NCBI RefSeq assembly: GCF_025698545.1
Contig: NC_068572.1
Span: 2,728,001-2,792,000, forward strand
Reading direction: 5' to 3'
Length of the DNA stretch: 64,000 nucleotides
Origin: Gossypium raimondii
Taxonomy: Eukaryota > Streptophyta > Magnoliopsida > Malvales > Malvaceae
The notes under the pieces are model-generated. The model was not told the origin of the DNA, made no database searches, and saw only the letters and a list, made by a program, of their open reading frames with translations. Positions within the stretch are counted from its first letter, which is position 1. Each line of letters begins with the position of its first letter. Of this stretch, positions 1-64,000 are shown piece by piece. A program made the position numbers and the translations under genes.

Positions 1-639
1 CCCTTAAAATAGAAAAAAATCTCATTTAAACTCTTTTATAATTTATAAAATTTTAAATTAGTAATGATAAAATTAAACTTTGGTCCTCCTAAAAATAATA
101 AAAATTTAATTTAAATTTTTAAAAATTATAAATATATAAACTATTAAAATAGTAAAATTATATTTTTACTATAATAAAACATACCATTTAATTCTGAACC
201 CAAATTTTTTTACTTTGCCCTATATAAATCCTTTTTAACGGAAAAAATATAAATTAGAAAATTGACAAAATCAAATCAAGGTTAAATCATAATTCATAAT
301 TGTCTCTTTCCTACCTTTTAACATAATGCGTTAAAAATATAAACGAAGTTATAAAATTTCAAAGGCATATTCTTTAATTTATGGTTAATATTACTTAGTG
401 TAGATTTGGATAGGTGGTGCGATGCATTTAATTTACTTTTTATCTCACGTTACAGTATCACTACAATATCTAATCTCACCTCCACCGCTGATTTTACAGT
501 AAATGTATCGTCCATCCAAACCCACCTTTAAACTAGTTAGGAGGCATAAAAAATATTTGAAAACACAATCGAAATATAAAAGAAACTAGGAGGAATGAAA
601 ATATATATTTCATTTTAAATAAATTAAAAAAAATTCAAA
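1..639. other. AT-rich gene-free stretch, left part of a duplicated segment
   Basis: No credible gene is visible: all frames are short and the composition is strongly AT-rich. From about position 35 the sequence matches 3550 onward (shared landmarks are a 'ctttggtcc' block and a 'ggaggcataaaaa' block). It is therefore the left flank of the large direct duplication. Confidence 0.7.
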
Positions 640-1703
640 CTCCTAAAAACTTATGCATTTTGTTATCATTTTCGATTAGATGATCCACTAATTCAGGTGG
701 CGGAAGATTATAAATGGGTAATTTTTTTATTGGAGATTGGGAATAGATGGACTTTCTGTAGGACCATTTACTGACAGGATTTATCACCATTTTAGCGACT
801 TTGGTGGCTTGGTCAATTACTCAAGATTAGCAATTATTTCATTTCCTGATGCCAGCAATGTAAAGTGGTCAAATATGGTCATTTTCTTCTTGAGATCTTT
901 TACTTTTTTTTTTCATCATGTGAGAATTCGAATTAATTCTCGTTTATCTACTTCTATCCATGGGGGGGGGGAGAAACGTTTGTACTCGACTACAAAATTT
1001 ATTTTATACATTACAAGTGGTTTCATTTTTCTATTAATAGGAGTATTAGGTCTCAGTTTTTACGGTTCTAATGAGCCAACATTAAATTTTGAAACACTAA
1101 TCAATCAATCATATCCTATCACACTGGAAATAATATTCTATATTAGATTTCTTATTGCTTTTGCTATCAAATCACCGATTATACCCTTACATATGTGGTT
1201 ACCGCATACCCATGGAGAGGCCCATTACAATACTTGTATGCTTCTAGCTGGAATTTTCTTAAAAATGGGAGCATATGGATTAATTCGATAAATATGGAAT
1301 TATTATCTCATGTGCATTCCATATTTTTTCCCTGGTTGATAATAGTAGGTACAATGCAAATAATTTGAAGCGTAGAAAACCAAACAAAAGTTAAATCTTA
1401 ACTCTTAAGCATCTCTTTCTAATCTTAAAAAGGTGTAGTTCGAGTTTTAGCATGCATAAGTTTTTCTTATCTTAAATTTATGACTTCTTTATTGAGATTT
1501 ATTTGAGTAAACTAAAAATTTAGACGTAACCAAAGTAGAGTTAAATATTAACTCTTAAACGATTCTTTCTAATCTTACACCATGATGAGTTAAAATATAA
1601 ATGAAATTATAGATTTTTAAGGCATGTTCTTTAGATTTTACCGTTAATGTTTCCTTATACGAGAGTGGTCAATTGGATTCTCTTGTATTACTTTATTTTG
1701 TCT
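35..1703. repeat. 1.7 kb direct duplication, copy 1
   Basis: This segment matches 3550-5862 along its whole length, including nuclear flanks on both sides of the ndhD fossil and the stretch ending 'ggtcaattggattctcttg'. Copy 2 is longer because a 643-bp MITE sits in it. The spacing between the copies is about 3.5 kb. Many substitutions and small indels separate them, so the duplication is not recent. Because the nuclear flanks are shared, the chloroplast piece was inserted once and then duplicated. Confidence 0.8.
640..1365 (+). pseudogene. ndhD: Nuclear copy of chloroplast ndhD (NUPT), copy 1
   Basis: The translation follows the plastid NDH subunit 4 (NdhD) for roughly 240 codons from the middle of the protein. 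Recognisable pieces are [57 protein letters not shown] and [16 protein letters not shown]. In the chloroplast this protein is a proton-pumping membrane subunit of the NAD(P)H dehydrogenase-like complex. Here both ends of the gene are missing. The frame shifts near 720 and around 890-960, and the flanks are ordinary nuclear AT-rich DNA. The longest open stretch is 737-1291. It is a nuclear plastid-DNA fossil with no expected function. Confidence 0.9.
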
Positions 1704-1897
1704 GAACTTAGAAACAGGTTAGCCGGCTAATTGGTCTTGGAATTTAGATATTAAAATTTAAGTTTGATCTATATTTTGAACGCGTCTAATTTATTAATCA
1801 AATTCTCTAAATATCGAATGAACCTTTAGATTTAAGCAAATATTTAGAATTTAAGTAGGATCGACCTTCATAAGAGTGCAATCTCAACCTTAAAACA
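1366..1897. repeat. Degenerate dispersed repeat units
   Basis: This gene-free stretch carries two imperfect copies (near 1379 and 1531) of a unit that recurs about a dozen times in the first 10.5 kb. Its landmarks are 'aaccaaac..aaagttaaatc', 'ttaactcttaa', 'atgagttaaaatataaatg', 'attatagattttta' and 'cgagagtggtcaattgga'. No coding potential is visible. Confidence 0.6.
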
Positions 1898-2271
1898 TAA
1901 TTATAATTGTATCAATTAAGACTTTAACTTTTAAATTTGAGCCAAATCCACCCTTGATATTGAAGTCTTAAAGACTAAGAGAAACATTATTGTTTTTGTT
2001 TTATTGGTATAAATGAAGTCTGGTAATCCAAATCCAAATTTATTTAATACAATTTATTGAATACCACATTTTAAGGGTGACAGTTTCATTAACTTTTAAA
2101 TTCAAATTCAACTTTGAATAAACTAAAAACTTAGCCAAACTAAGCCAAAATTAAATTAATCTTAATTCTTAAGTATCTTTTTTTCAACTTTGTATTTTAT
2201 TAAATTTAAATGTGAATGAAATTATAGATTTTAACATATAAATTTTACAATTAGCATCGCCTAACTTGAGA

Positions 2272-2405
2272 ACAATCTAGTTGGTTGAGTCTTAATTCAA
2301 TTGGCATTAGCACTGTTGTAAGTGCAGGAAGACGTGGGTTCACGCGTGTTTATCCTCCAATTTAAGGGTTGGAATGAGTTATGGGCAGTTCTAAACATTG
2401 TAACA
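2272..2405 (+). mobile_element. Possible tRNA-derived SINE remnant
   Basis: The stretch 'ttaattcaattggcattag' resembles a tRNA D-arm/A box, and 'gacgtgggttcacgcg' lies about 40 bases downstream where a B box (GGTTC) would be. A related, more degraded copy lies in the second duplicated arm (about 3068-3180). The spacing suits a polymerase III promoter of a SINE head. No poly-A tail or target duplication was found, so the call is tentative. Confidence 0.4.
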
Positions 2406-3067
2406 ACTTAGAAACTTTCAGATACTTTCAACCTTCAACATAATTATAATTGTATCAATTAGGGATAAATCTCAAAACTATATATACATGAACTATGGTT
2501 TAATGTGCAATTACATACAAGAATTTTGATTTGATCCAATTAATTATATTTATCTAATATAAAAATAAATTGATGTATTTATCTCTTTAAATGCGTATGA
2601 TTAAATCAAAATTAAAATTTCAAGTATACATTTGAACTACAATTAGAGTTTCACGCATACAATTACATTTAATTTGAGCCAAATCCACCCTTGAAGTTCG
2701 ATTAAATTCTTGATTAAAGCATTAAAGACTAAGAGGAACATTATTGTTTTTGTTTTATTGGTATAAATGAAGTGTAGTTTCCAAATCCAAATTTATTTAA
2801 TACAGTTTATTGAATATCACATTTTAAGGGTGACAGTTTCAACTAATTAAATCAAATTTCAATTTCAAATTCAACTTTGAATAAACTAAAAACTTAGCAA
2901 AACCAAATCAAACCAAACCAAAATTAAATTAATCTTAATTCTTAACAATCTTTTTTCAACTTTTTATTTTATTAAATTTAAATGTGAATGAAATTATAGA
3001 TTTTAACGTATAAATTTTACAATTAATATCATCTAACTTGAGAATGATGAATTAAGTATCAATATAT

Positions 3068-3180
3068 CTAGTCGATTGAGTCTTAACTTGGTTAGCCAGT
3101 GCAGAAGGACATAGGTTCTAGCATGCTTAAGCACATTTACCCTCTAATTTAAGGGTTGAGATGGATTATAGCAATTTTTC
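3068..3180 (+). mobile_element. Possible SINE remnant, second copy
   Basis: This is a degraded relative of the element at 2272-2405, keeping 'gattgagtcttaac', 'agtgcagaaggacat' and 'aggttcta'. It came with the tandem duplication that contains both, not from a separate insertion. Confidence 0.35.
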
Positions 3181-3190
3181 AGATACTTTC

Positions 3191-3549
3191 ACAATTGCAT
3201 TAGATTTTTTTTAAAAAAAAATCAATATATCTATAATTCAATTTTATTATCTATAACTCTTTCTTATAAATTTTTTTTATAAACTAAAAATATGAAAAAA
3301 ACCAAGCAAAGGTTAAATAACTCATCATCATTTCTATCCAACTTTGTACATTAATTAATTAAAATGTAGATGAAATTAAAGATTTGTCAACATGCAGCTG
3401 CAGTTGTAACTCATAATCATCTTTGTTCAGTCTTATACTTTAACGAGTTAAAATGTAAATGTTTGAATTTTATTACATCAAAGTATTAGGTGCCCTTCAG
3501 CATATTGAGGTTTGAATACGGAGGTGAATTCGGGGAGTTACCAGGTTCC
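3191..3549. other. AT-rich gene-free stretch
   Basis: I see only homopolymer runs, one worn copy of the dispersed unit near 3300-3480, and no frame with coding character. Confidence 0.6.
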
Positions 3550-4148
3550 TTTATAAATTATAAATTTTAAATTAATAATAATAAAATTGCACTTTGGTCC
3601 TTCTAAAATAATAAAATTTGATTTAATTCTTTAAAATTATAAAATATAATCTATTAAAGTAATAAAATTACATTTTACTATAATAAAATATATAATTTAA
3701 TTTTTGTCCCAAATTTTTTTCTTACTTTGCTCAATCCTAATATTTACAACTTTTTTTATCATAACATTTTTAACGAAATATATATACGATTAGAATATGA
3801 TGTATTTTACTTTGAATAAATTAGAAAATTGATAAAATCAAATGAAGGTTAAATCATAATGATTTAATTAATAATTGTGTCTTTCCTACCTTATAACATA
3901 ATGAATTAAAAATATAAAAGAAGTTCAATGCATATTTTTTAATTTACGGTGTGGTGCGTTTAGTCTTTTTTTTTTTTACGTTACAGTATTTAATCTCACC
4001 GTTACCACTATTTTTATACTAATTGTAGGTAGACGCGTCGCTCATCCAACCTCATCCTTAAACTAGTTAGGAGGCATAAAAAGATATATGAAAAAAAAAG
4101 GAGGCATAAAAAGATATATTTTATTTTAAATAAATTAAAAAATTCGAA

Positions 4149-4868
4149 CTCCTAAAAGCCTATGCATTTTGTTATAATTTCCGATTGGATGATCCATTAA
4201 TTCAGGTGGCGGAAGATTATAAATAGATAATTTTTTAATTGTTGATTGGGGATAGATAGGCTTTCTATAAGGCCCATTTTACTGACAAAATTTATCACAA
4301 TTTTAGCGACTTTGGTGGCTTGGCCAATTACTCGAGATTCACAATTATTTCATTTCTTGATGCCAACAATGTATAGTGGTCAAATAGGGTTATTTTTTTC
4401 TCGAGATCTTTTACTTTTTTTCATCATGTGGGAGTTCGGATTAATTCTCGTTTATCTACTTCTATCCAGGGGGAAGAAATGTCTGTACTCGACTACAAAA
4501 TTTATTTTGTACACTACAAGGGGTTCCATTTTTCTATTAATAGGAGTTTTGGGTCTGGTTTATATGGTTCTAATGAGCCAACATTAAATTTTAAAACATT
4601 AGCTAATCAATCATATCCTATCGCACTCGAAATAATATTATATATTGGATATCTTGTTGCTTTTCCTATCAAATCACCGATTATACCCTTACCTATGTGG
4701 TTATCAGATACCCACGGAGAGGCCCATTATAGTACTTGTATGCTTCTAACCGAAATTTTATAAAAAATGGGAGCATATGGATTAATTCGATCAATATGGA
4801 ATTATTACCCCATGTGTATTCCATATTTTTTCCTTGGTTGATAATAGTGGGTACAATGCAAATAATTT
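4149..4868 (+). pseudogene. ndhD: Nuclear copy of chloroplast ndhD (NUPT), copy 2
   Basis: This is the same NdhD region as copy 1, here read as [71 protein letters not shown] and [14 protein letters not shown]. The open frame changes around 4490-4560, so the two longest open stretches (4246-4587 and 4428-4763) overlap in different frames. Some parts are closer to plastid NdhD than copy 1, and others are more decayed. This is what independent decay of a duplicated fossil would give. There are no gene ends and no function is expected. Confidence 0.9.
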
Positions 4869-4948
4869 AAAGCGTAGCAAAACCAAACAAAAGTTAAATC
4901 TTAACTCTTAAGCGGTTCTTTTCAATCTTAAAAAGGTGTAGTTCGTGT

Positions 4949-5591
4949 TAGAGGTGTGCATGGGCCGGGCCAGGCTAAGCTCAACTAAAAATTCAGGCCC
5001 GTTTGCTAGGCCTGAGCTCAGCTAGAAAAATGGGCCTAAAATTTTGTCCAAGCCCGACTCGGATAAAAATGCTAAAACCCGTGCCCGACCCATCCCGCCC
5101 ATATTAATTTTTATATTATTTTAAAATATATATAATACATAAAAAATACTAAAAATATCAAAATAAATATTTCCCAATAAATTGAAAATAAATTTTTAAA
5201 AATATGTATACTTGAATAACACTAAGATAGATGCAACTTAACAAGCAAATACCTCTAAAATAATAAAAAAATTAACAAATGTCTTTAAAATAATAACAAA
5301 ATTAACAATAAAATAAGTTTTATACAATATCCAAACAATAACAACAAAATAGTAGCAACATAATAGTAAAATGGTCGCAAAATAGGGAGAAAACAACAAG
5401 AAAATAATATTAAAAAACAAAAAAAGTAATTTTTTTGTCCTTCAATGAATTCGGGCCGAGCCTAGGCAAAAAATACCTTACCCAAAACCAGACTCGTTTT
5501 CTAAACAGGCTTTATTTTTTTGTCTAAACCCTCCCACATTTCGGGCGAACTTTCGGGTCGGGTCGGGTGGCCCGACCCATGAGCAGGTCTA
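4949..5591. mobile_element. hAT-type MITE with TAGAGGTG termini
   Basis: The element starts TAGAGGTGTGCATGGG and ends with the near-inverted CCCATGAGCAGGTCTA. GC-rich 'gggccggg' blocks lie inside each end and an AT-rich core lies between. The flanks are gttcgtgt (4941-4948) and gttcgagt (5592-5599), an 8-bp target duplication with one mismatch. The other duplicated arm has one uninterrupted gttcgagt at 1438-1445. hAT elements make 8-bp duplications. There is no transposase, so it is non-autonomous. Relatives lie at 28630-29217 and 49181-49649. Confidence 0.85.
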
Positions 5592-5801
5592 GTTCGAGTT
5601 TTAGCACGTGTAACTTTTCCTTACCTTAAAATTATAGACTTATTTGAGTAAACTAAAAAGTTAGACTTAACCAAACTAAAGTTAAATCTTAACTCTTAAA
5701 CAATTCTTTCTAATCTTGCACCATGATTAGTTAAAATATAAATGAAATTATAGATTTTTAAAGCATGTTAGTTAGATTTTACAGTTAATGTTTCTTTATA
5801 C

Positions 5802-6118
5802 GAGAGTGGTCAATTGGATTCTCTTGTATTAATTTATTTTGTTCGGTACACTAAGTGGATATGTGTCATTTAAGGGAGAGTGGTCAATTGGATTCTCTTG
5901 TATTAATTTATTTTGTTCGGTACACTAAGTGGATATGTGTCATCTAAGGGTGAGTAAACTTAAACGGTTCTTTTTAATCTTACACCATGATGAGTTAAAA
6001 TATAAATGAAATTATAGATTTTACCGTTAATGTTTCCTTATACGAGATTGGTCAATTGGATTCTCTTGTATTAATTTATTTTGTCCGGTAAACTAAGTGG
6101 ATATGTGTCATCTAAGGG
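5802..6118. repeat. 74-bp direct repeats, two in tandem plus one spaced copy
   Basis: Two almost identical copies (5802-5875 and 5876-5949) run head to tail. A third lies at 6043-6118 after a piece of the dispersed unit. Each begins 'gagagtggtcaattggatt' or a variant and ends 'gtgtcat(t/c)taaggg'. The last bases of copies 2 and 3 equal the terminus of the MITE that begins at 6113. Confidence 0.8.
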
Positions 6119-6585
6119 TGAGCAAAATTCGATTTGAAAAACTCGATAAATATTCAAATTTTGAATCAAATAGTTCGAGTTATTAAAGTTAATCGAGTTA
6201 TTCGGATCAACTCGAATAAAAAACAAATTTTTTGGTTTAACTCAAATATGAATTATACAATTCAAGTTATCCGAAAATTCGAATAAGAAAAAGTAAAACT
6301 ACATTGTTTTGATAAATGTTTTTCCATTAAGTTAAAAAGCAAAACCATTATATTGTTTAAATAATCTTTTATTTTGTCTACTAGTTAAATAATTGGTCTA
6401 TGTAAACGCAACATTAAGTATAAATAATAGGATTCGTTAACTCGACTCGATTTGACTCGAAATTTTTTAACTCAATTTGAAAAAAATTCAAATTGAGTTC
6501 GATTGTTAAAAAAGTATTCGTCAACTTGACTGACTCGAAATTTTTTGACTCAATTCGACTCGACTCGATCGAATGCTCACCTCTA
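6113..6585. mobile_element. hAT-type MITE with TAAGGGTGAGC / GCTCACCTCTA ends
   Basis: The left end TAAGGGTGAGCAAAATTCGA pairs with the right end, whose reverse complement is TAGAGGTGAGCATTCGATCG. The flanks gtgtcatc (6105-6112) and ctgtcatc (6586-6593) form an 8-bp target duplication with one mismatch. The inside consists of many 'actcga' and 'ttcgagtt' motifs in both orientations. There is no coding capacity, so it is non-autonomous. Confidence 0.75.
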
Positions 6586-6599
6586 CTGTCATCAAGTCA

Positions 6600-7560
6600 T
6601 TCTTTCAATATCATTTGTGGATTCTAAACGCTCTGCTAAGTACACTAAGTAATTTATTGAGGACTAAAGTTGTAATAATCATTAAAAAATAATGTAAGAA
6701 ATTCTAACCATTATATACAGAAAATTAAATATATGTAATGTTACGTTTAAATGTATCAAAATAAATCTTATTATTAATGAAGTTATATTTTATGCATTAT
6801 TTTATGAGGGCTTTTTAGGTCTCGATTAATATGAAACGATGGTTAAATTCTTGTCAAGCATTCATTTAGTACGGGTTAAAATCATGTTACGCCCATCCCC
6901 TACTCCCTATATAGTCTAAAAGACATGTATTAATTGATATTTTATTAAATTTACTATTTTTTTTAAAAAAAATTGTAAGCATTTTTTATTAAATTACAGT
7001 TAAATCTTAACTAGTAAGCATCTATTTTTCTAATCTTAGACCACTGTGAGTTAAAATGTAAAAGAAGTTGTAGATTTTTTAATGTAGATTTTTATGATTT
7101 TATAGTTAACATTGCGTAATTTAAGAATGGTTGATTAGATGAACATTCAAAAGGCAGAGTTCGAGTTTTTAGCATGCATAACTCTTCTTTATTAAGACTC
7201 CAACTTTTTATTGAAACCTATTTGAAGGCGTAACCAAACTAAGGTTAAATCCTAACTCAGTAAACGGTTTTTTTCTAGTCTTATACCATAATGGGTTAAA
7301 AACAAATGAAATTATAGGTTTTAAATGCATTTTCTTTAAATTTTATAGTTATCATTACCTTATACGAGAGTGGTGAGTTAGATTGTCTTGTATTACTTTA
7401 TATTGCCCAATACGTTAACTGGATACATATCATCACGTTATCCTATCAACCATGGGCGAATTTAAGGGGTCACGCAAGAGCCTTGCCCCCCTCTTAGAAA
7501 AAGGAAAAATAACCTTGCGGCCCCTTTATAAAAAAATATAATAAATTTGCACTTTGGCGG
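6600..7560. repeat. Direct repeat block left of the LINE
   Basis: The part 6765-7545 matches 9773-10530, and the part 6600-6770 matches about 10640-10860. Shared landmarks are 'tattattaatgaa', 'gtcaagcat', 'catttag', 'atgttac/tcccatcccct', 'cccaatacgttaactggat' and 'gggcgaatttaaggggtc'. It includes two worn copies of the dispersed unit (near 6998 and 7225). It contains no gene. Confidence 0.7.
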
Positions 7561-9775
7561 TTAGCGCACCTAATTAGTATTTGTTTGTCCTTTGAATGGA
7601 ATGGATAGGGCACCTAATCAGTGATGTAGTTGATCATGGGAATTGGACGCCTTTATTTCTATTTAGGAGAGGGTCGACTTTGTCCCATTTATTTTTTGTC
7701 AATGATCTTATGCTTTACTACGAGGCTGATATGGGTTAAGTGGTGCTTCTTAATGATATTCTTAATAGGTTCTATCACTTTTTGGGTTAAAAAGTGAATA
7801 AATGCAAGTCTTAGATTTTTTCCTCTCCTAATATACTGGACGAGTTAGCTGATGCTATTTGTAATCTTGTGGGGTTTGTTCGTGTGATTGATCTTGGTAT
7901 TTATCTGGGGTTACCATTGATGCATAACAGAGTTATGTCGAGTACTTTTGACTTTGTGGTTGATAAAGTCCGTAATAAACTATCTGGTTGGGATGTGAGG
8001 AACCTTTCTTTGGAAGGCAGAATAATGTTGGCCAAGTCGGTGCTCTTAGTTATACCAAATTATTTTATGTGTACGGTTTGTATTCTGGTCTCAGTGTGTA
8101 ATGAGATTGAGAGGATTGCCTATAATTTTATTCAGGGTACTTGTATCGAATCAAAGAAGCTGACTCTTTTGTCTTGGGGGCTTATTGTCGTCCAATAGAT
8201 AATAGAGATCTAGGGTTGCAAAGCCTTGCTGATTAGAATCAAAATTTTCTATTAAAGCTAGGTTTCCGGCTGCTTACCAATATGGATGCCTTGTGGGTTA
8301 GGTTTTGAGGAATAAGTATAATATACACGGGGTGTTGTTGGTCTCTATTGCTAAGAGTAATTGTTCATTTATTTAGAGATCTTTGATGAGAGTTTGGTCT
8401 AATGACATCACTAATGCATATTGGTTTATTGGGGATGGTTGGCTTGTAAACTTTTGAAATGACGTTTGGGTTTGACGGATTGGTCCTCCCTGAGGGTTTT
8501 ATACAGGATGATACTTTAAAAGTATGTGATTTGATAGACGTAAATGGTTGTTGAGACTGGTCTTGTCTATTCTTGCTATTATCGGTTAATATTGTTACAC
8601 AAATAACATCTATTGTGCCCCCTTCTAGTGATACATGTCAGGATTGGTTAGCTTGGAAATGGATGGAGAGAGGCATTCTTTCCACAATAGAAATGTTTAG
8701 AAATATGTATCAGGGGGACAGTATTGCGCTTGCTAATATTTGGAGGCTGATTTGGAATGCGAAAGCACCTCAGAGGTTTCAAGCTTTTATTTGATTGTTG
8801 TGGCAGAATAAGTTGTTAATGAATGGGGAACAAGTGAGGAAACACATGTCCAGTGACGGTCGTTGTCCTAGATGTGATAATGTGTTGGAAATTGGTCTCC
8901 ATACGATTTAGGAGTGCCCTTTCTCGAGATCGGTGTGGCTTGCAATGGTGTCGATTCATGCTTAAATTACGTTTTTATCATTGCCTCTTAATGAATGGTT
9001 ATTATAGAACTTGCACGATACACATGGTTGTGGTAGTATGGATGTGGATTGGCAAACTCTATTTTCCATACTATGTTGGTTGCTTTGGAAGAACCACAAT
9101 CTCTTTGTTTTTTTTCTAATGGTCATAATTGTGTAAATGATATTATGAATAATGGTTTTACTTGGGCAATGAGTTTTGCAACGTCACTCTCAAAGATCCT
9201 AGAACCTAATCCTATGGTCTCATTGAGGCATTGGACTCCTCTGGAGAATGATTGAATTAAATTTAATATTGATGGGGCTTTGGCTTCAGGTAACACTACT
9301 GCTTCTACGGGGGGTGTTTAGGGACTTTAATGCAAATTGGTTGGGTGGCTATTCAATGAGGATTGGCAAAGAATCTATCTTTAGGATTGAAGCTCGTGCA
9401 ATGTTGGAAGGTCTGCGCATTGCGTGGGACATGGGGTTCAGGCAGATTGAATTGAAATGCGATAATGCACTTCTGGTCGAGTTGCTTTTAGCTGGATGGC
9501 ATGCATATAGTAGATTGGTGGAGTTACGCTTAGTGCGCCAACTTCTAAGTAGGAATTGGAAAGTAAGGATTCATCACAGTCTAAGATCTCTAAATGAAAT
9601 GGCTGATCATATGGAAAAAGGTATTGTAAGTGGCTAGCACTTCTATAGTGGTTTAAGGAGCCATCATCCTCTGTGGTTAATTTATTGTTGGCTGATTGTA
9701 ACTCTTTCATGCATATTTAGTTTGAGGGTTTGATGTAATTGCTCTGTGCTATCTTTTTTCTACCAAAAAAAAATC
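7561..9775 (+). mobile_element. Degraded, 5'-truncated LINE (non-LTR retrotransposon)
   Basis: In order along the + strand, across several frames, are: the end of a reverse transcriptase (SHLFFVNDLMLYYEAD, where the usual FADD box reads FVND), the connecting region (GLPLMHNRVMSSTFDFVVDK, KLSGWDVRNLSLEGR, AKSVLLVIPNYFM), a zf-RVT-like part (IWNAKAPQRFQAF, then RCPRCDNVLE) and an RNase H domain (FRIEARAMLEGLRIAWDMGF, IELKCDNALLVELL). The order is that of plant L1-type LINEs with a 3' RNase H. It ends in a short A run near 9766-9773. Several stops and frame changes, the missing 5' end and the altered catalytic box show that it is dead. It lies between long direct repeats of unrelated sequence. 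Confidence 0.85.
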
Positions 9776-10860
9776 CTATTATTAATGAATTTATATTTTA
9801 TGCATTATTTTATGAGGGTATTTTGTGTCTGTATTAGTATGAAATAATGGTTAAAACTTTTGTCAAGCATCCATTTAGCATGGGTTCAAACCATGTTATC
9901 CCATCCCCTAATCCCTCTATGGTCTAAAAAACATGTTCTGATTGATATTCTATTGAATTTATTAATCATTTTTTAAATTGTAAGCATGTTTTATTAAACT
10001 AAAGTTAAATCTTAACTTGTAAGCATCACAGTGAGTTAAAAGGTAAACGAAGTTGTAGATTTTTGTAATGCATATTTTTTAGATTTTATAATTAACATTG
10101 CATGATTTAAGAATGATTGGTCCGATGAACATTCAAAAGGCAAAGTTCGAGTTTTAGCATGCATAATCCTTCTTTATTAATATTGTGACTTTTTGTTGAA
10201 ATTTATTTAAAGACGTAACCAAATCAAGGTTAAATCTTAACTCTATAAACGGTTTTTTCTATTCTTATACCATGATGGGTTAAAAAAACAAATGAAATTA
10301 TAGGTTTTAATTCATTTTCTTTAAATTTTATTGTAATCATTGCCTTATACGGAGAGTGGTGACTTAGATTGTCCTGTATTACTTTATATTGCCCAATACG
10401 TTAACTGGATACATATCATCACGTTATCCTATCAACCAGGGGCGAATTTAAGGGGTCGCGTAACGACCTTGCGCCCCCTCCCAGGAAAAGGGAAAATTAA
10501 CCTTGTGGTCCCCTTATAAATAATAAAAAAAACAAAAATAATATTAACCTTTTAAAAAATAATGAAATTATTAATTGATAAATTAATAAAATTACATTTT
10601 CACATTTCAAAAATTTATAATTCAATTCCACCCCTAAAAAATTTCATCAATTCGCTCTTGGAATCAACGTTGTTTGTGGACTCTAAACAGTACTCCATTA
10701 ATAACGAACTAAATAATTTCTTATAATTATTAAAAAATAATGTAAGAAATCCTAGTAATGATATGTAGAAAATTAAATATAATTAATGTTACTGATACAT
10801 TATATATAAATCTATACATTATTAATGCATTAAAATAAATCATATTATGGGATTTTAATC
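9773..10860. repeat. Direct repeat block right of the LINE
   Basis: This is the counterpart of the block at 6600-7560. It begins exactly at the LINE's A run with 'tcctattattaatgaa' and continues to the 'gggcgaatttaaggggtc' motif and beyond. The 10640-10860 part matches 6600-6770. It probably belonged to a tandem array of a ~0.9-1 kb unit that the LINE entered. It contains no gene. Confidence 0.65.
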
Positions 10861-11402
10861 CAGTTAATCCTGGTTTGTTGGCTTTAGTCTAGATTATAAC
10901 AGTTCTTAGTCCGTTTATGTTGTAATAATTTGATTCTATTTTATGATTATTCAGACTTGTATTTATAATTATAATAGTTTTAAAAATCCTATAATTAATG
11001 ATACTCATTATAAATATATAATTTGTTTTATAAATTTTACAACATACCATTTTAAGCGGGATAATTAAAATTTTTAAAAATAATTAAGAAATTAATAATA
11101 CCAAAAATAGCACTTTCCAAGGTTATAACTACAGTAAATGAAAATTTGTATCTCATAATTATAAATTATTATTTTATTTAAAAAGAAAAAAGAAAAAGCG
11201 TTTTAGAGGGGCCACCACCTGTAAATACCGGTGAGGGGGAAGGGCAGTGTCCAATGAGAGAGTTGGTGTGACCGGCAATAGTAAGTTCCTCGTTTAAAAC
11301 GCCGGTTCGCCAAATGGACTGTGTTGGCCACTATAAAAATGGTCAAATTCCCATTCCGAGGACACACAAACTAAGCTTTCAACACCCAAATCCTTAAAAA
11401 TC
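10861..11402. promoter_or_regulatory. Upstream region and promoter of the LEC1-type gene
   Basis: After AT-rich sequence the composition rises sharply at about 11205. A CCAAT box lies at 11251-11255 and a TATA box (tataaaaa) at 11332-11339, about 65 bases before the start codon. This arrangement suggests a transcription start near 11365. The assignment rests on motif and position only. Confidence 0.6.
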
Positions 11403-13618
11403 ATGGAACGTGGTGATGAGTTCAGTCGTTTTCCCAAGCTTGCAAAATCAAATTCTGGTAAAGCACCCTTCAACTAGATATATTTTTTATTTTATTTTTA
11501 TGTTTCATATACATATAATACCCATTTTTTGTTTTTTTTTAATGAAAAATACACAAAGATTTATCCTCAAAATGATTAAGGTTTATTGCATGCATCAACA
11601 GTTCATTCCTTTCATTTTTTTTATTGACTTGGTTTTTTTTCCCCCTTTTGCATGTTGTTCATCGCAAATCTCCTTTCTTTCTTATGTATTATATCAAAAT
11701 TTTCCCCTTTTTTAAGTCCTTTTTTGAAAAAAAATCAAATTTTCACCATTGATTGTTTCTCGACGGGGTTTAAGCTTAAAAGCAATATATTTAGACCACC
11801 TTTTTGACTTCATCTTGAATTTCCTCTATGTTCATATAGTAACGCTTGCTTCATTCTTCACTTTTGTCTTTTGTTTGTTTATATATATATATATATATAT
11901 ATATTTGTATATTAATAATGTTGTTGATTGAGTTTGTGTCATAAATTAATTGGATAAAATTATATTTTTATTATTTATTATGTGTTATTTTAAAACACAT
12001 CTTTGTGTTTTAAATACGTGATTTCCACACATCTATACGTATTTATAAATATTTATTAGGTCCATGTGGTAAAAGTTTGATTTCTTTGGATTTTAGTGTT
12101 GTGGATGAAAAAAAATTAATAACTAATATAATAATTAAAACAAATACACTTTTATTTCTTTTTTCTTTAATTAAAATAAATCATTATAAATATTATAAAC
12201 AAAGAATTTTTAAATATGAATTAATTTAAGAAGTGTTTTGCTTTCAATTGTTTTCTAGTTTAGTCTCTTTAAACACTTTTTTTCAATCAATACTTTTTAC
12301 ATCTTTTAACACGTGTGTTGAACCAATCATTTTAAATAATATTATTTGTATACGGCCAATCAAATTGATTGAATTAAAATTAACAATTTATTTGAATTAA
12401 GGTCGTTAAAAAGTCGAAAATTTATTTGCACGGATCTAAAATCAATTCAATTAATAAAGCAGGAAGAAAATATTATTTGTTATTTATTTTCTTTTTCATT
12501 TTCATTATTTAGGGAAAAAGAAAAGTCAAAGCCTGTAGAGTGAGAAGGAGAAAAAGGGTTTGACTTTTAAGACTCCCAACAAAGAATCTAAACAGTGATA
12601 GGTGGGGCCCTTTTTTAGTACCTCATTGGGCCCCTCTCTAAAAGTGGGACCCATTTAACGCCTGGAATGAGCCACTTACGGTTTTCCACGTGTATATAGA
12701 ATCCCTCTGACACGGAGGTAGCATTTACTTATGACTTTTTATCTTTTGGATTTTTCTCTCTTTCGTTTGAATGCTTTAAAGGAAGAAGATTTTATTATTA
12801 TTTTAAGAGTTTTAAATTATTTGTGCGTTAATGGCACTAACCATCCTATAATTTTTACTTATTTTAGGATAATCTTTAAATTTTAAATAATTTTAGGGGT
12901 CAAAGTGCAATTTTATATTTTTTTGGCAGGTTTGGGTATCATTCAACATGGTGATTCATCGAACTCCATTAACAACGTTAACAACATCTTCAACGTCACC
13001 GACAATGTCAGCAACGCCGGCAACATCTCCAACACCAGCAACACCAATGCCGTCAGCACCATGCCTCCACCGAGCCCGGTGTTGCGCGAACAGGATCAGT
13101 ACATGCCAATAGCCAACGTGATCCGCATCATGCGCCGCATCCTACCACCCCATGCCAAAATCTCAGACGAAGCCAAAGAAACCATCCAAGAATGCGTTTC
13201 GGAGTTCATCAGTTTCATCACCGGGGAAGCCAACGAACGCTGCCAAAGCGAGCAACGCAAGACCGTCACCGCCGAGGACATCCTCTGTGCCATGGGAAAA
13301 CTAGGCTTCGACGACTACATCGAGCCCCTCACCGTTTACTTGACCCGGTACAGGCAATCCGAGAACGAGAGGACTTCACTGCGCGGGGACACCTTTTTGA
13401 AGCGCGGGAATGCCTATGGGCCAATGATGATTCCCCCTCACGGCGTCGAGCCTTTCAATGCGGGGTTTCAGGAAGGGATGACGGATGCCACCTCCGCCGC
13501 CGCCCGAGCCATCATGGGTGGATACAACCATGGTGCTCATCCAGGTGGTGCCGCTGGATCATCATCGCAGCAGGCTCCTTTCGATAACAACTTGGATCCA
13601 TTTGTTGAGTTCAAATGA
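11403..13618 (+). CDS. LEC1: LEC1-type NF-YB transcription factor subunit
   Basis: This is a histone-fold subunit of the heterotrimeric CCAAT-binding factor NF-Y; LEC1-type members direct embryo development and seed maturation in the nucleus. Exons are 11403-11457 and 12930-13618, giving 247 residues. Exon 1 encodes [10 protein letters not shown]..., like the MERGG start of LEC1-LIKE proteins. Then comes an Asn/Ser/Thr-rich linker. The B domain runs from about residue 68 ([20 protein letters not shown]) to about 157, and a Gly/Ala/Ser-rich tail follows. The class-marking Asp is present in [18 protein letters not shown], where ordinary NF-YBs have Lys. SLRGD after the fold favours LEC1 over LEC1-LIKE. 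Unusual residues are CQSEQRKT (family CQREQRKT) and [12 protein letters not shown] (family LWAMSKLGF). The exon is strikingly GC-rich for the region. The intron is long (1472 bp) and contains promoter-like motifs. Confidence 0.9.
11880..11904. repeat. (AT)n microsatellite in the LEC1-type intron
   Basis: A run of about 12 AT dinucleotides lies in the intron, about 420 bases after the splice donor. It is a likely length-variable marker. Confidence 0.85.
12601..12700 (+). promoter_or_regulatory. Promoter-like block inside the LEC1-type intron
   Basis: Two GTGGGnCCC sites of the TCP type lie at 12602-12610 and 12644-12652. A CACGTG G-box at 12687-12692 is followed immediately by a TATATA at 12693-12698. 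The block is GC-richer than the rest of the intron and lies about 230 bases before exon 2. A transcript starting here would have its first in-frame ATG at 13061, just before the B domain. Function is inferred from motifs only. Confidence 0.4.
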
Positions 13619-15011
13619 GAAAATATGGATTAAAAAAGGGAAAAGCAAATTTAATTTGAATAAACAGATAATCATAGTATCAAAGTAGCCGTTGTTTAGG
13701 AATATATGGAGAAGGCAAATACACAGATACAGTGTGGGCATCAGTTAGGGTTATAATTTTCATTTTGCTTAATGAACTTGAACATGTATCTGTTCATTGG
13801 TATGGTTTAAACAGTTACAGTAATAGGATTGCTTGTGTTTTTTTAATGTATTTGGAGCTGAATTTGAGTAAATTATAAATTTAAAGTTTTTTTTGTTTTG
13901 TTATATTTAAAGATGCTGCTATATTAGAAGTCGGATTACATTTTCTCTCATCTAATAAAAAGTAGCAAATTAATCCTTATCGTAGTATACCACATGTAAG
14001 TATCTAGTTATTTCATTAGTCACGCCAAATTTTAATAAAAATATCAGTTTCTGTTTGTTCTAATGTATAAGAATTAGTTTATTCATTTTTAAGTAAAAGA
14101 GACAAAATACAATTTAACTTTTAATACAAATCCTTATAATACTTTTACCGCTTAATCAAGTTTAACAAGCTCGAGCAGTTTGATTTTTCTTCTTAATTAA
14201 GCCATGGTAAATTCGATTGAGCTTTTAAATGTCAAATTTCAAACTATTTAATAAGTAAAATTTGAATATACTAATATTTGAATTGAATAACTCATAAGAT
14301 TAACGGAATTTTTTTATTTTTAGCTAGTATTGAAAAATCTCAATTTCAACTTCAACTCAACCATGAGAGTCATGTTCATTTTTACTACTTCAGCTCAACC
14401 ATGAGAATCATGTTCATTTTTACTAGGAAATAGGCTTAATCAAGCTTAATAATCTTAACTAAATTTTACTCGATTATACTCATCTATAAATGAAAACATG
14501 TTACTTGGATTACACCCATGGTACTTATCATACCATTAATTCGTTGATTTAACCGACCTGATTAAAAAATTATTCATAATTCAAAAAAGAAAAATTTAAA
14601 ACCCCAATTCAACTGACTTTTTAGCTGGTTTAATCGATCCATACCATTTCCTGATCTAATCGGTTCAAAGCCACTCTCCGGATTGATACCCCAACCAATT
14701 TATGATCCATTCCAATTTAAACAACATTTCCAATATCAATAATGGCATTTCAAGTTATTTTGACTTAACAGCAATGGTGATTAAGTTCACATACATACAT
14801 AAGAAATTAGAGCTGCTGCTTCTCTATAAATGAAAACATATAACCTATGTGGCTCGGAATTTTTATTTTTAAATATTCGTATCTGAAACATAGGGTTATA
14901 CAACACTCGCACCCGAATCCGAGTATCATAATATATAACTCCTCCCACTGCAATGAAAGTTTCTTTATTCAAAGGATTGAAAGTTCATTAATCTGATCAG
15001 TTAGTCAATCC
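13619..15011. other. Convergent intergenic region between LEC1-type gene and NMNAT
   Basis: This holds the 3' ends of two converging genes and about 1.2 kb of AT-rich DNA. A near-perfect 38-bp tandem repeat lies at about 14352-14427 ('caaccatgaga' with 'catgttcatttttacta' twice). I see no gene, RNA gene or intact element. Confidence 0.6.
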
Positions 15012-17303
15012 TCATTTCTCATTTGGTTTCAAGTACAAATTCTGTTTTCTTATATACTCTATCACTTCATCTACAGTCAAATATTTTATAGACAATCCTC
15101 TTGAAATGCATTCCCTGAAACAAAAATGAAAAGAAAACAGGGGAATCTCCATCAAAATCAGACTCGAAAATAAAGTTGCATATATCTTCTAGTACTATAA
15201 TAGACCAAAAACTAATGCTGTTTTACCTCAATCTAGTTGAACTGATTTGGTTCGGGACAAGTTCGTCGACAATTCTAATGTTATCCTGAAAGAAACAAAA
15301 GCAAATGTGCCAAAATCAGTGAGATAGGCCTTTTATCCTGAAAGAAACCAGCATATATGACTTTGTGGGACTCTAATGTTCCTTTCCGGAGCCAATTGAA
15401 GTTCAAATATCATCAAGGGTAATGACCGGGAATTGAGACCTCAATTTGCTTCTTGTGACAAAGTGGAAAGAATCGAGAAACCCCACTACTAACCTGGTTT
15501 TCATTCAAAATTTCATCGTTGTTGATGATTTTTTCCAAATCTTGTCCTTCTCTACGAATGCAAACCACACCGTAATCCTTGCATATACTTCTAACCTGAA
15601 ATTTGATCAAATTCCAAAGTTAGTGCCTTCATATGATAAGCTAGAGCATGCTCTACGCATTATATTTAGACCAAAAAATATATCCTTAATGTCCCCATCG
15701 TCCTTTAACACCAATACCATACGAAGAGACTAATAAGCATATACCTGCTCAGGGATCCAAAACCCGGGAATGCTGAAAGATTGAACTAAATCAGAACCAC
15801 AAACAAGCATGACTTTAAGGGATTCTGCAAAAAGACCGATATCGTTACTGTATCTCCACTCCTCATTATCAATTCAATAACCTTGTAGGTTGTCTTTTTT
15901 ATTGGATCTAACATTTCATAGTTCTATTTTATCCCAACCAATACATCTGATCTCGACAAACGAACCAAAGAAGTTACTAAATGGTATCATTAAACATGAG
16001 ATAAATATATTATATGACCCTTTTGAGCTGACAACAATGTATGAATGACCCATATGCATGTTGATACAGCTTCTAATATTTATTCATTTGGTTGTATATA
16101 GTATGTTATTTGAAATTAAAAATTGTTCATTTGTTAAACTTAAAAAATATGATGGTTCACAGAGACAGTTCCGGGAAACAAGAATCTAGTTTTTCCATTT
16201 AATCAAGCATCAACCCGTTATTGCAAACTGATTATAATGCATAACTGTATCTATCAAATTATGTGTATTGGTAGGAAAGAAAGTTTAAGTTTTTGCTTGT
16301 ATACCCTTAGGTATCAGTCCACCCTCAATCAAGAAGCTCTTGACTCGATTAAGAACGGTTAGAGAGCGCTGAAAAGAGCTTTGTTTTGCCTGTAAATGAG
16401 AATGGGAAAAAAAAAAGAAAAGCACTTTAAAAGGCAAGTCATACTTTGCAAATGCAACAGATGTTCCTTACGATTCAACTCGGTTTTTCCAACAAATTTG
16501 CAAAACAAACACGGGAGAAAGAGAAACAGTACCTCCCAAGGATCAACCATGATAAAATCGGAACTTTTACAGGCTAGATTACACAACTCGATACGATGAT
16601 CAGCAGCTATAAGGCCCTGCATAATCAATCAAAACTACTCAATTGTAGTATATATAACCACATAACAAGATAAGCACATATAACTAGCTATTGCCATTTT
16701 CCTCTAATTTATTCATTTTTGGATTATAATCCAACGCATTAGTGATTGAATTCTAGCAAATTTCACTAACCAAATTATTTCCAATTTTTCTCCAGATGCT
16801 AATGAATCAAAACCTAAGCTTATAACAAAAATTGGTAAATTCTACCATTAATAAATAATTCAGTAAAGAAAAAGACTAACCTTTTTCTTGTAAGCATCAT
16901 TTACAGGTGACATATAGCCTCCTATAACACAAAACCCATTTGAATTCAACGCATCTCTAGCCAGTTCTAAGCATATAAAAATTTTAAAAAAAAATCAAAA
17001 CCCATAAAAATAAAGAAAAAAGTGAAAGCAAATTATAATTTTAAGAAACTTACCAAACATGCGTAAGTGCATCAAAGTAGGAGGATTGAAGCTTCCAGTA
17101 GCTACTAAAACTACATAAATTTTGTCCCCACTTTGATTAAATAGAAAAAGAAGAAGAAGAGAAATTAGTATGATATCAAAAGTAGATGAATTGAAACAAT
17201 AAAAAAAAGCAATAATTTAAATAAAATAAAATAAATAGAAGAGAGTAATTTACTTGGTTATTGATGGTAGACATAGTTTATCTAAAGGCAATGTGATCTC
17301 CAT
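15012..17303 (-). CDS. NMNAT: Nicotinamide/nicotinate mononucleotide adenylyltransferase
   Basis: This enzyme joins NMN or NaMN to the AMP part of ATP, the central step in making NAD. Nine exons on the minus strand: 17303-17254, 17130-17054, 16966-16881, 16616-16533, 16389-16305, 15824-15745, 15595-15494, 15285-15227, 15114-15012. Together they give 241 residues, a usual length for the single plant enzyme. The ATP-binding GxFxPxTxxH signature reads GSFNPPTLMH (residues 29-38). The second nucleotide-binding motif is ISSTRLR (202-208). Other family blocks are GGYMSPVNDAYKKK, SSDFIMVDPWE, CGSDLVQSF, PGFWIPEQ and CKDYGVVCIRREGQD. No targeting peptide is visible, so a cytosolic or nuclear protein is likely. 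All junctions obey GT-AG and keep frame. The gene looks intact. Confidence 0.95.
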
Positions 17304-18042
17304 TTTAAGAATTTTTTTGGGGTTTAGGGTTTAGTATTTCAGAAATTTTTTGAATGAATTAAAAAAAAAAAAAACCAGAACAATTTTATAGAATAAAATT
17401 CAAAGCTCTTGAAGAAAACGCAGAGACGAAAAAACAGGGGAGAAAAGAGAAAGCCGGTCTTGATAATCACCGTGTCAAAAACGACAGCGTGTGATTAACG
17501 TAAATTGACTGCAAACGACGCCGTCTACTAGGCTAGTTTTTTTTTTTTTTTTAATTGCCTATATTGTTATTTTGTATAGCATTTAAATTATTTAATTTAA
17601 AAAACCATTAAACTAAAGGGTAAACAACATTTGAATCAACTATTTATCATCTAATTATGAAAAATTACAAAATAGTCACTTATCTATTTGATTTATTCTT
17701 TTTTGTCACCAACATCTAAATTATTAACGAAAATATAATTTGACAGTTTTAAAATTAATATAATAACAACTTTAACCCTCAATACTTGTATATTATTAAA
17801 ATTAGATAATACCAACCAATTTGAGCAATAAGAACCAATTAATTTGATAGTTCAAATTATTATAAAGAAATACTTTTAGAAAAGGTGGCACGTATCAAAT
17901 TGAAATCCATATGCAATAGTTGTATAAAGTGAAACTCAAATTTAGATACTCACGATAACTTTAACATTTGTCAATAGTATCAAAATATTGTTATTGATTT
18001 AATGATAGTATTAAATGCAATCACATATATAATCATATTCGT
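17304..18042. other. NMNAT upstream region and AT-rich spacer
   Basis: The first 230 bases are the likely leader and promoter of NMNAT, with an AAACGACGCCGT motif at 17513-17524 of a kind common near plant promoters. The rest is AT-rich. Around 17618-17760 there is a worn relative ('gggtaaac', 'aatcaactatttatcat', 'tagtcactt') of the MULE-type MITE at 50026-50377. No gene is seen. Confidence 0.5.
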
Positions 18043-20680
18043 TGTCGGAGTAACTATAGTCAATCAGATAGCATACAACCATTTATACATGTAAACCAGT
18101 GCCAATCACATTCAATTCATGTTAATCAAAAAATTTCAAGTCTTAATCGAGCTTACGAAAGCTCTTTTGTTGACTCGAGTATGAAATGGAATCAAATTGC
18201 AAAGTTTTAAAAGTTTAAGGTCGATGTCATGATGTCACCTCCTTCACGTGGTGATGTCGCCAAACGGTTTCTCATGTCGTGACCTCAGGCCACTCAACGT
18301 CGCAATATGATTCACTGTCGGCCGGCGTTGCGACGAAGAAGGTTGGTCATCGAGACGTGGGTTCTATTTTTGATAAAATTAAACCATTTGGTACCTATTT
18401 CAATGCTTCATTACATATCTATCATTATGTTCAGCAAAACATCATTTTTACTTGATTTCAAACTTACCAAATCACGTTAAACAATTCAAACATTCAATCC
18501 AACCAATAAACAAGCATTCAATACATAATCTCCAACTAAACTCGAACAATTCAAATGACATTTTATTTTAACATTTAGCCATTTAAATGCCAACCCTTGT
18601 TTATGCCATAACATCTTGAAGCATACCATTCTCTTTTTAGTTAATCAAATACATGCCAAATCACAATTCAACCAAGACAACATGTGCCATTTCATATAAG
18701 CATCAACCATTTCCAAACCTTCATTCATGCCATTTCATATATCATTCCTTTGATTATAATTCACCTCACCTATTACCATAAGCACATATATGTACTCAAC
18801 AACATAAATGATTTAGGTTATTAATTCAATATGATCATTAAAGGTTAAAGCAAACTTATCATAAGTAAGCATATTTACATGCTAAGTTATATCACAAGAC
18901 ACCTTATATACATGTCATAATTTATGACTCAAAATTATCAAAAGCTATCAAATCAGTGATAAGATAGTGTGAGCTTTCCAACGATCCGGCTTGACGCGTT
19001 CCGTAAGATGATGATCTAAAAGGGAAATAGGAAACAAACGGGATAAGCATATAAAATGCTTAGTAAGTTCATAAACATTAAATAAAACTTACATTAGCTT
19101 TCAATTAAATACAAAAGGCTATCACAAGTTGCATGTTTTAGCTAGCATGGCAAACCAAAACGTTAACAATGTGAGTATTTACTTATATACAATCATATGA
19201 TATCACAACTAAATAATATGTCAACTCAAGTCATTTACTTAACCAAACTCAAAACTTATTCAATTAAGGATTGTTACAATCATTTATATATATGACAATG
19301 TCAACATTTCAATACCATACTTATGTTCAATTTAACAATTGTCCATTTGGACACTAAGTTCATATCATGTAAATTTCACATTAATCATTTTGTCTGAGCA
19401 AAGTATATTCATATCAGGTTACCAGTTCAAGATAAACATTTATACGAAACATCTGATTGCTTATCCAAATTAAAAGTATACATGTCAGGTTATTTGTCTG
19501 AGCTAAACTTTTAAAATTACATTAAGATACTAGTCCAGGCTAAACATGTGTCACATGTGTCTTCGAGTCCACAACAAATGTTGGATCTCAGTAATATCTG
19601 TAACCAATCTTGTACAAGCATTCACAAAACTCTATTGGCATTGGCATGTCAATCATATCCTAACCTTTAATAAGTTCACACAGGCCTTATTTCCTCTTAT
19701 ACCATCATTTTACAATTCAAACCAATTCTCACATTTTTCATCAATTCATAACTAAGCCCACATATAAATCAAATACACAACAACAATATATAAATAATTA
19801 GCATATGAACTTACCTAGTCAAAACAACAAACCAATTGAATCCTCAAGGACTATTCGACAATTTTGACTTTTCCCTAATTATCTTCGGTTTGATTCAATT
19901 CTTGATCTAAACAATTATTTTAAACAATTCATCAATACCAAACATTTTATATCATTCCATGATATGAATGAATCTATTTAACTCTATTTTTGAATGCCCT
20001 TAATTTTTTACATTTTATTCAATTTAGTCCCTAAAACTGAAATAACAATATCTTTCAAATTTGAGTTTTGGTTTCAAAACCGATCTCAATCACATTCATT
20101 ATAGACCCTCTACTATCTATTATTACAAAATTTTATATCAATTTCATAACTTATTCACTTTAGTCATATGTACAAAAACTAAAATTAATCATTGCAATTT
20201 AGTCCTTTTCCATATCTAAGCTTAAAATATATCAATTTAACACCAAAATCTTCAAGAAATCAACAATGGCAACTTTCAAAAACTTTAACAATTTTAAAAA
20301 TTAGGTGGAAGAAGAAAAAAGTACTTTTCACTTACAAGCCGTTTATACTTTAGTTTATTCCTTAATCACCTAAGTAACTTAATTAAACTTCAATCTCAAT
20401 TAACCAAAGTTAGTGGAAGATAACATCATTCTCCACTATTTTATTAAGTAAAATGGTTTAATTATCATTTTGAATCTTTTGCTATTTAAAGTTCTATAGT
20501 GGTAAGATTTTTACAATTTAGTTCTTGTAAACAATTAATAGAAAAAATTGAAGGACTAAACTCTAATATTTTTTATATAAACTCCGTAAATATTTATAAT
20601 TAATATTTACGGACTCGATTTGCGAAAATGGAGTTTCGAAACTGTCTTTTTCGGCACCATTAAAAATCGAGATTTATGTT
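18043..20680 (-). mobile_element. Worn long LTR (Ty3/gypsy-type), partial
   Basis: This matches the LTR at 30318-33128 over nearly its full length and in the same orientation. Shared landmarks are 'agctcttttgt', 'gcttgacg.gttcc', 'gggataagcatataaaat' and the closing region near 20600-20680. No internal coding part is attached, so it is a lone LTR or its remnant. It is strongly diverged from its relative and carries many scattered differences, which points to an old insertion. It is a broken fossil. Confidence 0.7.
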
Positions 20681-20884
20681 CATTAAAAAGAAAACAGACC
20701 ATTGAAAATCGGGATTTATTTTCATTAAAATTTAACTATGCTGTGATAAGAAGTTCATCTTGGATTTATGTTGGTTGCAATGGGAATCCTTTGAATTGCC
20801 ATTGTTGCAAGCTGCATGCACTATCAATTCTATTCATAGAATCTCAGGCCAATATCGGTGCAAGCTAACATAGACCTAAAAGTA

Positions 20885-21073
20885 CTCCAAAAAGATACAG
20901 ACCATAGCTATAAGGGTCCTCTAAAATGCATCGGCAATTGCTGCATCAATACCAATTGTATCAAACTCGATCTCGTCTTCGGTTCGTCGAGCCACTTCTA
21001 CCCTAAAGCTGTTGCAGAGATCATCAAAGTCTCCCATTGATGCATAAGCACCAAAATAGTGAACACTCACTGT
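20885..21073 (-). pseudogene. Fragment of RNA polymerase I/III subunit RPAC1 (AC40) gene
   Basis: The minus strand reads TVSVHYFGAYASMG, then LCNSFRVEVARRTEDEIEF, DTIGIDAAIADAF, which matches the N-terminal region of RPAC1/AC40, the alpha-like subunit shared by RNA polymerases I and III (family: FKVEV..LTEDEMEFDMIGIDAAIANAFRR). An intron-like acceptor (tttgcag) lies directly upstream at about 21074-21080, so the piece is a DNA copy and not a spliced retrocopy. A stop follows AF at about 20930 in place of the family's Arg. Homology fades after 'RTLIA', and the rest of the ~360-residue gene is absent. It is a broken host-gene fragment. Confidence 0.65.
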
Positions 21074-21080
21074 CTGCAAA

Positions 21081-22084
21081 GACAAAGGGTAGGGTCCTAT
21101 AAGATTATTTGGTTTTATGACACAAAGAAACCCATAAATTTGAGAACCTTGAGAACAGGATGTGTAACACTTGACAATTAACTCCAGCAAATGGTATGAT
21201 ATTAGATAATGGGATACTTGGAAAGGAAGGTAAAAGTGGAATGTTATTTTTTATGATATTAATATATTTATTTATTTATAAAAATATATAAAAAATTTAA
21301 AATATTCATATATTTATGTTGTATTATACTTTATAAGTATCAGATATCCATCTTTAAATGTAATAGAAGAGGTAACAGTTGAAATCTCATCGAATACCCT
21401 ACCGAGTACTTTTATTAATAAGGGAATATGTCATACTACCCAAGCTTCAACGACATAATTGAATAAGGAAATATGTAAATTTTTTATATTCTATATTTTC
21501 ATTCTTTACGATCATGTTTGAAGTTCATGAATATTTTTCTCAACAATGTAGTCGTCAAAATTCAAACATGCATCTCTTAGTATATCTTTATTTTCTACTT
21601 TTGACAATTAATCTTGAAGTATAATATAATAAACCAATTCATCTACGAAGTATAATATAATAATCTATCTTTTAAAAAAATTATTTTATGTTTGGATGAA
21701 GATAATCCATCCTTGTGATATAGTAGTATAAACAACTGAAAATTGCAGACTTTCCCAATGATAATTGCTGCAACATTTTACTTCCTAATAATAGTAATCT
21801 AGATAGAATTAATAGATAGTTTAAATAATAAAAAAATTAAATAAAACCCCAAATCAAATTCATATTCTTGGCATGTTCTTCTGGCTATATATAGTTTGTA
21901 TTTTTATTTGAAAAATACTTCATTAAAACAAGGGCAGGCAGGCATAGAATGGAAAGCATGTGGTCTACCAGCCAAGGCTCTTCCCCTCAATATATAGGCA
22001 AGCATTTGGTCCATCACAGTTGATTCACTTCATTTTTACACCCACTTTATATACACACAACTATTTAGTTAAAGGTTTTCAATT
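21081..22084. other. ABCG26 upstream region
   Basis: This is AT-rich spacer. The clearest signal is a TATA box (tatatata) at 21886-21893, about 190 bases before the ABCG26 start codon. Nothing else coding is visible. Confidence 0.55.
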
Positions 22085-24853
22085 ATGGAAAATAGAAAAG
22101 AGGGTGAAATTGAGGACATGCCAATGCCATTGTCCCCACCAACAATGGGGTCTATGCAGATTGCAGGAAGCAATGGTTTTGGTCATAACATTGAGTTCAT
22201 GTCTCAGGCTTACCTCAGAAACCGATACTCTGAGATTGATATTGAGGACTACACCGTGTATGCTGATAAAGACCACCCTCTCCCCATATTTCTCAAGGTA
22301 GTTGATTTCTTGGGTTCTTTTGATTTATTTGATATTTATCGGTATTAACTTTTTCTATTGGTTTCGTAAATGAAGTTTGAAGATGTGGAATACAAGGTTC
22401 GAAGTAGCCAAGCCGCCTCAATCAACCCGGTGCGAGTGGTGGTGTCAAAGTTTGCCTCGCAACTTAACTTGGAACAAGATAAATACAAGGAGATCCTTAA
22501 AGGTGTAACAGGCAGCACTGGCCCTGGTGAAATCCTAGCTTTGATGGGTCCTTCTGGTAGTGGCAAAACAACCTTGTTAAAAATAATAGGTGGAAGGTTG
22601 ACAGATAATGTGAAAGGGAATATAACATACAATGACATACCTTACAATCCGGCTCTTAAACGAAGGTTAGCTCATTTTTATCGAAGCTTTTCTTTTTTCT
22701 GTCATTCAGTCGATTTTGAGTGTTTCATTTTCTTGCAGGATTGGTTTTGTGACACAAGATGATATCTTGCTCCCCCAACTAACAGTGGAAGAAACCTTAG
22801 TTTTTTCAGCATTTCTGAGACTTCCGAGTGACATGAGCCTGCAACAAAAGTATGCAAAAGTAGAGATGATTATGAAGGAGCTAGGCCTTGAAAGGTATGA
22901 ACTATGATCATCACTGAGATAACAAACAGACCTTTTACCTTCTTTTCTAAGTTATCTGTTGCATAACTGTAGATGTCGTCACACGAGAATCGGGGGAGGA
23001 TTGGTTAAAGGAATATCAGGAGGAGAAAGAAAAAGGACTAGTATTGGCTATGAAATTCTTGTTGATCCTTCATTGTTGTTGCTCGATGAACCAACTTCGG
23101 GTCTTGATTCCACCTCAGCCAATAAACTTATTCATATTCTTCAAGGAGTTGCTAAGGTATCCTAATTGACCATAACATGTACAAAATGCACCATTTTCAT
23201 ATAACAAATTAGTAAATGGTTGATGTTCTACAGGCAGGGAGAACTGTAATCACAACAATTCACCAGCCATCAAGCCGAATGTTTCACATGTTTGACAAGC
23301 TTCTCCTGATATCGGAAGGATACCCTATTTACTCCGGGAAGGCAAGAGAGTGCATGGAATATTTTTCATCATTGCGATTCATCCCGGAAATAGCAATGAA
23401 TCCAGCTGAGTTCTTGCTTGATTTAGCAACTGGCCAAGTTAATGACATAACTCTGCCTGAAGATCTAGTGGCATCTCAAGGAACTGCTGATTCAGACAGG
23501 GCTGTAATCAAAGTATAAACTCCTTCAAACTAACAATTTAAGTGGGCATTGAATCCCTTTCTATGATCTTCTCCTGAAAACAATTTTTTCTTTACATCAT
23601 ATTAGTATCTTCAACTCAAGTATAAAACTCATTTGGAGCCAAAGGAAAAGGAAGAGAATCATCGAAGTACCAAGGCGCCACAACAACTTCAACTAGCCAT
23701 TCAAGTTAAGAAAGACTGGACAATAACTTGGTGGGAGCAGTTCATGATAATAATGAAGAGAACCTTTCGAGAAAGACGAAGGGATTACTTCGATAAACTA
23801 AGATTACTACAATCATTAGGAGTTGCAGTCTTACTAGGTCTGCTTTGGTGGAAATCCAGTGCTGCAACCGAGGCTCAACTGAGGGATCAAGTAAACATTT
23901 CTCAAACTTCATTATACAATTCTTTGAATCCCTATTACATTAATCAGTATGTGTAAAGTGCAGTTTTCCACACTCTTTTTTGTTTTAGGTTGGTCTGCTA
24001 TTCTACATATGCATTTTTTGGACATCTTCATCAATTTTTGGAGCAGTATATGTTTTTCCTTTCGAAAAGGTATATTTGGTGAAAGAAAGGAAAGCCGACA
24101 TGTACAGGTTAAGTGTATACTATGTTTGCAGCACTCTGTGTGACATGGTAGCACATGTTTTGTATCCTACATCATTCATGTTGATTGTCTACTTCATGGC
24201 TGGCTTTAAGAGAACAGTCGTTTGTTTCTTCCTCACATTGTTTACCATCTTACTGATAGCAATTATAAGCCAAGTAAGTCAAGCAATTTCGGATATAAGA
24301 CTTATTTTCATTAAAGACTCGAATATCTCTTTCAACTAATGCAATCTTAAAACCTAACAAATGAACAAAATTAGGGAGCAGGAGAGCTATTTGGGGCTGC
24401 AGTTTTGAGTATTAAGAGGGCCGGGATGATGGCCTCTTTGGTTTTGATGTTGTTTCTTCTAACAGGAGGTTACTATGTCCAGGTACTTTAAAACTACCAT
24501 GAAAATCGGTTCCAAGTCTTCATTAGAGAAAACTATGAATGAGTTCACTAAAAAATGTGGAGTGTGTTGTTTTTGTTTTGCAGCATATACCGAAATTTAT
24601 GAGGTGGATGAAGTACTTATCTTTCATGTACTATGGCTTTAGGCTCCTGGTGAAAGTGCAATACTCTGGAGATCAATTGTACGAATGTCAAAGCAAAGGT
24701 GGCTGTCGGACTCTGCAGAATTCACCTTCGTTTGATACGGTTAACCTCGATGGAGGCTTGCAAGAAGTATGGATTTTACTTGCCATGGCGCTAGGCTACC
24801 GATTGTGTGCTTACTTTTGCCTGCGCAAAAGAATCAGTGGATGTCATATTTGA
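22085..24853 (+). CDS. ABCG26: ABCG26-type half-size ABC transporter (pollen wall)
   Basis: This is a plasma-membrane half transporter of the WBC/ABCG class. The Arabidopsis ABCG26 protein acts in the tapetum to export polyketide/lipid precursors of sporopollenin for pollen exine. Exons: 22085-22297, 22376-22665, 22739-22894, 22973-23156, 23234-23512, 23606-23890, 23989-24273, 24375-24482, 24584-24853, giving 689 residues (Arabidopsis 685 as I recall). The order is ATPase then membrane domain: Walker [10 protein letters not shown] (129-137), Q-loop [10 protein letters not shown], signature ISGGE (234-238), Walker B LLLLDEP (254-260), H-loop TTIHQPSS. The C-terminal half has about six membrane helices, including [20 protein letters not shown] and [30 protein letters not shown] near the N-terminus and [16 protein letters not shown] are ABCG26-specific. 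Exon 6 has two in-frame acceptors, 23605 and 23620; the upstream one keeps the family's YLxxxYKT. The gene looks intact. Confidence 0.95.
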
Positions 24854-25333
24854 GCAGGATTCTACTTTGCTGATGAATATATGTAACAAAAGACAAAGGT
24901 CGAGGGGCTTTGATTACTCCTCACCTGTTAACTTTTGAATTCCAAGCATGTGCAGAAGTTCTAAAACAATGTCATTAAATTTTCAAGGTGTCCTGCATAT
25001 AAAGTAATTTGATTTGAATATTAAAGAAACTTAATTTGATTTAATCAAGTCATTAAATTATATGGAATTTATTTTAGTAACTGTATAAACATGGCAGTAA
25101 GAAACTGTATAAACACAATTCCAGTGGATTGGGAACAATCAAAAACAGAAAAATATGGCAGTAAGAAACTGTATAAATATCCCAGAAAAAAACAGCACTT
25201 ATCATTTAAGAGTACTCGAAAATAACTAACAAAAACATAACAAAAGCACCAAACAAAATGTAAAACAAGCTAACAGATGCTTCAAAAGTAAGATAAATCT
25301 ACTGATTAGAGTTCTTATAAAAACATGTTAGGC
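24854..25333. other. Convergent 3' region of ABCG26 and HSP90 copy 1
   Basis: This holds untranslated ends of two converging genes. A 23-bp stretch ('atggcagtaagaaactg' with 'tataaa') occurs twice, at about 25090 and 25156. The HSP90 side resembles 37480-37651, as expected for the 3' UTRs of the duplicated genes, but with many differences. Confidence 0.6.
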
Positions 25334-27979
25334 TTAATCAACTTCCTCCATCTTGCTGCCTTCGGCATCAGCATCCTCCAATGGGGGCATATCAGCATCA
25401 GCTTCACCTTCACCTGCATCCTCATCAATGCTCAAGCCGAGTTTCAGCATCCTGTGGATTCTGTTGCCAAAGGTGTTAGGGTCATCAAGGCTGAAGCCAG
25501 AGGTGAGGAGAGCAGTCTCGAAGAGAAGGAGAACAAGGTCCTTCACAGATTTATCATTCTTCTCTGCATCGGCTCTCTTTCTCAGCTCTTCCATGATGGG
25601 GTTCTCCGGGTTGATCTCCATTGTCTTCTTGCTTGACATGTAACCAGCCATGCTGTTATCCCTCAAAGCCTGGGCCTTCATGATTCTCTCCATGTTTGCA
25701 GTCCAACCATACTCGCCAGTCACTAAACAGCAAGGTGAGTCAACAACACGATCAGAAACCACAACCTTTTCAACCTTGTCACCCAGCACATCCTTGATGA
25801 CCTTGCAAAGACCCTCAAACTTTTCCTTCAAAGCTTCCTTCTTCTTCTTCTCATCCTCACTCTCATCAAGTTTAAGACCTTCCTTGGTAGCTGACACAAG
25901 CTTTTTGCCCTCAAATTCTTTGAGCTGTCCGACAGCATACTCATCAATAGCATCAACCATGTAAAGGACCTCATAACCCTTCTTCTTCAGCTTCTCAAGG
26001 AAGGGAGAGTTCTCAACTGCCTTTTTACTCTCACCAGTGATGTAGTAGATATCATTCTGACCCTCCTTCATTCTGGTCACATAGTCCTTCAAGCTGGTCA
26101 GCTCATCACCACTCTTGGTGGAGTGGTAGCGGAGCAATTCGGCAATTTTAGTCCTGTTCTGAGAGTCCTCATGGATACCAAGCTTGAGGTTCTTTGAGAA
26201 TGCCTCATAAAACTTGTTGTAATCTTCCTTGTTCTCTGCTATTTCAAAGAAGAGCTCAATGCACTTCTTTACCAAGTTCTTCGGATAACCTTCAAGATCT
26301 TGTTTTGCTGCAACATTTCTCTTGAGATGTTCAAAGGAAGGTCCTCTGAGTCGACAATACCCTTAACAAAGCTGAGGAATTCAGGAATCAACTCCTCGCA
26401 GTTGTCCATGATAAAGACACGTCTCACATACAGCTTAATGTTGTTGGGCTTCTTCCTTGTGTCAAAGAGATCAAAAGGAGCCCTCTTGGGGACAAAGAGG
26501 ACAGCCTTGAACTCAAGTTGCCCCTCAACTGAGAAGTGCTTGACGGCCAAATGCTCTTCCCAGTCATTTGTAAGGCTCTTGTAGAAAGCAGCATATTCTT
26601 CCTTGGTAATCTCCTCAGGCTTCCTCATCCAGATGGGCTTCTGTTTGTTCACCAAAGACCACTCGTGCGACACCTCCTTAATCTTCTTCTTTTTCTTTTC
26701 TTCCTTCTCTTTCTCCTCATCAACATCCTCAACTTTCCCTTCTTCGTCCTTCTTATCCTCCTCATCTTCATCATCAGAAATCTCCTTCTCAGTGGTCTTC
26801 TCAATCCAAAGGGAAATCGGGTAGCTAATAAATTCAGAATGCTTCTTAATCAAATCCTTCAAACGTCGCTCCTCAAGGTACTCAAGCTGATCCTCTTTCA
26901 AAAACAGAGTAATCTTTGTACCCCTACCAAGGTTCTCCCCGGAAGTATCCCTGGTAACAGTGAATGAACCACCAGCTTGGGACTCCCACACATATTGTTC
27001 ATCATCATTATGCTTTGCGGTTACAATAACCTTCTCAGCAACCAAGTATGCGGAGTAGAAACCAACACCAAATTGACCAATCATACTAACGTCAGCACCA
27101 GCAGCCAGTGCTTCCATAAACTCCTTAGTACCAGATCTTGCGATTGTACCAAGATTGTTCACCAAATCTAAACAACAGAAATATATAAATGCATTAGATT
27201 CCCATTTTAAACGAAACTCCACAACTAAATGCACAATAGTTGATACTCCAATACTCAAGAAAACACTTACCAGCCTTAGTCATGCCAATACCACTGTCAA
27301 TGATGGACAGTGTATTGTTAGTCTTGTCTGGAATAATGTGGATGAAGAGCTCAGGTTGAGCATCGAGCTTGCTCTTGTCTGTCAAGCTCTCGAACCTGAT
27401 CTTATCCAAAGCCTACAGGTAAAAGATTTAACATCATATACTAATCACTAACCACACCAAAAAGGCACTTCAGTTATGTTACACGCATTAGATTCACGAG
27501 ATCTTTCTTATTTACTCTTTTACATTCAAAGAAACCAAAAAAATGTACTAACATACCGCTTCAATTAAGTTCCAATAAGCATAAATTAACGGCCAACTAA
27601 AAATACAAAAGCTAAACCCTAAACCCTAAAAATATTTCACTAACAAAAGCATTATGCAAATCAAAACAAACAACCACTGAACAGAAAATTACGCATTAAA
27701 CATCATAATAACATATATCCAAATCCAAAATAAACTCCAACATTTCTATTATGAAACAAACAAACAAAAAGAAATCCATCAATATCGAATAAAGAGATCA
27801 GATCCATACAATCACGCATAAAAAAAAATCAAAAACTATTATTAAATAGAACTTACATCAGAGGCGTTACTGATAAGCTCACGAAGAAAGATCTCCTTGT
27901 TGCTGTAGAAAGTGTTGATAATCAAACTAAGAAGCTGATTGATCTCAGCTTGAAAAGCAAACGTCTCAGTATCCGCCAT
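25334..27979 (-). pseudogene. HSP90: Cytosolic HSP90, copy 1, with a one-base frameshift
   Basis: This is an ATP-dependent chaperone gene of the cytosolic class. Exons are 27979-27857, 27412-27271 and 27167-25334 on the minus strand. The ATPase residues are present: Glu34 and Asn38 in [17 protein letters not shown] from Asp80, and [11 protein letters not shown]. The acidic/lysine-rich linker and the start of the middle domain follow. At about 26280 one base is missing compared with copy 2 (ttcttcgg against ttcttgcgg). The frame then reads VIRRTW and stops, giving about 387 residues. The remaining 313 codons, ending in MEEVD, are open in the next frame. A true mutation and a sequencing or assembly error are both possible. 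The splice sites, TATA box and upstream block are intact, so the gene may still be transcribed. Confidence 0.9.
27613..27630. promoter_or_regulatory. Telo-box pair in HSP90 copy 1 intron 1
   Basis: Two AAACCCTAA units run in tandem on the + strand inside the first intron. Telo-boxes are common in the promoters and first introns of plant translation and growth genes. Here the role is only inferred. Confidence 0.4.
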
Positions 27980-28117
27980 TGATGATAAACCTCTAACCTC
28001 CCGATCCAAAACACACTAAGAAATACCGTAAAATGAGAGAGTATTCAAATTTCGAATAGAGAGAAAGAGCAGAAAATATCAGAGTGAGGCAGTTCTGTGA
28101 TGCAAGGCTGAAGGGTA

Positions 28118-28158
28118 CCTTATATAGGGGAACTTCATTAGGGTTTCTAGATCCTTCT
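28118..28158 (-). promoter_or_regulatory. HSP90 copy 1 core promoter
   Basis: On the minus strand a TATA box (CCTATATAAGG) at 28118-28129 is preceded by a telo-box (AAACCCTAA) and by GAAGGATCTAGAA at 28143-28155. The last reads as a three-unit heat shock element with one mismatch (GAA, ATC for TTC, GAA). The same block occurs upstream of copy 2 although the surrounding sequence differs. Confidence 0.6.
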
Positions 28159-28159
28159 A

Positions 28160-28629
28160 TTGACGTACTTTTAAAAAAAAATTATTTTTGGGTTTACCTA
28201 TATGATAGCAGAATAGGGAATGCGGGAGCCACTCATTTATATGCTTAATACTTTTCTTCGCCAATTAGACTTTGCTTTCTTTTTTTTCTTTTTCTTTTTT
28301 TTTTGACTTTTTTGTTATATTTATTATAAATATATAAAATATAAGGCAAAAATGTTCGCTTAAAATTAAATTAAATGTTAAAAATAAAAAAATTATATTC
28401 AATTACAAAATAGAAAATTAAAAAAATTTATTAATCAAGATGAGATGATGTTTTTTTTTTTTCAAATACATTTTTTAGAAAAATAAATAAAAATTACAAA
28501 TGGCGGAAAATGCTTTTGGTTAAAATCGTTTTTTGTAAAACGTGTATGATAAGTAACGTTTTAGCTTCCACGTTCGATGAAGCTTCTTATGGAAACTTTG
28601 AAAACGACTTTAAAATTTATAGAATTTAT
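28160..28629. other. AT-rich spacer upstream of HSP90 copy 1
   Basis: T-rich and A-rich runs with no open frame of note. I see nothing further in it. Confidence 0.6.
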
Positions 28630-29217
28630 TAGAGTTAGTGAGGATGATGGGTCAGGTTGGGTTTGGTTCAAGTCGGATCGGGTCAGGTTGGGCATCAATA
28701 TAATTTTAGATTCTGTCTAAAAGATAGATTTAAAATTTTGTCTATATTTGACTCGGATGAAAATATTAAAACTTGAGCCCGAATTGATCTGCCCGTATTG
28801 AAAATAAATTTAAAATTTTTTAATATTTATGCTTAAATAATACTAAGATATGTGCAAGTTAGTAAGGAAATATCTTTAAAATAGTAGCAAAATTAATAAT
28901 AAAACAAGAGTTGTACAATATTCAAACAATAACAACAAAATAGTAATAATATAATAACGAAATAGCAGCAAAACAGTGAAAAAGCAACACCAAAACAGTG
29001 GAAACAGCACCATGTTTGTTTGTTTCTTTACAAATTGGGATCAGACCAGGCTGGGCATGGGCCAAAAACGGCTTACCCAAGACTTGACCCCTTTAGAAAA
29101 TGGGTTTCATTTTTTTGCCTAAGCCTATTTTTTGAGCCTATATTTTTACCCAAACCCTCTCACTTTTAGGGCAGGCCTTCGGGCCCGATCGAGTGACCTG
29201 GCCCATGATCAAGTCTA
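28630..29217. mobile_element. Worn hAT-type MITE, relative of 4949-5591
   Basis: The element begins 'tagagttagtgaggatgatg' and ends 'ggcccatgatcaagtcta'. These are degraded versions of the TAGAGGTGnnCATGGG inverted ends. The interior shares 'caatattcaaacaataac', 'aacaaaatagtaa' and 'gacttgacccctttagaaaa'-type blocks with 4949-5591. I could not find a clean 8-bp target duplication, so the outer limits are approximate. Confidence 0.65.
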
Positions 29218-29848
29218 ATTAGAATAGTTCTTGCACTTTAAATACTAGGTTTTTATTCACCATTTGGCTTTTGAAGTATATTCATTTTTTTATATTTGTA
29301 CCTAAATTTTTTTGTACCATTTTAGTACTTGAATTATAATTTTGTTACACTTTTTTGGCCCTTGCCGTTAATGGTGTTAAAAGAACAAAAATCGATTAGA
29401 ACACACTATGTGTTCCTGTTGACCGCTGATGTGGACGTTGATCGAGTTTTATCCAAATAAAAATCATTTAAAATTATAAATTTTTTGAATTTTTTTTATT
29501 CCATGTGATGCCTTTGTTTGATGATGTTGGTAGGGAAGTCATTCATCTTTCTTGGGTAATTTGATAAACAATCGCCATGGATTTTGATTCAAAGATCCTG
29601 TAAATATGCAACAAATGATTGTTTCAAGAACAAAGAGAGAAATAAATAAGTAATCAACAATCTTTCCAATGCCAAAGAAGCATTAATATTTTTCAAAAAC
29701 TTGTAAATCGTCATCACTTGTAATTTAAATAGTGCTTCAATGACCCAAATTTATGGCGGAGAAACAACAAGAAAGAAAATTGTTTTTACCATTTTTAAGC
29801 AAAATTCAATCTTTGTAGGTTGCTAATGTTCCTTTACAAGTTTACATG
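29218..29848. other. Spacer with a fragment of a TIR element
   Basis: The part 29240-29440 resembles one end of the TIR element at 34904-35814 ('caccatttggcttttgaag', 'gtacctaaattttt', 'ttggcccttgccgtta'). Its opposite end is not found. The rest has no recognisable feature. Confidence 0.5.
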
Positions 29849-30312
29849 TGTAACACCCTTTATTCGAGTAAACTCGGGCAATGAGTGTTACATTTAACAC
29901 TGAACATTTACTTACGAATTCAAATAGTTTTAAATTGGAATTTTACAAATGATATCAGGTCCTTATTATGTTTTTAGGAACATAATTTATCTAATAATAA
30001 AGATTAATTGCATGTAAATATTGTTTTAGATCTCATATCACTTAATTAAAATTTTTGCCCTGCAGGTCTGTATGTCTCGAGACCATGGCCTTCATGTCTC
30101 AAGATATTGTCATGGCATTGTAGAAATTTGGCTTTGAAATTGCCTTATCTAGGGAAAATGGGGCTTTTTTCTCGAGATAAAGTCCAATATATCTTGAGAC
30201 ATGGCAATGTTACTGTAGATTTTTAGGTTCGCAGTTTCGATGTCTCGAAACATATTTCTAGTAATACCCATCGCCTGACCTAATTGTCGGGTCCTAGCTA
30301 CCGGATGCTACA
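29849..30312 (-). mobile_element. Short LTR-like segment
   Basis: Read on the minus strand it starts TGTAGCATCCGGTAGC and ends GGGTGTTACA, with the TG...CA borders typical of plant Ty3/gypsy LTRs. No matching partner or target duplication is visible. It abuts the next LTR (30318) with five bases between them. It is an old, probably lone remnant; the call is tentative. Confidence 0.45.
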
Positions 30313-30317
30313 GTCGT

Positions 30318-33300
30318 TGCCGAAGCAATTACAGTTAATTTACAAGAAAATAATCATAATCGCATGTAATTTAACATCAAACACATTCATCTATAGTTAA
30401 AGAATCAAAACTGAGTCTTGTTCAAGCTTACAAAAGCTCTTTTGTCAACCTGAGCTCAAAATAGGACCAAATTGCAAATTTTTAAAATTTCAAGGTTGAC
30501 GTCGTGACGTCTCCAAATAGTTTGTCATGTTATGACCTCAAGCCTCTCGACGTCACAACGTGACTCACATTGATCGACATTGCGACGAGATAGGTTACTC
30601 ATCGGGATGTGAACTCTGTTTTTGGTAAAAAAAAAATGGACCATTTGGTACCTATTTCAAATATTCCCAAACATACCTATCAATTTACGCACCAAAGCCA
30701 ACTTCAATTGAATAAAAACATACCTCAAGCATACCAAAACACATAACATTTCATACCAAATCAAGTCATCAACTACTTCCATTCAACCATTTCAACATAA
30801 GTTCAACTATTATCAATTATTCATTTTCATACATTCCATCAAATACCATTCCATATAAATCAACCAAACCATTCAATTATCAATCCTTACCTAGGCCAAG
30901 TCATATAGGATCATGCCATTTCATTTTCATTTCAAAGACTTCAGCATATTTGCACATCTATTCATTCAACTTACCATTTCTTCCATATTTAACTTTTAAC
31001 ATATCAAATGACATGTTCAAGTTTAAAATCATCAATTAAACCACATCAAGCATTAGCTAATATTTCATACACCATCTAGTACATACCAATTTTTCAACAA
31101 CTCAATATTTGCCACAAATATCAAACGTACCAAATGATCAACATAGTGACTATTTCCTTAACATCTAATCCTTATTTACATGTCACGATCCCAAAACTCA
31201 AAGTGATCAAAAAGCTTACCAATTTAAGGATAGTGTGAGTTTCGAGGTAATCCAGCTTGACGTGTTCCACAAGGTATTGATCTACAAGGAAAAGGAAAAA
31301 CAACGGGGTAAGCATATAAAATTCTTAGTAAGTTCATATGAAATTTACATTACTTACCTTAACAATTCAACAAGCTAGATTACTAAACATATTGACATTT
31401 AATTGCCCTTCCTTGACATACTTTGATGCAACTAAGACACATAAACATATACAACCAAATAGGTTAGTCAATTTGCATACCAAGATCATTAAGTAAGTAA
31501 TCATATACCATAACTCAATTTGAAAGCATATGCAACCCAATATATGCCCAAACCATTTTAATATTTCCATTTCCATTAGGTTAAAGTTTCGTCTGAGGGA
31601 ACTATAGTAAAACGAACTCGGATACACGGGAATATTTTCCTTACACAACCTGAGATTTTAACGAAAATGCTCACACAAGTTGGCATCGTATTAAGGTTAC
31701 TAGTCCAGGCTAAACCAATGATACATATAACTTGAGAATCTGCAACAAATGTTATATCTCGTATCATCATGTAAATCCCTGATCGATTACGTGTATAATC
31801 CTAATGACATGTAATATGTATCTTAATCTTTTACTAAGTTCACACGGGTATTATTTTCGTCTACATATCATTAACAAACCTTGTACTAGTTTACATATTT
31901 CATACAAGTGCTGTAAACATTCAACATTCACATTTGATACTCCGTACCTATTCGTAATAACCAATATTTTCATGTTTTTCAATTCAGTCCATGTGAACTC
32001 AAATATGTTAATTTCACATATTAAGTATAAACACACAATTGAAACAATACAATTCAAAAAAAAATTAATAATTTCCATATGAACTTACCTGGTAAAACAA
32101 CAAATAAACGAGTCTTTGAGGACTAATTGACAATTTTTGCTTTTCCTCAATTTCTCTGGTTTGGTTCAATTTTCGATCTATATAATTATTCAATTCAATT
32201 TATCAATACTAAAAATTTTTATATCATCTCATAATATGCATGAACTAGTTTAAATTCCATCTTTTCGAATGCCTATAAAAATTTACATTTTATTCAATTT
32301 AGTCCCTAAACCCGAAATAGCAATAACTTTCAATTTTAAGCTTCAATTTCAGAGCCGATCTTAATCACATCCTTCTAGGACCCTCTATTATCTATTATTA
32401 TAGAAATTTCATATCAAATATTCAATGTATACACTTTAGTCATTTTTGACAAAACTAAGAATTAAACTTTAAAATTTGGTCCCTTTTTTCACATCTAAGT
32501 TTAAAATTTATAAATTTAACATCAAATTATTTAAGAAATCATCAATGGGAACTTTCAAAAACTTTAACAATTTTTACAAATTGGTACATGGGCTAGCTAA
32601 ATCAAGCTCCCATGACCACAAAAACATAAAAGTTACACGAAAAGAACTTAATTGAGCATACCTAATAGTTGCTGAAACTTTGAAGCTTTTGAAACCCTAT
32701 TTCTCCCTTTTAGTTCGGTGGAGAAGATGGTGCAGAGAAAAAAATGATTTGTTTTTCTTTTAATTTTTGCTTATATACCTTTAATTAACTTGATTAATCA
32801 TAATTAATTAATAAAAACTTAATTAATTAAACCTTAAGTGTAATCAACCAATGGGTTTTAAATACATCCACCACTATTTGAAGCAATTAAAATGGTTTAA
32901 TTGCCTTTTTGATCCTTTAGCTATTTAAAAATCTATAGAGATAAGATTTTTATAATTTAGTCCATGTACCCTAATTAACTATCAATTCGGAAAAATTACT
33001 GGATAAAAATTTAATATATTTTTATATTAACCTCGTAAATATTAAATATTAATATTTATGGACTTAAACTACGGAAATAGGGTTCTGAAACCATAGTTTT
33101 TGACACCACTAACAATCTGGTTGTTACATAGTTTCTTCCGGCTCCCATGTAGCCTCTTATGTACTGTAATGATGTCATAATACTTTCATTAGTGCCACAT
33201 GTTTATTTCTTAAATATTTTACTTCTCGAGCTAAAATCTTTACCGATTCTTCACTATACATCAAATCAGGATGTAACTCTATTTCATCAGGAGATAACTT

Positions 33301-34040
33301 ATGGGATAGATAGGATATATATCTTGGTAACATTGATATGTGGAAGACATTATGAATCTTGTCTAATTATGGACGTAGAGCTAGTTGATACGCTACAGGT
33401 CCAATTCTTCCAAGAATCTCATGCGACCCAATAAACCTCGGACTGAGTTTTTCTGTTCTGTCAAAATGCAAAACTTTCTTCCAAGACAAAACTTTCAGAA
33501 AGACTTTATCACAAATCTGAAATTCAATGTCTTTTCTTTTTAAGTCACTATAAGACTTTTTTCTGTCGAAAGCAACTTTCAAACAGTCTCGAATAATCTA
33601 GACCTTTTCTTTAATTTATTGTATCAAATCAGTTCCTGTTAACTTTCTTTCACTCAACTCTAGCCAGCATAGAGGAGTTATGCATTTACAACCATATAAA
33701 ACCTCATAAGATGTCATTTTAATGCTCGGATGATAACTATTGTTGTAAGCAAACTTAGCTAACGGTAGGAATCTTTTCCAGCCACCTTCAGATTTAATCA
33801 CACAACATCGTAACATATCTTTGAGTATTTGAATCACTCGTTCTGATTGTCCGTCAGTCTGAGGATGAAACGCTATACTGAAATTCAGTTTCATACTCAA
33901 GGCTTCGTGTAATTTACCCCAAAATCTGGAGGTAAATCTTGAGTCCCAGTCTAAAATGATAGACAATGGCACACTATATAATCTGACAATATTTGAGATA
34001 TAAATTTCAGCTAACTTCTCATGGTAACCATTACTATCTT
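30318..34040 (-). mobile_element. Ty3/gypsy retrotransposon remnant: 3' LTR plus end of pol
   Basis: On the minus strand the end of a polyprotein (integrase core with HPQTDGQSERVIQ and AYNNSYHPSI, then the tail with DKVFLKV, GPVAYQL and EATWEPEE) runs from about 34040 down to about 33130. A long LTR follows at 33128-30318, about 2.8 kb with TGTAACAACC...CA borders and a TATA-like box near 32775. The 5' LTR, gag and most of pol are absent, and the coding remnant carries at least several breaks. It is an old, dead fossil. A more worn relative of the LTR lies at 18043-20680. Confidence 0.85.
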
Positions 34041-34706
34041 CCTAAATAAAAATGTTAATTAATTACAAATAATAATTAAATTATTTTTCCTGGACAAATG
34101 ACTTGTGACCATTTTACTTTTCCATTTATCATGTCATGCCGATGAAAAAATATCATTTACCATATTTGGGCTATGAATTCCACTATTGTAAGTGGTGTTA
34201 TGTCATGCAGAAGTTGTATGCCTAATGTACCAACTTTTGACTCTATTACCAATTTGAACTTGGGTTTTTAATATCTATGCAAAGAAGGGCAGAAGGTCTT
34301 TGGGAGAACCCTTTAGGAAAACACTAGACAAGAACATCCCTAGATTGTCAAGTGTTGAACTTGTTCCCTTGGTTGAAGGATCTTCACTTGTAGCTACTTC
34401 TTTGTTGAAATATGTTCCTCCGAATGTTGTTGCCTCCACCCCTTTGAATAGCCTTTAAGGTACTAGCCTGTAAATGAGCTTGAAGGTTATAGAAATCGCA
34501 CCCTCCTTCAAGTGGCAAAGACATATGTCCCTCTACTAATATATCTTTAGTCTACCTTTTATTTTCTTACTTGTGTGTTGGTTTTTTTTTATAACGAATG
34601 AGAGAGAAAACTTGGAGTAAAAACTTCAATTGTTGGAGGGGGAATTGGAAGTTTTAAAGAATAAGTGTTTGAATGAGGATAGTCACCCGAAAAGAGACCA
34701 ATTACA
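34041..34706. other. Coding-like remnant of unknown origin, part 1
   Basis: GC content and codon-like texture rise between about 34240 and 34700, with short open pieces in different frames. The last ~110 bases read as a charged, helix-forming stretch. The text resumes at 35917 after the solo LTR, so this was one continuous sequence before that insertion. I do not recognise the protein; it may be part of another decayed mobile element. Confidence 0.35.
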
Positions 34707-34711
34707 TTATG

Positions 34712-35911
34712 TGTAACACCTTAATTCTGGCTCAGAAGTCCAGTTGGATCCAAAGCCTTATAGTGGTCGCTAGCACGAACTAGTTCAATCAATCATTCAA
34801 TTTAGTCTCGAAATTAAAAATTCAAAGAAGTCCATGATTCATAACAATACTAAAAATCTAAATTTTATCATTTCATATGAATTTTCTGAAACAATTCATT
34901 TTAGGCTTAATTCACAATTTAGCCCTTGAAATATACCCATTTTTCCATTTTAATACCTAAAATTTTTTGTCCCAATTTGTTACCTAAAGTATCAATTTCC
35001 TCTATTTTTGGTCCATTTGTAACAAAAATTTAAAAAAAAACTCTTAGGCAACTTTGGCTAATGAAAAAGCGGCACATGGCATGTTTTGGCCAATGAAAAA
35101 ATGTCACATGGCAATTAATTTTATTTAAAATAAATTATTAAATTAAAAATTAAAAATTATAATATTAAAAAATACTTTTGACATTGACCAACCACAACAT
35201 TGACTGGCCACATAGCGCAATTAGAACATGCAATGTGTCCCTTTTTTTTTTTTACTATTATATTGATTAAGAATGTAAAAAAATCATATATAATATATAT
35301 TTTTAAAAAATTAAAAATATTTTTTATAAAATTTTAAAATATATAATTTTAAATTTTAAAAGTCAAAATAATATATAAAATTAAAAATGTTATAAAAATT
35401 AAAAAAGGTATTTAAATTTTTTACACTTTTAGTAATAATATTATTAATTTCAACTAATTTCTTTTCAGTTATCCTATTTTTATAAATTTTATTTTTATAA
35501 AAATTATAATTTATATGTTTTTTCTATCTTTTATATTTATTTATAATTTTAATATATTTAATTTTATTTTTATATTTTAATGTATATATGCATTTAGTAA
35601 AAGAAAATATTTATTTTACATCAAAATGTACATGGCGCTTTGTGATTAGTTACAAGATTTTTTTATCGTTTGTCAGAAAATGAACTAAAAATATAAGGAG
35701 ACATATACCAAATTGAGGATTTAAGTGTATTTTAGATATCAAATTAGGAAAAAAAATTAAGTACCAAAATGAAAAAATTGGGAATTCTTTAAAAGTCAAA
35801 TGATGAATTAAGCCTTTATTTTACCAATATTATACAAATAGTTCGAAAAATTTTCACCGAACTGATCTCATATCAGCATGAACTCAATACTGAAATTTTC
35901 GGGGTGTTGCA
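34712..35911 (+). mobile_element. Solo LTR carrying a nested TIR element
   Basis: It begins TGTAACACCTTAATTC and ends GGGGTGTTGCA, with a 5-bp target duplication ttatg at 34707-34711 and 35912-35916. Without the nested element the LTR is about 280 bp, and no internal retroelement part remains. This is the usual product of recombination between two LTRs. It is a dead fossil of a plant LTR retrotransposon. Confidence 0.8.
34904..35814. mobile_element. MULE-type TIR element nested in the solo LTR
   Basis: The ends are GGCTTAATTCAC... and its inverted form ...GAATTAAGCC, with imperfect inverted repeats of roughly 130 bp. The flanks ttcatttta (34895-34903) and tttatttta (35815-35823) form a 9-bp target duplication with one mismatch, which is the size Mutator-like elements make. 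The 911-bp interior has no transposase and is extremely AT-rich, so the element is non-autonomous. It inserted after the LTR was in place. Confidence 0.75.
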
Positions 35912-35916
35912 TTATG

Positions 35917-36300
35917 TTATTAAGAGCAAGGATAAAGAGTTGGCATTGTTGGAGAGAGAGACAAAGCATTGTCTGAGGAACTGAAGAGGGTAATGAAGGA
36001 GCTACCTGTTGATACAGCAAAGAATGAAGATCTAGTCGAGCAGATAATCAACACTACACAATGCCACCGCGAATGGACGCTTTGGAAATGCAGCTAAAGT
36101 ATGGGCCATTAGATTTCCTCATGAGTTGTTGCATCCCGTGTTAGAACCCTTATTAAAAAGAGTGGAGCTTCGTGCTACTGTTGCTGCTCCACTAGAGAAT
36201 AATGAGAGACTACGAAGGAAGCTACTCTAGATGCTACCCTAGGCTTTGAATAGAATGTTATAATTAGTCAAGCGACTACTGTTGTCGAGGATGACTGAAC
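35917..36300 (+). other. Coding-like remnant of unknown origin, part 2
   Basis: This continues the texture of 34240-34706. The + strand gives short charged pieces such as ELKRVMKELPVDTAKNEDLV, suggesting a former coiled-coil protein, but no frame stays open. I cannot assign a family. Confidence 0.35.
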
Positions 36301-37651
36301 TTTTATATTGTTTTTATGAACCATTGGTTTTGTTTTTTCGTGTTTGTTGTTTATGATCTAGGTTCAAAGTTGTTTGGATCAGTGACGATCAGGCTAGGTT
36401 GCTTAGCAGAAGAATCCATGAAGGATTCCCAGAAATGACATCAATTCTTGACATCGTTTTTGTGATATTGGTCAAGGTAGGTTGAAGGTGAGCTATTGGT
36501 GATCAGTAACACAAAATCAAAGGGTGCAAGAGTCTTCTGAAGCACCCTCTGCTTAAGACAACAAAGTATAACGGAAGAAGGATCAAAGAAAGCAGGGTTT
36601 ATGGAAGAGATTGTTTTCGTACCTGATCAACATGGTGAAAGTGCATATTTATAGGCTTTGTGCCTAGAGCTGCTCGGGCTGGTGCCTCGATTTCAGTTGG
36701 TTGTGCTTGGGCATTTTTTTCGCATATTCAAGGTCATTAGCTTCCTACCTTATTTCGTTTTAACTCTTCTCGGTCCTTGATTGTGCGAAAGCTTTTGAGC
36801 TTTGCACAAGAAGGTCCCTTCTGAAGCATTTCAAACCTGTTCTTATTATATTATGAGCTGATAACCTTTTTGTGGGTTTTTGGTGATTGATTAGCCTACT
36901 ATTGATTAAACCATTATATTTGTCTGGGCTTGAGCCTGTGTGTATTGTCTTTAGGTCTAGTACATTGAATTTTGTGTATTAAAACTGTTATATTGGATTT
37001 AGATGTGTTGAATGAGTTGAGATAAGGCTATTCAAACTGAAAAAAGAAGATTAACACACTTGTGAGTCGGCGTAGCTATGCGTGTCGACGGTGCTTGGTT
37101 TGCATGCTTGATTAATTTCCTCGACACCTACGGCTCGTTGTCGACGGTATTTCCTACTTGGTGATTCGCAGAAGTTCCTGCAGCCGTTACCCCCATTATT
37201 CACATTTTTGTTTGTGGAAATCAACAGAAAATACACCTACTGCTGCTGCTGCTGTATACAATACCGTATATCTTAACAAGGCTTTACACCATTCAATATT
37301 AAAAAAGAAAAAGAAAAAGGAAGCCGTCCCATCAGATCATATGGTAGTTAATTTCCAACTTTCACATTTTTTATTCAAGTAAAGTCCTGATGAAGCAATG
37401 TATAATAACCATTTAAGAAAACATATGGCAACAGCAACCATTCTAAGCATTCTAAGCAAGCACCAAAGATAAGGCACCGATAAAATGTATAAATATACCA
37501 GAAACAGAACAGCAATTATCATTAAGAACTTTCTCCAAAATCACTAACAAAACCTCCCAAAAAGGCACAAAACAAAATATTAAACCTAAGGATAACTTCA
37601 ATAATAATTAAAAAAAAAACTAGTAAAAAGTTCCAACAAGAAGAGTGGTGC
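36301..37651. other. Spacer between element debris and HSP90 copy 2
   Basis: No gene is recognisable. The part 37390-37651 is the 3' untranslated region of HSP90 copy 2 and resembles the corresponding part downstream of copy 1. A short (CTG)n run lies near 37240-37252. Confidence 0.5.
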
Positions 37652-40584
37652 TTAGTCAACTTCTTCCATTTTGCTGCCTTCAGCATCAGCATCCTCCAAT
37701 GGGGGCATATCAGCATCAGCTTCAGCTTCACCTGCATCCTCGTCAATGCTCAAGCCGAGTTTCAGCATCCTGTGGATTCTGTTGCCAAAGGTGTTAGGTT
37801 CATCAAGGCTGAAGCCAGAGGTGAGGAGAGCAGTCTCAAAGAGAAGGAGAACAAGGTCCTTCACAGATTTATCATTCTTGTCTGCATCAGCTCTCTTTCT
37901 CAGCTCTTCCATGATGGGATTCTCCGGGTTGATCTCCATTGTCTTCTTGCTTGACATGTAACCAGCCATGCTGTTATCCCTCAAAGCCTGGGCCTTCATG
38001 ATTCTCTCCATGTTTGCAGTCCAACCATACTCGCCAGTCACTAAACAGCAAGGTGAGTCAACAACACGATCAGAAACCACAACCTTTTCAACCTTGTCAC
38101 CCAGCACATCCTTGATGACCTTGCAAAGACCCTCAAACTTTTCCTTCAAAGCTTCCTTCTTCTTCTTCTCATCCTCACTCTCATCAAGTTTAAGACCTTC
38201 CTTGGTAGCTGACACAAGCTTTTTGCCCTCAAATTCTTTGAGCTGTCCGACAGCATACTCATCAATAGCATCAACCATGTAAAGGACCTCATAACCCTTC
38301 TTCTTCAGCTTCTCAAGGAAGGGAGAGTTCTCAACTGCCTTTTTACTCTCACCAGTGATGTAGTAGATATCATTCTGACCCTCCTTCATTCTGGTCACAT
38401 AGTCCTTCAAGCTGGTCAGCTCATCACCACTCTTGGTGGAGTGGTAGCGGAGCAATTCGGCAATTTTAGTCCTGTTCTGAGAGTCCTCATGGATACCAAG
38501 CTTGAGGTTCTTTGAGAATGCCTCATAAAACTTGTTGTAATCTTCCTTGTTCTCTGCTATTTCAAAGAAGAGCTCAATGCACTTCTTTACCAAGTTCTTG
38601 CGGATAACCTTCAAGATCTTGTTTTGCTGCAACATTTCTCTTGAGATGTTCAAAGGAAGGTCCTCTGAGTCGACAATACCCTTAACAAAGCTGAGGAATT
38701 CAGGAATCAACTCCTCGCAGTTGTCCATGATAAAGACACGTCTCACATACAGCTTAATGTTGTTGGGCTTCTTCCTTGTGTCAAAGAGATCAAAAGGAGC
38801 CCTCTTGGGGACAAAGAGGACAGCCTTGAACTCAAGTTGCCCCTCAACTGAGAAGTGCTTGACGGCCAAATGCTCTTCCCAGTCATTTGTAAGGCTCTTG
38901 TAGAAAGCAGCATATTCTTCCTTGGTAATCTCCTCAGGCTTCCTCATCCAGATGGGCTTCTGTTTGTTCACCAAAGACCACTCGTGCGACACCTCCTTAA
39001 TCTTCTTCTTTTTCTTTTCTTCCTTCTCTTTCTCCTCATCAACATCCTCAACTTTCCCTTCTTCGTCCTTCTTATCCTCCTCATCTTCATCATCAGAAAT
39101 CTCCTTCTCAGTGGTCTTCTCAATCCAAAGGGAAATCGGGTAGCTAATAAATTCAGAATGCTTCTTAATCAAATCCTTCAAACGTCGCTCCTCAAGGTAC
39201 TCAAGCTGATCCTCTTTCAAAAACAGAGTAATCTTTGTACCCCTACCAAGGTTCTCCCCGGAAGTATCCCTGGTAACAGTGAATGAACCACCAGCTTGGG
39301 ACTCCCACACATATTGTTCATCATCATTATGCTTTGCGGTTACAATAACCTTCTCAGCAACCAAGTATGCGGAGTAGAAACCAACACCAAATTGACCAAT
39401 CATACTAACGTCAGCACCAGCAGCCAGTGCTTCCATAAACTCCTTAGTACCAGATCTTGCGATTGTACCAAGATTGTTCACCAAATCTAAACAACAGAAA
39501 TATATAAATGCATTAGATTCCCATTTTAAACGAAACTCCACAACTAAATGCACAATAGTTGATACTCCAATACTCAAGAAAACACTTACCAGCCTTAGTC
39601 ATGCCAATACCACTGTCAATGATGGTCAGTGTATTGTTAGTCTTGTCTGGAATAATGTGGATGAAGAGCTCAGGTTGAGCATCTAGCTTGCTCTTGTCTG
39701 TTAAGCTCTCAAATCTGATCTTATCCAAAGCCTACAGCGAACATGTACAAGATTAAACGAACTACTAGCATTATGTTATGCACGTTAGATTCACGAGATC
39801 ATTTTTATTCACTATTCATCCATACCAATAAAGAGCACAAATTCAAACCAACCTTTAAGTCTAAAAAATCAGTCATTTGGACAACAAATGAACATAGCGT
39901 ATCATGTATTGAATAAACAAGCTACCAGGAACAGGTTTAACATTATTTTAATTACTAATCATACCTAAAGGCCCCTTAATTTGCAGTATGTTTAACAAAA
40001 TTAGATTCACGAGATCATTTTCACTCACTTTTTTACAATTCATAAACACCAATAAAGTGCGCAATTTGAATCTAACAACATGAAGCTTTCATAAAAGAAG
40101 GAAAATTCTCACTCTCGACTAACTTTTATGCATACAAAATTACTCACTTTTATCCGTAACGATAAAAATACATCAAATGCTAAATCTAAAAATCTTTTAC
40201 TGACTAATAAAAGCCATATGCAAATCAAATTGAATAACCAATGAACAGACATCCAGAATTAAACGTCAGAATAACCCTGAACAAAACCTATACCTTCCAT
40301 CATGAAGAATGAACAAACAAACAAAATCCACCATCATCAAATCACAAAATATCAGATTCATTTAAAAAAAGCATTCAAAAGGAAATTAAAAAAAGAAAAA
40401 GGAAAACTCAATATTTCTCAGTTTTTAAAAACGAAAAATATCATAAAAAAAGGAAACTTACATCGGATGCGTTGCTGATGAGCTCACGAAGAAAGATCTC
40501 TTTGTTGCTGTAGAAAGTGTTGATGATCAAGCTAAGAAGCTGATTGATCTCAGCTTGGAAAGCAAATGTCTCTGTATCCGCCAT
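37652..40584 (-). CDS. HSP90: Cytosolic HSP90, copy 2, intact
   Basis: This is a dimeric ATP-driven chaperone of the cytosol and nucleus that matures kinases, receptors and NLR immune proteins. Exons 40584-40462, 39731-39590 and 39486-37652 on the minus strand encode 699 residues, the standard length. N-terminal GHKL ATPase: catalytic Glu34, Asn38 in ELISNASD, Asp80 in DSGIGM, and [15 protein letters not shown] charged linker of about 35 Asp/Glu/Lys residues lies near 215-255. The middle domain carries [19 protein letters not shown]. The C-terminal dimerisation domain ends in MEEVD, the TPR co-chaperone dock. The gene has two introns like the constitutive plant members. The stretch from about 37925 to 39620 looks identical to copy 1, including intron 2, apart from the base missing there. 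Confidence 0.97.
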
Positions 40585-40721
40585 TAATGAATAACCTCTA
40601 AACTCCCGATCTAAAATACGCTTAGCAAAATGAGAATCTCGAAAGCTTTCGAGGTTAGATTTTGAAGAGAGAAGAAAAAGAACAAAGTGAGGCACTGCTC
40701 TGAACTTGCACGAAAAGAGAG

Positions 40722-40760
40722 TTTATATATAAAACTTAATTAGGGTTTCTAGATCCTTCC
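40722..40760 (-). promoter_or_regulatory. HSP90 copy 2 core promoter
   Basis: The minus strand has a TATA box (tttatatataaaa at 40722-40734) preceded by a telo-box (AAACCCTAA) and GGAAGGATCTAGAA. The latter is the same imperfect heat shock element (GAA, ATC, GAA) as in copy 1. Conservation of this block, while the rest of the upstream DNA has diverged, supports function. Confidence 0.6.
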
Positions 40761-41713
40761 ATTGCCGCTCTTTTTTATATTAAAAATATATTTATTAGAA
40801 AAATAGCAATAATTGAAGCTGAAAAATAAATACTATCAACCAACGAAATCTATATATATTTTTAGAGATGGAACAATCTTATTATAGATTATGGTTATAT
40901 TTTTTTTTCTATAATATCTAGAATTACAAATAGTTACTCCCCAACTCATAAATGAGAAGAAAATGGGCTTCAACACACTTGAATCCACATCTTCCTGCAT
41001 TGACAATAATACCCATACTAATCGAACCAAAATTCAATCGGCTACTATTAAGTAGGATTTGATATGATGAAAAATACATGTAAGAAAAATATGAAATAAT
41101 TTTTTTCAATTAAAATGATCAATTAAAATATTATTAAATATTTAATCCAAAAATTTAGTGCAAATAAAGTTTATGATAAGATATTAAATACATGAATACT
41201 ATTGGTATTTAATAAAGGTAAATTTAGGAATTATCACTACATTCTCAAAAAAATTAGTGAATCAATCGTGATAACTTTCTAAATATTTTAATTAATATTT
41301 TTTAATGTCTACCAAACGTTGTAAAATAACATCTTGTTGAAATTATAACATTAGAAAGTACCAAGCGCTACCTTAATAAATCATATCAAGTCATTGCAAG
41401 CTTGGCCCTAAGGGTTGTTTGATAGTGCAGCAACCTAGGGCCCAAAACTGAAAGGGGTCCAAAAAAAATATTCTTTTAGCTTTTAATATGAAGAAAATTC
41501 AAACTAAAATAAATTAATTAAGTGACTAGTACTTCCATTTTTTTTGTTACCATAAATGCTTCATATCTTAGGGTCCTAACAAATTTTCAGTTTTTATTGT
41601 ATTGTATTTTGTAATTTTTCCTAAAATAGGCTCAATTTATTGTTTCGCCTAGGGCTCAAAAATGTCAAGAACGAGTCTAAATCATTGTATCATTGAATAA
41701 AACATTATTTGAA
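40761..41713. other. AT-rich spacer
   Basis: No gene is seen. A patch at 41390-41660 ('gggttgtttgatagtgcag', 'cctagggctcaaaaatg') is less AT-rich and may be an old element remnant, but no family is recognisable. Confidence 0.5.
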
Positions 41714-41988
41714 AACTTGTAAATAAAAACTATTGAATTTACTTCAATGTGATTAAAATTAATTAAAATTGTGATTTTCTCATTTCTTACATAAAAAACT
41801 TCTTTAAAATCCTAAAAGGAACTTGTAAAGTTATTATTTTCTTATCTCCTGCCCTGTATTTCTCTATAATAAAATTATAAATTTTTTAGGATTTTAAAGA
41901 AGTTTTTTTCTTGTAGGAGATGAGAAGATAATAAAATTAATCAATTTTAATTATATTCAAATAAACTTAATAGTATTCATTAATAAAT
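41714..41988. repeat. Foldback element with ~100-bp inverted arms
   Basis: The left arm 41714-41818 and right arm 41886-41988 are imperfect inverted copies. The best-preserved part is 'cttctttaaaatcctaaaa' against its reverse complement at about 41887-41905. A 67-bp spacer lies between. The transcript could form a long hairpin. It is probably a small foldback MITE or a source of small RNA. Confidence 0.6.
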
Positions 41989-42544
41989 TTTCATTTTTTT
42001 CCTTTTACTTATTAATGAATTTATTTGACATGGTACAATGATGATGTATGAGATTTATATAATATGTATAAAATTAAATAAAAATAATTTAAATTATAAA
42101 TATTAAACCCCAAATATTTTTTTATAAATTTTGATTTTAATTGTTTTATTTAAACACTTTATTCATATAAAATTAATAAAAGATGAAAATATCATTACAT
42201 CATAATTAAAAATAATTTTTGTTATTTTGTTAAGAAAATAATATATAAAATTTTATATTGTTTTTTAAATAAATTAAATTACGTACATAACCTTTTTAAT
42301 ATATTACGTTCATTTTAAAAATTAATTATTTGGTAAATTCTCAATTGAGTTGGTGTTCAATTAATTTATCATATTAAACTCAATAAAAATTTAAACAATA
42401 ACTAGATTATGATACACCTCATGATTTGCGTGAAAATATTTTTGTAACAAATTTACAAAATTAAATGATGTAAAAACTAAGTATGACTTTAGCTGAAATG
42501 ATAAAGTTGAGGTGTGAAAATCATAATATTTTGAATTTAAATCT

Positions 42545-42586
<42 letters not shown>

Positions 42587-43443
42587 TTGTTTAGATTTTA
42601 TATAAAATATAAAAGAAAAAATATCTTCAAAATATTTTTGTTGATTTGTAAAAACAATGAGGTTTTTTTGTAATTTTACAAATAAATTGAAACTCAGTTA
42701 ATAAGTGGTATTAATTCGATAAACTAATAAATAATAGTATAGAGATGGATATATATGTATAAAAAATAGTAATTGTCGATAAAGTAATAAAATGTAAACT
42801 ATTTTAATGTTTTAAATATAATAATTGATAAATTATTAAAATTGCAAATAAATTTTAATTGAATTTATTAAAATTTATTAGCCGTACAAGTTCCAATTCA
42901 TATAAAACATCGTATCCTTATACATATATACAAAAGCTTTTGCTCTAAAAATTACGATTTAACTACTAACTGGAGGCATTTAATTATTAATTACATTGAA
43001 CCACTTTATACACATAAACATATTTGCGACATTTATTCCCACCGCACATTCATAACTCAAATGTAATTATCTTGTAGATGCATCTACCAAAATCATATTA
43101 AAACATCCATTTGTTGGATAAGCGGGTTCATAGTTTTTTAAAAAATGCTACAGATTCAATTTTAACTTTTGTTAGTGATGTTTTTAATAACTCATATTCT
43201 TTGAGAACAATCAACGATTAAAAAATCTTTAAAATTAAGTATCTTTAGGTTCTTTAATAAATTTCTATGTAAATTCTTATGTTGCCGCATCATTATTGAT
43301 TGAGACAATTTAATCAATCATGCTAATTAATTAGTATATTTGGACTCGTAAATTTGAAATTTATTATGCACGTGATTCAATAATACTAAAGTAAACTTTT
43401 AGTTTACAATTGGACGTGACTTAACCATACAAACAATTATACT
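41989..43443. other. Very AT-rich gene-free stretch
   Basis: Only low-complexity A/T sequence is visible, with an (AT)n run at 42549-42584. There are no open frames with coding character. Confidence 0.6.
42549..42584. repeat. (AT)n microsatellite
   Basis: An uninterrupted run of about 18 AT units. Confidence 0.9.
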
Positions 43444-44512
43444 AAGGCTCCATTTGTTTCACTGAAAATGGCTTCCGGAAAATGATTTCTGGAAAATGAC
43501 TTACTTTTCTAGAAAAACTAATTTTTTTTGGTGTTTGGATGAATCTGTGTAAAATATTTTCTTTTGTTTGGCAGGTTCTTTAAAAATATTTCATAAAAGT
43601 CGTTTTCAATGAAACAAACATACATTTGAGATTTTTTTTTATTTTTTATTGTTTAATTGAGTTTATTTTATATCTATAATTTTATATTTTACATTGTTTT
43701 TACATATATTAAAAATATTTTGTTAAATTTAGGTTCATTGCAACGATTATTTTTAGTTACATGACTACCAACTGAGTATTTTTATATTTAAAATGTGACT
43801 TTAACAAATTTGACAAAAAATCAACAATGTCGTGATTGAACTTTATTTTCAAATCTGGAAAGTAAAAGGACTAAATTCTTGAAAATAAAAGTCTGAAACT
43901 AAATTGCAAATTTGTGAAGAGTATATAGACTTATGACACATTTTAACATTTATACTACAAAATATTTATTATTAATATATTTATAATTGTAATAAATATT
44001 TAGTATTAAAATATTAATATTGATATTTTCAATAATATGTGAATACTATTATTTAAAATTAATTATTTTAAAATTTACTTTTAAAATAAAATTTAAATAT
44101 TAAATATTAAATAATGTATTAAAATAATAAATTATATTAATTATATTAATAATTTATTATATGACTAAATATAAATAATTAAATACGTATGTTTAATAAT
44201 ATTAAAAAATATAATATTTTATATTAATATTTTAAATATTTTAAAATAAAATAAAATTATTATCAATATAATAATATTAAACTTGATTTAAGTTAATTTT
44301 TATATAAAAGTAAAATTATCTATTGAGGAGTTTTTTCCGGAAAATGACTTACGCTTTTCAAAAGGGTAAGTTATTTTACAAGGAAAAAGGCTTATTTTCC
44401 GTTGACTTGTAAGTCATTTTCTGTTGACCAAGCTGTTTTCTGTAAAACAAACACAGGAAAATACAGAAAACATTTTCTGTAAAACCTTTTACATGTAAAC
44501 AAACGGACCTTA
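43444..44512. mobile_element. TIR element with 'CCATTTGTTTCAC' ends
   Basis: The left end AAGGCTCCATTTGTTTCAC pairs with a right end whose reverse complement is AAGGTCCGTTTGTTTAC. Several 'ggaaaatgacttac' motifs lie inside both ends in opposite orientations. The core is extremely AT-rich with no transposase. I could not fix the target duplication, so the superfamily is left open. Confidence 0.65.
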
Positions 44513-45409
44513 TATTGTATTGAAGAAAACACCAAATTAATAAGTGGTGTGATTAAAATATAAAATCACATCCTAAAACCACATGCATTTTTGATTAAAT
44601 AATAATAATGAAAGCAATTAGTGGTGCGAGATTTAATCTTTTTGTAGGTGATGATTTTTTTATTACGTATTATGAAATAAATAATAAAGAGAGTAAAATA
44701 ACAAGAAAAATAAGAGAGCGAAAGAGAACGCATTTATTCAAAATCAAAATTCGTTGGAAAGATAATCATAATAATATCACTTAATCTAAACGGTGATTTA
44801 TCAAATTATGTAAAAAGTTAAAGCATAAAGATTAAATATTAAATTAAACGTAATACAAAGACTGAAATTGCAATTTAATCATTTTATATATTCTAAAAAG
44901 TAGAGGATTAGATTTGAAATTTATCCTTTATGTTAATAATGTAACAAAAAAAAAGCCTTGGGCACTTCTCCATAAGTCAATCGTAACTCAAGCTACAAAA
45001 TTTCGATTTACTTAAATTCAAAATTCATTGGAAAGCTAATCATAATAATATCACTTAATCTAATATTGTTTGAATCAATTTCAAGGACGAAATTGAAAAG
45101 ATCCCTAAATCATTGCAGATTGTTTCAAAGATTTGGTTTGGAGATACACAAATTATGAAATTATACTAATTAATTTTAAAATCAATTAGGAAACTTTAAT
45201 CTTTAAATAAAATCAAATCCCCTAAAATATTGGCTTCCAAAATGGAAGAATTTCCATTTCCCACCCTTCATCAATGGGTGAAATCAAGCAAATTATTTCC
45301 AAAAAAATAAAAATAAAAAATACCCATACACACAAAGAGCATTTAGCACCACATCACAAGCAACATATATATAAACAAACCAAAACATATAAGATCAAAG
45401 ACCAAAGCA
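44513..45409. other. Upstream region of the subtilase gene
   Basis: This is AT-rich. A TATA-like 'catatatataaac' lies at about 45364-45376 only ~35 bases before the start codon, so the true core promoter may be further upstream. A 'ttggaaagataatcataata' block occurs twice (near 44755 and 45030). Confidence 0.5.
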
Positions 45410-48351
45410 ATGATGCATACAATTCTTTCTTCATTGCTTTTATCATTCATTGTTTTCTCTTTGTCGCAGTCTCCTACTTTTGCTATAAAAAAGGTGGGAA
45501 AAATCTTCATCTCTTTTAATATCCCAATACAAATTCTTGGTTTATTGTATAAATTCTTTTTTTTTTTAATTTATTTTTGTTGTTGTTCTTGTTGCAGTCT
45601 TATATAGTGTACTTAGGAGGACATACTCACGGTCTAAATCCGACAACTGCCGATCTAGATTACGCCACGAATTCTCACTACGAATTGTTGGCTACATCTG
45701 TAGGAAGGTATAGTTAAAAACATTCTGTAAATTTTAATTTAATGTATTTTTGTAATTCAATTTCAATATAGTTCTTGTTTTGCAGTACTGAATTAGCTAG
45801 AGAGAAAATATTTTACTCGTACACTCGAAACATCAATGGCTTTGCTGCTATCTTGGACGACAAGGAAGCTTCAGAAATTGCAAGTAATATATATATATGC
45901 ATATGTATATGTGTATGGATACATCATTAAACTCTGCCTATGTTTTTTCTGATGCATGTATGTATGTTTGGTCTATGATTAAAAACAGAACATCCGAATG
46001 TCGTGTCGGTTTTCTTGAACAAAGGACGAAAATTGCATACAACACATTCATGGGATTTTCTCAGATTAGAGAGGGATGGTTTGGTCCCAGTTGATTCACT
46101 TTGGAACAGATCGAATTTTGGTGCCGACGTAATTATTGGAAACCTTGATACAGGCATGTTATATATTTGGTTTTGCTGGCATGTTTTTTTGACGTGTTTT
46201 TTTGTGGTAATGTGATGGTTTTTTTTGGTGAAGGTGTTTGGCCGGAATCGAAGAGTTTTAGTGATGAAGGGTATGGACCGATACCATCAAGGTGGCGAGG
46301 ATCGTGTTCCCGTGATGTTGGTGGAGTTGTTTGCAATAGGAAGTTGATTGGAGTGAAGTTCTTCAATAAAGGGTATTCGGCTTTCATTGGTGATGCACTC
46401 AATGACACGTTCAAGACCGTACGTGACCACCAGGGACACGGTTCACACACCCTCTCAACAGCCGGTGGCAACTTTGTTCCCGGAGCTAGTATATTTGGTC
46501 ACGCCAATGGAACTGCGAAAGGAGGATCCCCAAGAGCTCGTGTTGCAGCTTACAAAGTATGCTGGCCACCTCTCGTAGGTGGCAATGAGTGTTTTGATGC
46601 AGACATCATCGCTGCTTTTGATGCTGCAATAAGTGATGGTGTTGACGTGCTTTCTGTGTCGTTGGGTGGTAATCCATCTGAATTTTTTGAAGATGGGATC
46701 TCGATTGGAGCTTTTCATGCCGTTAAGAAAGGCATTTCTGTTGTTTCATCAGCTGGAAATTCCGGACCAGATCCAGGAACTGTATCAAATGTGTCACCGT
46801 GGATGTTCACTGTTGGCGCTAGCACACTCGATAGAGAGTTCGTAAGTTATGTCCAACTAGGCAACAACAAGCAACTCAAGGGAGCAAGTTTGTCTTCCGT
46901 AGCAATGCCATCCCGGACTTTCTATCCGTTGATCAGTGGTGACAAGGCCAAAGCAGCCGATGCATTAGCAGAAGACGCGTAAGAGTCACTCTCCATTTCA
47001 TTTTCATAATCCTACATCATCGAAATATGAATGAGTTGCATCAGTTCACTTGTACATGTGTGTCTTTTGCAGCATCCTATGTCAGCCCGAAACAATTGAT
47101 CCCAAAAAAACTAAAGGGAAAATTTTAGTATGTGTTCGAGGAATCAGCGGGAGAGCAGACAAGGGAAAACAAGCTCTACTTGCCGGTGCGGTCGGGATGA
47201 TACTTGTAAACGACAGGAAAAGCGGAAATGAAGTCATAGCAGACCCTCACTTGCTCCCTGCCACACACATAAATTTCACTGATGGTAATACTTTGTTTGC
47301 ATATATCAACTTTACCAGGAACCCCACAGCATATATTAGTCCTGTGGAGACAAAATTCGGTTTAAAGCCTGCTCCAGTTATGGCTGCTTTCTCTTCTAGG
47401 GGACCTAGTTTAATCGAGCCATCGATCCTCAAGGTAAGTTTTCAATGGCCGAATCATTGACCCTTCAGATTAGTATATAATGTTTCTAATTTGTTCGAAT
47501 ATCTGTTTCAGCCTGATATAACTGCACCAGGAGTGAGTGTCCTTGCTGCTTTCACTGAATTAGTTGGTCCGACCGAAGATGAATCTGATAAACGTAGGAC
47601 GCCATTCTGTTTACAATCCGGAACTTCAATGTCATGTCCCCATGTTTCCGGTATTGTCGGTCTCCTCAAGAGCCTACATCCTGATTGGAGTCCAGCAGCT
47701 ATAAGATCCGCAATCATGACGACTGGTATATACATATAAACTCTTTTAAAAATCTTCTTCCAAACCGATTTGTCGTCCTAACTTATTTTTCTCCAATACC
47801 ATTTCGCAGCAAGAATACAAGATGACACTGGGAATCCAATGCTCGATTCGAGCAACAAGAGAGCAACCCCATTTGCTTACGGCTCAGGACATGTTAGACT
47901 GAACCGTGCAATGGATCCCGGTCTTGTTTACGACATAACAGTTAACGATTACTTTAACTTCTTGTGTGCCCGTGGCTACAACCAAAGCCTTTTAAGTCTA
48001 TTTTCGGACAAGCCATATGCATGTCCGAAGTCATATGGTGTAATGGACTTAAACTATCCTTCCATTTCGGTTTCTCAACTCAATGGCTCAATGACGGTTA
48101 GCAGGACAGTTAAGAACGTTGGTTCAGCAAGGTCAACATATAAAGCCCGTGTTAGATCGCCGGCTGGAGTTACTGTTTCGGTTAAACCATCGACATTGAA
48201 GTTCGAGAAGATCGGTGAAGAGAAGAAATTTGAAGTAAAATTCGAGTTGAATAAGAGCAATGCAAAATCTGAGGATTATGTTTTCGGGGAGTTGCTTTGG
48301 TCTGATGGTAGTCACCATGTGAGGAGTCCTATAGTGGTGAAGTATACGTAA
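45410..48351 (+). CDS. SBT5.3: Subtilisin-like serine protease, AIR3/SBT5.3 type
   Basis: This is a secreted serine protease that acts in the cell wall; the Arabidopsis relative AIR3 is induced by auxin where lateral roots emerge. Exons: 45410-45493, 45598-45707, 45786-45883, 45989-46153, 46234-46978, 47073-47433, 47512-47725, 47810-48351, giving 772 residues. A signal peptide (about 1-25) is followed by the I9 propeptide ([12 protein letters not shown] to about [19 protein letters not shown]). The catalytic triad is Asp151 (NLDTGVWPES), His221 (DHQGHGSHT) and Ser560 ([12 protein letters not shown]). The oxyanion Asn sits in [15 protein letters not shown] domain lies between His and Ser, and a fibronectin-III-like C-terminus ends the protein. 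[16 protein letters not shown] and [15 protein letters not shown] are AIR3-like. The intron after 46153 has a GC donor. All other junctions are GT-AG. The gene looks intact. Confidence 0.93.
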
Positions 48352-49180
48352 AGTTTTTTTTGTTTATTTTTAGGGTTGGAGGATGAAATTGAACATTTTT
48401 ATTATTAGCATTCCATTCTTTGGAAAATAAATTAAAATATGTGCTCTAGATGAAAATTCTATGCTTTTAAAGAAGGTAATATATTAAAAAATCCTTAACC
48501 TGATACACTTTATTCAGATAAGTCCTTAAATTTATTAGCAGAAAATTTAATCAGATATATCAAACTTCTTTTAATATATTGGCAGAAAAATAAAATAAAA
48601 TCTTCCTCGTAAAATAAATTCTTAGTTCTATAATATTCGCACATTTGAAATTAATCTTTTTAATTTTAATTTTAAGAATTTAATTTTCTATTTTTTACTC
48701 TTTTTATTTAATATTTCAATTTTTTATACTTTGTGATGACAATAGGGCGGGGTGAGACAAATTTTTGCCAGCCTCGACTCCAACCCAATACTCTACCACC
48801 ATGCCTTGATCTTGAGTTTAAAAAATTTGCAACCCATCCCAAACCCGAACTTGAAAATTAATTGTATATCTGATCCCGATCTAATCTGAGTTTAAAATTT
48901 TTTATTTGAAATTGTGATTAATTAAATTAAAAAATTTATTAAAAAGTCATGCTTGGGATGACTAAGTAAAAAAAATATTACATCATAGAAAAAATAAGAA
49001 ACAAAATGAGAGTGAGACTTGGAAAAATAAATTAAAATGAAATATGGAAAGAAATTAGTGTGAAATGAAAGTAAATGCGGTAAAATGATATTGACATCTA
49101 TAAAGTTTAAGAATTTTTTAACTTAATTAATATGAAAAAAAAATAAAACTAATTTTGTAAATATTTTGAGACGGTTTTAC
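48352..49180. other. Downstream region of the subtilase
   Basis: This is the 3' untranslated region and then AT-rich spacer. I see no gene or intact element. Confidence 0.55.
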
Positions 49181-49649
49181 TAGAGGTGCTCATGGGCCGG
49201 GCGGCCCGGCCCGGCCTGACGGCCCTCCCGAAATATGGGAGGGTTTGGGTAAAAATATAGGCCCGAAATATGGGCTTGGGCAAAAAACGAGGCCCGTTTA
49301 GAAAACGGGCCGGGCCTCGGGCACCACTTTTTTCGGCCCGGCCCGGCCCGATATAATAAATATATTTATTTTTTTAATTTTAAAATATTTTTACATACTT
49401 TTTTAATTTTTTTAAATTTTAAAATATTTTTAAAATACTTTTTTTAATTTTAAAATATTTTTAAAATACTTTTTTTAATTTTTTAAAAATTTTAAAATAA
49501 AAATGGGTCGAGCCGGGCCCGGGCTTATGATTTTTTTCCTGGGCCAGGCCTGGGCAAAATCTTAGGCCCATATTTCGGGTCGGGCCGGGCCCGGGCCTAA
49601 ATTTTTTATGGGCCTAGCCAAAACCCGGCCCGACCCATGAGCACCTCTA
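49181..49649. mobile_element. hAT-type MITE with well-kept ends
   Basis: The ends are TAGAGGTGCTCATGGG and its exact inverse CCCATGAGCACCTCTA. The flanks ggttttac (49173-49180 and 49650-49657) are a perfect 8-bp target duplication. GC-rich 'gggccgggc' arms enclose an AT-rich core. This is the best-preserved of three family members in the window, so it is likely the youngest. There is no transposase. Confidence 0.92.
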
Positions 49650-49657
49650 GGTTTTAC

Positions 49658-50025
49658 TCAAAATTTGATCTCGATTCGATCTAACCATTCTTTAAAGCTA
49701 ACTCAACTTAGAATCCATTTTCAAAACAATACCTTGACCCTATCAAGTCGGATTCACTCGAAACATGTCAATTTCAAAAATTTTTGCCATCCTTAACTCT
49801 AGTATGCTTAAATGAAAAGAGTGCAAAAATAAAAAATAAAAATTTTATATTAATTCAAAAAACATTACATTATTTTTTTTCAACTTCTAAGCATATAATT
49901 CTGGTCACATAAATAAATTTATTATTTTAAAAATATTGCATAATTTAATTTAACGAAATTTTTAATAAAATTATGGACTTTATTAAATCATAGATAAATT
50001 AAATTTTAGAGAATATAAAAATAAA
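49658..50025. other. AT-rich spacer
   Basis: Nothing recognisable is seen. Confidence 0.55.
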
Positions 50026-50377
50026 GGGTAAACTATATTAGTAATTACTCAATTATTAGTAAATTTATTTTTGGTCACCCAACTATTAGTAAATTTGTTT
50101 TGGTCATCCAATTATTAAAAGTTACAAAATGATCACTTTGCTATTCAATTTTGTCTTGTTCGATCACCTAACTATCTTGGATTCTTGGGTGTTCTCATTT
50201 TTACAATAGTCTGGTGACTAAAAGAGATAAAATTGAATAGTTGAGGCGATCATTTTAAAACTTAGTTTGGTGACCAAAAAGGAAATTTACTAATAGTTGA
50301 GTGACTGTTTTGTAAATTTTCATAATTAGGTGGCAAAAAAATACTAATAGTTGGGTACCTAGTGGTGTAGTTTACCC
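50026..50377. mobile_element. MULE-type MITE with perfect 9-bp target duplication
   Basis: The ends are GGGTAAACTATATTAG and ...TGGTGTAGTTTACCC, with long imperfect inverted arms rich in 'aactattagtaaatt'. The flanks aaaaataaa (50017-50025 and 50378-50386) match exactly, 9 bp as for Mutator-like elements. The element is 352 bp with no coding capacity. A worn relative lies near 17618-17760. Confidence 0.85.
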
Positions 50378-50386
50378 AAAAATAAA

Positions 50387-50891
50387 AAGTAAATTTCAAA
50401 TGTATAAAAAGCACAAGGACTTTGGACAAAATTAAACCTTTAAAAATTTTTTTTTTCCAAACCCAGATCCAAAATCTTGAAACTAGAGATCTGGTGTCTT
50501 TAATTGTATTTGATTCATGGTTTATATACCCAAATGAGAAAGAAAAATTGAATTTGGTCTATTTTAAATTAAACCTCGTTAATCCATCAATCAAATCAAT
50601 TTAGCCTCTCTAAATTTTCTCTATTTGCCCCAAAAGGCCCAATTTCTCCTTCTTCCCCATCTCCTCACTTTCCAATTTTCCAAGTCACCCATCATTCGGA
50701 AAAAAAAACAAGAATTTCAGATTCAGAGCGCACTTCGCCTCTTCTTCTACTGTTATTGTTCTCTCAAAATTCTTGGGTTTTTTTTTTTTTCACTCAGATC
50801 CTTCATTTCTGGCCAAGGAAACAGATACCCAAGCTTCTTGATTGTGTAAAAAAGATCGTTGTAACCAAATAGATCGGTTTGTGTTTGTGAA
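50387..50891. promoter_or_regulatory. VARICOSE promoter and leader region
   Basis: This is the spacer upstream of the VARICOSE start codon, with a pyrimidine-rich stretch from about 50600 that looks like a 5' leader. No clear TATA box is seen, which is usual for housekeeping genes. Confidence 0.45.
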
Positions 50892-53800
50892 ATGGCTTCA
50901 ACGGGGAACCCAAATCAAACCATCCCATTTGATGTGCAAAAATTCTTCAAACCCACAGTTTCTAACCCATCAAATTCCAACTTTCAACAACAAAATCTAT
51001 CTTCTTCGCCATATCCTACACCTTCTCCTTACCCTTCACCTTCTCCACCTTTCTTTCACCCACAGTATCACCAATTCTACATGCCTCCTTCTTCTCCTAC
51101 CCATGCTAATTACCAAGATTCCAAATCCCTTTCTTTCCCTTCACCCCCTCTTAGCCCTTACAATGCTGGCACCCAAATTCTTGCCCTTATTAACTCTTCC
51201 CCTCAAAACCCTGATTTCCCACCTCAAAATCAACCCCCTAAACTGCAGCAACCGCCTCACGTTGAGTTTTTGGGTTCTGGGGGTCCCAATGTAGGGCCTT
51301 CGAGGGTGCCGAGTTGTAAATTGCCTAAAGGAAGGCGGTTATCAGGCACTCAGGTGGGTTATGATATTGACACGAGGCTGTCCGGGGAGGTTCAGCCTCA
51401 GCTCGAAGTTACTCCCATAACCAAGTATGGGTCTGATCCTCAGCTGGTACTTGGAAGGCAGATTGCTGTTAATAAGTCTTACATTTGTTATGGGTTGAAA
51501 GGAGGCAGTATTAGGATTCTTAATTTAAACACTGCATTGAGGTCTTTGTTTCGTGGGCACACGCAGGTTTATCTCTTCTTTAACTTTGTTGACTGTTCTT
51601 TTAGTTGTTGTTATTGGATTGAAATAAATGTAGTAGTAGACAGCTTAGAGCTTTATAGTATTAAAGTGTATGAATACAATCTTGGCATGTGAAAGTATGA
51701 AAGAATTGTGCATTTTATTTCTGGCATCCCAAGCTTTGGGTGCGTAAGTTACTGCTTTTGGATGATTATGATTGTCTATTGATCCAACTGACGTTTTCAT
51801 TTATCTCAGAGGATCACAGACATGGCCTTCTTTGCGGAGGATGTTCATCTTTTGGCTAGGTATTTGTCTTTCTTTAATTGGTTATTACACTTCCCTTTTT
51901 CCCTTTTTGATTCTTGGTGATACACTTTTCTGCAGTGTGAGTCTAGAGGGAAGGATATTTGTTTGGAAGGTATCTGAAGGTCCAGATGAAGAAGAGAAAC
52001 CGCAGATTACAGGGAAGATAGTTATTGCTGTTCAGATATTAGGCGATGAAGAATATGTAAATCCACGTATTTGTTGGCACCGGCACAAACAAGTAATGCA
52101 ACTTCTTTAATGTTTTATCCATATTGAAAGGGCTATTACTATGTTGTTGCCAATGGTATTGCAATCTCATTTTGCAGGAAGTTTTGGTGGCTGGGATTGG
52201 AAAACACATTCTGAGAGTTGATACCATGAAAGTTGGGAAGAATGAAGTCTTCTCAACTGATGCACCTTCACCTCTCCAATGTCCTATAGACAAGTTGATT
52301 GATGGGATTCAGTTGGTTGGTAAACATGATGGAGAAGTTACTGATGTTTCAATGTGTCAGTGGATGATTACCCGTTTAGTGTCTGCTTCTACAGATGGCA
52401 CGGTTTGTATTTTCATTTGCCATTTTGTTATATTGACTTGCAGATATCTATGTACTCTCTCTATGCTCCATTGTGGTATAGTCATGGAACCAAGATCTTG
52501 GTTTCTTGTTGTTTAGTGCTGGAATTTCATGTTGAATACATGGATATATGCAGTTCTGTCAAGATTGCTGTACTTACAAGTTCATGTTATGCTACAGATA
52601 AAGATATGGGATGACCGCAAGTCAGTGCCACTAACAGTGTTGAGACCACATGACGGCCAACCTGTTTATTCAGCTACATTCTTAACTGCTCCTCACCGAC
52701 CAGATCATATTATACTCATAACAGGGGTAATGATTTTCATGTTCTCTATGTGTGCATCAAGCTTCTGCCTATTTGTTATTCACTGACTTGCTGATTTAAA
52801 GTTCATAGTTGTTCAAATTCTTATGATCTGTTGGTATGACATGCAAGTTTGTGCATTTACCTTTTAGGCTTTGGTCTATTTTAAATGGGGGTTTATTTAT
52901 TTATTTTTAATTTAAGGACTATATTTCTGCTTTACTTTTCCCTATGAGAATCTTGTTATTCCATTGAATATCCATTTATCTGATTCATCATATTTTACTC
53001 TTTTGACCTTTTTCTTTAGGGGCCCCTAAATCAAGAAATCAAAGTTTGGACATCAGCAAGTGAAGAGGGTTGGCTTCTTCCAAGCAATACTGAAAAATGG
53101 ACTTGCACCCAGACATTGGAGTTGAAAAGTTCTGCTGAACCTCAAATGGAAGAAGCATTCTTCAATCAAGTTGTTGCATTATCGCAAGCTGGCCTTCTCT
53201 TACTTGCAAATGCTAAAAGAAATGCTATTTACGCTGTACACTTAGAATATGGTTCTTGTCCATCTGCATCACGCATGGATTACATGGCAGAGTTCACTGT
53301 CACTATGCCCATATTAAGTTTTACTGGGACAAGTGATCCTCCTGATGAACATATTGTTAAAATATATTGTGTACAGACACAGGCTATCCAGCAGTATGCT
53401 TTGGAGTTATGCCAGTGCATCCCACCACCACTGGAAAATATTGGCTTGGAGAAGTCAGATTCAAGCATTTCTCGTGACGCTATTAACACCGAAGGCTTTG
53501 ATACTTTCAATCCATCTGGAAATAAACCTTCTGACTTGCCCCTTTATACTTCAGTTCCCAAACCAAGTGCACGAGTAAGTAGCTCTGAAAATTTAACTGC
53601 AGCGAGGTATCCTTCAAGCCCCCATTCTATTGAGGCAAATACTGCACAAGAGCTAAACACTTCGAATATTGATCCCAAGCCTGCTTCTTCTGCTTTGGCT
53701 TCAACGGCAAGTGATGCTGATATTGTATGTGTTGCATCACCACCAACAGTTCCTCCTAGTCCTAGGTTATCTAGGAAACCCTCTGGTTTTCATAACTATG

Positions 53801-56800
53801 AGGATTATCCAGTTGACAGACAAATGGACACTGTTCGATCGAATTTGTCTGGTCTGCATTCATCAGAAGATGGTTCAAGGAATGATGACAAGAAAATGGT
53901 ATCAGATGACAAATCTAGTGCATATACTCCGCCTATCATTTTCAAGCATCCAACTCATCTTGTGACCCCATCTGAGATATTGATGGCTGCAACATCTTCT
54001 GAAACTACTAATGTCAATGAGGGAAAGAGTGAGGGCGAGGTGCACATTCAGGATGTGGTTGTCAATAATGATGCACGCAATGCTGAGTTGGAGGTAAAAG
54101 TGGTGGGTGAAGCAAGATCATCTCAGAACAATGAATTTGGTTCCCATGGAGACTCCCAAAATCGAAATTTGGAAAATAGAGAGAAATTCTTTTGCTCCCA
54201 GGCTTCAGATCTTGGTATTCAGATGTCGAGGGAGAGCAGTGCGATATCCAGGGATGCTTACGTTGTTGATGAATCTCGGCAAGCGGATGGTGTTGGTGCA
54301 TCAGGGTCGCATGTGAAGCCTAATATTGCTGAGGAAGAAATCAATGATTCCAGAAAGGATCTTTCTGGAAAGGGTTTGGAATCAGCCATACCTTCTACAT
54401 ATCAACAATCACCAACATCAGGTGCAAAAGGGAAGAAGCATAAAGGGAAAGGTTCTCAGGCATCTGCTCACACTTCCCCTTCTTCAAGTGCTTTCAATTC
54501 TGCAGATTCTACCACTGAACCAGGAGCAAATTCCAATCTCCCCTCAGCTGCTGCTGCATTTCCTCAAATAGCGGCTATGCAAGATATGCTTAATCAGGTG
54601 ATTGCTAGAGAAAGAAATAAAAAAAAATGGTTATACCTGTATGCTTCTGTTGTATGCTCATTTCTGTTGCGTGTTAATAGTTAAATATGCTAGGGAAATG
54701 TATAGATATAACAAAGCATTATCCTTGAGTATCCTCAAATAGTCTCTAAAGTTTTCATTTGTGTTTATAATCATTGATCATTTCATAATTTTGGATAAAA
54801 ATCAACCCAGGTGCATTTATTCATTTATTTAAAGGTTCATATAGTCATTCGATGACTATATGCTTATCACATTTTCACCTATTGTTCCTTTGATGTATTT
54901 TGCCTAGCAATATGTTAGCTTTCTTATCTAAACAAATGTGGTTTAAAACTTTTTGCTGCACCGTTACGGTATCTTGACTGTGGTTTCAATCATTCTTGCA
55001 GCTAATTACTACACAAAAGGAAATGCAGAAACAAATGTCAAGTATTGTCAACCAACCAGTTACAAAAGAAGGAAGAAGACTAGAGGCTGCTCTAGGACGG
55101 AGTATTGAAAAAGCTCTTAAGGCCAATACTGATGCTCTATGGGCTCGTTTTCAGGAAGAAAATGCAAAAAATGAGAAGCTGCTTCGAGAACATACACACC
55201 AGATAACTAGCTTGATCACTAATTTTATGAACAAGGATTTGGCAGTAATGTTGGACAAAGTAGTCAAGAAGGAATTAGCTGGAGTTGGACCAGCTGTTAT
55301 TCGTACCATTACTCCAGCAATAGAGAAAACCGTAACTTCAGTAATCAATGAGTCCTTCCAGGTTAGACTTTTAAAATCTAGTTCTTTTGCTGGAAAGCTT
55401 AATGGAATCTAACTAGTCCTTTGTATGACAGAGAGGGGTCGGAGATAAAGCAGTGAATCAACTAGAGAAGTCTGTTAATTCGAAACTCGAAGCTATAGTT
55501 GCCAGGCAAATTCAAGCCCAGTTTCAAACTTCTGGCAAGCAAGCACTCCAGGTATGCACAAGTTCACTGTATTTGGTAATAGCTATAGGCGGATATTTTC
55601 TTTCTCTTGTTATGAGATCAAATTAGTGTCATTCGGTATGTTCCAGGCAATTTCTGGTTATTAATTTATCATTTCTTTTAGGAGGCTTTGAGGACTAGTG
55701 TGGAAGCTCTAGTGGTCCCTGCTTTTGAGATTTCATGCAAAGCCCTGTTTGAGCAAGTAGATTCTGCGTTTCAGAAAGGGATGGTTGAGCATACCAATGC
55801 TGCTCAGCAACAGTTAGAGTCTGCAAGTTCTTCTTTGGCAATTACTTTAAGGGTATATTTTTTCTCACATTTACTATTTAACTGAAGGCTGGTGATTTGT
55901 GTTTTTTTCCAAGATTTATAACATGTGGAGCATTAGACGTTGAATGACTTAGTGAGGAACTAAGGATTATTGTTTGTTTGTGATGTTTTTGTTTTTGGCC
56001 ATTTGAGGTAATATGCATTAAAGCATGCAATATTATTTGTTGCTACAGAGCTCTTGTTTGATCGTGTGTGTCTGTTATTTGACTGCTTTTTGAAAGTACT
56101 TTCTGTGTCATTTTCTCCTCTGAAATCTCTTTTAATTGCAGGATGCCATAAACTCCGCTTCATCAATTGCTAAAACCTTAAGTGGGGAATTTGCTGAAGG
56201 GCAACGGAAACTTTTAGCAATTGCAGCTGCTGGAGCTAACTCAAATGCTGCAACTTCATTTTCTTCCCAACTTAGCAATGGACCTTTAGGTGGTCTTCAT
56301 GACAAGGTATGTTTGTTTCGCACATTTAATGCCTGCATTAAACATGATTGCCAAAGTCAAATCTGGCTATTAAGTATCACTTCTTTTATAGGTGTTTCAG
56401 ACTTTCAGTTGGTTCCTAGCTAGTTTAATCTCTCAAATGAATTCCTATCCCTCTCAGGTTGTTGTGCCCATGGATCCCACAAAAGAGCTATCAAAGTTGT
56501 TATCTGAAGGCAAATACGAAGAAGCGTTCACAATTGCGCTGCAAAGGAGTGACCTCTCTATTGTTTCTTGGTTATGTTCACAGGTAAGCAAAAATGTCTT
56601 GAATTTACTATTTGAATTTCTAGTTAAAACTTGAAGCCTTGGCATTAGGTAAGAAATTATTCTTTTTTCCTTTTACTAGGTTGATCTACGTACGATTCTG
56701 TCAACTGCACCTTTTCCTTTGAGCCAAGGAGTGCTGCTCTCCCTCTTGCAGCAGTTGGCATGCGACATCAACAAGGACACTCCACGAAAACTCACATGGA

Positions 56801-56988
56801 TGGTGGACGTGGCCACAGCTATCAACCCAGGTGACCAAATGATTGCGGTGCATGTGCGACCAATCTTTCAGGAAGTCTACAAGAGAGTGCATGAAATAAG
56901 TAGCTCGCCATTGCTTACAGGTGCAGACCATGCGAGTATCCGTGCTCTCATTTATGTCATCAACTATGTTTTAATGACTTGTAAATGA
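50892..56988 (+). CDS. VCS: VARICOSE, EDC4-like mRNA decapping scaffold
   Basis: This is the scaffold of cytoplasmic P-bodies that brings together the decapping proteins DCP1 and DCP2. Exons: 50892-51566, 51810-51859, 51936-52092, 52178-52402, 52598-52726, 53020-54597, 55002-55361, 55432-55551, 55682-55852, 56142-56306, 56458-56583, 56680-56988, giving 1354 residues (Arabidopsis VCS about 1340). The N-terminus is rich in Pro/Ser/Gln. WD40 repeats span roughly 190-500 ([35 protein letters not shown]). A long Ser-rich linker in exon 6 includes [13 protein letters not shown]. The C-terminus is helical/coiled-coil ([11 protein letters not shown]-type repeats, [10 protein letters not shown]). The conserved end is [45 protein letters not shown] and [14 protein letters not shown]. 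All frames join cleanly and the gene looks intact. Confidence 0.95.
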
Positions 56989-57500
56989 AGAAAACACATG
57001 AGGATTTTGGGAGTCACAGTTAAGTTTGTACAAGTTTCTGGTTGTTTTCATGTAAGGACCCTCTGCTCTGCTTTGCTTTGCATTATCAGGACAGTTGGGG
57101 AGAGGGGGTCCTGATTTTGTTATCCATAGATATTTTGAAACTGTACGAATTAATGAAGTATTTCTCAGAAAGAAAGGGAAACAAAACGTTAAGACATTGA
57201 TTACATACATTACATACACAATTATATACATAACTAGGCAGTGAAAAGTTTGACCGAGGAGAGGCGATGCGATTCAATCACCATTGCCTCTGCACACCAT
57301 AGCTAGAACACATGGAACAACACCCTCTGGCACCCAAGATGGTATCAAAGAAACAATCGAACTTTTCGGATATGGTTGTGTAGAATATGCAATTAGCAGG
57401 TTAATAGTAGGGAAGGACTTGAAAACGCTGAATATATCTTGTTTCGTCTCCAGGATCAGTCGAATGATTATTGTAAAGTATTTCTGAAAAATTGAAGGCT
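56989..57500. other. VARICOSE 3' region
   Basis: This is a likely 3' untranslated region for the first 200 bases or so. No further gene is seen. Confidence 0.5.
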
Positions 57501-58265
57501 TTATGGGAATTCACTAGGAGTTAAAGGGAGAGAAATTGTAGAGAGCTTGGAAGGGGCTTAGCCAATTAATAAAATAGTAGAGGAATAGTTTGAGGGAGTG
57601 ACACTTATGCCTTATGCCACATGTTCTCCTATGATTAGTGAGCTTGTTATTCAAAGTGTGTTTTTTATTAAGTAGCTATGTGATTTGTCGTGATGGGATT
57701 GTAGGGTATGTTAGTATTACGTGACAGCAATCATATTCAACTAATTGACCTTGGTGTGGACTTAGTCTTAGTGGGCGTGAAGGTTGGTGGAGCACTTTGG
57801 TAGTTTTCTGTGAGACTTCTTCACTTGGTGGAGGCTTGGGATATATATAACAATCTTGCATATTCAAGAGATTTTGACGGCTTTCATCCACAGTCTCTCA
57901 TTGAAGAGATTTTGACGGAATCTAAGAACTAATGTACCAGTTTTAAGTTATTGATAGTGGGAGCCTTTTTGTGAAGGTTTAATTTGGCTCCAAGGGGCAT
58001 TGTTACGGCATGATCTCCCTAATCGGAGGTGTGCATGCCAGTGATCTAGTGCGGCTTCTCCTCCGATCTCCGACATCGGGTACTCTCTCAATCTTCTCCG
58101 ACAGCCAGGGTAACTGCAACCAGGGTTTCTTGTAGGGCTAATCCTTGGTGCTTTTAGGTCCCTTGTACGTTTTCATATTTAATTCTTTTTTTGACTTTGT
58201 TGGGCCTTCATGTTGTACCCAATTTATTCCTTGAATGCAATTTTTCGTTGAAAAAAATTGTCCAT
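57501..58265. other. Unclassified less AT-rich block
   Basis: The block is GC-richer than its surroundings and ends with 'tttgttgggccttcatg', 'gtacccaatttattcc' and an A run near 58250. This resembles the 3' tail of a plant LINE, but no domain can be recognised. It may be an old 5'-truncated element. Confidence 0.35.
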
Positions 58266-59839
58266 AACCCTGAATAAATTTAATTACGATAAAATTAAAT
58301 CTTTTCTATATTTATTATATCAATTTTAAGGTCGATGTTCAAGGTTCGTGTATCAAATAATGACCCTTTTCTTAATACACGATTCCTAATATTATTCTAT
58401 TAAAATTAAAATTTCTTACTATTATTCATAACACTTTCAAACACTTCAATTACAAGATAATACATGCTTAAACGCGTTTAAATTCATATCCTCTTTAGCT
58501 TAACTAGCTTTTAATGTTACATGCATTGCACGTGACTTTATCGTTTAATATTTAATTATTTTTTAAATATTTTTTAAATTATAGTAATTAACGTGGAATA
58601 ATATTTCTTATTTGAATTATTGAATATAATTAAAACATATTATTTTATCATTTCAAATGTTATAATAAAAAATTCAAATCATAATTAAAACATTATTTAA
58701 CATATTTCAACCAACAACATGGTTTTACTTTAGGTAATTAATGTAAAATAATATTATTCAAAACAATAACTGATTAACATAATTAACTCTAATACATTAA
58801 TAGTAATTAAGATGTTTAGAATTTTATTCAAGTAATAATTCTATTGTAAATCAATAAAATTAATACAAATTTTTAAAATAAAATTAGCACAATATTTTAA
58901 AATAATAATTATAAATTAAATATATAATTATCACCATCTCTATTTTAAAATATAAAATTTATAATTATAGAATTATAGACTGATCGGCTAACACAATATT
59001 TTAAAAAGGAAAAAAGAAAATGAATTGAAAGGAGTTAAAAAAGGCCGCGTGGCAGAGAATCGTCGCCACCTTTCTCTTTCTCCTTTTGTTTGTATTACAA
59101 TTTTTATTTTATTTTATTTTATTTTATTTTATAATAAATGCTACCAAATCCTAATTCCAAAGCACCAATTTCGTCCTTCACCAACAAATATATGTGTATA
59201 TATATATATTCTTCTTCTTCTACTGCTCCACTTATTCCCATTCGCCACGCCCAACTCTACAACGCCAAACTCAAGGTTCCTCTCTCTCTCTCTCTCTCTC
59301 TTTTTTTCCCCCCCTCTTAGATTCATATTTTTATCTTATTTTTTTCAAGATTTAACTTATTTTCTTCACTTTTTATATATGAGATTTTCTCGGTTTATTT
59401 TCCCTCTGTTATGTTGACGTTTCAATTTACTAGTATTTTCTTCGGTATTTTTTTCCCCTCATCGTTTCGTAATCTGATTATGATGGATCGGCGTTTAACG
59501 TTTTCTCTCTCTCTTTTTTAATTATTTTGAAATAACTAAGCTGTTTAATCTAATCTCATGTTTTTTTTCATCGTTTTTTAAGTGCCTCCACACTAGATTT
59601 TCACTTGCCACCGCTTCATCAGTAATTTTATCCTGAAAATTTTAGGATAAGGTTGAAAATCTCGTATTAGGTTTTCTGTTGACCGGGTTGACTATGAATT
59701 AATTTAAAAAAGGGATTTTTTTGTTGCTGTGGTTGTTGATTTAGATCTTTGATTATTTTAATTCAATATTGATTTTTGCTGCAGTTTACCAACCTTATTG
59801 TTTATTTGTTCGAGACTTAGCGAGTTTTTTTGAATCCCC
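58266..59839. promoter_or_regulatory. E2 gene upstream region with probable leader intron
   Basis: AT-rich spacer runs to about 59030 and the likely promoter and leader follow. Simple repeats are (TTTTA)n at about 59106-59131 and (CT)n at about 59279-59301. An acceptor-like 'tttttgctgcag' ending at 59784 and the donor-like 'aactcaag/gttcct' near 59273 suggest a ~510-bp intron in the 5' UTR, common in ubiquitin-pathway genes. The exact donor is uncertain. Confidence 0.5.
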
Positions 59840-61493
<1,654 letters not shown>

Positions 61494-62079
61494 GGGTCGG
61501 TCAGGCTTAGGATGCTATGTTTGATACCTATTACTAAATAATATTAGTAATAACTTTGGTCGTTTGGATACTTTGATGAAGTGGTGGTGTGGTGTAATAA
61601 GCTCTAAAGTCTTTCAGAGGGTAATTTTTTTTCCAATCAAGTTACTTAAAAATTACTATTATAAATATATTCGACAGTTCGTATATTTGTGTCATATTCG
61701 TCTTATATTTATATATAATAAAATAATTACATATATTATTTAATTTGGTTTTAATTATATAATAAAGTATGAGTAAAGTATGTTTAAATAGAAAAACCAA
61801 TGCTTAAAAAGTTTCTCAGAAACTAGGATCAAATAATAAAGACAATGCATCCTGCCTTTCAATTGAAAAATATCAACTGTAGCCTACATTGACAGATGAT
61901 GAGATGAAATTACAATGGGTATACTTGAGATATTGGTACATGAGTTTAACTTAAAAATAAATGTTGAATTTAGCTCGAGTTTGAATCTAATAATATAAGG
62001 CCTTAAACTTGGCTTGATTACGTACATAGGCACAAGAGATGGGCATTGTTCCCTGGTGTCTATATGTCACCAAGAGTCA
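61494..62079. other. 3' region of the E2 gene and spacer
   Basis: This is 3' untranslated sequence and AT-rich spacer. Nothing else is recognisable. Confidence 0.5.
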
Positions 62080-62588
62080 CTAACCGGTAAACACGAAACC
62101 CCGAGAGAACTCAACTTGGTAAGATGACTCTTGTTCACCCATCACCACCATTCTCATGCGGAACTGGAGGGGGTTCACAATCTGATCATGTACAGTGTAG
62201 TTTGTTATCCATCCAGCGTCGGAAGTTTTCCATGCAAAAGCTCTTCCCCGGAATTGCGACAGATTCGTTGGCTTACGCGTTCGAAATCCAAACTTGGCTT
62301 GCTTCCGTAAGAGGCTTAAGTCAAAGGTGGAGCTTCTGGGAATTGCTTCCATTGTTGCAGATAGAGGCAAGCACTTTACATGGTGAGAGTCACGAGATAA
62401 CTGGCAGAATCATCTGCTCGGTCACATTGCAAGCAAAGCTTGAAAGTAAATGTGGGCAAGGAAAGATTTTGTTCAAGGATACGAGGATATACCCTATTTC
62501 CTTCCGAGCTCTTAAATTGAAGAAGATACTGACATTAGGACAGGTCTTCTTTTTCGATACAAACCCATGGCAACAGCAACAATATTAA
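62080..62588. other. Unassigned, less AT-rich block with open frames on both strands
   Basis: The composition is closer to coding DNA than the flanks. The + strand is open from 62124 to 62588 (154 codons from an ATG). The minus strand is open from 62370 to 62080 (96 codons). Neither translation matches a family I know, and neither has a clear domain, signal peptide or membrane segment. A donor-like cag/gtcttc occurs at 62543-62544 on the + strand. It could be an exon of an unrecognised gene, a gene fragment or a non-coding transcript. I would not call a protein from this alone. Confidence 0.3.
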
Positions 62589-63153
62589 TTAAACTAATAC
62601 TCCATCGAAACAATATCTATATGAATCGAGTCAAACTTTCTTGTGAGAAGAGAGGAGATACTGGACGTCGAAACTTACTTATTTTGCAAATGCTGATTCT
62701 CTCCTATCAAGATTACATTATCAATTTGGAACTGGTTGAGCGCTCAGAAATGGGAAGAAAATCAAGCTGAATTTCAACCAAAATCTCAACAGAAAAAAGT
62801 TTCAGATTTTGCTCAACAATGTATGAAAAGCTCAATCTCAATCTCAGTAAATATCAACCGACCATGTGTGAATCCCCAAAGTAAAAAGAAAATCCGATTC
62901 AATTCGATCCAACCCAGAAAGAAAAAGAAATGGAAGAATATGAAGAAAACAACAATTTTGATCTCAGTTTAACTGCTGTAGTAAACAGATTACAATACTA
63001 TGATGCAAAGCTTGAACACAAAACTTCAAAAAGAATCAGACAAACTTCAAATTTCAAATCAATGGAAAAAAAAAGAAAAATCAAAGCAAACCTCTCAATT
63101 CCGACTCTTTGACCCACAATTTTGAATTAAAAATGAGAAGAAATTTTAAATTT
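62589..63153. other. Spacer / PRA1 3' region
   Basis: This is A-rich on the + strand; the part nearest 63153 is the likely 3' untranslated region of the PRA1 gene. No other feature is seen. Confidence 0.5.
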
Positions 63154-63732
63154 CTACAAATTTGTAGTAGTCGAAGATGGAGCAGAGCGGACCAATCCTG
63201 TGGACACGGCGTCGTTTTCATCGAGAAAGAGTCCATCGGAGTTTCTAAGAAGAGCGTGGACGCCGCAGACGAGGACCCCAATCCCTAACCCTAAGGACAA
63301 ATTTTGAAATACTCCGCAAATCCAGACGGCCAGCACAGAAAGGAAAGCTAAAACTAGCAGCACGAAGCGATCGTTGACACTGTGGCCCCATAACACGAGT
63401 GGATCCTCCCGAAAAAAGTAGAGGAGGAGCCAAAGAGCGAAAACGGCCGAGCAGAGGAGGAGGGAAAGTGGAGAACCGATGAGTGAGAAGGCGGATGTGG
63501 CGGCGATCACCACGGCATAATTGGCGCGAAAATAATGCATGTTAGCAGAAGCGTGAGATAGAAAAGAGTGGGGACGGGAGAAAGATTGGGAACCGGAGCC
63601 CAAGAGCTGAGGCCAGGGGCGGAGGTGCCGGGAGAGGGTGACGGAAAGATTGTGAAGGGAGCGGGAGAGGACGTCAGAAGCTGAGATAGGGATGGTGGTG
63701 TACGTGGCGGATGTTGATTGGTGGTTCTCCAT
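63154..63732 (-). CDS. PRA1: PRA1 family protein (prenylated Rab acceptor)
   Basis: This is a small membrane protein of the secretory pathway that binds prenylated Rab GTPases and helps place them on ER/Golgi/endosome membranes. It is a single exon of 192 residues, as usual for plant PRA1 genes. A soluble N-terminus is followed by the family's RPWPQLL block (38-44), then HSFLSHASANMHYFRANYAVV. Two pairs of membrane helices follow (about 70-108 and 122-162), separated by the FFREDPLVLWGHSVNDR loop. The C-terminus (HALLRNSDGLFLDE) is typical. The start is the first ATG with family-like context, and no upstream in-frame alternative fits. It is intact. The subgroup within plant PRA1 is not clear to me. 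Confidence 0.92.
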   Translation of the reverse strand: MENHQSTSATYTTIPISASDVLSRSLHNLSVTLSRHLRPWPQLLGSGSQSFSRPHSFLSHASANMHYFRANYAVVIAATSAFSLIGSPLSLLLCSAVFALWLLLYFFREDPLVLWGHSVNDRFVLLVLAFLSVLAVWICGVFQNLSLGLGIGVLVCGVHALLRNSDGLFLDENDAVSTGLVRSAPSSTTTNL

Positions 63733-64000
63733 CTCGTCGTTATTTCGAAGTCCAGTTTGTTTTTTGTTTGGTTTTTATTTTTTGACCCAAAAACGAGACG
63801 AGACAAGACAGCAACCACTAACTTTTGCGTTCAAAAGTCCAAAGCTGAAAATGTCGGACGGCTTTTGTTTGGTTTTATCGTAGTTGTGATGCTCAGTTGG
63901 GTATGACATGCGAGTATATTTTCTAATCTTATTTTTTCTTTATTTTATTTATTTATTACCATCTACAGCAGAGCAGTCAAAGTTAACTAAAGCACACCAA
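63733..64000. other. PRA1 upstream region
   Basis: This is the likely leader and promoter of the minus-strand PRA1 gene. No distinct TATA box is seen and the window ends here. Confidence 0.5.

Follow-up and report, generated by a model that had tools for sequence, protein, structure and literature searches.

Linked inducible hsp70 genes of Drosophila and mammals are described, in the sections of the sources drawn on here, as evolving in concert by ectopic gene conversion (PMC3924832, PMC5865164). For conversion between C. elegans paralogues, the tracts listed in PMC3966223 range over 12-2,958 bp with a clustering at 50-200 bases, and the same review, in the pertinent passage, warns of incomplete duplication as a source of such a pattern. 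An excerpt of PMC4287439 puts the average of yeast meiotic conversion tracts at about 1.8-2 kb, to which the 1.7-kb tract reported below is close. Among plant genes, intergenic exchange is documented for Arabidopsis RPP8, with little between the tandem duplicates themselves in the portion of that account cited here (PMC6771003), and Arabidopsis HSP90.2-4 are termed very recent duplication products in a passage of PMC1920555. A limited literature search found no title on gene conversion in plant HSP90 genes among the matches listed.

The window considered here, i.e., the whole analysed stretch of 64,000 nucleotides of Gossypium raimondii DNA (C8:2728001-2792000, within a 750-Mb genome of 281 contigs), contains two HSP90 genes, copies A and B, both on the minus strand in direct orientation with about 12.3 kb between them. 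Judged from their sequences, a recent interlocus gene conversion of about 1.7 kb after an old tandem duplication appears to be the best explanation of this pair, and one in which we have considerable confidence. The relevant features are:

25334..27979, minus strand: HSP90 copy A, coordinates mapped from copy B; frameshifted
27857-27979 (exon 1), 27271-27412 (exon 2), 25334-27167 (exon 3), minus strand: exons of copy A
27413-27856 (intron 1), 27168-27270 (intron 2): introns of copy A
37652..40584, minus strand: HSP90 copy B, encoding an intact 699-aa protein with C-terminal MEEVD
40462-40584 (exon 1), 39590-39731 (exon 2), 37652-39486 (exon 3), minus strand: exons of copy B
25602..27306, 1705 bp, minus strand: putative converted tract in copy A, no substitution versus B, one base missing
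37920..39625, 1706 bp, minus strand: partner tract in copy B, no substitution versus A
26281..26282, minus strand: site of the single base missing from copy A (B 38600), from sequence comparison of A with B
25334..25601, 268 bp, minus strand: 3' coding flank of the tract in A, 11 mismatches, synonymous 7/56; candidate older conversion layer
27307..27412, minus strand: 5' coding flank in exon 2 of A, 5 mismatches, synonymous 4/21; candidate older conversion layer
27413..27856, minus strand: intron 1 of A, differing from B at 142/430 aligned positions, with 314 gap columns

Copy B matches the Pfam models PF00183 (799.2 bits) and HATPase_c (33.8 bits) and, having both of these domains and the C-terminal MEEVD, which we take to be the signature of cytosolic HSP90, is a cytosolic plant HSP90. 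The genome has at least seven HSP90 genes of cytosolic type (the type being judged by similarity); a stop-free match is seen in six of the seven, the exception being copy A. Next most similar to the pair are single genes on C1 (88% to the tract) and C13 (86%), followed by three remoter genes on C2, C12, and C8 (76-77% over the longest match).

The tract comprises the end of exon 2, intron 2 in full, and exon 3 except for the last 268 coding bases. The two tract sequences become equal when the one G that B has in excess (38600) is removed, and the identical runs on either side of it, of 680 and 1025 bases, compare with 57 for the next longest run between the genes. The original prediction had placed the limits at 25600-27310, i.e., within at most 4 bases of the exact ones, and the missing base near 26280; its claim of base-for-base identity apart from that base, intron 2 included, holds, with 0 substitutions in the alignment. 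There is no A-B change at about 314 synonymous sites and none at the 103 positions of intron 2, and the homogenisation thus extends to neutral sites (0/314 and 0/103) and not to the protein alone.

Beyond the tract, each copy retains paralogue-specific flanks on either side. There are 10 mismatches in exon 1 (123 bp), with synonymous changes at 10/24 sites, and the stretches of UTR differ at 56/150 (5') and 64/192 (3') positions (33-37%), in line with the prediction of largely diverged untranslated regions. Where at least seven changes had been noted in the last ~280 coding bases, and several in exon 2 outside the tract, we count 11 mismatches in 268 bp and 5 in 27307-27412, respectively. The first introns, originally called unalignable, do in fact align (67% over 430 columns, the gap columns numbering 314), and they are therefore old relatives. 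Synonymous site counts throughout are rounded and exclude two edge-straddling codons, both of which carry a single mismatch immediately beyond the tract limit. Marking all mismatches between the two loci thus leaves a tract with 0 substitutions between diverged flanks, which refutes equal divergence of the two.

The contrast is significant by Fisher's test, both for intron 2 versus intron 1 (p=3e-16) and for the tract versus the inner flanks (p=9e-9). We further aligned A, B, and the C1 and C13 genes and retained 304 silent polymorphic codons after removing those with gaps or amino-acid differences; A and B differ at 20 of the 304, none of them through a base inside the tract. A permutation test in the manner of GENECONV, after an idea presented in PMC3924832 and distinct from the GENECONV program itself, was applied to these codons. 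The run of 240 consecutive silent-polymorphic codons in which A equals B was reached in 0 of 100,000 permutations (maximum 154), and by this measure exceeds the expectation from the flanking divergence; the other five gene pairs, at 5,000 permutations each, have longest runs of 3-5 codons, which are unremarkable.

Given the high conservation of HSP90 proteins, one might invoke strong purifying selection on the middle of the gene, or a low rate of mutation there, for the identity. However, the same synonymous sites and intron that are unchanged between A and B have diverged from the other paralogues: the tract has a Ks of 0.72-0.73 relative to the C1 gene and 1.07 relative to the C13 gene, with intron 2 differing at 47/100 and 31/86 positions, respectively (36-47%), so that neither selection nor a mutational cold spot explains it, and we accord this reading practically no probability. 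Since the divergence of these two paralogues from A and B is about as strong inside the tract as outside, the tract, whose limits are evident in the alignment, is not slow-evolving and displays no local slow-down; thus, A and B are identical where both are free to change. The high coding identity would agree with a plain recent tandem duplication, yet intron 1, exon 1, and the UTR stretches are 8-37% diverged within the collinear duplicated segment, and divergence is not even across exons, introns, and flanks. It is because of these strongly diverged flanks that we reject such a duplication as hardly credible, concurring with the prediction that it fits the uneven divergence poorly. The shared middle could in principle have arisen through a pair of crossovers, or through unequal crossing over with the subsequent loss of a unit, given that direct repeats are able to recombine unequally. 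As each copy keeps its own flanks on both sides, however, this would need two closely spaced exchanges, and with no third copy found among the best candidates we deem it very improbable.

The original prediction had also allowed for an assembly collapse and copy, i.e., an artefact that carried the sequence of one paralogue over into the other during local gap filling or consensus building. The one-base deletion in A, outside any homopolymer, would favour this, as it sits where short reads are presumably not uniquely placeable for polishing. Yet the window is without N and none is listed in the compared loci either; the flanks of each copy are paralogue-specific and collinear on both sides; the tracts differ by one base, so that A and B are not simply one consensus pasted twice; and polishing would not normally be expected to remove the differences that a 4-5% divergence implies over 1.7 kb. 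Moreover, genome searches scoring the best candidates found no third or unplaced copy and no hidden haplotig: matches of 100% to the tract occur at two places only, and each first intron occurs once at full length, accompanied by weak partial matches to the intron of the other copy and, for that of A, an additional 37-base match on C10. Within these searches, the two tract locations and the single full-length first introns give no indication of a haplotig or third copy, and the artefact, weakened on all these counts, keeps a small share of probability as an unlikely account. The identical tract, the diverged flanks, the permutation test, and the comparisons with C1 and C13 together support the recent gene conversion of about 1.7 kb that had been predicted.

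We propose that an old tandem duplication gave rise to two directly repeated HSP90 genes of cytosolic type, separated by 12.3 kb, and that, recently, one copy would have served as the template for the repair of a break in the other, probably via non-crossover double-strand-break repair. This repair would have overwritten about 1.7 kb, spanning the end of exon 2, intron 2, and most of exon 3. On each side of the tract there would remain paralogue-specific coding sequence, followed by intron 1 or the 3' UTR, where divergence probably restricts strand exchange, and at least one earlier conversion may have reached further than the young tract. Such non-crossover repair from the sister gene fits the 12-kb spacing of the direct repeats, the flanks kept on each side, and the single identical block. 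As regards the donor, the C1 and C13 genes stand at the same distance from A as from B at the synonymous sites of the 3' flank, and the missing base is private to A either way, so that neither copy can be named.

The absence of changes at 417 neutral sites bounds the divergence at 0.0072 (95%). Plant substitution rates are 3.5e-9 to 7e-9 per site per year, and with these the upper limit for the conversion would be about 0.5 to 1 million years, far below the age of the duplication itself. The age of duplicates as read from the coding sequence is therefore misleading here, in that the tract alone would, at the same rates, date the duplication to less than about 1 million years, and intron 1 and the UTRs of the same pair reveal a far older split. 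This bears on the dating of tandem chaperone genes and on gene-family trees, and the pair offers a natural test of how far a conversion tract reaches before diverged sequence halts it.

The missing base shifts the frame of copy A, which ends after 387 aa versus 699 in B. The A-B coding flanks show 21 synonymous versus 3 non-synonymous changes (edge codons excluded), from which copy A looks otherwise constrained, and its loss, if real, is therefore probably young. The missing base may be a residual sequencing error in a stretch to which short reads cannot be assigned, or it may be an ordinary later mutation; we favour these two readings over a third, in which it may have been made during the repair itself. 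With respect to the latter, an excerpt of PMC4287439 reports that mutations near the break rise 100 to 1000 times in yeast mitotic break repair, with frameshifts predominant.

The coding sequence adjoining the tract is itself less diverged than the outer parts of the gene: the inner flanks have synonymous changes at 11/77 sites, versus 10/24 in exon 1 (p=0.008), and are less diverged than intron 1 too (p=0.0007). Among the outgroup pairs, the corresponding values for inner flanks and exon 1 are 37.5/76.8 and 11/24 for A-C1, 36.5/77 and 12/24 for B-C1, 44/76.6 and 7/24 for A-C13, 45/76.8 and 12/24 for B-C13, and 42/76.9 and 13/24 for C1-C13; thus, the inner flanks are at least as diverged as exon 1 in four of the five, with the fifth, B-C1, slightly lower. 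It is because of the lower divergence of the tract-adjacent coding sequence relative to exon 1 and intron 1 that we tentatively propose an older conversion, one of exons 2-3 surrounding the young tract, as the best account of these values, albeit on small counts (24 and 77 sites, exon 1 being 41 codons). Tentatively, and at somewhat less than an even chance, the pair may be old and repeatedly homogenised by nested conversions confined to exons 2-3, with one protein body shared and the upstream regions, first exon, first intron, and UTRs evolving independently. If this were general, plant cytosolic HSP90 clusters that have been called very recent duplicates could be old, with their clocks reset.

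The surroundings of the genes contain several further elements. A GAA-n7-GAA motif, which we take to resemble a gapped heat-shock element, occurs upstream of both copies, at 28145-28158 in A (AGAAGGATCTAGAA) and at 40747-40760 in B (one base different), and also upstream of the C1 and C13 HSP90 genes. Beside copy A, at 22370-24853, lies an ABC transporter gene (Pfam ABC_tran and ABC2_membrane_7 over the cut-off), presumably of the ABCG type; a counterpart beside copy B, sought for dating the duplication, was not found. A dispersed element is present twice in the window:

18039..20668 and 30314..33117, no strand assigned: dispersed 2.6-kb element, two copies with 64-69% identity

The offset of these copies (12.28-12.44 kb) is nearly that of the HSP90 pair, and they may represent the periphery of the old tandem duplication; elsewhere in the genome, the element has at least 107 more matching pieces. 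In tblastx comparisons of the neighbourhood, judged by the best 15 non-HSP90 rows each, C1 gave short pieces of low identity, and the pieces with C13 lay at 30.3-33.5 kb, mostly within the dispersed element. A 141-aa open frame at 33616-34041 (minus strand) is by eye retrotransposon integrase-like, with no Pfam match at E 0.001. An interleaved cluster of repeats, about 78-98% identical, occupies 32-10827 and includes the pairs 571-1446/4083-4949 and 6758-7545/9766-10532. Of the many repeat pairs in the window, three were profiled: no conversion plateau was found in 571/4083 (85-93%) or in the 2.6-kb element (45-80%), and the pair 6758/9766 has an identity of 83-87%, rising to 97% in the last bin.

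Two other tandem chaperone pairs of the same genome provide comparisons. A multi-exon HSP90-family pair at C6:124325-135287, GRP94-like by our guess, is 96.7% identical over 4.7 kb, with the first two of 23 bins of 200 bases at 80% and 87%, the other 21 at 97-100%, and a longest identical run of 581; this nearly even profile is what we would expect of a plain recent duplication, with conversion of the whole gene also possible. A tandem HSP70 pair at C12:2112501-2115600 (L044) and C12:2128801-2131900 (L045) has, by bins of L044, an identity of 95-97% at 201-800, 99-100% in the nine bins of 1101-2000, and 97-100% up to 2800, whereas identity falls towards the ends, to 82-88% for the first two bins and 38-86% for the final three; its longest run is 355. 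From this profile, with a middle of 99-100% between sides of 95-99%, it may be a candidate for a further conversion in this genome.

The process inferred for copies A and B is of a known kind, of which they make a good ordinary example, with the repeated events a weaker, plausible hint. Like the hsp70 genes, as portrayed in the sections of PMC3924832 and PMC5865164 used here, they are closely linked chaperone paralogues with homogenised coding sequence and are under purifying selection too. Unlike them, the genes here encode HSP90 in a plant and are direct repeats with introns, showing a single long young tract with visible limits, whereas the Drosophila hsp70 pairs are mirror-image (PMC3924832, PMC5865164, same sections). 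They likewise recall the converted C. elegans paralogues listed in PMC3966223, namely two hsp modules and col-12/col-13, in having near-identical coding parts and diverged flanks, and the conversion of col-12/col-13 includes an intron, as does the HSP90 tract. This tract is inside the C. elegans range although long relative to its 50-200-base cluster, and incomplete duplication is no explanation for the HSP90 pair because both flanks still align. The arrangement is also like that of Arabidopsis HSP90.2, HSP90.3, and HSP90.4, which, in the pertinent passage of PMC1920555, are cytosolic HSP90 genes clustered within 12 kb.
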